This document shows positions 1-64,000 of a stretch of 64,000 nt of DNA, piece after piece. The position numbers were made by a program, and so were the translations under genes. The notes below the pieces were generated by a model. That model was not told where the DNA came from. It searched no databases and saw nothing but the letters and a program-made list of their open reading frames with translations. Position 1 is the first letter of the stretch. Each line of letters begins with the position of its first letter. This DNA is from Halichondria panicea (Eukaryota > Porifera > Demospongiae > Suberitida > Halichondriidae). Where the stretch lies: contig NC_087380.1 of assembly GCF_963675165.1 (NCBI RefSeq), forward strand, positions 5,402,071-5,466,070. Direction: 5' to 3'.

Positions 1-756
1 CTCACAACCAAGTGATTGCAGCAGATTGGCCTGTATAAGTGCACAAGGTAAATATAGCCACATGTTAGGGTTTAGTGTGTTGTCTACATTATAGGCATTA
101 TATCATTTATAAGCCCGCCTCATAGTAAAAGTAATTATTTCCTTAGCTCGCATAAATTGGACCTGTCGCAACATCATAATAATTATGTTCACAAAATTAA
201 TTTTAGGTGATAAAATACAATATTATATGTGCCGTCTACGTGCACATACAGTACTCACAACACCTACATCTCCCTGATGTCTCTTAGCAACCCGAACAAT
301 GAGCTGCCTCTTCTTTTCTGGCGTTAGTTCCTCCTCATCCTCCTCCTCATTGCTACCCTCAATATCGTTTGCTACTGCATTGTATCAGCAGTGCTGATTT
401 TTCTCCAAGCCTCTGCCATCAATTTTGATTTATCTGAGAGAGTCTTCCCTTTGAGATCTAATATAATCGTGCATTTGCTGAATAGTGAGTGAATGCACAA
501 CTTTTATATACGGCATGCATGTCATTAAAATAAACTATCCACCATAAATCTACGTACCTTGTTGTTTGTGAAACTCTTTACTGAAGACATTAAAGCCAGA
601 GGCCTACCTTAATTTCCTTCGTGTGGACAGCTTTTTAGTTCTAGCACGAGGAACAGTGTCACAATGAGAGCTGGTGTGCCGTTTCTTGTGATTGTTTATC
701 CAATACTGCATGTATGCATGTGCGTATTTAGTTTTGGTAGTGTGTATGTTGCTGTA

Positions 757-844
757 CGCACACACACACACAGACCCACATGTACACACACATGTACACA
801 CGCATACACACACACGCGCACATGTACACGCGCACGTACGCACG

Positions 845-900
<56 letters not shown>
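757..900. repeat. (CA)n microsatellite
   Basis: Interrupted CA/CG dinucleotide tract in an intron of the broken HMG-type gene. Cys-Val or Thr-His open frames across it are translation artefacts. Confidence 0.95.
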
Positions 901-904
<4 letters not shown>

Positions 905-1211
905 TTAATGATCCCAGACTAAATAATTGGACAAAGCTAAAGCCATCTCATGTGTAACCAATACCGACTGCATGTACATGTTACAAATACTATACTACCA
1001 ATTAAAGTCCATATAATACTAAGGCAGTGTGTATACACATAACCAATATTGACTGCAATCAATGCTACTACCAAGTAGTAGCTACATGTGTCAGGCTACA
1101 GCCTAAAAGTAACCAATGCTTGACTACAACCAATACTGCTAGTCTTTACAGCAGGTGATGTGTACAGGGTGAAACATCTGTACCTTAATTAGCTGCAAGG
1201 GCTGATAAAGT

Positions 1212-1388
1212 GAAGAGGGCATGCAACTCACTATTAGTTTAATGTGCGAGCAAAACTGCATTCAATTTATTTTATAGCTATCTGCACATGTACTTTACAC
1301 AAAATCAGAAGTAGTTTGTACTTTTCCAGTAAATTCCACCGCCCATGCACTTACAGTTTTTGCTCGCAAGCTGTTGCATGCCCTCTTC
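1212..1388. repeat. Small inverted-repeat element (MITE-like), copy 1
   Basis: The arms begin GAAGAGGGCATGCAAC and end with its complement. The inner arm motif GCGAGCAAAA occurs on both sides. A matching copy lies at 9214-9381. Confidence 0.6.
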
Positions 1389-1503
1389 TATTTATTAATT
1401 CTTGATAATATAAACCATGTTGACTCTACGATCAATATACTGGTAATTTACTCAACTCTCACGCGAATGCTAGTAGAAAGGCAGAGGTAAAACGCAATTA
1501 ACT

Positions 1504-2007
1504 GGTCACGTGACCAAAATTGCTGTCCAAAGCGCAATGCTTACTTGGCAATTTTTTAGGATCTTTTTTGGACATAAGCAGACGGTAAGAGATGTAGAGA
1601 GTATTATTTTGTATAGCTAGAAATTAATTGTATATAGGGGCTAGACGAAGTTTAATTACAAATGCATGTATTTGATGACAGCTTGTTAGTGACAATGTAC
1701 ATTTTTAACGTATAGGTATCAGATATGGACCGCATACCTAAAAAGAAGTCTAAGGCATCCAAGGTAAAGCTACAAGCAAGCTCAAGACTCCTTAAAAAGT
1801 CAACATAACTGTTACAACTTATCCCGATCTTCAACGTTTCCTAAATATGATTGTGCTAATCCTATACACAATTACTTTCTAGCTATACAAATACTCTCTA
1901 CATCTCTAAGTGACTGCTTATGTTCAAAAAAGATCCTAAAACAGTTTAGCAGAATGTGCATATATGCCAAGAAAGCATTGCACTTTCTGCAATTTTGGTC
2001 ACGTGAC
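1504..2007. mobile_element. About 0.5-kb TIR element, copy 1
   Basis: Left arm 1504-1602 and right arm about 1887-2007 are inverted repeats of roughly 100 bp. Both outer ends read GGTCACGTGACC-like, followed by AAAATTGC. Between the arms is a short plus-strand open frame at 1724 (27 codons, Lys/Ser-rich) that is also kept in the copy at 9494-10000. It is probably a non-autonomous DNA transposon nested in the KDZ element before that element duplicated. Confidence 0.7.
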
Positions 2008-2787
2008 GTCAGCCTACAAGGTAACTAACCAGTTGACTATGATCAATACTGTTACTAAGCAACGTACATACAGACTAGCCGACTAGCAATGTGCACACAG
2101 TGACTAGCCTGACTATATCATACTGACTATAGAGCATATCGCATATAGCACGACCAGACTCAATTTTAGAGACTGCATGTATACATCATCCCAATGTTGA
2201 CAGGTCAATCTCACGTTTATAGTATTTAATGTCAAGCCAGTCTCAGTAGCAGCAGCTTGTCGAGCATTCAGAGTGTTCTGTCCACAACTGTGCATCCCTT
2301 CTTCAAATTTCCTCACAAGAAATTCTCTCTGGGATATTGTGATCACTGTTCGGGAAGTCATGATTCTACTGATCACTAGCACTACTCTCCACCTTGTACC
2401 AACCAGCTGTGTTGTCCAGTCTAGTGCAGTGCAGTGTAAACCGTGTGCATGTGGTATATCTTGAGTTCATAGGTCAAGTGATCTGACTATAACCAGCCTT
2501 GACTACATGCAGTGCCAATGCTGACCATAAGACTACATGTACTATTAACCAGTGCTGACCCATGCGAATGGGGTGTCCAGGGCAGGGGGTTCGCATGGTT
2601 AGCACTGGATAATAGTAGTCTTAAGGTCAGCATGTAAGCTGCAAAGCATGCAGTAGTGACTATTGACTATAGTCTATACCGAGTTTAATCTAAAGTAGCG
2701 AGCTCTTTTATCTATGTGCACTGAGCTAGCTCAGGTAGATCTAGATCTATATATTCTATAGCTAGCTAGCTAGCTAGCTGGCCGGCC

Positions 2788-5700
2788 ATGAGCAAGAGAA
2801 GGATAAGTGTGAAGCCTAAGTCTCAATCTATCTCCTACTTTGAAGTATCTCCTTCAAAACGTCGTGCTGTGCATAAAAAGTCTCTCTCCATGTCTCTTTG
2901 TCTGCTGTGCCAGAATCCTCTTCTGTTAATTCTTCCAGCAGTACTAGGTTCCTCTCCAGTGATAAAAATGAAGCTGAAGAAGTAGATGTACATGGAGCGA
3001 GCAGGCCTACTGATGTTATCAGTGGCGACTCTCCAGATGTATTAATCAGTAGTGAGTGGTATGATCATGATCCAGAGAGCTCGGGGCAGGATGACACCAC
3101 TTTTCCAGACACGGTGAGCTCAAGTGCTTATGAGAAGCGACAGCAGAAGGCTGCTGACAACTGGGCTGAAGTGCGTGTCCAGTTGCTACGTGCCAGTGTA
3201 GAAACCGGAATTCCTTCCCCTTGTTCTGTGTGTGCCGAGTGTGAAGAACCTGCTGTTGCAATTTGCCGGGATTGTGGACCACAGGCATACTACTGTGCCA
3301 ACCATGTGGACTCAGTACACTCTCTGACAAATATTTTTCATCGACCTTTTCTCTGGAAAGTATGCACTAATCAAACATACTGCTGTACATTTGTGATTAT
3401 TAAATGCATGCGATCTGATTTTACAGAATGGAATGCTTCACCCATACTATTTCAAGCAGTCGAGAATCTTTCCAGCACTTCATTGTTGCTGTACAACTTA
3501 CATAAAAGAAGTTGTTTGTCTTGATCCTAAAGGTATTTGTTTAACTACACTGATATAGCCTGTATCTAAGAATCCAATGACTTACAGGTTTCCAGCATTG
3601 TGTGTGCGTAACCTTCTGCAAGTGTGAGCCTGAGGCTGTTACTCTTGTGCGGCATAATATGTGGCCAGCGACACCAGCAACTCCCACCCTAGCATTTCAT
3701 CAGGATCTGCTACTATGGATGGAGTCACTTTTGCTGGAAGGGTGTATTGGTGTCGATGCTTTTTGTCGTTCTCTTGAACACAAAATTGGAAGAGATATCA
3801 GCAAACAAGTATGTGAATTTGATGTCGGTTATAATTATACATTAATTGTTGCGCACTGATGAGGTGTACATGTTGCATGCGTCAGCAATCGCTTGAGGTA
3901 CACACTTTTAATTGTCAGTTGTTTTAATCTGTTTATTCTTCTATAGCTCCGGAAGATCTATCCTGTCATGATTGATGCATTTGAAGAATATAGGTAGGGT
4001 ATATTAATTGTGAAAGAACATAATACGACATATTGACATTAACATTCATGCAGGTTCCACAGATATCAACTCGACTGTCTTCTATTTTTGTCTCCTGACT
4101 TGAACACTACAGCTATCTGCCCTGCCTGTCCTCAGGTTTGTGGTTTTGTTATAGCAATTAGACTCTGGCAGCCTATACTTACCTTTTACCTGCAGAGCAA
4201 TGGAACTCAAATTATATCCATGGATGGTGTATTTGGACTATGTCGGAAAAAGTCTGCTGGTGTTAGTGTTCGACCACCACTCTTCTCTGGTGTATTTTTT
4301 GAGGAACAGCAAGCAGTAGATGAGTTTGTTGCTGATTATGATACATTTGGCCAGATAATCGACAAGGTAAGGTTTTAGCGTTATACTTAATTGGTCAAGT
4401 GTGAAAACCTGCGCTATACAATTTGGATGTAATTAAATAGACTTTTAGCACATTTCACTCAGTTAATTTTATCCTGGCATTAGGGGTGTCATGAGTTCCT
4501 CGCTGGAGACACTTTGCGCTCCAAATCAAGGTACGCAGCTCTAGATGAAACTGCCGTGTTTGGAAGCATCTGTCGTCATGAGTTTCCCCAGAGATTTCTG
4601 AATATGAAGCATGGAGAAAGGTATGTACGTAAAATTAAGGTTTTCAAAAAGAGCATACATGGTGCATTGTTAAAAATTAAGGTATTCTGTATCTTAATTA
4701 TCTAGACTAGCATATCCTGTGTACCTGCTAAAGAAGGCACACCAAAACAAGGGTGACAAGTGTCTGTTGTTACTGTATGATATTGCCTGCTTACTCGAAA
4801 CTCATCTGAAGGTTTGTGTCTCAATAGTCAGATCTAATCTTAATTAGTACGCACTCATATTTGATTACTTCTCCAGAATCGTGGACATCTTGACATGTTA
4901 GAAAAGACAACATTAGGAGTGCCAATTTTTCATGTCTATGGGCATTGTGCATTCTGTCAGGTAAGAAGAAAGATGCCAAAGCTGTGTGTTAATAACTTAC
5001 TGTTGTATTATACATGTAGCTGACATATTCACCTAGAGTCCTAATTGGATGCGGAATTACTGATGGTGAAGCTATGGAGAGACTGTGGTCATATCTAAGA
5101 AGATTTGCTAAATCCACCAAAGAAATGCGACCATCTCATCGCATTGATGTCCTTACCTCAGCTCTATTACATTATGCATCAAGAGTACGTCTTAATCTAG
5201 GTTTGTTTTTTGTTAGGGCTACCTTAATATTAGCTCTCAGCACTAGTTGGTATGCACCTATGTATGCTTTGCATAAAGGAAAAAAAAGTGCTAACTCTTG
5301 TATACGTAGGGGCATCGTTAGTCAAAAGGCTGAAGAACGCCCAAAACACTCAACATAGTGCAACAGAGGACTTATCAAAGCTATAATCAATGAGTCAAAT
5401 GGTTAGACGTAGTCAAGAATAAAGTTTGTGAATTTTGTGCACTTTTATATTGCACCTTCAGGTACACTGACGGAGTCATCAGCTGAACAATTGCAGAAAC
5501 AACAACACGGGCTGTTCGCAAGGAGTCAAACTGATCTGAGTGAGCATTAATCATCAGATGATTGTATCAAAATTGTGATGACACTTTGACTGGTTTCGGG
5601 CAACGTCACAAAACCTTTCAGAACATCCTTCACATTGCTCGCGAGCGTAGGTTTTTAATATCTACCAAAGCGAGATACGCTGGTAAGAATGCTAGTCAGC

Positions 5701-6622
5701 ACAATCATGTAATTATATAAATAATAGTTATGATTTAGAAGCCCAAAGAGCTGGTTGTATAGTATCCCGAACGTAGTGAGGGTTCTACTAGCCCTGAGGG
5801 CTTCTAAATTATGTGGAAACTTCCTAAACAGCTAGTGTCTAAGCATTAATTTTAGATCATTTTTTATTATAGCAACCATGATTCTCTAGCCAATCAGATT
5901 TGGATCTACATGATTTTCTAAGTTGGATAGAACACTACCTTTAGCCAATCAGATTGTAGTATGTATGCATGCTAACATGATCTATGTACTTTGTTACAGA
6001 TGGTCAATCGATTGCTGCACGCCTTGCAAAGAAGATATCATCAAGTACGAGTACGCTGAAACGAACAGTGAGCAGATTTAATGGTATGCGGCATGATCAA
6101 TTTGAAGGAGTAGCATACCATCTGCCAGCCAATTTGAATTGGGATACAGTTTCCAATTTGGAAGAATTGTCTACGTTGGAGGTCGCGTCGGCTGGAAATT
6201 GTACCATTCCCATCCATTTGTGGATAAAAGTTGTGAGAGCGTGTAATATGAAGGAAAGGGCAACGGAAGAAGTGAAGATGATAATGGAAGAAATTAATAC
6301 TGTTGCCAACAACCTGAAATACGAGCATTCCGTAATAAGTCGTCATATACAGGATATCGCCACATCTGATAGTCTGTCTCTGTTTCAGAAAGGTTGCCTT
6401 AACCTTTTGCACCGAAGATTATTACTTTGCGAATCTTATTTAATTACGTTTTCCAGAACAGTTAACCAGTATCATACTGTAGAGCTACCTGATACGAGCT
6501 TATTAGGTCCAGATGGTTCATTTTTTTACAATTGTCAAATTCATGAACATGATTACCCTTCCGTTACTGATATTATTTGTACAGACAGTAGTAGTGATGA
6601 TGATTCTGACGTGGACAATTGA
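2788..6622 (+). CDS. KDZ-superfamily transposase with CxC2-type cysteine cluster
   Basis: Multi-exon gene. Exons read from GT/AG sites: 2788-3359, 3427-3532, 3588-3808, 3947-3993, 4054-4135, 4196-4366, 4494-4620, 4711-4811, 4877-4960, 5020-5200, 5310 onward, and a last exon 6000-6622. The N-terminal part has an acidic/Ser-rich region and a cysteine-histidine cluster (C-x2-C-x2-C...C-x2-C...C-x3-H) typical of CxC2 domains joined to KDZ transposases. The core shows MDGVFGLCRK, a CRHEFPQRFLNMKHGER block, YDIACLL and DGEAMERLWSYL, all KDZ signatures. The last exon gives a helical, acidic C-terminus. Oddities: the first exon changes frame between about 2872 and 2898, and joins between 5310 and 5700 could not be resolved without stops (coding-like pieces at 5461-5545 and 5590-5692). 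The copy may therefore be slightly damaged. Family call firm; exact model not. Confidence 0.75.
5734..5812. repeat. Small hairpin element in transposase intron
   Basis: Arms ATTTAGAAGCCC and GGGCTTCTAAAT flank an imperfect inner hairpin (TATCCCGAACG / GTGAGGGTTCTAC). It lies in the intron before the last transposase exon. Confidence 0.5.
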
Positions 6623-7162
6623 ACACTTATCTTTTTTTATGTACTTTAATTAATAATTTATTAATCACACTTTAATTAATTAGCTATAGGCAGTCATTAT
6701 TTAAACATCAATGCCTTTTATAAATTGAAGTCAAGGCTATTATAAGTCAACCGCGCGCATGCATAATTATATTATAATTATAAGTGACAACATTATATGA
6801 ATATGAACTGCATATAGTTTTGACAATTATATATATAGTCCTAAACTCGGACATAAATTATTATCTATGTCATACATACAATTGTAACATACATAATTAT
6901 ATACGTACATACAAACAATAATAACGTAATCTTACTTACGTATATAGTACACAAGATAGAGAGAATATAGAATCGCGAATAAAATGGAAGGAAACCTTTA
7001 CCATTCCTATTACAATTGTATAAACAATAATTATAACAATTATCATAGTAGTTTTATAGTCAGCTGGTTATTTACGTTTGCGATTAGTTCTTGTATGAAG
7101 TGGGGAGACATCAGCTACGTTTGATATCATACTGCTCGGCCATTCCACGATGATCCCTGTGC
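6623..7162. other. AT-rich spacer between convergent genes
   Basis: About 540 bp of very AT-rich sequence between the stop of the transposase and the stop of the minus-strand HMG-type gene. I see no open frame or repeat arms; it presumably holds both 3' ends. Confidence 0.6.
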
Positions 7163-10360
<3,198 letters not shown>

Positions 10361-10576
10361 GATTCTACTGATCACTAGCACTACTCTCCACCTTGTACCA
10401 ACCAGCTGCGTTGTCCAGTCCAGTGAGTAGTGCAGTGCAGTGCAAACCCCTTAACCGTGTGCATGTGGTATATCTTGAGTTCATAGGTCAAGTGATCTGA
10501 CTATAACCAGCCTTGACTACATGCAGTGCCAATGCTGACCATAAGACTACTATTAACCAGTGCTGACCCATGCAAA

Positions 10577-11677
10577 TGGGGTGTCCAGGGTGGGCCACGC
10601 CCAACTAGCTCGGTCATAGTGTCCTAGCATGTAAAGATTGAAGGCCAAAGGTATAGTTATGATGTGCATGCACACTAAAATAATGATCTCATAACAGCCA
10701 TGTGTCATTGTTCATTGCACGAGAGGAGCTAGGCCTAGATATTTATATAGCTATAATTATGTAGCAGAGGTACAAGACGACTAGGTATAAGCTTCTATTT
10801 TATGTGCTAAGCATTGCCTTATACCTTTCCTAAAGCATAGAGATTACTAAGGACATTGCATGGGTAATTTAGTGTCCGATCAATATCACCTGATGGCAGA
10901 ACAAAACGTATTTTGCTAGGACAACTTGTCAGGACAATCAAGATGTGTTATGCTCCTCAAAAATCAGACATAAACCAATGCCTAACACATTTGCTAGATC
11001 TACTAAAAATTTACAAAATTCTGTGTATCTCAGAACCTACTAACAGCCTGCACTTCCGCTGGAGCTCAAAAGTTGCACAAGGTAATGAAGTACTTGCACA
11101 ACAAATTTCAGATCTTAAAACTCAAACATATAAGATAGTTTTTTTTTTTTTTGCATACAGCAAAGGTAACAGAAAATAGCAAAATAGTAGCTAATTCAAA
11201 TCAGTTACCTACACAGAAAACAATACACAATAACCTACAACAGAACATGTAAATTACACTTAATTAAACTACAGTAACTGATATTTAAAGAATGCAAGAG
11301 AAATAGTTTCATGCCTAACATATTTTCCAATGTACACATATTCTAGCCATTTTGGAATGATGATGTCATATGATGTAACAGGTGGTGGTCCACTGGAAGC
11401 GCCAATAGTTGAACTTTCAGTACCTGCTCTCAAATTGATCCAATCACATTTAGTTTAGAAGATATACACAAAAACGTAAAAAAACAGAAGTTCTACTCTC
11501 TTTGGTTGTTACACTGTATACTTATTTTAATTGTATTGTCACCTGAGAATAAGCACTGATTAAAGTCTATTTGTGTTGAGTTTGACCTTCATAACTTTGA
11601 TGAAATTCAAAGTTTCATATACCATTGGATTCCTTGTTAAAAAGTGCTTCTATCTATATGCTGTAGAGCTAAAAGTT
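10577..11677. other. No recognisable gene
   Basis: Unique flank to the right of the KDZ element. An open frame at 10913-11179 has no recognisable domain, no clear splice sites and a poly-T run inside it, so I did not call it. Confidence 0.5.
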
Positions 11678-11999
11678 AGCCTTTTCCATGTAGAAGTCCC
11701 TGGCATACTTGTCCACCACATGAAGCCATAATTGACCACATAACTTCCGGGGGTCGAATTCAACACAAATAGACTTCAATCTACCCTATATTGATCGAAT
11801 ATGTATTCCTGAACAGCTATGTGTACGAATATGTATTCAGCCTTCTCCATGTAGAAGTCCCAGCTTTATGTGTCCACCACACAAAGCATATTAAATGAGG
11901 CCATAATTGACCACATAACTTCCGGGGTTGAACTCACCGCAAATAATTAGACTAAAGTCTACCCTATATTGATCGAATATGTATTCCTGAAACAGCTGT
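11678..11999. repeat. Two tandem copies of a roughly 160-bp unit
   Basis: Units 11678-11838 and 11839-11999 share AGCCTT-TCCATGTAGAAGTCC, a block ending CACATAACTTCCGGGG and TTGATCGAATATGTATTCCTG. The second unit runs directly into a WDR36 exon remnant, so the array sits in former WDR36 intron sequence. Confidence 0.65.
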
Positions 12000-12002
12000 A
12001 TG

Positions 12003-13502
12003 TGCTGCAAACAAGACTAATTCCAAGTGAGCATTGTAGACACAGGTGGCAGAAAGGTAGTCAGGTGGTTTAGAGATCAACCAACAGAATCATTGGTACA
12101 TGAGAACAATTCTTCCTGATGCCCGCAATAATCTAATCTAACACTTCCTTTCAAAGCAGCCATTCAAGGTAGTTGCCCTAAAGTGACTCTTTATTTACAT
12201 TAATGTTGTGCATGTGTGACTGAGTATCGCCTGTGCAGAGTCTTTCTATTAAAACACTGCCTTTTGAAATGTTGGGTACAGTTCAGGAGCTGTGTGGTTA
12301 TAGTTTTCAACCTCCAAAAAAACAACCTCTGGCTTCGATTAAAAGTGTTTCCTTAAATCAATAAGCACGGTAATCAGAAGATTTAGCCTAATTGGCTGCG
12401 TCAGAAAACAGTTTTGTCTTCAAGTAACAATACATTAAGTTAATGCTTGAATATTGTAAGGAAAATTCCCAACTGTATTCCATTTGAGGTGATTGCCAAA
12501 TAGTGATTCTGTTTGCTTATATTTGTGCATGCTCATATCTATGAGAAGAGTCCCTTTTTAAGATCACATCTCAACAGTATTGTCCCTAGAGTGCTCTTAG
12601 GAATACCTTTTAAACCCCTCTAGATACCACATGGTTATTACAGAACATTCCTCTTTTAAAACAACTTTTTTCCTTACAATGGTATACGTTCATTAAAAGT
12701 ATAAAGGGCTCCTCTAACTGATAGCTAGTTTGTGTTCCCATACATACACATTGCAGTCGTTTAGTCCTGATGGTTGATGGCTGGTCACCTCCTCGATCCA
12801 TGGACTGGTCAGTCAGGACCTGGGACCTGCCCACTGGAAGGTGAGGACACTCTGTTCTGCGTATGTGCATTATCTCGATCATAACCTGATACGTAGTTAG
12901 GGTTTGTGCTTACTTGCTATTCATTGAGTACTTGTGACCATGCAATGTCATTAGTTTGACTCATGCAATTCGTGGATAATGTTTATATACTACGAAATTT
13001 GTCACAATTTTCTATTGGTTGCTATGGATTTCTGCATGAAGTACTTTCAGTATACTTTCAGTATCGAAAATGTTTTTTTTAAGGCGTGCATTCTCTTTGA
13101 CTCAACATTCCTTTTTAGATTCAGAATAATTGACGGCCACCAGCATAGCTCTCTCTCCGTCAGGTGACTTTCTGGCAACCACCCACAAGAAACGAAAATG
13201 AACTAACAATGGACAAAGTTTTCAAGAAAGTAACTCTATCCATGCTATCAAAGTCCAGATGGTCTAATCTACAAAACATCAAGCAACGGAACAAACCAAT
13301 GGAGCCAGCAAAAACTCTGAAATTGGCACCGCTTTCCCTCCCCACTCTCCCTGGCCTGCAGCCGAAGTTCCTCCCCTCTGAGGAGGTAGTGACATTCCCG
13401 GTTACCGCAGTGGGTGGGGGTCCAAGATTCTCAACCTAGGGGAGCTCAATCCACTCTCAGAATTTCAGAAGTGCCTTCAACAATGTGCTGGTAGAAACCA
13501 AT
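12003..13502 (+). pseudogene. WDR36: WDR36/Utp21 fragment, inverted copy A
   Basis: Three WDR36 exons on the plus strand. 12003-12105 is a decayed WD-blade exon (DTGGRKVVRWF visible). 12757-12840 is the SFSPDG exon, here with a TGA inside and a 4-bp insertion relative to the intact 80-nt version at 36295-36374. 13125-13502 carries the Utp21-domain start (TLSMLSKSRWSNLQN, LPTLPGLQPKFLPS). A SPSGDFLATTHKK stretch in another frame marks a shared internal deletion. The same lesions occur in the minus-strand copy at 30354-32404, so this is an inverted duplicate of an already broken gene. WDR36 is a small-subunit processome protein in the nucleolus; this copy cannot encode it. Confidence 0.8.
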
Positions 13503-14350
13503 GTGAGTACAGTGATTGTTATAAGACTTGCATGTGCAAGCAGTGTTTACTTCAAGGTTAATTATTGAATGGGCAGAGATTCGTAGATCCTAATGAAGGG
13601 AGTCTATATATAGGACCTCCTCCCATTGCAGCAATACCAGGACGTAAGCAGAGTATGATCTTATTAGGTTTTATTATAATATTATAGTTCTGAGTAATCG
13701 CAAGAGCGTGTACACGTGACATGTACAAGCTTCATTAAAACCACTTGCGAGTAATTATAAACGCTATGAATAACGATTTCACAACTTAAGAATACCAGCA
13801 AAATGGCAGACAAATCTACCCTTGCAGCAATTTTAATTTCCTTGGATATTATAGCCATGTAATGATTTCGATGCTACCTGACTATGTATAATGAAACACA
13901 ATAATAATTATTACAGTACCCTTGTTATCTTGACAATTGGATACAGCATACTCTCCGTGTATATATCTACTTTCAACAATTAATTTTGATTTCCGTGGAT
14001 ATAGCCATGTAATGATGTTGACCATTAATTGTAAAGCAACAATTGCTTTCCGTATATAGGCTTGGTTTTCACCGCCCTTGCTATACATGACCATGGCCAA
14101 CGAGTAATTATGTGGAATGTTTTCTGTGGTGATGAACCTGAGTGCATGTGTGTAGGTGTAGCTAGTTATGAATATTTCATTGCCACACATGCAGCTCTCT
14201 TAAAGCCTGAGTGTGTGTAGGTGTAGCTAGTCAGTCATGAATGTTTCATTGCCACACGTGCAGCTCTTAATTGCATGCATAGACCATATAAGTATGATTA
14301 TGGTTAAGAGTGATTTCCTTGGGTATTTTCCTATTATAGTCTATTTCCTA
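13503..14350. other. No recognisable gene
   Basis: AT-rich spacer between the WDR36 fragment and the MBL-OTU gene. There is a local direct repeat (GAGTGTGTGTAGGTGTAGCTAG-type, about 14135-14270). An open frame on the minus strand at 13882-14190 has no recognisable features. Confidence 0.5.
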
Positions 14351-14354
14351 ACAA

Positions 14355-14475
14355 ATACCGTAGAGGGTAATTTTTGTGGGGCAAATATTCGTGGTTTTCA
14401 TTTGAATGTCTGACCACAATATTTACCCACAAATGAAGCCACCCTGCAGACAAAATATTCGTGGCTCGGGAATCA
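14355..14475. repeat. Fragment of the TACCGTA...TTCGTGG repeat family
   Basis: Contains GTAATTTTTGTGGGGCAAA and inverted TTCGTGG/CCACAA blocks shared with 26583-26787 and 39870-40081. Short non-autonomous element about 270 bp upstream of the MBL-OTU start. Confidence 0.55.
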
Positions 14476-14621
14476 TTGGGTGTATGCATCATGTGATGGC
14501 TATTCTGCATGCTGTATAAATGTCACAGCTAGCAAATAGAACACAGTAATTTAATATCTCTACGTAAGTACACGCTATATAGGCCTAAAAGTAGTGTGAC
14601 CCCGCAATCATCATCATCATT

Positions 14622-17600
14622 ATGGCTACCAAAAAAGACCACAAAATTTCAAAAGCAGACTCCAAAAAGCCAATAGCAGTTAGAGTCCACCCTATCAATG
14701 TAGGGCAAGGAGATGCAATATTACTGGAGGTTAAATATGATAAAGGTAATTAAGTGATTGCATGATTGTGTCTTATACATGTAAAATTTTGTGATTCTTA
14801 CATAAATTTACAGTTTATCGAGATTTACAATAAGCTATCGTAAAAGAAGTGTGTTATTAATGGAGGTGCATGCATGTGCATGAGCACTCCCGGTTACGGT
14901 AAATAGTTTGCTCATGAATATTCATGATTTTCTTATAATGATTTTTGTGAACTATAAATGCCATGAGAGAAGTTTGAAACACATACATGATAAATATATT
15001 GGTGTATCATCCTGTATGACAAGTATCAGTCTTCAAAACGTTTTCCAGTGGAAGCTCTGAGCGATCATCAAGTTACTAGAAACAACATAAACTAGTAGTC
15101 ATTTTAAACTTCCAAAAACACTTCTAGCTCTGTGTTCTTGCTCTTATATGATGCTTCTTACCATTCTGGAGAGCGGGTCGAAGCGTTTTTTTCTTTCCAG
15201 GCCAAGAAACTCTCACAAAATAATAATATGTAGACCAACTCCACTTAAAATGGCGGCCAGAGCCAAGGAAAACAGCCTCTTGTGAGCTTTCAGTAGCCTT
15301 TTTTCGAAATATCTCTTCGACCCGCGCCGCCCTGCATATAGTGAAGCTACAGTAGACTGTACCTAAGCTTTATAGTAAAAATGTCTATTCGAGCCATGAA
15401 ATGACTACTGCGTTTCAGCTGTACTTCCAGCTCATTCTAGCTGGAAAAGATCACTAGATCAAGCTCATGAATAATTAATGAGCAAACGGTTGACCCTAAC
15501 CTTAAGAGTTGGCTTTATGATTGCTGGATTCCAATTTTAGCTCTCGTGTTTTCATGCACATGCAGGGTCATCCAAAAAGTGGCTGATCGATGGTGGCCGA
15601 GGACAAAAATCAACATTTTCTAACCTGATAACAGCTCTGGACGAGAACGATTGCATATCAATATCGACAGATGGCACCTATCAACAGATAAAGCTTGAAT
15701 CGATTGTCAATACTCATCCAGATGCCGACCATTATGGAGGAATTAATGCACTTTTAGGTACTGGAAACGAAGAAATTAGAAAGTTGGGTGAAAAGTTCAC
15801 TGTCTGCTGTCCCATCATAACCACCAAGGCTGCAAGTTTGTATGTGACAGATGAAATACCTGGTAATGAAACCACGTATGAGTGGTATCACGATCACGAT
15901 GCAGGTGATTGCCCTCATTTCTGGTTTCCGAAGGAACGAGGACTAGTATTAGAAAATCTACATCAACAATCGACTGTAGAAATAAAAAAAAATGATGATA
16001 AGCGAGATTGTAACGAAACAAGTGTTTTGACAACTGTGCAGATACCGGGAAGCACATACGATTACGATGTGGTGTTGACTGGCGACTCAAATGGTGAGAT
16101 CATCCTTGACACACTCAAACTAAAGTCTGAAAAAGACAAGCTGCGTAAGACCGTTGGTGTTTTCCAAGTGCCTCATCACGGAAGCAAGAACAACAGTACA
16201 TGTACTACAAAAGGAGAAGGTTCTTACCTGAGTTGTCATACATTTTACATGGAATTTGATGCAGACATCTACTTAATCAGTCATGGCAATCACAGAGGCT
16301 ACGATCATCCGCATAGTGAAGTTATCACAGGCATTCTCTCTGCAGCTGTCAAGAAAGAACAGCATTGTAAAATAGTAGTCACAGCAACACGGTTTAATGG
16401 AACCAAAATCATTGAGGATGATACCGTAAGCAACTGGAGGTATTATGTTGATATCTACAATTTTCCACCGTATGTCACCCTGGATCCAAACGATGTGAAA
16501 CCGCCTGAGGGTTTAAAGCTGTATAACAAAAAGGTACACACTTAATTCATTTCAGAGTAAAGAAATTTAATATAAGTATACTATTATAATATAGTAGTCT
16601 AGTAGAAAACAGACTTTAAGGTAGAGTTATATCTATGCCTCGGTGCACATGCGCAAGCGAGGTATACAGTAGTGTGCCTGTGTGTGTCGACTGCTACAGA
16701 TGCTCAAGGTCAATGCAGTGCAAAGTATAGGTCATGTTTTTTATTCTTTATTCGTGTATTTGCAAAATAATGCTTCGTTCTCGAGTTACGTTTACTTTGG
16801 AATACCTTTTTAGAAGAGTGCATAGCAAAACTATTTCACGGAGTGTTGCTACTCCTTAGCTATTGGTAGCTGCAAGAGTGAGAAGAGAGCTGCAACGCTC
16901 TGCTGATGCAGACATACATTTTAGACTTGAACTTTTGGCATTGATCGTTTTTAACAACAATCATCGTCAATCATTACCCACTCCTGTGATTCTGGATTCT
17001 GCCTGCTAGTCTAATGAATTAGCCGCCCTTCCATGGGAGATTCTCTGCCTGCATGCAGCAATGCAAAATGTTCATCATGATAGTACTCGCTAATCCAAAT
17101 AGAGCGGGACCAGACCCCATCCGAATACATGACATTTCCGGATTAACAGATGCCATTAATTGATTATGAATATCATTAACGAAGACACTTTTGTACATGT
17201 ATTATGATATTACTGTGGCCAGAAGGGAAGCTGCTAGCTAGAATAGTCTTTATCTTAACTTTCTTCCCAATACATGTACAGTGAGTCTTGTGAGCTCTCT
17301 CTTCGTTTTCTTTACAGTGACCATTGTCTTGAGCAGTTTATTATTGCTGATGATTCAACTAAGCAATTTACATTGCGCATGCGCAGAACTCTATTCTACT
17401 GACAGCCCCTCCTCTTTTTCAGTTTTCCATTTTGTCCGGATTTGCGAGGTTTCAGATTAAAGGGGTCCAGATTAGCGAGGTTCTACTGTAGTAGCTTTGG
17501 CATCTCCACTGAGGCATCAGCATCCGCGGTGCTTTCATTTAACTATAAACTCGAGGTCAAACTCTAGACTTTAGGTGCCATAGAGCAGGTTTACCCGAGG

Positions 17601-20600
17601 CGCATGTGGGCGGCCACAGGTATAGCAGTCCGTTATTTGCTATATCTGAGTCTGCATCGATAGCCTCTACACAAGTTATTATGCCTCGGTGCGCATGTGC
17701 TCGCTTAAGCGAGGTATACGGTATAGCATCAGGAGTACATGAAGGGTACGTAACTACTATATACAGCCCATACAAACGTGTTGTTGTCTGACTCGTCATA
17801 CGAAGGGTGTATGAAGAGAAAAGGGCATGCAACTACAATTTATATTGCACGTGCATTTTATACTTTGACAGCCTTTATTCCCTAGTGGGCGGTTGGCTAA
17901 ATATAGCATATCCTGCTGACTCATCAATAATACGACGCATACACAGTATACATTGTGAGTTGCATGTACTATGTGTGTAAACGCCCACATCTCAAGTGGC
18001 TGTACAACCGCACTCAAAACCCAAAAAACAGTGTGGTTACTTACATGTATTATATGCAAGCACATGGTAGAATTTCTGATTGTAGCCTGCCTGCCATACA
18101 TGGTAATGTCATATTTACATGAAGTGATCTCAGAGGAGGTAGAAAAACAGGTCTCATTTGGTCGCTAATGAGGTATCGTACAAGTATCTTGATCGCCGTT
18201 TTTGCACATGATATTCACAGCCATGTGGCTCGATGTTAGAAGTGGTTACAAGCGAATTAGAAGTAAACAGTCTTCAACAGAGTTAGCTAGAGACTAGTCA
18301 GCTCTAAGCACTAACAGTGGGGCCAAACGCTAGTTGTTTGCTCAAAGTCAGTTTCAAAGTGTGCCTACTGGACGGTTTTTTTCTGAGGTTGTTGTTGCGT
18401 TTGGCCTGTTAGAGATATACAATCTCTCTTCTGAGACATAGATATTGTAGACTCAGCCAAAACTAATCTCTAGCTAGCTCTGTTGGAGACGGTTCACTTT
18501 TAATTCGCTTGTAATCACTTATAACATAGAGCCACATGGCTGTCGCACATGAGCAAACACTGATATCATTTGTGCAAAAATGCAATTAAGACCCCTGTAC
18601 GATACCCTCATTAACGACCTAATGAGGCCTAGCTGTCCTACCTCCTCTGCTGTCCTACCTCCTCTGAAGTGATCTCGTACCAAGAAAAATGAAGAATTAC
18701 GATTGTATAGTTGTTGATTCCTTGCCGCGCCGCATGCAGGAGCCATAAGACTCCAGGCTTCTTCGCTAACTTTGTTCAGATCCTAGTCCACAATGCATGT
18801 CTCATACACTATACTAAAAGTCCGTTCTCAGCATGCCTCTTGCTCCTGGTGGGTGTGGTTTCCTGGGGAATATTAGAACCCACAAACTTTTCTGCTGAAG
18901 GCTCTGGAGCCAAATAGCGAAAATTTGCACCCGCGAAAATTTCCCACTCTATACAGTAGTAGTATTACATTAAAGTCTTGCAACCATGGTACAAACAATA
19001 CACACACATGCATGCAAGGAGTTTGGAAGAAAAACTTAGGGAAATAATTGGTAAGACTATATAATTATACACATGAAGTTAATTTATACATGCAGGTGCC
19101 AGCACCGAGTTTAGAAGAAAAACTCGCAAAAAATAATTTGCAGAGGAGGGAGGTAATTGATCATGACGGCAACAGCTTCTTTAAAGCCGTCAGTAAAGCA
19201 CTAGAACACAAGCAAAACTCACCCACTGAGCTGAGAAAGAGGCTTGTTAAACACTTGAAGACAAATTCAAAATTATACTATTCAAGATTGGGAGCAACTT
19301 CAATGAAAGAGTATAAGACGCTCTGTTCACTGGATGGCCCTTTATCCTCTAATATTGAAAAAATTCTGCCTGAGGCAATGGCACAGACACTACGAATGCA
19401 AATAAAAGTTATCCCTGCGAATCCTAAACAAGAGGACAAGTTTTATGGAACTGAACCTGCTATTCAACTACTACACGACATTGATCACTATGACTACGTT
19501 CTGCCAATTACGTCTCCAGGAGATACCATAAACAAATCAGACGCATTGCCACTTCGTACTACAGAGACTCCTCTCAAGAGAAAAGAAAGTCCAGCCTCAG
19601 CAAACGGAACATTAAGCAGACGCAAACTGGTTCTACCTGCAGCTGGTACAAGGTGAGATAAATAACTTAGTTTTGTTCACATGATCTTCACCCAATTAGC
19701 AACATAACTTAATTCACACTAAGTGTGGATTAAGTACCTTTTCATGAAAAATAACAATACAAGAACAAAACCAATTGAGACATTCGATTCAACAGGTCAA
19801 GCTGTACACATGGCAGGCTATACTGGACAATAATCACAGCACGTGATTGATTGTTATGTAATCCCTAATTGCCAATTATTCTAGAGCTGCACTGCACGAT
19901 CTTCTCTTACAATCTCTTTGATGAAGTTATACAACTCTCAGTTATAAGCCACCGTATACCTTAGCAACCACATAGCAACGGGCTAGAAATAAATAAATAC
20001 CAAATACCGTGCTTCACCGTCGAACCGCCTATATTAAATAACTGCCCACCCCCTCCACTACAGCTGCTTTGTAACTATAGGTGAAGCATTTGAATTATAT
20101 ACTTAAGCTTGAAAGTAGTAGAAGCGCCAACTATTGCACATTCTTATAATTCGGTCAAAGGTCAACATTATGCAAGATTTTCGCGGATGGACCATTACAA
20201 AGGATTTCGCGGATATTATTTTCGTGGTCTGAGTTCCAGTCTTTTGGCGCATGCGCACATCAACATGCAGCTGTACTTCCACACCATTAGCCTCGAATCC
20301 AGGCCTAGCCTATAACGGTGAGGCACCTCTTATTGTCGATAGGTGTGGTCAATAATACTGAACACGCCTACTATTCAATAAAGATATAAATTTTCGCGGT
20401 AGAGGCTCAATCCGCGAAAACCGCAACCCTCGAAATATACCCGCTATACGGTACAGCCCATACAAACATGTGATGTGTTGTTGTCTGACTCGTCATACTA
20501 TGTTTGTAAAACGCCCACATCTCAAGTGACTGTACAACCACACTAAAAAAAACAATGTGCTGGTTAATTACATTTATTGTGCAAGCATAATTATGAGTAG

Positions 20601-23600
20601 AATTTCTGATTGTAGCCCGCCTCCCTTAGCCATACATGGTAATGTCATATTTACATGAAGTGATCTCAGAGGAGGGTTTCCAGAAAGGTTTGCACAAGCC
20701 CCCTTTATAGTGCAGTGTTTCTAGCTCTAGTTAGCCCGATGAAGGAATCAGTCTAAACTAGTTAGACTATATGTGCATTCGGTATCTATGGTTATAGTGT
20801 CCCTCGACCCTCGGGCTTTGGGACACTATAAAACATAGATCCCTCATGTGTAGGACAGGTCTCTAGGTTGCTTAATGAGGGTATCGTACAATGATCTTAA
20901 TTGCAGTTTTTGCACATGATATTCACGTGCGACAGCCATGTGTCTCGATGTTAGAAGTGGTTACAAGCGAATTAGAAGTGAACAGTCTCCAACAGAGTTA
21001 GCTAGAGACTAGTCAGCTCTAGCACTAACAGTGGGGCCAAACGCTAGTCGTTTACTCAAAGTCAGTTTCAACGCAAAAGACGTCCAGCGCGAACTGTTTC
21101 CAGAACAAGGGTGAGATAAATATCAGTTGTGCACATGGTATAGGCTATAGATCACATGAAAGCACTAAATACCTTACACACCTAGCCAAGATCACGTGTT
21201 TTTTAATGCTAGTGCACTCGGATGGGCTCTTGGTTACGTAATGTACTCGGCTTTGCCTCGTGCACCACGTTAACCTCTAGTCCATCCTTGGCACACAAAT
21301 AAAAAAACACATAATCATGGCTAGGTGTATTCTAAATAATTATATGTACCTCGAATTCCTCCTACTGACCAGACCAGGACAGCCAAAGAGAGTCTAGATA
21401 AGAGTGGTAAGAGTCGAGGCAAATCACAACCCTCTGTGCAACCTGCACCGGTACAAATACCAATCACAAGGTTTGTACAGTGCATGATACCCAGGTAGAA
21501 TTATGGTCAAAAATCGCATACATACAACATTAAGCATGGGCACGGGCGTATTAAAGTACCTTATAGGGGAGCTATTTCGTATGGTAGAATTTCATATATT
21601 TTTAGAGCATCATACAAAAACAAAAACTACGAAATTATTCAATAAGTTTAACGTCACTATCTTGATCGAGTTGTACGAATATTTAAAATGAATGGGTAGT
21701 TCATACGAAAATTTTACCACCGAAAATTACCCGCTGTACGTACTTATTGCGCAGTGGTTTTGTGCATTGGTTAAACCCAAACCCCCTGTGGTCACAGCTA
21801 TAATTGCAGTTTTATTTTACTCATTTGTAGCACTTCTCAGAGAGACAGGCTGTGCAGCTCTAGAATAATTAATAGCAATCACATAATACTGAGCCAGCGA
21901 ATATGTTACAGAAAACTCAGCGTTTTTTTTAACAAAATACTGTAGCTATCAAAACTAGAGCACTAAAGTGCAAACCCTTGGCTGGTGACATGATTATAAA
22001 GGAGTGATATAATGCAGTGCATGTAGTGATGTATGACTGATCTGTCTATAGCACAGCAACTCAGGAGCAATAAAACTAAACCAGACTGGAGGCATGCTGA
22101 AACATTTTTGAGAACAGAGTTTAGTAGTGGTATATATATGGGACATATGTGACAGGGTCTGGGAAAACCAGACTATTGGAGCAGACTAAAATTTTGGTGA
22201 TTAATGTACCAAGTGATAGAGCATCGCATCGCCTACACAATGATATGCTTAGTGTTCACATACCTAGTTTCATACCCGAGTCATGCGCGTTGGAAACTCA
22301 AAGCCGTAAAATGTAGTATCGAGAAAAACGGCTCTCAAAGATTGCTTAATTAGGAAAAATAAGGTAATAGCGAAAGTTTGGACGAAGCGTTTCGATGGAA
22401 AGAGTTGGATTTAGAGCATCAGATTTTACAGAGAGGTAGTAGAAGGACTGTAGATACTTATACATCAATAATATTTTATTTGAGATTTTATACTGTAGGC
22501 ATAAATTTAGCTGTAGCTCAATACTAAATTCTGCTCCAATAGTCTGGTTTTCCCAGAGCCTGTCACATATGTTCACTGTGGATCACACCAAAGAAGACTA
22601 GAGTCTTAGAGAAGTATGGCTCCTGGAGTCCTGCATGGTTCCGATGTCATAAAATGTTAGGCCCCCCATGAGATTGGGCCCCCCCGGGCCTAGAATTTTA
22701 ACATTTTAGGCCCCCCATTAACAGCGCAACAGTGGTAACATTATGACAGTGCATTCTCAAAATACACCAATACAGTCTTCTATGGTCTTCACAGTCTAAT
22801 ATGCAGACAGCAGTGCCAGTTACTGAATGCAGCTCTCCTCACATGCACACACACATTTCATGCATGTACGTATACATGAGCAGTAGTATACCACTGGTCT
22901 CACAGCCATCACACTGCACCATGTCATTCTATGAATCAGGCCTCATGCAGCACGAAGCACATAGGTGCCAACTGTCCCGAATTGGTCAGGACTGTCCAAG
23001 ATTACCCTTGTCCCGCAAGGAAACTGCTATTGTGATTCCACCATAGATACAACAGTTTCTCTCTTGACTTCTATTTATGATTCCACATTACTTGAGAGCT
23101 GAGCCAGTGATGCTATTGGAGCATCCCCACAACAATTTACATCTTCTATGTATAGGAAAACATGGAGGAAGATATGAATTGTTGTCTTTGCACTGAAATT
23201 GTGTGCTTTATACTTTTTTGTCCTGAAATTTGGCTGAGAAAGTAAGCACGAAGTTGCAAATATGGCGATAGCTATATGCAACAACATCGATTGTCTTACA
23301 GGCAGATCCAACATTGCAGAGCTGCATCAAAGAATTTAACTCTTATAGGTAAAGCATGAGTAACTTGAAAGGTAAAGCATGAGTAACTTTAAAGGTAAAT
23401 CTTCCTTCACTTTGAATTCCATGCTGATAGAATAATAATGCAAACATTTTTGCTACTTTGATACAGAGTCTTTGCATGCATGCAGTCTCTTTGATGCTTT
23501 GTCAACTAATAGAGCTAACCTTACCATATTATTATATCTCTTTGACTTCGTTCTATTGTGCAGAAAAGGATAGCAGAAGAGGGGGGCCTAATCTCACAGT

Positions 23601-25715
23601 GGGGGGCCTAGAATGTTAACAGTTTGGACCCCTGGGGGGCCTAAACTGTTAACATTCTAGGCCCGGGGGGGGCCCAAAATTTTATGACACCGGTGCTATA
23701 GTTGAGACAACAAACCAGTCACAATTCCAGCTGTCTACTTTAGTGACTCTTTTCCATTGTTCCTGGTATGGGATCACTTCAGCTGCAAATAAGTGCCTCG
23801 AATAAAGGCCACATGTGTATAGCTTGCTCAACGTGCAAGTTTTAAAAGCTTCTGAGCTTGACAAAAAGGCTTAAATATCAAAATCTGCCACTATTAAAAT
23901 GAAAGCACCGCGGTTACTGATGTCTCGGTGGATGTGTCAAAGGTAAAACTAGCTATTGCTAATAGACACATGATATCATGAACATTTTTGCAGGCAGAAT
24001 CACAGGAAAACTCAAAAAGTAGGAAAGGATCGATCATGATTGTTGCTAAAGGATCAAATTATGCCAAACGTCTAATTAATGGCTGTTGCATCAGTCAGCA
24101 GAGCCTTGCAGCTCGCTACCAATAGCTAGTGTTCTAGTGCAGAGCTATAACTACTAAAGTAGAGTAGCAACAATCCATGAACAAATTTTGTTACGCACTT
24201 TTCAAAAGGTTGCAATGGCATTCGAAGTATTAAAGTAAAACTAGGCATACTCGAGAACCAAAAATTATTTTGCAAATCCAATAAAACATGACTAGAAGCC
24301 TATAGCCGGAAAGTCTGATATTTGAGCAGCTGTAACACACACACACACACAAACACATTACCGTATACCCCGCTTGCGCATGCACACCGTGACATAATTA
24401 CTTGTTGTGGAAGGCTATCCATGCTGCAGACTCAGAAATTACAAACTAACAAACAAATCAAACGACTACTCCGCTCGTGGCCGCCCACGCGCCTCGGGTA
24501 ACTACCGACAGTAAGTGTGCCAGTTCTTAGGCACGTGGTCACTGCACTGAGCATGATTGTTGTGTAATCGCTAATTGCCAATTATTCCAGAGCTGCATTA
24601 CGCCTGTCATATATACTGTATTTTTCGAGGCACTTAATTTCGTGGAAGAGATAACAACACGTTTGTATGGGCTGCATAGTAGTTGCTTACTCCCTTTCAT
24701 GCACTCCTGGCGATAGACGGTATAAATAGCGTGAAATTTTGAGGGGCTTAATATCGTGGGTTAGCAATCTTATACAAAAAAATTAAATACGGAATGGCCT
24801 CTAAAAACATTTCATTGAATAATTTTCGTGGGTTAACTGCTTACTGGAAGCCATGCCTCTAATCTCAGCGAGTTATTAATTCTAATTACTAATTAAAGAA
24901 CAATTTTTTTACTACATGTGTAAAACGCCCACATCTCAAGTGGCCTACAAACGCAATCAAAACAGTGTGGTTAATTACATGCATTGCGCAAGTCCATGTG
25001 GCTAACTATATATAGCTAGCTCTTGCACAACAAAGCCTAAGAAAAGCAAAAATGTGGCTATAGCTCTTACCAGGAGTGCATTCCTGCTCATGAACAATGC
25101 CTAAGCAAAGTAAAAAAGAAACACAGCAAAGCAACTGTGTAGAAATCGCCAAAAAGCTTGCCACTGAAAATAATAATCTAGCATTTATAATTAACTGAAG
25201 AAGTAGAGAAGTACCACAACTATACCTGGGAGAAAACAGGTTTTTAATATCATCTCAATGATGGTTTGGTGAAGCTAGTAGACTGCGAGGTGTTTACTGT
25301 AGAAGTGAAACAATGTTCAACTTGTTCTGTACATCAGACTTCCTGGGAGATATCTAGTTGAGAGGTTAAGCATTCTCTAAGATGACATCAGTAGATCTAG
25401 ATCTATGCTCTTCTATAATATCTCAGGAGTGTGAATTTATATGGTGTGTATAGTAGTTGCTTACTCCTCTTCATGTACTCCTGATACCGTATATATACGG
25501 TATAAATTATAGCTAATAATTATTTTACAATTCACTCATACAGTAAAATATGCAACATCTGCAAGAAATCAGCAACTCCCAAGACCACATGGTATGATTG
25601 CAAGAACCCTAAATGTCCAGTCAATACACACACTACATGTGAAGAGAAATCGAGAAAAAAAAAGGAAGCAACTTCCCCCTATTGTAAATATTGCAGAACG
25701 AAGAAAACAAAATAA
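14622..25715 (+). CDS. MBL-fold (ComEC-like) / OTU-like / zinc-finger protein, gene 1
   Basis: Five phase-consistent exons: 14622-14745, 15566-16533, 19096-19652, 21378-21470, 25544-25715 (1914 nt, 637 residues). Residues 20-330 form a metallo-beta-lactamase fold of ComEC/Rec2 type: INVGQGDAILLE, LIDGG (48-52), THPDADHYGG (91-100, metal ligands H92, D94, D96, H97), TGDS (213-216), VPHHGS (243-248), then SHGNHRGYDHPH. Residues 365-500 resemble an OTU peptidase (HDGNSFFKAVS...HYDYV), but the catalytic Cys position is Ser391; His495 is kept. Residues 581-637 are a Cys-rich zinc-binding module (CNIC...CKNPKC...TTCEEK...CKYC). Likely a metal-dependent hydrolase with a ubiquitin-related or binding-only OTU module; substrate unknown. 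Exon 4 is the least certain; an alternative small exon is possible near 21067-21111. Confidence 0.75.
14893..15510. mobile_element. Imperfect TIR element in intron 1
   Basis: The left arm holds TTTGCTCATGAATATTCATG and the right arm its imperfect inverse (CATGAATAATTAATGAGCAAA). It is about 0.6 kb with no coding capacity. Confidence 0.45.
16636..17000. repeat. ATGCCTCGGTG repeat family, reversed fragment
   Basis: Begins ATGCCTCGGTGCACATGCGC and contains the diagnostic GTTCTCGAGTTACG block of a family also found at 23890-24400, 43860-44190, 44800-45110, 45500-45920 and 51530-52045. Confidence 0.55.
17080..17490. mobile_element. TIR element ending GAGGTTCTACTGTA
   Basis: Left TACTCGCTAATCC-like and right GATTAGCGAGGTTCTACTGTA ends are imperfect inverted repeats. 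A related fragment (CAGTGGAACCTG) occurs at 27684. Confidence 0.5.
18168..18645. mobile_element. Foldback (palindromic) element in intron 2
   Basis: The arms are long inverted repeats: GAGGTATCGTACAA...TTACAAGCGAATTAGAAGT on the left, and the complementary ATTCGCTTGTAA...TTGTACGATACCCTC on the right. A half-copy with the left arm lies at 20878-21070 and precedes the same intron sequence. Confidence 0.65.
19017..19050 (+). repeat. Partial duplicate of the OTU exon start
   Basis: AGTTTGGAAGAAAAACTTAG just upstream of the OTU exon nearly repeats the first codons of that exon (19107-19140). It was not used in the gene model. Confidence 0.45.
20508..21070. repeat. Second copy of intron block 17975-18375
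   Basis: Shares CGCCCACATCTCAAGTG, TCTGATTGTAGCC and the foldback arm with 17975-18375. A third, short piece lies at 24915-25000. Intronic duplications within gene 1. Confidence 0.6.
22142..22573. mobile_element. MITE with about 45-bp TIRs
   Basis: Left end ACATATGTGACAGGGTCTGG, right end complementary (CCAGAGCCTGTCACATATGT). The arms extend through AAAACCAGACTATTGGAGCA. About 430 bp, no coding sequence, in intron 4 of gene 1. Confidence 0.75.
22643..23693. mobile_element. About 1.05-kb TIR element with GC-rich arms
   Basis: The ends read TGTCATAAAAT and ATTTTATGACA. Next to them the arms carry runs of GGCCCCCC/GGGGGGCC and AATGTTAACA-like blocks. A tandem GGTAAAGCATGAGTAACTT repeat (23348-23395) lies inside. 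No transposase. The GC-rich arms stand out from the AT-rich surroundings. Confidence 0.65.
23890..24400. repeat. GAAAGCACCGC...ACCGTATACC repeat, copy
   Basis: Begins GAAAGCACCGCGG...GTCTCGGTGG and ends with a CA tract, ACCGTATACC and GCATGCACACCG. Same order of blocks as the clearer copy at 51530-52045. Confidence 0.55.
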
Positions 25716-26582
25716 TGGAGAATCTCCTTCGTGTCGAGTCTGTGGGGGAGCTGGCCACGTCCATTGTATCGAAGGAATAAGCAATCAAACAACTGATAGA
25801 GATAAGTAGTGCATTAATTAGGTAGAGCACACTTATAACAAAAAAATTATGTAGGGCTAGTGTAGTAATGTGCACAGTAATCAATCGGTATTTATATTTA
25901 GTACAAGACTATTCAGTGCATCAAAAGAGTAACAAGATCATTATAGTTATGCAGTATAATTTTGTATGATGAAAAATACAGCATTAGCTGGTGCAGGGCT
26001 CGCGCTAAAAATATTAGCATGACCGTCAAAATGTCAGTTGCGATCCAGTTAATGTTTTGATCCGACAAAATGTAATTTTGCTCTGACATGCAATCTATGA
26101 TTTCTATATTCAAAATCAGGCACACAGTCATTATGATGTTGTGCATGAGGCTGGCAGCATGATCTTCAAAGTCCAATTTGGGCCTGTTTTGACAAAATAT
26201 CTTGGGCTATATATAGCCCATAATCTTTTCCCGAAATGAGAAGACGCTCGAGTATTCCTTAATTCAGCCATCAATAAACTAGTTCAGGCCTGATAGCTTA
26301 GTCGTGAAATTTTGTAGAGAGAGACCCACCAGCCAAAGTGAGAGACCCTTCAGCCAGAGAGAGAGAACAAACTAATAGTTCGCTTGCTCTCAGCTAGCTA
26401 ACTACATTCAATGTACAATGAGGCAGTTTGTAATTCTTGATCATTTTCACTGATCCATTTATCCACACTTCTTGTTCTGAGCTACTAGAACTCGGCGTGC
26501 TAAATAGCTAACCCAAACTGGCTAGCTCTACATGTATGCTCCGATGAAATGTCTGACTAACACGTGCAATGATCTGTCACGC
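25716..26582. other. No recognisable gene
   Basis: Immediate 3' flank of gene 1, then AT-rich sequence. Just after the stop an overlapping frame continues with a Cys-rich CRVCGGAGHVHC segment (25736-25771). This could be the former C-terminal end of the zinc module lost to a frameshift. Confidence 0.45.
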
Positions 26583-26787
26583 GCATACGGGTAAATTTCG
26601 TGGGGTAAAAAATTCGTTCAACTCGAGAAACGGTGGTTTTCGTGAGTAAAAATTTCGTTTAGTCTCGTGGCTGCACGGCATTCCTACGTTCCGATAAGCC
26701 ACCCTACGTTAAAATTTCGTGGAGGTCAGCCTGCCCACGAAAATAACGGATATTTTACCCCACGAAAATTACCCGCTATACGGTATG
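26583..26787. mobile_element. About 200-bp MITE, TTCGTGG family
   Basis: Left GGGTAAATTTCGTGGGG and right CCCCACGAAAATTACCCGC ends are inverted, followed by TATACGGTAT. Related to 14355-14475 and 39870-40081. Confidence 0.65.
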
Positions 26788-27208
26788 GCTAAGCACAGCG
26801 ATCAATCAGATGGGGCATATTAGTTAATGTACAGTGCCTCGGGTTTTTCGGCTGTAAACCACACCTCTCCTTCAGGGCCCTTGATCTGTACTGTACATTT
26901 ATGCAAGGGGCCACCATGTCACATATTTTGTATCGTACAATTAAATCCGCATTTAGTCCAGGCCTGGTGCAACCCCATTGAAATCGCAGAGTTTCATTGA
27001 GGAAATAAGTTAATCGCATAAATAAAATTGCATGACGTTTTCCGGAGCCTTAAAATTGGCCAAACACACATAATTTTATGCTCGCATATAACATTTGAAG
27101 CACTAACTGTAGATTATAAATTTTGTAGTATGATGCTTTATATAAGTATAAGTATACGTTGTCAACTATTATTACATATGTTATAGAGAGTGAATAAACA
27201 ATGCATAC

Positions 27209-29603
27209 CTTGACGGTCCCATCACTGGAGTGTCTGAAAACACCTCAATGTTGAACATGACCTCTCACTCAGTCAGCTTTCCGAACATTTTACGTACGCG
27301 TAGAGAGATTTCTCTCCCTTCTGCCGGGTCCGTAATCGAACAACGACTTTTGCATTTGTTGATTCGCACAATTACTCCGCATCCAGTCCTCAAGTATCGT
27401 CTAAATGGTGGTGTCAATGGATCAACTGGACCATGGCATTTTTCGCAAGAGATGAACGGAACAAGTTCCACTGTGGGTGTGTGAGAGGGGGTTGCATTAC
27501 AGATGAAAAACATAACAAAACACAGAGAGTTTGCAATTGCATTTCTTAGCGTCATTATGACTTTAGGAAAGGGGTCTTGGGCTGCGACGTTTAGTATTGA
27601 CCACAAGTCCAGGCATGCTCACGAAGGGGCGTGGCTTGCAACTACCCATTTGTTTGGGAAGTTCTCACAGAAATCAGATACAGTGGAACCTGAAAAAACA
27701 GACTCTCCCACTAGAGGACAACCTCTTTATAAAGGACACTAGCTATGGCACGGAATAACGATGACGCGTGGCCAACCTCCTCTATTTTAGAACTGTGACT
27801 GTTTAGATGGGTGTGGTTCATCTCCAGGCCACGCCCATATAGTAAATACTTGTGACGTTATAGGGGGGGGTCAAAATGGTAACGCCATAAAGCGAGCTTT
27901 AAGCATGCATATAATTGTTAGAATACTTAGCACCGGTTAAAGTCTTTGTAAGGTGCATTGCAATTAGAGAAAGTTAACGCATTCCCAACAGAAACTATAT
28001 AGCAGCAAGAGACCACACCCACCTCTGGGTCGGCCTAACTCCCCTCTGTGTAGCCCAGACTGCATGTTGAACAGTTTAATGTGGCCAGTGCTCATTCCAG
28101 CCACAGCAAAGGTACAACTGGTGATCGTCACACACTACAAAATAATAACAGTGGTAACTGGCAGTATTTAGAAAGAACAAAAGATATAGTCTCGTGTACT
28201 GATGTAGACATGCGTGTACACGCATTAATTAGGGGACTTTGTATCAATTAAGTTTAAGACACTCAGACACCCACTAGAAATTAAGCATAAGAATGAATGC
28301 AAAATCAATGCCAAATTCTACTGAAGATACACAACATTGATATATACATGTACATTATTAGAAAAACGAAAGATAAACTGAATACAGCTAAACACAATTA
28401 TAATGGAAGTTATGCTGCGTGACATAATTATAGATCGCAATTACTATTACAGAAACATGCAGGAATAAGACGCATACATGAAACAATCCCGAATTATATG
28501 CGGTGTACATGCTCAGGGTGTTATACAGAGAAAGGGGGGATATCCCCCTCAGGCTCCAATTCCCCCCCCCGCCTAACATATGAATCCAAGGAAGAGGTAC
28601 TATATAGCTGTATGACTGAGTGTCCATAGCTGGCATTGTTACATACTAACATGCAGGGTATTGAAATAACAGTTGACCCATTTTTAGCAACATTTTTTTG
28701 GTGACTTTTCAAAGCATGAATTATTTTCCCCTCTACTTCAAATCCTATAATTATGACACCCTGATGCTAGTAACAAAACGCTTGTGTCTAGTTACGTATC
28801 TCTCACCTTGGGTTTGGCTCCCAGGTCAGCATGCTTGGAGGAGAGGGTGTGCTGGCCAATGGTGTACTTGTTTAGGTTCCAGGTCTGAATGGAACCGTGA
28901 GTAGCATGACATACCACCACTCCATTTCACTCATCAGCACGAACTGATTCTGAAAAAAAAGGATTACCTTCAAACTATATAGGACTCAGCAGTTTGGCAA
29001 CACTTCTTTATATCAGTGATGCCCAGAGTTTTTGAAGTGGTGGCTATTAATTAAACTAGGCCCCAAGTATGGCGGTGGTTATACCGGCTAACAACCACCG
29101 ACCATGGCGCATCGATCCTGTTATTATGTAGCTGCCTAACTTACACAGAACAAAAGCAAAACTATATTGCATGATATATACCAAATACGCAGTGCTGGAC
29201 CATCTTCCCAAAGTCTGAATTGTAGAGTCATTAAGGCCACGTGAGTGGGCTGTAGTGGCGGCCCCTATACGAAAGGAATGCCCCGCATAGTCCTTCGGAT
29301 TGAGCCCAGCTGTGGCCAGTGCAGACCTGACTGCTTCGACAAAACGAGATTTGGTCAAGGGCCTTCCACAACTACTCAAGAAATTGTATATATCAAGGCA
29401 GGCTGATACGTACGTATGGCATTCAATACACGTATAACCCATTCCACACATACGGTCGGCCGGGGATGAAAACGTTTCCTAAAAACAGTAAAAAATCTTC
29501 AGTTTGTAGCACTACACACAGGTGCCACGCCCACCTTGTGACAGCTCCAAGTTCATTGCCACGTCCTTGTGCACCCCAAACACTCGGAGGGCATTGTCCA
29601 AAC
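27209..29603 (-). pseudogene. WDR36: WDR36/Utp21 N-half exon fragments
   Basis: Four minus-strand exons in WDR36 order: 29535-29603 (LDNALRVFGVHKD), 28807-28884 (TWNLNKYTIGQHTL), 28023-28134 (VTITSCTFAVAG, then LFNMQSGLHRGE) and about 27209-27275 (ending SSDGTVK, with an apparent frameshift before it). The second and third join in phase 0. These match the WD-repeat region of animal WDR36, with NMQSG-HRG the most telling motif. The exon that should follow (IWSFYDK) is not downstream; it appears at 38.6 and 52.3 kb. A tyrosine-recombinase fragment occupies the first intron. Part of a rearranged gene or an isolated fragment. Confidence 0.7.
29172..29392 (-). pseudogene. Tyrosine recombinase C-terminal fragment
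   Basis: About 70 residues of a tyrosine recombinase catalytic end: HSFRIGAATTA (His and Arg of the active site), IQTLGRWSS and the Tyr in AYLVYI. Family members of this kind (Crypton, DIRS or Ngaro-like elements) are several hundred residues long, so this is a truncated piece. It lies on the minus strand in the intron between WDR36 exons at 29.5 and 28.9 kb. Confidence 0.7.
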
Positions 29604-29849
29604 CTGGTGGGGAAACTGAGGAAAAAGTGTAGCCCTGCACCCGCTATAGCCCATAGTAATGCTAGGTTGAAAAAAACCTTGGTGAATTTCCTAGCAACCT
29701 TGGTGTGTTAACTACTGTGGTCCAGAGGAGGCAAAAAAAGTTATATGCAATGCAATTATTGTGCACAATGCATGTGCACGTTGCACAACTTGCTACAGCA
29801 ACTTAACTGACAATAGCGAAGTTCCATGGGAGCTAGTACTGAGTACTAA

Positions 29850-31250
29850 ACTTCTTCTAGAGCTGAGCTATAAATGTAAATTTGCGTGAGCAGCAATAAC
29901 ATAATTTAGAACTGTATCTATACACACATGTATATATCCCACTTGGGGTCTGTACCATAGCAACTGGGTGGGGTTTAACTACCATAAAATCTGCATTCCT
30001 CATAAACTCCCTTGCCTTGAGGGCGCACTGATTTTAACTACAGATGACTAAGATCTACACAGCCAAAAATAAACTAGACACTTGTTGGCAGGAGCAGGGC
30101 AAATGGGTGGGACTCACTAAACGCTGGAAAAAAGGCTGGGGCTCACTGCTTGGACATGGACAAGTTAGTACGTAGAGCTCGAAGGCAATACATTTGAATT
30201 TATGGCAACGTAAACCATTCTTGGCTCTTATTTTTTGCCCTTGTCCTCTGTGGTTTACCATAAATTCTGATGTAGTGGACAATAAGTATAACGTGTACAA
30301 GGATATAAAAAAAAACTTTTTATCCAACAAATGCAAAACATACATGTACATACCTAAATAACAGCACTCTTGCAGTAGGCTAACAGACAGGAACTCATGT
30401 TCAAGTCATGCTGAAGGCTAGTCCATGCTTGCTTGTGTTCTGAGAGTAGCTTCTCGGTCAATGTCAAAAGGTCAGGGCTTTCAAGAATCAGACTGGAGTG
30501 CAGCTGCATGGGTGTAGCGTTATTTAGCAATTTAAATATACAACAGTGTTGAGGGTTGAGGGCAGTGTAGATTATAACGGTCAGCATTACCGGCCCAAAA
30601 CCTGAATAACTGGTCAGTTTAGTTCTGGGCTGCCACCAAGAAACTAAAATGACAGAGTATTTTGGTTATGGTCTGACATAAGTCAGTTCATTTCAGATTT
30701 CTTATAATCCACACTGCGAGGGTACACTAATAATTGTGTCTATAGACTACTAGCTGTATTCCAAAGAGAAAAGAGATAATTTCCTTTATGCACGAGGCAA
30801 ACAAAATGCCTAGGGATTTCGGCGTTTTGCTAAAACTAAAACCTGTTCATAAACGCAATATCGAGATGCCAGTTTTAATTCTCTATATAAACAGCCTCAG
30901 GGTATATGGCACAAACTTCTCTATTTCATATTATGTTAATGTTACAAGTAACTGTGCAGTAACAATTCCCAAATTAAGCAACTGGCACGTCAGTAATAAT
31001 TTCCAGAGCCTTTATAATTACAACCATCTCGCCTTGAGGAAGAGTCCAGTGTACGACTGTACCAACTGAAAGTCTCTGTTAGTCTTCACAGTTTTCAACA
31101 AGAACGTCATCAGATGCTCCACCCACTCCACCGACCCCCCAGACTCTGGGGCAAGGCTACGGAACTCAGCATCTATGGACACAGGGGGTAGCTCTTTCAT
31201 CAGGTCCATCAGGGGGGCATCTGAAAGAGAGAGACAAGATTCAGTAAAAT
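29850..31250. repeat. Segmental duplication, copy 1 (partner 50270-51440)
   Basis: Collinear similarity from CTTCTTCTAGAGCTGAGC through the last two WDR36 exons to the GAGAGACAA tract. The partner then jumps to sequence equivalent to 38.3 kb, so about 7 kb is missing there. Confidence 0.8.
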
Positions 31251-32404
31251 CGGGGGGGAGGGGGAAGCAAGCTAAACAAGGAATCTAGGCTAAATGTACC
31301 TCAATCAGTAATGTAGGAGGTATAGTATTGCAAGAATGTGACAAACTCAAAACGTGGTCCTTGGATTTCTTTGCAAACACATTCCTCCCAAATAGCATTA
31401 ATATTACATGTATCCCTTTTACAAACTGTTCGACACATAACAGGGTTTTTTTTAGGGGGGAGGGGGGTTGATGAGAGAGAACATTGAGCCATTTTCAGTC
31501 TCAGAACTATAGCAGTTTATTAATAAACCATACTGAGATCATACTGAAGACCTGGTATTACTACAATGGGAGGAGGTCCCTGAACCCTTGCTTAGGATCT
31601 ACTAATCTCTACCCATTCAATAAACCTTGAAGTAAACACTGCATGCATACATGTAAGTCTTAAAACAATCACTGTACTCACATTGGTTACTACCAGCACA
31701 TTGTTGAAGGCACTTGAGAGTGGATTGAGCTCCCCCAGGTTGAGAATCTTGGACCCTCCACCCACTTCGGTAACTGGGATGTCCTCAGAGGGGAGAAACT
31801 TCGGCTGCAGGCCAGGGAGAGTGGGGAGGAAAAACGGTGCCAGTTTCGGAGTTTTTGCTGGCTCCATTGGTTTGTTCCGTTGCTTAACTATGTCGAGGTT
31901 TTGTAGATTAGACCATCTGGACTTTGGTAGCATGGATAGAGTTACTTTCTCGAAAACTTCGTCCATTGTTAGTTCATTTTCGTTTCTTGTGGGTGGTTGC
32001 CAGAAATTCACCTGACGGAGAGAGAGCTATGCTGGTGGCCGTCAATCATTCTGAATCTAAAAAGGATTGTTGAGTCAAAGAGAATGCATGCCTTAAAAAA
32101 AACATTTTCGATACTGAAAGTACTTCATGCAGAAATCAATAGCAACCAATAAAAAATTATGACGAATTTCGTAGTATATAAACATTATGTATGAATTGCA
32201 TGAGTCAAACTAATGACATTGCATGGTCACGAGTACTCAATGAATAGCAAAGTAAGCACAAACCCTAACTATCACGTTATGATCGAGATAATGCACATAC
32301 GCAGAACGGAGTGTTCTCACCTTCAAGTGGGCAGGTCCCAGGTCCTGACAGACAAGTCCATGGATCGAGGAGGTGACCAGCCATCGATCATCAGGACTAA
32401 ATGA
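30354..32404 (-). pseudogene. WDR36: WDR36/Utp21 C-terminal half, copy B
   Basis: Exons 32321-32404 (SFSPDD WD blade with 4-bp insertion), 31682-32050 (TLSMLPKSRWSNLQNLDI, FFLPTLPGLQPKFLPS, ILNLGEL), 31033-31220 (IDAEFRSLAPESGGSVEW, RDFQLVQSYTGLFLK) and 30354-30503 (LHSSLILESPDL to the stop after CLLAYCKSAVI). This is the Utp21 domain and C-terminus of WDR36, a nucleolar 18S-rRNA processing factor. The last three exons keep good frames. The 5' exon is frame-shifted, shared deletions occur at 32.0 kb, and the exon ending at 31033 has a GC instead of GT donor. The upstream part is scrambled. It could still yield a C-terminal fragment, but I call it a pseudogene. Confidence 0.75.
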
Positions 32405-34420
32405 CTGCAGTGTGTATGTATGGGAACACAAACTAGCTATCAGTTAGAAGAGCCCTGCGTATATACTTTTAATGAACGTATACCATTGTAAGGAAAAAAG
32501 TTGTTTAAAAGAGGAATGTCCTGTAATAACCATGTGGTATCTAGAGGGGTTTAAAAGGTATTCCTAAGAGTACTCTAGGGACAATACTGTTGAGATGCAT
32601 GTGATCTTAAAAAGGGACTCTTCTATCTATGATATGAGCATGCACAAATGTAAGCAAACGGTATCACTATTAGGGCAATCACCTCGAATGGAATACAGTT
32701 GGGAATTTTCCTTACAATATTCAAGCATTAATAACTTATAAAGCCAGTGTTAGTTGCAAACGTGTTTCTGATCAGAAAAATTTCAAAATAGCATGAGGGC
32801 AGGAAGCTCTCATTTCCCATTATCGATGACGTCATAAATAATATTACACATTTTATCTTGCTAAAAATCAATTTCTTTTGAATGTTAGAGACTGTGGATA
32901 GACTTCCAAGGAAGAAGAGTTTGCTTAGTAGTGTTGCAAAACACTGTAAAGTTAATGATACTCATAGTTAAAAACAGTTTTGGCTTCAGGTAACAACACA
33001 GGCCTAATGTATTGTTACCTGAAGACAAAACTGTTTTCTAACGCAGCCAATTAGGCTGATTATCGTGCTTATTGATTTAAGGCAACACTTTTAATCAAAG
33101 TAAAAGTAAGTCCTCCTCAACCGTTAACCATTGTTTTTTTGGAGATTGAAAAACTATGTTGAAGTGCTGGTGTCGTATATTTAAATGGTCACATCTAATT
33201 GGAGGTTACTCTACTATCAGGCCGCTTATGTGTTTCTTTCGGCCTGGAATCGAGACTGTGGTTTGACCTCTATTTAGGACGCGACACAACAAATTAATTG
33301 TCAACGCAGCAGTCGCTACATTTAGAGGTCAGAAAATTGCCTGAGATCGAGGGTGTCGCATATTTGGAGGGTCAAATAAGTACGGTAACCTATAGTATGT
33401 TGATCGAATATGTATTCCTGAACAGCTGTATGTGGGTTACTGCAAACAACACTAATTCACAGCAAACATTGTAGACACAGGTGGCAGAAAGGTGGTCAGG
33501 TGGTTTAGAGATCAACCAACGAAATCACTGTTACATAACAACTCTGACAAGGTCTTCATTGCATAATTATTTAATATTAATTTTGCTACCACATGTCTTG
33601 AATACATGTAGTACAAATACATAATAATTACGTGATATAGTGGGAAATTTTGGTGAGGTGCAAAATTTCGCGTTTTTCGAGGGCAGAGCAGTGAATGTGC
33701 AAATTAAAACTGGGCCACACACTGGTATTTCACATGCAAAGCTCTTGGTGAGCGCTGTTTTCTGGTATTAAAACATGAAGATTACAGCTGCGCCCACTAT
33801 ATCTCAGGGGGACTCCATTGCACTATAATAAGATATTTGTTCATTAAACAGAAACACACACAGATAATCATATGTGTAACAACTGAGCATGTTGACCGTT
33901 CATGCTTAGCATTATTTTTGAAATATAAAGTTTTTCCCACATAATACGTGGTTGTGTACATATACATGACAATGGCACTGACGTGCTAGTCATTGTATAC
34001 GTATCATTGTATGTCACATTAACAGGGACAATAAGCATAGAAACAATAGTTTTTTAAAGTGACTCGAAAGAGAGTGAAATTGCATGTAGCTATAATCATT
34101 GCTATAACCACACAGCTCCTGAACTGTAACCCAAAATTTCAAAAGGCAGTGTTTTAATAGAAAGACTCTGCACAGGCGATACTCAGTCATACATGCACAA
34201 CATTAATGTAAATAAAGAGTCACTTTAGGGCAATCACCTTGAATGGCTGCTTTGAAAGGAAATGTTAGATTAGATTATTGCACATTGTTAGGCATCAGGA
34301 GGAATTGTTCTTATGTACCAATGATTCTGTTGGTTGATCTCTAAACCACCTGACCTGAAACCTTTCTGCCACGTGTGTCTACAATGCTCACTGGGAATTA
34401 GTGTTGTTTGCAGCACACAC
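32405..34420. other. Former WDR36 intron sequence with exon remnants
   Basis: Inverted match to 11.8-12.75 kb over most of its length. It contains one blade-exon remnant in reversed (plus) orientation at about 33435-33535 and one in minus orientation at about 34325-34420. No intact coding. Confidence 0.65.
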
Positions 34421-34566
34421 AGCTGTTTCAGGAATACATATTTGTACACACAGCTGTTCAGGAATACATATTCGTGCACACAGCTGTTCAGGAATACATA
34501 TTCGTGCACACAGCTGTTCAGGAATACATATTCGTACACACAGCTGTTCAGGTATACATGTTCACA
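34421..34566. repeat. 30-bp tandem repeat derived from a WDR36 splice-acceptor region
   Basis: About 4.5 units of GGAATACATATTCGTGCACA + CAGCTGTTCA. The unit matches the polypyrimidine/acceptor stretch immediately 5' of the WD-blade exon (as at 38140 and 36958, minus strand). Expressed in translation it gives a meaningless 10-residue repeat on both strands. Confidence 0.85.
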
Positions 34567-34746
34567 TAGTTTGTGTATTCAGGTGACAATACAGTATACG
34601 TAGGGTGCAAAGTTTCAAACAATCGAGGGTACACTTCTGCATTGTTCTTAAAATCTCAAGTTTTCACCATATAAACATGGTTATGTATTCATGCGTGACA
34701 ATGGCACTGACATGCTAGTCATTGTGTTTAACATAATAATTATACG

Positions 34747-35145
34747 TACCGTATATCTTCTAATTTATCGGACACTTCTAATTACCCCGGACACTCTTTT
34801 GGGCAATATTTGTTGTTCTAATACAACGGACACTCCAGTGCTTTAATATTACATTTGTTCTAAATATCCGGACAATACTTTGAAAAGTAGAGTTTACATT
34901 CACAGACGGCAAGTAAGACTTGGAGTGCTGCAGTTAGATAGCTTTGAGTAGCTAGTTTTAGATAGTTAGTGCATCTATTCAGTTGTACCCTGTTCTATTA
35001 AACTAGCTAGCTCGCATGCAGCTGCTTGCTTGTTCTAATTATTCCGGACACTTCGCATGCTCTATAAAAATCTGTTCCAATTATACCCGGACAATTTCCA
35101 AAATAATTATTTTTTACTGTCCGATAAATTAGAAGATATACGGTA
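34747..35145. mobile_element. About 400-bp MITE with nearly perfect TIRs
   Basis: The ends TACCGTATATCTTCTAATTT and AAATTAGAAGATATACGGTA are perfect inverted repeats that continue inward as ATCGGACA/TGTCCGAT. The interior is rich in CCGGACA-like blocks. No coding. Confidence 0.85.
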
Positions 35146-35424
35146 CTATATATTGTAGGGAAAATACTAGAGTATATCACTATAACAGGAACAATAAGAA
35201 TAGAAACAATAGTTTCAATTGTCTCGAAAGAAAGAGAGTGAATCGGTATATCTATTATTATATACCACACAGCTCCTACAGTGTAACCATGCAAACGTTG
35301 AAACCCAATAGGAGGACATATTAATGATGTGCCTGTTTAGGCAATACTCACAATGAAAGCAACCGTTCAAGGAGTCCCCTACTAAGACAATAAAATTATA
35401 ATTCATCAATGGAAATTCTCCCTA

Positions 35425-35655
35425 CCTACCATATCAGTGATTCTGCTGGTATGACCACTGAACCTACTGACTGCTTTTCTGTACACAGCTGTACCAGAAC
35501 CTGACCACCTTCCTGCCACCTGTGCCTACAATGCAGCAATGTTACAGCTGTACAGGAATACATACAACCTCCTGACCACCTCTTGGCCACCCTTGTCCAC
35601 AATACTCACTGTGAAGAGTTGCTAGCAGCAACAGTAAGTAAAAAGCTGTACAGGA
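35425..35655 (-). pseudogene. Two decayed copies of the WDR36 AADNF blade exon
   Basis: Both keep CCTGCCACCTGTG / CCACCCTTGTCC and AATACTCACTGTGAAG-type blocks. The left one retains a proper exon end (ATCACTGATATG before GTAGGT). They lie between copies B and C of the gene. Confidence 0.6.
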
Positions 35656-36378
35656 ATACACATTCAGTTTCAACTAATTATGTAAACTAATCCAGAGGTG
35701 TGCACATTCAGCTCTAATTGGCTGCATCATAGTGTATTCAGAAATAAATACATGTATAGATTCTGGTCAACAAGTCATGATCATTATTCTTGAACACTAG
35801 CTGGTTTTAAGCTTTTTTCCCCACAATACGTGGTTGTGTACACATGACAATGACACTGAATGCTATACATTATAGAATGCTATAGTCATTGTGTTAACAA
35901 CTATTGTATAGACAATACTATTATGTTGCTTAATAGGGACAATAGAAACAACAATACTCGAAACAGGTAGCTACATACCCAAATTTCCAGACCCTATTGT
36001 AATTGGGGATGACTAACACAGTACAGTGGACCGTCGGAGACTCCACAAGGAAGATGTCAATCATTCTGGGAAAAGGGTCAAAGAGAATGCACGCCTTAAA
36101 GAAAAACATTTTCGATACTGGAGGTACTTAATGCAGAAATCCATAGCCACCAATTATGGCGAATTTCGTAGTATAAACACTATGTATGAGTCAAACAAAT
36201 GACCTTGCTTGTCACGAGTACTCAATGAATAGCAGCACAAACCCTAACTCGATTACGTTATGAACAAGAGAATGCACATACGCAGTGTCCTCACCTTCCA
36301 GTGGGCAGGTCCCAGGTCCTGACTGAGCAGTCCATGGAGGAGGTGACCAGCCATCGACCATCAGGACTAAACGACTGC

Positions 36379-36408
36379 ATGTGTGTGTGTGTGTGCATGT
36401 GTGTTGTG

Positions 36409-36450
<42 letters not shown>
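36379..36450. repeat. (TG)n at a WDR36 splice acceptor
   Basis: On the minus strand this is a (CA)n tract 3-5 nt upstream of the AG of exon 36295-36374. The same arrangement occurs at 37273-37358. Confidence 0.9.
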
Positions 36451-36452
<2 letters not shown>

Positions 36453-36518
36453 GGGAACACACACTATATGAAACCTATCATTTACAATCAGCAGAAGGCA
36501 GACTCCTAGGTCTGTAGC

Positions 36519-36598
36519 CATTGTAGGGCAAAACAATAAGTGTGTAAAAGGTCCTATATATAGGACCTTTTACACACTTATTGTTTTGCCCTACAATG
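36519..36598. repeat. Perfect 80-bp palindrome 1
   Basis: 40-bp arms, no spacer, centre at 36558/36559 (CCTATA/TATAGG). All 40 pairs match. Confidence 0.95.
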
Positions 36599-36668
36599 CT
36601 CTGGGGACTACCTTAAGCACATAGTATATATACTATGTGCTTAAGGTAGTCCCCAGAGCATTGTAGGG
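36589..36668. repeat. Perfect 80-bp palindrome 2
   Basis: 40-bp arms, no spacer, centre at 36628/36629. It shares the ten bases CCCTACAATG with palindrome 1. The unrearranged equivalent sequence is at 37436-37555. Confidence 0.95.
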
Positions 36669-37272
36669 ACAATATATGTATGGCTACCAATCAAATCTCG
36701 CATTAATGACCATAATTATAATTTGCATAGAGGGCTCATCACTAATTTTGCTAGCTCAGGCAGTTCGTAACCCGGTAATCATACTTTGAGAACTACGAAA
36801 CAATAATAAATCACAAAGAGGGGTAGGGGGAACCCCTTAATAATAATATATACCATAATTATCAGTAAACCTGTTGGTGTGACCTCTGAACCTTGCGACT
36901 ACCTCCAGTATCCACAATACTCACTGTGAAGTTGTCAGCAGCAACGGCAAGTATACAGCTGTACAGGAATACACATTCACTTTCATAAACTAAATTACAT
37001 GGTGTACAGTACATGCAGTTTAAGTTGTGAGTAGATACAGGCAACAAACTCCAATGGTACAAAACAACAGGGAATGTGTATTTTGATCTTTCTATAAGTT
37101 GCGTATAGCCAGCAACAGTAAGCATAACAGCTTCAGTTTCAACATAATTATGTAAACTAATCCAAAGGCGTGCACATTCAGCTCTAATTGGCTGCATCAT
37201 TAAGTGTTAAGTGATAAATAAACGTCCATGGAGGAGGTGACCAGCCATCGACCATCAGGACTAAACGACTGC

Positions 37273-37276
37273 ATGT

Positions 37277-37358
<82 letters not shown>
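37273..37358. repeat. (TG)n microsatellite
   Basis: Next to the truncated WDR36 exon at 37227-37268; see 36379-36450. Confidence 0.9.
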
Positions 37359-37361
<3 letters not shown>

Positions 37362-38855
37362 GGAACACAAACAATCAAACAATAAACACAATGTGAAACC
37401 TATCATTTATAATCAGCAGAAGGCAGACTCAAAGTCATTGTAGGCAAAACAATAAGTGTGTAAAAGCTAGGTCGTACTATGCATGCATATGGTATCTAGA
37501 GGCAGTTTAAAGGTAGTTCCCATAGCATTGTAGGGACAATACTGTTGAGTATATGCATGGCTACCAATCAGTTCCTCTTAATAATAACTAGAGCACTGAA
37601 GTGCAAACCCTCGGCGTTAATTTGAGGTTCAGTATCGAGTCAAAGCCACGTGTATATCTATAGGCCAACGTGCAGGTTCGAGCTTCTTAGCTTTTGCTCG
37701 CCTTTATTTGACAACGAAGCTTTAACATCAAAATCTGCCAAACTAATTTGTTGTGTTGAGGCTATCCATGGTAAACACAGTGGTGTTGCATCCAGTTGAG
37801 TAGACTCAGAATACACAGACAGACAGACTGACCGACTACTATAACCCGTGGTGCCGCGGCGCGTCTCGGGTTAATTATGTCATAATTATGATTTGCATAG
37901 AGGGCTCATCACTAATTAATTTTTGCTAGCTCAGGCAGTTCGTAACCCCCTAAAAGAGGCATACTTGAAAAACTACGAAAAAAACTATACATCACAAAGA
38001 GGGGTAGGGGGGAACCCCTTTATACATACCATAATTATGTGATCCTGTTGGTATGACCTCCGAACCTTCTGACCACCTTCCTACCTCCAGTATCCACAAT
38101 ACTCACTGTGAAGTTGTCAGCAGCAATGGCAAGCATACAGCTGCACAGGAATACACATTCACTTTCAGTATAATTTTTGCATTAACTAAATTGCATTGTG
38201 TACGGTACATGCAGTTTAAGTTGTGGGTAGATACAGGCAACAACATTACTGAATTTTATATAATTAATACACACTAGTCAAACTCCAATGGTACAAAACA
38301 ACAGGGAATGTGTATTTTGATCTTTCTATAAGAGCCTCTAAAACACAGCCAGGTTAATGAAGTCAGAGTCTCCATGTATTTCAGTCTGTGCTGGCCACCT
38401 TATTATTGAAGCCACTGTTAGTCTGCCCGAAACTTTTAACAGGTTTCACTGAAATGGGAAGTAATGGGTTTGTTTGGGTTCCAGGGTATGTATCAAATGT
38501 TGCCCTAATAGTTTTCAAACTGATATACACATCCGCATAATATTATGTTTACCTGTCTCTGTCTCTATGGTAGCCCATACACAGGGGAGATTCAATATCC
38601 ACGCTGCACTGTCTTGTCATAAAACGACCATACCTAAGGATGATGAAAAAATTAAAAAGGGTCACATGCAGCATGAATATAGGCGTGGTTGTGGATTCAT
38701 AGAGTTCCAAATAATGATGGTAAAACAAATTTAAGTGTAAAACAGAACAATATTCATGGAGGATTTGTGGTTACAAAGGTGCATGGCTTCTTATAGGTTA
38801 TATATAGTTTCTGATAATTGAGAATTACAACTAGCTAGTTACGGACAACATTAGC

Positions 38856-41800
38856 ATGGGAGATAGATCAGAAACAAGCAGAGACTCTAAGTCAGCTAGC
38901 AACTTGAAGACAAGCGATTCAAAGTCAGAGATTCCAAGAGCAACCAATACAAGTTCTGACAGAGAGGTTCATACTGAGAGACAGCTACTGAAAGGTAGAA
39001 AGAGCAAAGAGAGTAGCATAGCACAAGGAGAACGAGTGCTGGTCCATCCTACCAATGTAGGAGGAGGAGATGCAATACTACTGGAGATACAGAGTACAGA
39101 TGGTAAGCGATTAGTCTACTAGTGCTCCAAATTCATACTAGAATATTTTGCGGATGAAAAACCTTAAGTTTGCGAATGAGCCAAATCAGCAGAAAAATTG
39201 ACCCTTCGCGCTGATGATAAGAGAGTTGATAGATATACATAAAAACCAAAAGATTTATTCATGGTCATGAGGAGCTCAAAATGTAATAGAAAATCCCACA
39301 AGCACCCGAGTGCTTATAATCCCTTAAGAAATGCTTTGCTTTAGTGAAAAGTATTAAGAGAGTGGACGATAAACAGAAATGTGATGGCTACAGATGATCC
39401 TGAAGGATAGAAGGATAGAGATTGTATGATGATGATAGAAGTTTGTATTACCGCTAGAAATGTTATGTTAGAGGCACTTAACTTAACTTTTGTGGAAAAA
39501 TATTTTAGTTGACTAAATTTCGCGCAATACGGCACAAAATGCACGTTTAACCCGCCCTGTTAGCTAGTTTGTGCATAGATTGAAGAGTTAGAGGGATAGG
39601 AAACGGAGTGGTGCACGTGATGATTTTACATTGAATCTGCAGTGGAGCCTCGAAAATTATCCGCGTTACGAGGCTATTAAGCACATTTTTGCCGGGTAAC
39701 TCCCAAAGCTGTGTTTCCTCGAGACATCATCTCTTTCAGCAATTTATAACACGCCTAGTCCATGAGCCACGTGTAGTACTTGCTAATGACTGACCACACC
39801 CAGTAAAAAGAGACTTTCCAATAAAGTTATAATTATGTTCCCAAGGCTGTTTTAGAGCTATTGGAACATACCGTATAGCGTGTAATTTTCGTGGGGCAAA
39901 ATATTTGTGGTTTTCGTGGTTGGAGGTCTGACCACGAATATTTTACCCACGAATGAAGCGACCTTGCCTACCTTTACCTGCAGTGCAAGCTCCAACCACG
40001 AAAATATTACCCACGAAATGTCTCAATATTGCTGAACCACGAATATTTTGTCCCCCGAAAATTACCCGCTATACGGTATAACGTGTAAGCGTGCTGGTTA
40101 TGACTAAATGTTGTTTCTGTATGGGTACTACAATAGGTATAGACCTTGAAATATAAGTGAGTTGCACGGACTAAGCACAGTTACTTGTAGTTTATTATGC
40201 ACTGAGTGTAGAAATAGATATTGTTGTGATGGCCTCGATTAAACCGCAGCGTAGCGCGGATGTTACTCGAGATACCAACCGTTTTCCTATCCCTCTAACT
40301 CTTCAATCTATGGTTTGTGGAACAATTTTCGTGGAGAATTGGGAACCGTCTAAAACAGCAAAACTTATAAGCACATTGAAATTTCGTGCTACATTTAATG
40401 GTATGACATTGTGGTTTCCTGTTGATGCAAAAAAGGGGAGGATCTGCAGAGAGGTTTATTTTCACAATGGCTGTTTGCTTAATTCTGGCCATGTACAGCC
40501 AGAGGAGGTTGTACAGGGTCAAAGGTAAGGTCACTAATTGATCATCACGAGAGACAATCAGTTGTACAGTAAATTTGTAAGAGTTACTGCATGCTTGTTG
40601 CACTTTTATTCTATAGCCCCTTCAGGTAATTAGTGCTGCTGTCTCTAAAAGTGGTGACCTCACAAAGGTCACTGTTCTGGAGTGTGTGTGTGTGGTGTGT
40701 GTGTTTGAGAATGGTATATACAGAAGTATAGGGGGTGGGATCAGGCTTTCCACACATAATTACTGACTCAGCCTAAAAATTAGAAACAGCTCAAAGTTAT
40801 AAATGCACTGTCATGTCCAACTGACCTTTGACCTTTAAAAAGTAGCAACTACGTACCCTAAAGCAATGTATAGCTCAACTATGTCATCATCTAAGCATAA
40901 AAAGGTGGTTAGCTAGAAAACATCTTGGTCAAAATAGGTTCAAGGATAAATAAGACGTACGCCATTATTTTGGCTTTGTGTCTAATCTCCTCTGCTGTAC
41001 ATGCAGCTTTGCAGCTTTTTTCTCGTTCCCATTCAGAAACTTTTTGCGAACAATGCTATCAACAATTTTGAGAAAACTGCAACAGCCTTTACTGTAGCCA
41101 TAACTCGAGTTAGTTTATAAATCCATGCATCGAAATCCAAGAGAATGTGGCTGCTGTAAGTTTCGTCGCATTGCAACCGTTGAACAGTACACACACACAC
41201 ACACCGTAAGCTTTATTGTATTTCTTGTGCAGCTACGCCTCAAGGCTTAAATTTACAAATTATTTACTGTTCCAGGCCAAAGTGAGAAACACCTTATCGA
41301 TGGGGGCAAGGGACAAAAAACAGGAGAGAATACATACTGCTACGAGAATCTCAAAGACACTCTCAGGGCTCATGGATGCTTAGTACAGAAGAACTTTATT
41401 GAAACTGGTACTACGTTAGAAGATCGAACTTGTGAACAAGTTACACTGGAGTCCATTATCATCACACACCCCGACAAAGACCATTGCGATGGCATTAACC
41501 GATTGCTAGAAGACTTCACTATCATGTGCCCTATCACAACAACTCTGGCAAGCTGTTTAAAAGTCGGGCATTCTGGTGGCCCAAAAAAAAACATGCAACT
41601 AGGTGAAGTGTTCTCGTCGAGTGAAGGATGTCGAGTTAGGCACTGGTTCCCGTTAACCGGTGGTAGACGACATACAAACATCAAAACACTGTCAATGGGT
41701 TCGACGATAGAAATAGACAAGAACAAAAAAAAACGATTTAAGCTCAACAAAAAAAGCTCAAAAAAAATAAGCTCAAAGAAAAAGCGCAAGGCAAAACGGC

Positions 41801-44291
41801 TCAACTTCAATGCAACAAGTATTCTGACAACTGTGAGTTTACAACCGAGTACATGTGAGTATGATTATGATGTGGTGTTGACCGGAGACTCGTATGGTAC
41901 TATTATCGAGAAGAAACTGGCTTTGAAAGGTAAATCCGTGGGAGTATTTCAAGTGCCTCATCATGGAAGTAGCTACAATCTCGATGACGAAAAAACCACC
42001 AGATCAACAGCTGAGGAGTTCACAGGTTTTTACTCGAGTTTTAATGCATACATCTACTTAATCAGTCACGGCGATCACGGAAGCTACAATCATCCGCATA
42101 GTGAAGTTATCACAGGCATTCTCTCTGCTGCTGTCCAGAAGAAACGAGATCCTAAGTGCAAGATAGTAGTCACGGCAACATGGTTTGAAAAATCTAAAAT
42201 TGACGAAACAAACATTAGCAACTGGAGGGACTATGTTGATATCTACTACTTCAAACCAGACACTCCCGGCGTCGCTCCCTATGTCACTCCCTACGTCACC
42301 CTAGATCCTAACGATGAGAAACTGCCTGAGGGCTTACAACTGTTTGTCAAAAAGGTGCGTGTACACACAATTAAAGTTAATAGAAATGGTAAGATTACAC
42401 CGTTGGAAATTATTTATACAGGTGCCAGCTCCAAAGAGTCTAGAAAACAAACTTGGAGAAAAGAATTTGCAGAGGAGGGAGATTGGTCGTGACGGAAACA
42501 GCTTCTTCAATGCCGTCAGTGGAGCACTAACAAACAAGTACACACCCATCCAGCTGAGAAAGAAGCTTGTTGAACACTTGAATACATTTCCAGATCGATA
42601 CTATCCAAGATCAGGAGCAACTACAAAGGATAAATATAATGAGATCGTAAGTAAGTATCTATTGGATGGCCACTTCTCGTCTGATATTGAAAAAATTTTG
42701 CCCGAGGCAATGGGACGGACACTAAATATTCGAATACAAGTTATCGCAGCGAATCCTAAACAAGAAGACAAGTTTTACGGTGTCGAATCCACCCAGACTA
42801 TTCTCAAACTTATATACAATGAGACAGACAATGGTCATTATGACTACGCCCAGCAAGCCACGGCACAAGGGGCCACTACTGAGCAGACTCCCGAGGAGAA
42901 AAAAGAACGTCCACGCTTAGCAAACAAAGGAGCTGGAAGACGCCTCAAGTTCGGGCCAAATGACAGGTGAAACAAATAATAACGAGTGTTGCCAGCTGCG
43001 CTGTGCTAATGCCTCTCGCCATGTTTTGTAGAGCGTATATAGAAGAAGAAATTAGTTTGCTTTGTATAATGTTACGTTATCGATGCAAATATTGTTGACA
43101 CTGACTGAACCATACAGTCATTATAGAAGAGGCGCTTAATGGAAACAGAAGCCTATAATTATCTGATGGCTTGATGAACGGATCTTCAAGAATAGAAGCC
43201 AGAGGATATAGAAGCATGTAGATCTATACAGTACATAGCCTCGATCCCAAGCCGCACTTCCTCGAAGAGTGGGCCTGGTATCGACTGCTTGCGCATGCGC
43301 TTTAACCATTAGCCAGATACCGGCTAACGCAGGATAACAACGTGTATGCTCAGTAAAACAATGACGTCACAACAAACAGAAGTGGATTGAAGGAAGTAGA
43401 TAGAAAGTTTGATTGAAAGCCCATCTGATAGCATTCTGATAGCTACCCGTAGCCTGGTAACAAAAGACTCACAGCCTGCAACACCGGTATGGATGACAAT
43501 CATCTCAACGGAGTGAAAGCTGACACTAGCCTACATGGACAGGCCACGCCCATCTAATACTAACTTTGGTGAAAGTCTACTATGCTACTGCTATTATGTA
43601 TAGCTGTACAACAAACCTACAGCTCTGTCTCTAGCTAGCTAGCTAATATTCTTTGTCAGGATATAAATTCAGGTATTATAGGAAATTTTACGGGAAAAAG
43701 TATCCAATAATTTTGCGCATGCGCAAGCAGTCAGTAGCAGGCCTTCTCTTCAGGGGAGGCCAGTGAAAGAAGCTATATACAGTACTGCATTTTCTGTCAA
43801 AAAAGGGGTGGATCTCCAATGAGGTCAGATCGAGTTCACAAGGGCTGTTGGAAGTGTACGTGCGTGCAGCTTTGCAGCTCTTTTCTGATTCTTGTAGCTA
43901 ACAAATAGCTAGCGCTTTAGTGCTCATAAGTTGAATAGAAAGTTTGCGCTAACATATGATGCTATGAAGAGACTGTTAACAGCCTTCACTGCGAGTCAAA
44001 CTAGCCATAACTCGAGAAAGAAGCTTTAACTTTGCAAATCCACGAATCAAAATCCAAGAGAACATGAAGCCTATAGAAGCCGTTAGTTTTTATCGCATTG
44101 TAACTGTTGAGCAGTTATAGCTGGAACAGACACACACACACACACACACACAGTCAGCTTTACCGTATCCCTAGTGCAGCTACGCCTCGAGGCATAATTA
44201 TTAATGTGAAATAAGCAGTTTCATTATACGATTTACAATTTACCCTTATAGCTATCGTATCTGTAATGAACCGGAAAATCCTAAAAGAGAG
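38856..44291 (+). CDS. MBL-fold / OTU-like protein, gene 2
   Basis: Exons 38856-39102, 41276-42354, 42422-42966 and probably 44252-44291, all phase-compatible. The N-terminal 70 residues are Ser/Lys-rich and charged. Then the ComEC-like MBL fold: HPTNVGGGDAILLE, LIDGG (89-93), THPDKDH (146-152), TGDSYG, VPHHGS and SHGDHGSYNHPH. A Lys-rich insert between strands (KRFKLNKKSSKKI region) looks like a nuclear signal and is absent from gene 1. The OTU-like domain starts at residue 443 with GRDGNSFFNAVS (Ser469 where OTU peptidases have Cys) and ends NGHYDYA. Exon 44252-44291 is a remnant of the zinc module (YRICNEPENPK). From there the frame runs on in phase to the TPR exons at 44671-47903, so both may be one gene. 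Divergent from WDR36 copy C. Confidence 0.75.
39870..40081. mobile_element. About 210-bp MITE, TTCGTGG family, full copy
   Basis: Starts ATACCGTATAGCGTGTAATT and ends AATTACCCGCTATACGGTAT. Several CCACGAA/TTCGTGG inner inverted blocks. In intron 1 of gene 2. Confidence 0.8.
40229..40524 (+). CDS. Unidentified open exon in intron 1 of MBL-OTU gene 2
   Basis: ATG at 40229 opens 98 codons (MASIKPQRSADVTRD start) and ends at a good donor (AG before GTAAGG). The composition is protein-like. A decayed piece related to its GATGCAAAAAAGGGGAGGAT stretch recurs at 43795-43830, so it may belong to a repeat. No domain recognised. Alternatives: first exon of a nested gene, an alternative exon, or chance. 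Confidence 0.35.
43860..44190. repeat. ATGCCTCGG/GAAAGCACC repeat family, copy
   Basis: TTTGCAGCTC, CTCGAGAAAGAAGC, a CA tract, then GCTACGCCTCGAGGCATAAT. It lies in the intron after the OTU exon of gene 2. Confidence 0.5.
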
Positions 44292-44670
44292 GTGAAAATA
44301 GGAAGAGAGAGAGGAAGAAGGGGAGAGAGGGAGAGAGAGAGAGAGGGGGAGGTACTATAACCAACATTATCTAGACACGGTCTTTTGCTACGTGTACCCT
44401 TTTTAACCAAGGAATATGAAATTTTAATACATTCACTAATAATTATTTATCAAAACGGGAAAATGGTTAAATGTCAACTGATTGAATGTTTAACTGAAAG
44501 GCTCAGTGTATTTTCAAGGGTTAAATATAGCCACTGTTGTGGTTAAAAGTTGAAGGATTTTTGCACATTCACAATGTTGTGAGTGCTATTGTACAAGACT
44601 AGTACATCCTCACAATTTAGTGTATACATTGACTGTCCAATACGTACGTCACATCCTTCTCATTTTGTAG

Positions 44671-47600
44671 GACGGTGCCCGTGAAGCAGTGAGGAAGCAG
44701 CAGGCCAATAACGAGAAAGAGAAGGTAAATTGTGTGTGGAGTGTGTGTATTACAAGCAACCGACGGAAGAATGCTGTAAATAACAATCTTGCATGCTTAA
44801 TGAATAATAATGAAAGCACCACAAGTGCTGTTGCCTCGGTGGAAACTATAGCTGCACATAAAGCTAATACTTTTTACGGATACGGTAAAGCTGACTGCAT
44901 GCATATGTGCATGTGCGTGTGTGTGTGCGTGTATTCCAGCTGTAACTGCTTGACCGTTGTAATGCGACGAAATTTAACAGCTTCAATCGGCTTCTAACCA
45001 CGTTCTCTTTGATTTTTATTCGTAGATTTGCAAACTATAAAAATCTTTGTTCTCGAGTTATGGCTATTTATACTTACAGTGAAGGCTGTTGCAGTCTGTT
45101 CAGAACCGTTCCTATAGCATCATCTACTCGCACAAAGTTTCTATTCAAGTTATGGAGTTAGCCTTGCACTATAGCGCTAGTCATTTGTTAGCTATACAAG
45201 GTCAGAAAAGAGCTGCAAAGCTAACTGCCAGCAGCTGCAGCAGCCATTGCGAACTTTAACCTATTACAGACGTCAGTTAAACCCCTTACTCATGTACTTG
45301 CGCATGCGCACGCACTCAACCCCACATGCATGTGTGAGAAAACCAGATCCTGGCAGAATCAATTTCTTCTTTCTTTGAGGTCCTGGTACAAAATGCTACC
45401 ATACAATAGATAATTATGTACATGCACAAGTCTTTTCACAAATTAAGACACTTATTCCCTCTTCTCTAACACTCTAATACTTTTTGAGTAGCGAAAGCTT
45501 AGCACAGCGCAGCTTGCAACGTTCATGTTATTTCAGCAAGAATGGCGCAAGACAGTGGGAAATGATTGACCCTGATTGTTGCTAAGAAGGTTGCCAAAAG
45601 TATATGTTTAATCATTCTCATTTTGTGCAACTTTGCAGCTCTTTCCCCATGCACTCTTGTAGCTAGCGTTTTATAGTGCAAAGCTAACTCCTAAGTAAAA
45701 TTTTTTTGCTAGATACGAGTCTGAAGAAACGACTGCAATGGCCCCTTCAACGTATAGCCATAACTGGAGGACGAAGCTGCAAATCCACAAAAGAAAACAT
45801 GACTTTGTCTATAGAAACTCTTACCATTTGAGCAGCTATTAATAGCGGTCTACACAGACACACACACAAACACACTATCGCATACCTCACTGCGTGCGCA
45901 CACCCAAGGCATAATTATATGAGTCTATAGTAATGTGCATGGGATTATACTTTCAGGGGAACAATCTGTTGAAGGAGGGTCGCTATGAGCAGGCAATTGA
46001 GTGTTACTCTAAAGCAGCTGAGCTGGATCCCCGTAATGCTGTCATGCCAGCCAACAAAGCATTGGCACTGCTCAAACTGCAGAAGTAAGAGATATAACAT
46101 TGTATGGGTATACAACAGTGCTCTGTACCTGCTATCTACATAATTATGCATTCACAGCATTGTGTTTAGTCTTGCCATAATCATTAGCACGGTAGTGCTA
46201 GTATAGTCTCAAGAGGTCTATTAGACAATTTTTTTCTCGGATCGCACTTAACTAGGTACTATATATGTATCATGCCCCCTCCTCCCACACACATGCACAC
46301 TCACACAGATACACGTCTGCTGAGAGTAACTGCTCCCTGGCGCTAACTCTTGATGATTGTTATCTCAAGGCCTATTTCCATCGAGGGACGGCTCGAGTCA
46401 AACTGGGGAAAATAGAAGAGGCGAGAGATGACTTCACAGTTGCTCTCAGACTGGAGCCAGGGAACAAAAGTGCTAGGAGCGAGCTAGACAAACTGAATAA
46501 GGTATGCTGTCAGTGTGTGCATGTTCGTAATGTGCCGAGCGCCTTAGCACGAGGCTACTAATACTGCATCGTATCTTAGAAAACCTTTGTATGTATGTGT
46601 GTACGTCACGCTTCAGAAATGCAGAATTGGGTGTGGCTATATTCGGTTAATCTTTATTACCTACAAACTGATCTGCAGAGAATAAAAGTTACGTACTAGC
46701 TGGAAGAGCTAGCTTAGGCTGTAGCTATATGAGAGTCTTACATGAACCATAGATAATAGAGTACAGAAATCTATTATCTATGCATGAACATTACTACTCT
46801 TGGAAAGAGATAGCAGAGTTCTTGAGAGACTGATTCTAACCAAAAATGTGATGCCACAGTATTTGCTATTTTATAATTATATCTAAATCTCATTCTCTAT
46901 ATACATGTATACTCTCTTTCTTTCTTAAAATTGTACTTAAATACAACTCTGCACGAGGCTAATCATGCGTGTGCATATACTTAGTAAATAATAAGATTAC
47001 ACAGTAAAATTTATACAGGTGCCAGACGATGGTCACTATGACGACAAATATAATGTACAATAAGATGAATTGGCTGTGGGATGTTACAGTAACCCCACAG
47101 GATTTTCCCTAACTCAATTAGCTATTCAAACAGGACGCTGCGCCCTGTTCTTCAACACGTAGGGGAAATACTGTTCAGTCGAGGCCATTGGGATTAGTTG
47201 CTAAAAAGGGTCAGTCTCACGTTTGGTATATACCGAACGTGAGACTCTACAATCCATTTGAAAAATAAGAGAAAAACTGCTACTAAATGGAATTGGTATG
47301 GCTTATTTAGACTAATGATCTGAGACAGGTGGGATAAAAGCTTTGTGCTTGTTTCCATTACCTTTTCCAGGAAAGTGAAAAGCGTGACAAGCGTGAACAC
47401 AGTATTGCAGAAGGTTCTAGCTCAGCAACACCTAAAAGGTAAGCCATTACATTTGACAATACACTGCGTGCATACAAATTGATAATTGTGGTTTTATATA
47501 TAGTCATGTACCAAAGAAAGACGTTGCTTTGCTAAAGTCTTCAACTGCAACTCCAACCATCGTTGAGTCACACGAAAATCACTGTACAGTGTGTGGAAAA

Positions 47601-47903
47601 CAAACTGGAGTCACTTGCGTAGTCACATGCAGGCAATGCAATTCCCATGCCCATGCCAACGGAGGAGAGTGTACCCATTACACTAAGAAAGCTAAGAACT
47701 ACCTCTGTGATAAGTGCCGAACATGTACTTTTTGTAATGAGTTAACCAACGAATCTGGAACGTTCACAGCTGTATGTAAACTATGCGGATCTCGAGCTCA
47801 TGCTAATGGAAAATGCACCTGCTATAAAAAGGCGACCCAAGAGTCTAAAAACTATATTTGCATCAAGTGCCAAACACATACAGTCAATGTGTCTGTTTTG
47901 TAA
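44671..47903 (+). CDS. RPAP3-like TPR domain with two C-terminal zinc fingers
   Basis: Exons 44671-44724, 45957-46084, 46309-46501, 47371-47438, 47504-47903, all in consistent phase (280 residues from 44671). The first three give a three-repeat TPR most like the second TPR domain of RPAP3, an HSP90 co-chaperone of the R2TP complex: KGNNLLKEGRYEQAIECYSK, PANKALALLK, KAYFHRGTAR, LEPGNK. Clamp residues for an EEVD tail (N in GNN, N in PAN, K and R in KAYFHRG) are present. The last exon has two related Cys-rich units (HCTVCGK...CRQC...YLCDKC and CTFCNE...CKLC...YICIKC), resembling the zinc module of MBL-OTU gene 1. RPAP3's N-terminal and C-terminal domains are absent. No clear start codon lies upstream of 44671; the frame can be entered from MBL-OTU exon 44252-44291. 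Confidence 0.7.
44800..45110. repeat. Repeat family copy, reversed, in TPR-gene intron
   Basis: GAAAGCACCACAAGTGCTG at the left, then reversed family blocks (GATTTTTATTCGTAGATTTG, TTCTCGAGTTATGGC). Confidence 0.5.
45500..45920. repeat. Repeat family copy in TPR-gene intron
   Basis: Contains GATTGTTGCTAAGAAGG, GTAGCTAGCGTT, a CA tract and ends ATACCTCACTGCGTGCGCAC + AAGGCATAA. Same block order as 51530-52045. Confidence 0.5.
47010..47065 (+). pseudogene. Collapsed OTU exon remnant
   Basis: ATTTATACAGGTGCCAG, the acceptor and first codons of the OTU exon, is fused directly to ACGATGGTCACTATGACGAC, its last conserved stretch. About 0.4 kb in between is deleted. It marks a former extra MBL-OTU copy between the TPR exons and the zinc-finger exon. 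Confidence 0.55.
47213..47246. repeat. Short near-perfect palindrome
   Basis: 34 bp, AGTCTCACGTTTGG and its complement around a TATATA centre, one mismatch. In the intron before the linker exon of the TPR gene. Confidence 0.7.
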
Positions 47904-50269
47904 TTTGACTTACTGTCTTAGTTTTTGTCTTGGTCAATGTACTGTACTGCTCAGTGCGTTACATTATTGTTATGCACATGCACTCCTCGATTCTTTGTCA
48001 AATAGTAATGGGGACATTCCATGCCAACTCAACACAAAAAAATGAGCACCCCCTCAGATTTCAACGAAACTTGGGGCATACACTATAATTATGTTAACCA
48101 TTAATATAATTATGCCCCCATATGTCATATGGCTTCTTAGTTATGAGTCCTTCAAATTTTTGTGACCAGCCTACAGCATAACAGATAAAAATAATATATA
48201 CCACCGTACTCCTTATGATATGTCCTTGACACAGGGGCGTAGCCAGGATTTTGAGGAAGGGGGTGTTAGCACGACGAAAGAGGGCGTGAAGCGCCTGGTT
48301 TTTAGCCGCGCAGCGTCGAAATTTGGTTGACTGGAAGCCACACCTCTTATTAATGACGTAATAATTAATAGTTGGGCGTGGCCCAATCTTCTACATGTAT
48401 TTGCATAGAGAAGCCTATTTTGCTCTATAGATCTAAGCATAGATAGAGCAAAGAGGGATTGGCAACAAAATCGACCTCGAATAACCATCCGTGTTGCCCC
48501 GGCGTTACTCGAGGCTGTCTACTTCAACATAGGAAGACAGCCTCGAGTAAAGCACAGGCTGGGAATGGTTGAGGAGACAACTGATTGGCTTACTGTCAGT
48601 ATAACAATCCTACTGCTGATTTTAGACTTCATTTCCATGCTTGAGGCTATATGTGATCCAGTACACTACTTACTTAGACAATCTTAGCTATATTATAGGT
48701 GCTATTGGTACATAGCCATAAAAAACGGTGAAAAAGAGGTGAAAAAGCGCTATGTACCGCTAGCTCTTTCTCGACAATCTAGAAACAATTTTGGGAATTT
48801 CCACATAATACACATCATCAAGAAGCATGGAAATGAAGTTTTGGGGGGTCTTAGAAAGCTCTGTGTAAGGCCTCAAACATATAAAAAGTGTTTTGCGGCG
48901 TTACGGTGGGGGACAACACACATCGTTTCAGGATTAAGCCACACCCCCTGCACAAAAATCTACGTTTTAACTTCCGTTGCCAATCCCTCTCTTCTTTATC
49001 TATGATCTAAGCCAGAATAGCTCACAGTTTAAAGACCAATTCGTTTTGCTTGCCTACTAGCTAGCCAACTGCAGCAAGATCTGGAAGAGAAGGGGTGCTC
49101 AGCTAGACAATCAGATACACTTCACTTTGTGTACAATCTCAGATAGAAGGGAGTGCTTGAGCACCATGAGCCCCTCCCCTGTTTCAGATAACATGCTTAA
49201 AGGGGGTAAGCGCTCGTTAACAGGTCAGAGGTCATTGTTCGAAACCTTTAATTAAGCGTAACTAAAAATGGCGTCTTTTTTCCTTTTTTCCAAACTAGTC
49301 TCCTGTTACCATCTTGTATAAATTTGGTAATGGGATGTTAATGGAATCAGAAGATATAGACATTGCAATCAGAAGATATAGACATTGCAATACATGTTGG
49401 TGCAGTTATTAAACAAAAAGAAAATCAGGTTAGAGCGCTATGACCAGAAAAACCGTTGTGGTTGATGGTCCATGTAACATACACTGGGGCTAGTTAGGAT
49501 CAGAGCCAGCAACGAAGCCTAGAGTATTCTCCCATTAAAATTAACAACTTAGGGTTGAACTATAAAGCCGCGTTTAGCTACAAAGTTTGTGTGCCAACAT
49601 GCAAGGTAAGTTTCTTGGTTTTTATTCAACAACAAAGCTTTAATCAAAATCAGCAGCTATTATACTTTGTGTTAGGCTATATATCCATGCTGTAAACACA
49701 CAGCGCTATGGCATCCAGGTGAGCAGACTCAGACTCAGACAAACAAACCAACAGACTATTATAACCCATGGACGCCCGGAGGAGGTGGGACGTGTGTCAT
49801 CAGTCACATGACAATGGAATGTGTGGCATACAATGTTTACGTTAGGCTCTTGACCTTTAACCTTTTCTTACATTTCAGTGTAGCTATGGTGCCTGTGGTA
49901 GATCCACTGTTGTGCTCTCTAGCAAGCTCACTTCTCCTAGTAATCTCGAATATTGTAAACTGTTATGGAAGATGACAACCAACCTGAGTTAACCTCCCTA
50001 GACTGCTCTCCGTAGTTGCTTATGTACAGTAAAAACCACTAGGTTTGATAGTGAATTTCAAGCTATTGAGCCGGAATCCCACCGGGATCGCTGATCCACA
50101 AGTTAGTACTATCCTTTCACTACATGATAGCTAAATTTAAGAGAAAATTACCGTGCACCTATTTTTAATCGGGATAGACTAATTACACATACTCTAAATG
50201 AAAGCACCGCAGGTGCTGATGCCTCGGTGGAGGTGCCAAAACTACATAACATAAAGCTACTAAATAAAA
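47904..50269. other. Repeat-rich spacer without recognisable gene
   Basis: Includes a GGGGCGTAGCCAGGATTTTG repeat at 48233, a 23-bp direct repeat (AATCAGAAGATATAGACATTGC, two units, 49346-49392) and a fragment of the GAAAGCACCGCAGG family at 50200. Confidence 0.55.
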
Positions 50270-51440
50270 AGAAACTTCTTCTAGAGCTGAGCTATAAATG
50301 TAAATTTTCGTGAGCAGCAATAACAGCATTTAGAACTGTATCTATATACATGTATATACCCAACATAACCCCCTTAGGGTCTGTATCATAGCACACCTGG
50401 GTGGGGTTTAACTACCATAAACTCCACATTCCTCATAAACTCCCTTGCCTTGAGGGCGCGCACTGATTTTAACTAGATCTACACGACCAAAAATAAGCTG
50501 ACGAGAGCAGGGCAGATGGGTGGGGCTCGCTGCTTGGACAAGTTAGTACATGTACGTAGAGCTCGAAGGCAATACATTCGAATTTATGGCAACGTAAACC
50601 ATTCTTGGCTCCGAGTTTTCGCCCTCGTCCTCGGAGGTTTACTCTGATGTAGTGGACAATAAGTATAATTATAAGTACAAGGATATAAAAAATTTTTTAT
50701 CTAACGAATACAAAACATACCTAAATAACAGCACTCTTGCAGTAGGCTAACAGACAGGCACTCATGTTCAAGTCATACTGAAGGCTAGTCCATGCTTGCT
50801 TGTGTTCTGAGAGTAGCTTCTCTGTCAATGTCAAAAGGTCAGGGTTTTCAAGAATCAGACTGGAGTGCAGCTGCATGGGTGTAGCGTTATTTAGCAATAT
50901 AAATATTAGCAATGTCGAGGGTATACTAATATAAACGAGACTACTATATAGCTGTATTCCAAAAGAGAAAAGAGGAAAGAGAAAATTGTTTATCCACGAG
51001 GCAAACAAAACGCCTAGGGACTTAGGCGTTTTGCTAAAAATAAAACCTGTTTATAAACGCAATATCGAGATACCAGTTTTAATTCTCTGTGTAAACAGCC
51101 TCAGGGTATACTTATGGCACAAACTTCACTCTATTTCATATTATGTTAAATGTTACAAGTAACTCTGCAGTAACAATTCCCAAATAAAGCAACTGGCACG
51201 TCAGAAATAATTTCCAGAGCCTTTATAATTACAACCATCTCACCTTGAGGAAGAGTCCAATGTACGACTGTACCAACTCAAAGTCTCTGTTAGTCTTTAC
51301 AGTTTTCAGCAGGAACGTCATCAGATGTTCCACCCACTCCACCGACCCCCCAGACTCTGGGGCAAGGCTACGGAACTCAGCATCTATGGACGCAGGGGGT
51401 AGCTCTTTCATCAGGTTCATTAGGGGGGCATCTGAAAGAG
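50270..51440. repeat. Segmental duplication, copy 2 (partner 29850-31250)
   Basis: Collinear with 29850-31250. At 51445 the sequence switches to the equivalent of 38300 onward and continues collinear with 38.3-43.0 kb. Confidence 0.8.
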
Positions 51441-52342
51441 AGACAAAACAACAGCGAATGTGTATTTTGATATTTCGCCTCTAAAACACAGCCAGTTTAA
51501 TGAAATCTGAGTATCTATATAGTAATGAAAGCACCGCAGGTGTTGATGCCTCCTCGGTGGAGATGCCAAAGCTACATAACAATAATAGCTTAGTTTTATA
51601 CACATGATGATCAAATTTGCTGCGCAAACTCAAAGAGTGGGTAATGATCGACCATGATTGTTGTTAAAAACGATTGATGCCAAAAGCTCCAGTCTAAAAT
51701 TAATGGCTGCCATCAGCAGCCTTGCAGCTCTCTTCGCACTCATGTAGCTACCAATAGCTAGCGTTCTAGTGCAGAGTTAACTAGTAAGTAGAGTAGCAAC
51801 ACTCGGTAAACAAGTTTGGCTACGCTCTTCTGAAAAGGCTGCAATGGCATTCCAAGTAAGCAAAACTCAGAACGAAGCATTATTTTGCAAATCCACGAAT
51901 TAAATCCAAGAAAACATGACTAGAAGCCGCCTATAGAAACTCTTACTTGCACTTCATTGATCCTTGAGCAGCTGTAGCAGCTGTAGCAGTGTACACACAC
52001 ACACACACTACCGTATACCTCGCTTGCGCATGCGCACCGAGGCATAATAATAATGTGTCTGTCAGACAATCATCAGTTTGTACTAGGCCACCTTATTATT
52101 GAAGCCACTGTTAGCCTGCCCAAAACTACAGCTAGGTTTCACTGACGTGGGAAGTAATACAAAAGGGTTTGTTTTGGTTTTAGGGTATGGATATAGAGTT
52201 TTACCCTTATAGTTTTCAAACTGATACACCAGTCGGACCGATATTTCGTGTGTTTATACCTGTCTCTATGGTAGCCCATACTAGCCACAGGGGATCCAAT
52301 GTCCACGCTGCATTGGAGGGTCTTGTCATAAAATGACCATAT
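50721..52342 (-). pseudogene. WDR36: WDR36/Utp21 fragment, copy D
   Basis: Exons 52260-52342 (IWSFYDKTLQCSVDIGS, MGYHRDR), 51244-51431 (IDAEFRSLAPESGGSVEW) and 50721-50870 (LHSSLILENPDL to the stop). Each exon is individually intact, with proper GT donors (including the one that is GC in copy B). All exons that should lie between the first and second (two WD blades and the Utp21 start) are missing, and the phases of the remaining join (2 to 1) must be checked. It looks like copy B/C after an internal deletion of about 7 kb and insertion of a 0.5-kb repeat. Confidence 0.75.
51530..52045. mobile_element. Reference copy of the GAAAGCACCGC/CACCGAGGCAT element
   Basis: Begins GAAAGCACCGCAGGTG...TGATGCCTCCTCGGTGG and ends ACCGTATACCTCGCTTGCGC + ATGCGCACCGAGGCATAA. 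The outer GATGCCTC-GGTG and CACCGAGGCAT are inverted. Interior CA tract near the right end. It interrupts copy D, so it inserted after that duplication. At least six relatives occur in the window. Confidence 0.7.
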
Positions 52343-52525
52343 CTGAGGACGATGAAAAAAGACACATAGGACATGAATAGGCGTGGTTGTTGAGCATAAG
52401 GAGATACAAGGAAATCCGATTAAGATGAATAACAAACAAAGTAGAACAGAACAATATTCATGAAGGATTTGTGGTTACCAAGGTAGCTTCATGAGTTGTT
52501 CTAGTTAGTTACGGACAACATTAGC

Positions 52526-54560
52526 ATGGATAGAATTAGAAACAAGCAGTAATAAATAAAAGACAACTAGCAACTTAAAAACAAGTAATTTGAAGTCAAA
52601 GATTCCAAGAGCAACCAATACAAGTTCTGGCAGAGAGGCTCATACTGAGAGACAGCTACAGAGAGCAAAGCACAAAGAAGCCCCCAAGTGCTGGTCCATC
52701 CTATCAATGTGGGACAAGGAGATGCAATACTACTGGAGATACAGAGTACAGATTGTAAGTGATTAGAAGTGGCGTTGTAAAAAAAAAAAAAAAAAAACTG
52801 TTATTCTGACGTCAAAGCATCACAGACATGAGTAACGTATATGCTTAGTACGGAAGAAGAGAACCAAATCTGGTAGTACGGAAAAAGATTGAACTCGTAA
52901 ACAAGTTACAATGGACTCCATTATCATCACACACCCCAACCTAGACCATTACGGTGGCATTAAACGACTGCTACAAGACTTCACTATCACGGCTCCCATT
53001 ACAACAACTCTGGCAAGCTGTTTGAAAGTTGGGTATTCTGGTGGTCCAAGAGACACACAATTAGGTGAAGTGTTCCTGTCGGGTGAAAGAGATCAAGTTA
53101 GGCACTGGTTCCCGTTAACTGGAGAGGGTGAGAATGGTAGACGACACACAAACATCAAAACACTGCCAATAGGTTCGTCGATAGAAATAGACACGAACAA
53201 AGAAGAAGGATTTAAACCAAAACAGCTAAATAAAACAAGTATTCTGACAACTGTAAGGATACCGGAGAGCAAGTAGGATTACGATGTGGTGTTGAGCGGA
53301 GACTCATACGGTTATGTCATCAATGAGAAACTAGGCATAAAGGATAAATCGGTAGGAGTATTTCAAGTGCCTCATCATGGAAGCAAATATAATCTCGATC
53401 ACCTCAAATCCAAACCATCAACAGCTGAGTTCAGAAATTTTTACTCGAGCTTCCATGCACATATCAGTCACGGTGATCACAGAGGTTAAAATCATCCACA
53501 TAGTGAAGTTATCACAGGCATTCTCTCTGCTGCTGTCCAGAAGAAAAGACGTTGTAAGATAGTAGTCGCGGCAACATGGTTTAAAGAATCTAAAATTGGC
53601 AAAACGAACATTAGCAACTGGAGGGACTATGTTGATATTTTCTACTTCAAGCAAGACACTCCATACGTCACCCTGGATCCTAACGATGAGAAACTGCCTG
53701 AGGGCTTACAGCTGTCTGTCAAAAAGGTGCGTGTACAAACAGAAATTAATAGAAATGGTAAGACTACACCTACACAGCTAGGAAATTATAAGTTATACAA
53801 GTGCCAGCTCCAAAGATTTTAGAAAACAAATTTAGAGAAAAGAATTTGCAGAGGAGGGAGGTTAGTCGTGATGGAAACAGCTTCTTCAATGCCGTCAGTG
53901 GAGCACTAACAAACAAAAACACACCCATCCAGCTGAGAGAGAGGCTTGTTGAACACTTAATGGGATTGCAAGGTTTATACTATCCAAGATCAGGAATGAC
54001 TAGAATATTATGAGATCGTAAATAATTATTTATTGGCCTGGATGGTAACTTCTCGTCTGATATTGAAAAGATTTTGCCCGAGGCAATGGCACGGACACTA
54101 AATATTCGAATACAAGTTATCATTGCAAATCCTGAACAAGACGATAAGTTTTATGGTATCGAATCCACCCAGACTGTTATTCAGCTAATACATGATGACA
54201 CAGACAGTGGTCACTATGACTACGCCCTGCCACGGCACAAGGGGTTACAGAGCAGATTCCTGAGCAGAGATAAGAAAATCCACTATTAGCAAACGGAGGA
54301 GCTGGCAGACGCCTCCAGTTCCCAAATGACAGGTGAAACAAATTATTATTATTATTGTGAAGTAAGAAATATATATATATAACAGTTTCTTTTATTACGA
54401 TTTACAATTTACCCTTATAGTGCTAATCAGAAGTAAAACAGCCCACCCAAAGCCGTATGTCGCATCTGTAATCAACTGGCAAGTCCGAAGAATATATGGT
54501 ACCAATGTACAAACACTAAATGTCCAATAAGCCAGTTGTGAAGAGAAGACAAGTCGTCTT
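52526..54560 (+). pseudogene. MBL-OTU gene 3, broken
   Basis: Collinear with gene 2 and about equally close to it throughout. Damage: a stop after eight codons at 52526, loss of the exon-2 start with LIDGG (only MDSIIITHPNLDHYGG onward remains), stops at about 53274 and 53487 in the MBL part, and a frameshift near 54010 in the OTU part. Conserved pieces remain: HPINVGQGDAILLE, LSGDSYG, VPHHGS, SRDGNSFFNAVS and SGHYDYA. The zinc module at 54461-54540 (CRICNQLASPKNIWYQC) is better preserved than in gene 2 and aligns to gene 1, but also runs into a stop. Ser again replaces the OTU Cys. Confidence 0.85.
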
Positions 54561-54663
54561 TTATAAGAAATGCGTTATCGTCATCTTTTATAAGAAATGC
54601 GCACTATTACTAATCTATATAGCTAGAAATATATATTATATATAGGGCTTGCCAAATTCTAAT

Positions 54664-55710
54664 CTACGCACTTTGTCCAAGGTAAAAAACCATAACAGCT
54701 AGCATTATGAAGAATACACCACCATAAGCAGCACACTGCCAGGGTCCAAAATCACACTCACTAGATCTTGCAACTGTATGTGTGTAAGACAAACCACAAT
54801 AAAGCCAGATATATATTTTCAATGACTTGTTAGCATAATTTATATACATGTAATCATGCTTCACCAGGGATCTACAACTCTACTAAATAGCTGTTTCTTG
54901 TGTAATACCTTCTATTCCATTTTTATCGCAATAGGTAGTTTCATCATCCTTACAGTAGTGGATACATCCTGAAAGTGGCGTGTAGTGATTTCGTCGACAC
55001 TCTGAGCACTCAGGACCAGCATAATGTCCAAGGCAGACGAAGTAGGGGGGTTCAGGAATACAGTCAAACTGGCCATTTCGGGGAGAGCAATGAACAGAGC
55101 AAGTTGATCCATAGTAGTTTTTCTGGCATTTGACACAGTCAGGAAGCCGAAAATGTCCATTGCAAATTATTTCACCATTCCTTGAGCAAGTATATTTATC
55201 CGAAGAAGGATTGCAGGTTTTCGTGCAGTCGTTACCATAAAAACCTTTCTTACAGGCAAGACAATCAGGACCATCAAAGTTTTCCTTGCATGTGCGTGAA
55301 CCATCGGTATTACAATCATAATGCCCCCTGGTATCATCTCGAGAAGTGCACAGCTTGGTACAATCATTCATAGGGTAATAATAAGGTGAGCATATTGAAC
55401 AAAATGGGCCTGCGAAATTTCCTAAACAAACCCTCTGACCAAGATAATTACAAAAATACCGGTCCGGGTCTGGTATGCAGGTAGAACCACATTCAAATCC
55501 AAACATATTCTGTGGGCAGTTATTAGTGATCCTATACTTTAAGTCAATGGTAGCTTTGCCACAGTCGGTACTGGAGTACGATTTAACAGGAACGGTGGCA
55601 TTTACTATCAGGGTTCTCGGGAAGTCAATATTAATAGTATCGATTTCTTTGTATTTTTCTGCAGTGTTGCTGCTGACATTGATGATCTCTACGCTCAGTA
55701 TTAGAGGGAC
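54664..55710 (-). CDS. Delta-like membrane protein with tandem DSL modules
   Basis: Two exons, 54909-55710 and 54664-54773, joining in phase 1. The upstream exon begins at an acceptor, so the signal-peptide exon lies further right and was not found. About 65 residues of a beta-rich N-terminal region (two Cys) precede roughly five tandem units of DSL type, each C-x-x-x-x-Y/F-G-x-x-C-x-x-x-C...C...G...C-x-G-x-F/Y-x-G-P-x-C (e.g. NFAGPFC, NFDGPDC, HYAGPEC). The last exon gives a single membrane helix (VFFIMLAVMVFYLG) and a cytoplasmic tail of only a few residues. Notch ligands usually have one DSL followed by EGF repeats; this layout differs. Likely a cell-surface ligand or receptor-like protein. 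Confidence 0.7.
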
Positions 55711-55779
55711 CTACACATAAAAACATGCATAATTATACTTGGACATGCTGGAATACGAAATCAAATGAGAGCCCATGCA

Positions 55780-58700
55780 GCTAGCCATTAATAGGATGAC
55801 TCTGCTCAGGCGATACTCAGTCATACATGCACAAATGTAAGCAAAACATTAAAGGAGTCACTATATTATAGGGCAATTACCTCGAATGGAATACACTTGG
55901 GAATTCTCCTTGTACCATGCATATCAGTGATTCTGTTGGTTGATCTCTACCACTATAGGCCCTGATAAATTTCTTTTTTTACCCATTATTAATTCTTGAA
56001 AAAATTTAATGTGCCGATTATTATTCTCACGAAAAATCTGATTATTCCCAAAAACGTATGATAATAATTATCGATAAAATTAAGACGATAGACATAAACA
56101 CAGCACACAACTGACACAAGATATATCATGATTCTCAGTGTTATCTTGCTGACTTGAACTGATCCATAATACTCACCGTCAGCATTTTTGCCATGAAAAC
56201 ATCGTTATGTAAAACTTAATGTAATGAGCTTTACCAATAACGGACATTGATGCCTATTATTGCCTATTATTCCCTTCAGACACCTATTATGCTAAAATTA
56301 TTCCAAGTATAATTTATCAGGGCCTATCTCTACCACTCTAAAACACGTACCACCTTTTTGCCACCTGTGTGTCTCACTTGTGTTGCCGCACACACAGCTG
56401 TTCAGGAATACAGATTCATCAACGTATATAGGATGCGTGCACATTCTATAATTGGCTGCATCAGATAATAGTTTCAGTACAAAGTTATAAATAAAATCAG
56501 CACTGCTCTTAAAATCTAAAGTTTTTCCCACATAATACGTGGCCGGTTGTCTACTCATGCATGACAATGGAACTCACATGCTAGACATAGATCTAGTCAT
56601 TGCATACTATTATTGTAGGGACAATAACTAGGAACACAAAAAAAGCCTCCTCCCCTTTTCGATTTTTTAAATATGTCTAAGAAACAAGTGATTATAACTT
56701 GTGTGGCCTTAGGCGATGTAAGCAAACGTTCAAGGAGTCCCAATTAGGACTTATTAATAGTTCATCAATGGGAATCAGGGTTTCATACAGAGGGGTGGGA
56801 GCCCTGGGATTTCCCCCCTGGAAATATGAAAAATTAATAACCAAATTGTGGTGTTTTACAGTGAAGAAAGAATTATAATAATTATACTATCAATCAGAAA
56901 AAGCCTCTTATATTCATTTTGATTTAGCCCATGGTACAGTTTAAAAGTTCGATCAGACAAAAGATTACATAGATACGTGTACACAAAATGCATGACTGTA
57001 TACAATTATTATAATTACCTTATAGCAGTGTACATAGTGTGACCATAGGCTCTGTACACACACTTGATCAATTTGAGTAGCTTTTCTGCTTAATTCTTCA
57101 TTTTTTTCAGGAGAGGTGAAGGTGTACAATGCAGTAAAACAGTTTGGAACTAGACTAATAGTTTTAAGCACAAAAACCTCCAAATTGCAATCATTCCGCC
57201 AACATTTTTTCCGGGGGCTGCCCCCTGGACCCCCCAAATTGTCGGTGGCCTATGGTCGTCGTCATTCCCCCCGCTAGCTAAATATCCTATATGAAACCCT
57301 GGTCTGAATTATCCCAATATAATTATACCTGCAGCTAATATCAGTGATTTTGCTGGTATGACCTCTGAACCTCTGAACCTACTGACCACTTTTCTGTACA
57401 GCAGTGCGGACACTACATGAATACACAGAATCACCTGACCACCTTCCTGCCACCTGTGTGAGGCTGTGTTTACAATACTCACTGTGAAGTTGCTATATTA
57501 TAGCCAGCAACAGTAAGCATAACAGCTACAAATTCAGTTTCAACATAATTATGTAAGCTAATCCAAAGGTGTGCACATTCAATTGGCTGCATCTTTAAGT
57601 TTTAAGTGATAAATCAATGACATATAGATTCAGCTCATGGAAAGTACAAAGTCATGATCATTGTTTTGAAATTTGGTACTGACAACCCGTGGGCTGTCTA
57701 TATATACGCGTATCAGGTTAACAATATAGTTTTAAGCAACGGTAGCTACGTACCACACAGCTCCTAAAGTGTTAACCCAAAATGTCGAAAGGCAGTGTTT
57801 TAATAGGACGACTCTGCTCAGGCGATACTCAGTCATATACATGCACAAATATATTATGTAAGCAAACGTTAAAGGAGTCACTAGATTAGGGCAATTACCT
57901 CGAATGGAGGAATTCCATAATTATCAGTGATTATGTTGGTTGATCTATACCACTCTAAAACACGTAGTACGGTACCACCTTTTTGCCACCTGCATGTGTG
58001 TCTACAATACTCACTTAAAGTTTTAATTGCCGCACACCCAGCTGTTCAGGAATACAGATTCATCAACATACAGGATGCGTACACATTCTCTAATTGGATA
58101 ATACTTTGTATTCAGTACAAAGTTATGAATAACTTCAGCACTGTTCTTGAAATCTGAAGTTTTTCCCACATAATACGTGGCCGGTTGTCTACTCATGCAA
58201 CTCACGTGCTAGATCTAGTCATTGCATTTAACATACTTATAACTAGAGTATGTCCCTTTAATAGGGACAACAAGTATGGAAAAAATAGTTTTAATTGACT
58301 GGAAAGAGAGTGAAACGGTAGCTATACCACACAGCTCTTGCACTGTAACCCATGCAAACGTCAATTAAGGCCAATGGGACGACCTATAAATATATGCCTG
58401 CTTAGGTCACACACATTTAATGACTTGTTTCTCAGGCCCTCGCGCTTCGATTTTTTGACCCCTCTTGGATCCTTTTATTTACTCTAATATAATTATGGTA
58501 ATGATCGCCAGGTTTAAATTTCACATATGATGGCACCTCGTGCCTTTCCTGACTTGTGCTTGACAGCTGAGTGTGTAATTTTTGTATGTGTATTTTGCAT
58601 GTACTTTTCCTGACATGTAAGGAGGAGTGGCCAAGGTGTGGCCGGAACTTTTGCCCCACAAAAAAAGCCTCCTCCCCTCTTCGATTTTTAATAGAATATG

Positions 58701-59170
58701 CCTAAGAAACGGTGATTAACTTTGTGTGGCCTTAGGCGATGCTTAGAATGTATAAGCAAGTGTTCAAGGAGTCCCAATTAGGACTTATTAATAGTTCATC
58801 AATGGGAATCAGGGTTTCATACAGAGGGGTGGGAGCCCTGGGATTTCCCCCCTGGAAATAATAATGTCATACTAAATTGTGGTATTTTACAGTGAAGTAT
58901 AATAATTATACATGCATGCATGTATCAATCAAATCTGAGAAAAAGCCTCTTATATTCATTTTGATCTAGCCCATGCATGGTACAGTCTGACAAATAATTA
59001 TATCAGATACACAAAATGCATGACTGCATTGTATACAATTATTATAATACCCTTTGAAATTTAAACCTTATAGCAGTGACCATAGGCTCTGTACACACAC
59101 TTGATTAATTTGAGTAGCTTTTCCTGCTTCTAGTTCTTGCTTAAACATTTTGTTTAGGCAAGGTGAAGGT
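55780..59170. repeat. Two nested duplicates of WDR36-derived repeat sequence
   Basis: 55795-56770 and 57790-58810 share GGCGATACTCAGTCATA, GGCAATTACCTCGAATGGA, blade-exon remnants (about 56335-56410, 57345-57530, 57930-58045, minus orientation) and TTTTTCCCACATAATACGTG. Each is followed by the AGGGTTTCATACAGAGGGG element. No intact exon. Confidence 0.7.
56777..57301. mobile_element. TIR element, AGGGTTTCATA ends
   Basis: Left AGGGTTTCATACAGAGGGG and right CCTATATGAAACCCT are inverted. GC-rich CCCCCTGG-type sequence lies just inside both ends. The left half recurs at 58810-59130. Confidence 0.55.
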
Positions 59171-59305
59171 TAGCCTCGATTCCAGGCCGATTAAAATACG
59201 GCCTGGTAGTACCAGGCTGGTACCTATTGCATGGCGCATGTGTTAGTTTATTCACCAGAAACTGGGGAATCCCCTTTTTTCTTTCTCTCATCTATTTTCT
59301 ATCTA

Positions 59306-59708
59306 TGTACATCAGCTTAGCTCTCTATTGCGTTGTTCCAGAAGGCTTTCACACTAGTCTGAAGCCATGTTGAGCTCTTTCTTGTATAGACTAAGAACTA
59401 GACAGGCTAGTTTAGTTTGAGAGTTAGCTATTGTTGGGAGACAGGCTCCTACTTATCCTAGAGTACAAGTTGACTTGACCCTTTGCAACAATTCTTAGTG
59501 AGTTTAGACAAATAACAACAACAACTGAGGAAGATGGTGGGTGATGGCAAATACAAAAACAAAGGGGGCAGGGCCAGAGCAAGGGGCCCTGCGCACAACA
59601 AAGAAAATTGAACAAAACAACACATTTACCACAAACTCATTAAACTATGAACCTAGTAAATATTGCATAACATTAATTAATTAAACACCTAGCTTGTACA
59701 CATCAACA
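59306..59708 (-). mobile_element. Putative 3' LTR of the BEL/Pao element
   Basis: On the minus strand it would start TGTTGATGTG shortly after the pol stop and end GATGTACA. Purine-rich GGCCGGCGG precedes it. The 5' LTR is outside the window, so the boundaries are a guess from TG...CA ends. Confidence 0.35.
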
Positions 59709-59763
59709 TACCGCCGGCCAAGACCGGATGGTCTTAGGTACATTGCCATTGTTCAACAGTTAC

Positions 59764-62700
59764 TCATTGTTCGTCAATCGGTAGTATTACCGCGAGCTTG
59801 GTAATGGGACGAGTGTAGGTTCCATCGGCCGTCTTGATCTGAGCCACTCGCACTAAACCATCCTTGCCTGGATGAACGTTCAATACTTTGGCCAATGGCC
59901 ATCGGTTGCGTATGGGAGCATCTTCTTTAATGACCACAAGGTCACCAATGCGAATGTTTCTTGTTGGGTGTTGCCATTTGTATAACTTTCCTATAATTAT
60001 GAGAAAGGTATTCTGTCGAGAATCTCTTCCAAAAATGCTGTACCAATGATTGACAACATTGCCATCGCTTCAAGAGTGAGAGTGGACGAGGAGCTATAGA
60101 TGAGACATCAGGTAGTGCCTTGAGTGGTCTATTGATGAGGAAGTGTCCCGGGGTGAGAGCCTCAATGCCATCATCATTGTTGTGCAGGGGTGTCAGCGGT
60201 CGACTATTGAGGGTAGAATCAATCTGGCACAGGACTGTGGACATTTCCTCATACGTCATCTTGACTTCACCTAAGATCTTGCGCAGGTGGGTCTTGACAC
60301 TCTTTACTGCAGCTTCCCATAAACCTCCAAAGTGTGGAGCACGTTGCGGTATGAACCGCCATTCTATATTTTGACTAGCAAGATGACCACTGATGTTTTG
60401 GTGATTCGCTTGCGTTTCAAGGAATTTGTAGACATCTGATAGCTGCCTAGATGCGCCAACAAAGTTGGTGCCATTGTCGCTCCAAATGAGTGTAGGTAGA
60501 CCACGTCTAGCGATGAACCTTCTTAGGCAAGCGATGAACGCGTCCGTTGTCAGATCGGTCACCAATTCCAAGTGAACTGCCTTTACCGATAGCGATACAA
60601 AAACACAAATGTATGCCTTTACGATAGTTGGTTTCCGGACATAACCATACTTGATCAGCACTGGACCGGCATAGTCGATGCCTACTTTGTCGAAAACAGA
60701 TCCAGGAGTGATTCTTTCCGGTGGCAGCTGTCCCAACATCTGTGGTAGGGGCTTGGCTGAATACTTTCGACAAGTGACACATTTCCTTGTGACAGAGCGA
60801 ATGACCTTGTATCCACCAATTATATGATACCGTCTGTTCAGAGAGCTGGCAAGCAGTGTTGGACCAGCGTGCAACAATCGAATATGCTCTGTGAATATGA
60901 TCACACGTGTCAGCTTGTGACTTCCATGCAGAATCAGAGGGTGCTTGGATTCATAAGACGATTGAGATAGTTGCTGTCTGCCTCCGACTCGAAGCAACTT
61001 GTTATCATCAAGGAATGGGTTTCGAGAGATGAGTGAGCTTGAGTTGGGCAGTGGATGGTTGCTGCTCAGGTTTTCAATCTCGGATTTGAAGTGAATCAAT
61101 TGAACAACTCCGCTTGCTGGAGTTCAAGGGTGGTCAAACAGCTAGACAGGATCCTGTCTTTCCTTTTCCTTTTGGAATTGTACACGAGACGATTGATTTA
61201 GCAAGTGACACGTTTGAAGTGGTTAAAATTCGAGAATCGTTCCAAAGGGATTACTGGCAAATGGTCAGACTCTGCCACTACCAGCAATGAAATCTCCTTT
61301 TCTTCGTCAGATGGGGTATTGGGCTTGATCATATTTTTCTTAGGCCATTCGATGGAAGATTTCTTCAACCAGTCAGGACCATTCCACCAGAGCTCGTAGT
61401 CTAGTAACTCAGTGGGATAGAGACCTCTAGAGGCACAGTCGGCTGGATTCTCTAGTCCACTCACATGTCTCCACTTGTCTGGCGGAATCAGGTCAAGAAT
61501 TGCAGAGATTCGGTTTCCCACGTATGTTTTGAAACGCTTTGGGCTTCCATCCAGCCAATTTAGTACCACCGTGCTATCTGTCCAGGCATGTATGCTGGAA
61601 AGGGGAATGTCAAATACCTTCTTCACATGACTCAGCAATTGAGAGAGTAAGTGTGCACCACACAATTCAAGCCGTGGAATCGACAGACACTTGATTGGTG
61701 CCACTTTGGTTTTAGACATGACTAGTGAGATTTGACTGGAATTTGATGTGTTCGTTAGACGCAGGTACACAACAGCAGAATATGCGGATTCTGAGGCATC
61801 GGAGAACCCGTGAAGTTGGATCGATGAGATGTGATAGGCTACGTCAAAGTAGCAGCGAGGGATATACTTGTGGGAAAGTTCAGGTAGTTCGGATCTCCAC
61901 TTGCACCATACATCCTTGATACTTGAAGGAACTGGATCATCCCATTCGAGTCCTTCTTCCCACAACTTCTGGAGTAAGATCTTCATCTTGATGGTAGCAG
62001 GAGAAAACCACCCGAGCACGTCATATGTCTTAGCAACATCAGAGGCTAGACCCCGTTTGGTTAGAGTCTCAATTGGAGGTTGATCGGCCACAGTTAGTCG
62101 AAAGTGATCTTTACTTGCATTCCACTCGATACCAAGGGTCTTCTTGTACTCGTCGTCAGTGGGAAGCAAGTGTGATGATTGACTATCCCTGAGCTCAGAA
62201 GATATACTGTCCAATACCGTTGCATCATTCGAGTCCCACTTTCTGAGAAGAAATCCTCCCTTGGTAAACAGATTGTGTAGTTGCCGCTGAAGAATAACTG
62301 CTTCCTCAGCAGAGTCAGCTCCCGAGAGGCAGTCGTCTACATAGAAAGACGTTTCAACAATTCTTGCGGCCTGGGGGTATTCTGTAGCATGGTTGAGAGC
62401 GTTCTGCTTAACGGACATGTTGGCAGCAAAGGATGAAGCAGACACACCAAACGTGACTCTTGTCATTCTGTAGTCTGTCAAATTGTCGGTAGGTGTGCTT
62501 CGCCATACAAATCGGTGGAGATCACGATCAGATTGTGTTAGCTCGACCGCTCTGTACATTTTGCTCACATCGGCCGTGAGAGCAATTCTATGGAAGCCAA
62601 ATTGTAGTAATACATCAATCAACGGTGGATGTACAGTTGGTCCAACTAACAATGTATCATTTAGGGAGACTCCAGTACTAGATTTGGCGGATGCATCAAA

Positions 62701-64000
62701 AACGGCCCTAATCTTTGTAGTGGTGCTATGTTCTTTGTGCACAGCATGCATTGGTAGATAGAACACACAATTGCTTGATTTTCGACTGTCTGTGTCTGGT
62801 ACCACTTCAGCGTGTCCTAATTTCATGTATTCCTCCATGACTGTGGCAAAATCTTTGAATTGGTTCTTGGCACGGAGGGATCGTTCAAGAGAGAGGAATC
62901 TTCGCACAGCTTGCATTCTGGATTCTCCAAGGGGTTTGGAGTCAAGGTTCTTGGGGAGAGGCACAACAAATCTACCATCTTTATTTAAAGTGTGAGTCTC
63001 ATCAAAATGACGTATGACTGTACGCTCCTGAGGGGATAGATTGGATGCAGCCTTGGGACTCTCTTCGATTTCCCAGAATTGTCTCAAAATGTCATCTCCA
63101 GAAGTGACAGTGACGTGATGGGTTGATACTTACTTGACTGTGGAGGACTTGTAGCTTGTCCGTTTTGCCAGCAAGCACCCAGCCGAAGATGGTCTCGAAT
63201 GCTACTGGCGAGTCAGCTGGTCCCTGCCGCCGGCCTTGCAATAGTGAATATGCACAGACATCGACGCCAAACAAAATGTCGATCCTTCCAGGACATCCAA
63301 ATTCCGAGTCAGAGAGCTCTAGGCCAGATAAATGATTCCATTTTGAATTGAAACCCACAGGCTGTGCAGGCATATCACAAGTGACCCTCGGGACAACAAC
63401 TGCAGTGACTGGTATCCTTTCATCGGGTGAAAACGTTGGCGAGACGTGGAATGTGGAAATTGAATGCAACGGTGAGTTGTGAGAGATTCCAGCTATTCCA
63501 GTGATTTGAAGATTCTTCGACGACTTTGGTAGCCCGAGTGACTGTACCAATCGTTGAGATACAAACGAGGTTGTTGAACCTGAATCGAGTAGACCACGAG
63601 CCTTGATTTGAGAGCCATCGGGGGCATGAATTAGTACTTGACAGGTCATCATGAGAGTCCTTGAACTTGTACCTGTCTGCGCATTGGTCGAAACGATGCT
63701 GGCAGTGCATGAGTGTTCGTTTTCTGGAGTTTCTGGAGTTTCAGAGGGAGTTCGACCAGATACCTTGGTTTCAATGTGTAATAAGGTATGATGGGGTTTT
63801 TGGCATTGTTTACAACGATGGAGACTTGGGCAATTCCTGGCCATGTGTCCGGGCCTAAAACAGTTTAGGCATAGATTGTTAGAGCGAACAGTTGACAACA
63901 TCTTGTCGTGGGGTAAGCTCTTGAACTTCGGGCAGGCATACAGTGGGTGCCTCTCGACTTTACAAGTGACGCAGTTTCCGGCTGGTTCAAAGACGTTTCC
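59764..64000 (-). pseudogene. BEL/Pao LTR retrotransposon gag-pol, decayed, 5' end outside window
   Basis: From the right: gag zinc knuckle (CLNCFRPGHMARNC), aspartic protease (LLDSGSTTSFVS), reverse transcriptase (LTADVSKMYRAVEL, FYVDDCLSG), RNase H (GFSDASESAYSA, AWTDSTVVLNWL), integrase with HHCC finger and DDE residues (VGIDYAGP, IWSDNGTNFVGA, HFGGLWEAAVK), then a basic C-terminal domain (GDLVVIKEDAP) to the stop at 59764. The YVDD box and domain order are those of Pao/BEL. The single frame expected is broken at about 63092 (between protease and RT), at 61198 (a stop) with a further frame change by 61100 (before integrase), and near 59990. The copy is inactive. It is a genomic retroelement with no env seen. 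Confidence 0.9.

Follow-up and report, generated by a model that had tools for sequence, protein, structure and literature searches.

A tandem gene family of the sponge Halichondria panicea combines a ComEC-like MBL domain, a serine-substituted OTU-like domain and a Cys-rich module

A multigene family that joins an MBL domain, an OTU-like domain and a Cys-rich C-terminal module is present in the breadcrumb sponge Halichondria panicea (131-Mb genome). The architecture is real and, so far as the literature surveyed goes, represents an undescribed combination of known domain kinds. The window, the whole stretch of 64,000 nucleotides analysed here (C4:5402071-5466070), contains two genes and a pseudogene of this family, and these three are a small part of a larger tandem cluster. 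The first-pass annotation had named no characterised animal protein with the MBL-OTU-zinc-finger architecture; in line with this, no described MBL-OTU-finger family was found in Pfam, in NCBIfam, or in the titles and abstract openings of the open-licence literature. Our preferred reading, to which we assign a probability of about one half, is that these proteins combine a soluble ComEC-type metal-dependent MBL nuclease or phosphodiesterase with a pseudo-OTU module, in a fast-turnover and perhaps defence-related family.

Gene 1 and its immediate surroundings comprise the following parts:

14622..14745, + strand: exon 1, with the start and the first MBL-fold strand (VHPINVGQGDAILLE); in frame, with a GT donor, and identical to LOC135334495 X2
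15566..16533, + strand: exon 2, MBL domain with the motifs THPDADH, GDS, HHGS and HPH
19096..19652, + strand: exon 3, OTU-like domain with Ser for the catalytic Cys (DGNSFF) and the His retained (HYDY)
21373..21397, + strand: part of the terminal exon of NCBI isoform X2, RPGQPKRV followed by a stop; read against P0001
21378..21470, + strand: alternative exon 4 of the 637-aa model, open with canonical sites; from the genomic sequence alone
25544..25715, + strand: exon 5 of the 637-aa model, first Cys-rich unit only; 49% identity to its counterpart in the complete paralogues
25729..25797, + strand: remnant of a second Cys-rich unit, out of frame and past the stop; 61% identity (tblastn) to a paralogue's second unit

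Exons 1-3 join in frame at GT/AG sites to give 549 residues, which are the first 549 residues of P0001 (557 aa), named by NCBI 'uncharacterized protein LOC135334495 isoform X2 [Halichondria panicea]'. Going by the 'X2' of this name, LOC135334495 should have at least one more isoform. In isoform X2, exon 4 is entered at an acceptor at 21373, five bases upstream of 21378, and a stop is reached after 8 residues, so this isoform has no finger. The gene had been described as intact from 14622 to 25715, with a clean 637-residue product. Its MBL-OTU exon joins are indeed open, but the Cys-rich end is truncated, with the second unit lying behind the stop. Likewise, the 637-residue product can be obtained at canonical sites throughout (acceptor 21378, exon 4 to 21470, exon 5 25544-25715), whereas the NCBI isoform takes the other acceptor.

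The ComEC-like nature proposed for the MBL domain was borne out. By sequence, the top three matches were all ComEC (6.3e-12 to 2.3e-6), the domain agrees with the ComEC domain in fold as well as in sequence profile, and its HxDxDH metal motif is one that we take to be of the ComEC kind. The metal ligands (HxDxDH, GD, HH and HP) are present in genes 1 and 2, as had been claimed, and D94 is replaced by Asn in P0003 and P0020 (2 of the 23 rows aligned). The MBL enzyme class is well supported, and activity is predicted from the retained residues and the fold alone. Under the preferred reading, the domain would be a soluble ComEC-type hydrolase whose most likely activity is that of a metal-dependent nuclease or phosphodiesterase. 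A possible but rather doubtful alternative is that it is a small-molecule or lipid hydrolase (phosphodiesterase, choline-ester or quorum-signal type) used against or together with the sponge's microbes instead of a nuclease; the three leading ComEC matches and the HxDxDH motif argue against it. Unlike ComEC/Rec2, which has a channel domain, the sponge genes gave no Pfam match to the ComEC channel (Competence domain) in the exons or in P0002, and they have longer MBL loops and fused OTU and Cys-rich modules. In all but one of the 19 sponge-like rows (the exception being P0031, with 88) the H97-D215 loop is longer than 91 residues, compared with 88-91 in all four bacterial rows, and the H247-F268 loop spans 17-43 residues in 17 of 19 sponge-like rows (8 in P0010 and P0032), compared with 8 in all four bacterial rows. 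These lengthened inter-motif loops may gate the active site.

The remaining family members and related units in the window are as follows:

38856..39102, + strand: gene 2 exon 1; join and donor verified, assigned by homology
41276..42354, + strand: MBL exon of gene 2, interrupted by a Lys-rich insertion; join and sites verified, assigned by homology
42422..42966, + strand: gene 2 OTU-like exon with Ser at the Cys site; join and sites verified, assigned by alignment
44241..44297, + strand: degenerate start of the gene 2 finger (YRICNEPENPKREVK); from reading of the frames
47457..47902, + strand: PHD-like double Cys unit, as in the OTU-less sister genes; PHD E 0.0012, below cut-off
52526..54560, + strand: pseudogene copy with MBL, OTU and finger remnants and in-frame stops; assigned by homology

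Gene 2 had been credited with intact MBL and OTU parts, and its three exons, which have gene 1's phases, do form an open join of 623 residues through the OTU exon. In its finger stretch, reading of the frames showed that the Cys pattern is gone soon after the start. The copy at 52526-54560 is a pseudogene, as annotated: it has MBL, OTU and finger homology, and its MBL match contains one TGA, one TAG and one TAA. The Cys-rich module described as common to all three window copies is truncated in gene 1 and degenerate in gene 2. Stretches 67-71% identical to the unit at 47457-47902 were found in minus-strand paralogues. Between gene 2 and this unit, one or more TPR-like exons lie at 45957-46500 on the plus strand (TPR_2 match of 5.3e-07 at 46256-46558; the portion near 45957 was assigned by eye).

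Beyond the window, the extent of the family was visible from searches against its own genome, for which match counts are lower bounds for large families: the gene 1 MBL domain gave 22 matches, 20 of them in C4:5335465-5590399, one on C13 and one distant (C4:3902173), and the corresponding OTU search gave 12 matches at 9 places, all inside the cluster. The 20 clustered MBL matches reduce by position to 13 places, which together with an OTU-only place at 5470k makes 14 in ~255 kb. A transposon origin was rejected because the matches are gathered in one cluster and not dispersed.

The cluster contains two gene kinds, MBL-OTU-finger and MBL-finger. The first kind is complete in two copies outside the window, at C4:5364k (splice sites read by eye) and 5481k, in both of which exon 1 and the MBL-OTU frames are open. 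These copies thus have the whole MBL-OTU-double-finger architecture, and they hardly differ in sequence (dN and dS 0.00). Their finger exon is the following:

C4:5366225-5366572 and 5482715-5483062: complete double Cys-rich exon of the paralogues, open, with two units of ~115 residues in all

As for the second kind, no OTU match was found in the minus-strand copies at 5336k, 5389k, 5508k and 5573k (with ~4 kb covered at 5573k), in which MBL and PHD-like units are present; those at 5389k and 5508k contain stops. The copy at 5579k has the MBL domain and fingers and hardly any OTU. Against PF00628 (PHD, cut-off 24), one OTU-less sister gene passes at 33 bits and the Cys unit of gene 1 stays below at 14.7 bits; the complete MBL-OTU paralogue gave C1-like matches, also below cut-off. 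This PHD/C1-like end, retained in some copies, may function in targeting. The copy at C4:5578955-5580178 additionally has a long Lys/Ala-rich repeat run (KAKKRKAKK) in the MBL loop ahead of the NATS motif, and a shorter Lys-rich run occupies the matching site in gene 2.

Stops were present in 6 of the 22 MBL matches. Pairwise NG86 comparison of ten MBL copies gave dN/dS values of 0.18-0.86 where finite and of 0.18-0.50 for pairs with dS > 1. For gene 1 and the copy closest to it, dN/dS was 0.86 (MBL) and 1.39 (OTU), at a dS of only 0.08. This pattern fits fast evolution and relaxed constraint equally. We consider it unlikely that the family is simply a decaying, lineage-specific set of weakly constrained duplicates without steady function. 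The stops, the damaged fingers of genes 1 and 2 and the high ratios for gene 1 and its closest copy all point that way, but distant copies and other assemblies retain both the metal ligands and the Ser of the OTU domain, the more diverged MBL pairs keep the lower ratios, and all parts are open in the two near-identical copies. Under the preferred reading of a functional MBL enzyme with a pseudo-OTU module, turnover would proceed by tandem duplication and decay, like that of immune or host-microbe genes.

The OTU-like domain reported by the first-pass annotation is backed by sequence profile and predicted model. The gene 1 OTU exon matched Pfam OTU with an E value of 0.0024, under cut-off (PF02338, 18.8-19 bits; gathering score 23.3), its profile matched OTUD1 at 0.0015, and PF02338 matched 8 of 16 family rows at E <= 1 (best 0.00026). 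When Pfam OTU was searched against the sponge's own genome, none of the 27 matches fell in the MBL-OTU cluster, indicating that the OTU domain of the cluster is highly divergent. Foldseek with the whole-protein model returned weak, mixed matches; a second analysis and a domain model were used instead and supported the OTU fold, with OTUD3 and OTUD1 as the best structural matches, several of which were tied.

An altered OTU active site had also been proposed, and the alignment agrees: Ser occupies the catalytic Cys site in 19 of 19 rows holding the site, and the catalytic His (H131 in gene 1) is kept in 18 of 19, with Tyr in P0067, several of the rows being near copies and the His of P0066 sitting in a broken end. 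A like change is found in Drosophila Otu and CG3251, of the OTUD4 family; these are reported to leave ubiquitin chains uncleaved, and restoring Cys did not help (PMC4654579). By analogy with these two proteins, the sponge Ser-OTU is most likely non-cleaving. The MBL fusion is found only on the sponge side of this comparison, and the best structural matches of the sponge domain are OTUD3 and OTUD1. Without its cysteine, the OTU-fold domain would most likely serve in binding or regulation, with ubiquitin or a ubiquitin-like protein as partner and without cleavage. That it is instead an active serine hydrolase or protease, with, for example, a ubiquitin-like protein or the loops of the attached MBL as substrate, seems improbable. 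The retention of Ser and His shows more order than plain decay, even with several near copies among the rows; however, the inactive Drosophila proteins, the Tyr at the His site of P0067 and the Pfam score below cut-off speak against catalysis.

In bacteria, MBL nucleases whose active site is covered by two insertions are reported to remain closed until they are released by a trypsin-like or caspase-type protease, after which they cut DNA (PMC12799240). These gated pro-nucleases (HamM, AVAST, Lamassu and Canu) belong to the same wider MBL class as the sponge family, and in both cases extra loops lie between the motifs and the MBL domain is paired with a protease-type fold; however, the bacterial partner (trypsin or caspase) is a chain of its own, whereas that of the sponge is a Ser OTU in a single chain. 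A long shot would be a single-chain animal defence module in which the MBL nuclease is un-gated through its extra loops by the Ser-OTU, which would then be either a ubiquitin-like sensor or a serine protease of an unusual kind. If so, the module would be a parallel or distant relative of the Hachiman, AVAST, Lamassu and Canu nuclease-protease pairs, expanded and diversified in sponges. Bacterial defence systems repeatedly couple MBL nucleases with proteases, and a many-copy, rapidly turning-over sponge family with MBL and protease folds would make it possible to ask if an effector of this sort also arose in animals. It would also raise the question of what the conserved Ser-OTU does, and single purified proteins would suffice for both questions.

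The best NCBIfam and PADLOC families for the sponge MBL include Avs1a, 6A-MBL, LmuA and RTasMBL. Descent from bacterial defence MBLs, as read from profile matches (LmuA, Avs1a and RTasMBL), was dropped because control proteins scored higher with LmuA in PADLOC. With the PADLOC LmuA profile, all ten other MBLs used as controls exceeded P0001 (64.6 to 288.2 versus 64.0 bits); four of them (P0128, P0130, P0136 and P0141) are possible defence MBLs, and the other six, including a ComEC protein with a channel domain (P0048), gave 64.6 to 103.5 bits. The match therefore indicates only membership of the wider ComEC-like class. For the Avs1a NCBIfam equivalog, gene 1 reached 44.6 of the 420 bits of the cut-off, and none of the 7 genome matches lay above it.

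Relatives beyond H. panicea were found for both domains. In the MBL profile search (best 120 of 135 proteins, among 8000 candidates scored), a sponge-like group was set apart from ordinary MBLs by a drop in E value from 7.4e-28 (P0111) to 3.3e-18 (P0112); these relatives presumably come from sponges. Relatives end differently, in CXC (TCR) units or repeated PHD-like units. Proteins such as P0037, P0075 and P0043, which have either kind of end, fall in the MBL clade of the sponge MBL-OTU family and share with it the FQVPHHGS stretch (FQVPHHGD in P0043) and Cys-rich C-terminal modules, but they differ in the middle region (WTPEGY), and no OTU match was found in those scanned. P0037, P0071, P0072, P0075 and P0095 form a larger related group with an MBL domain, the WTPEGY region, Pro-rich linkers and CXC (TCR) units, one unit being matched by Pfam in P0075 and further ones by eye.

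The OTU profile search yielded 17 proteins; for 8 of them the longest contig is as long as that of an MBL relative (1021218, 519116, 462549, 685557, 23857, 10343, 7117 and 6768 bases), an indirect sign of one contig. Proteins of the 1021218 and 519116 contigs are 99-100% identical to the H. panicea stretches compared; those of the other six show only 45-80% identity, so these contigs appear to come from other species. The evidence that MBL and OTU relatives share six contigs outside H. panicea is strong but indirect, pairing being at the level of the contig and not of the gene.

In an unrooted tree, one branch (97/96) set 36 sponge-like rows apart from the rest. Three LmuA/Avs1a-like rows were likewise set apart by a branch, as were six other bacterial rows, a topology compatible with any two of these three groups being nearest to each other. 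A recent bacterial acquisition of the MBL domain is very unlikely: the Pfam domains reported as common in putative transferred genes of the sponge Amphimedon include MBL (PMC4784904), but at least 70 bacterial loci among the matches listed are all distant (22-40% identity in best segments), and both the drop in E value and the 97/96 branch separate the sponge-like group. An old bacterial transfer of the domain may have occurred.

Several other elements neighbour the family in the window. On the minus strand, 59764-64000 contains parts of a BEL/Pao-type retrotransposon, namely a Pao peptidase A17 (5.6e-54), a weak reverse transcriptase, an integrase zinc-binding domain and a weak zinc knuckle. 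At 2877-6622 on the plus strand, a weak B-box-like zinc region is followed by a KDZ (Kyakuja-Dileera-Zisupton) transposase remnant (4.8e-11 at 5020-5355), and a tyrosine-recombinase-like fragment is found at 29056-29478 on the minus strand (Phage_integrase 1.5e-05, below cut-off). Adjoining the MBL-OTU pseudogene, a 275-aa open frame on the minus strand (54883-55710) encodes four DSL-like stretches (3.1e-26) and has a laminin-EGF match.
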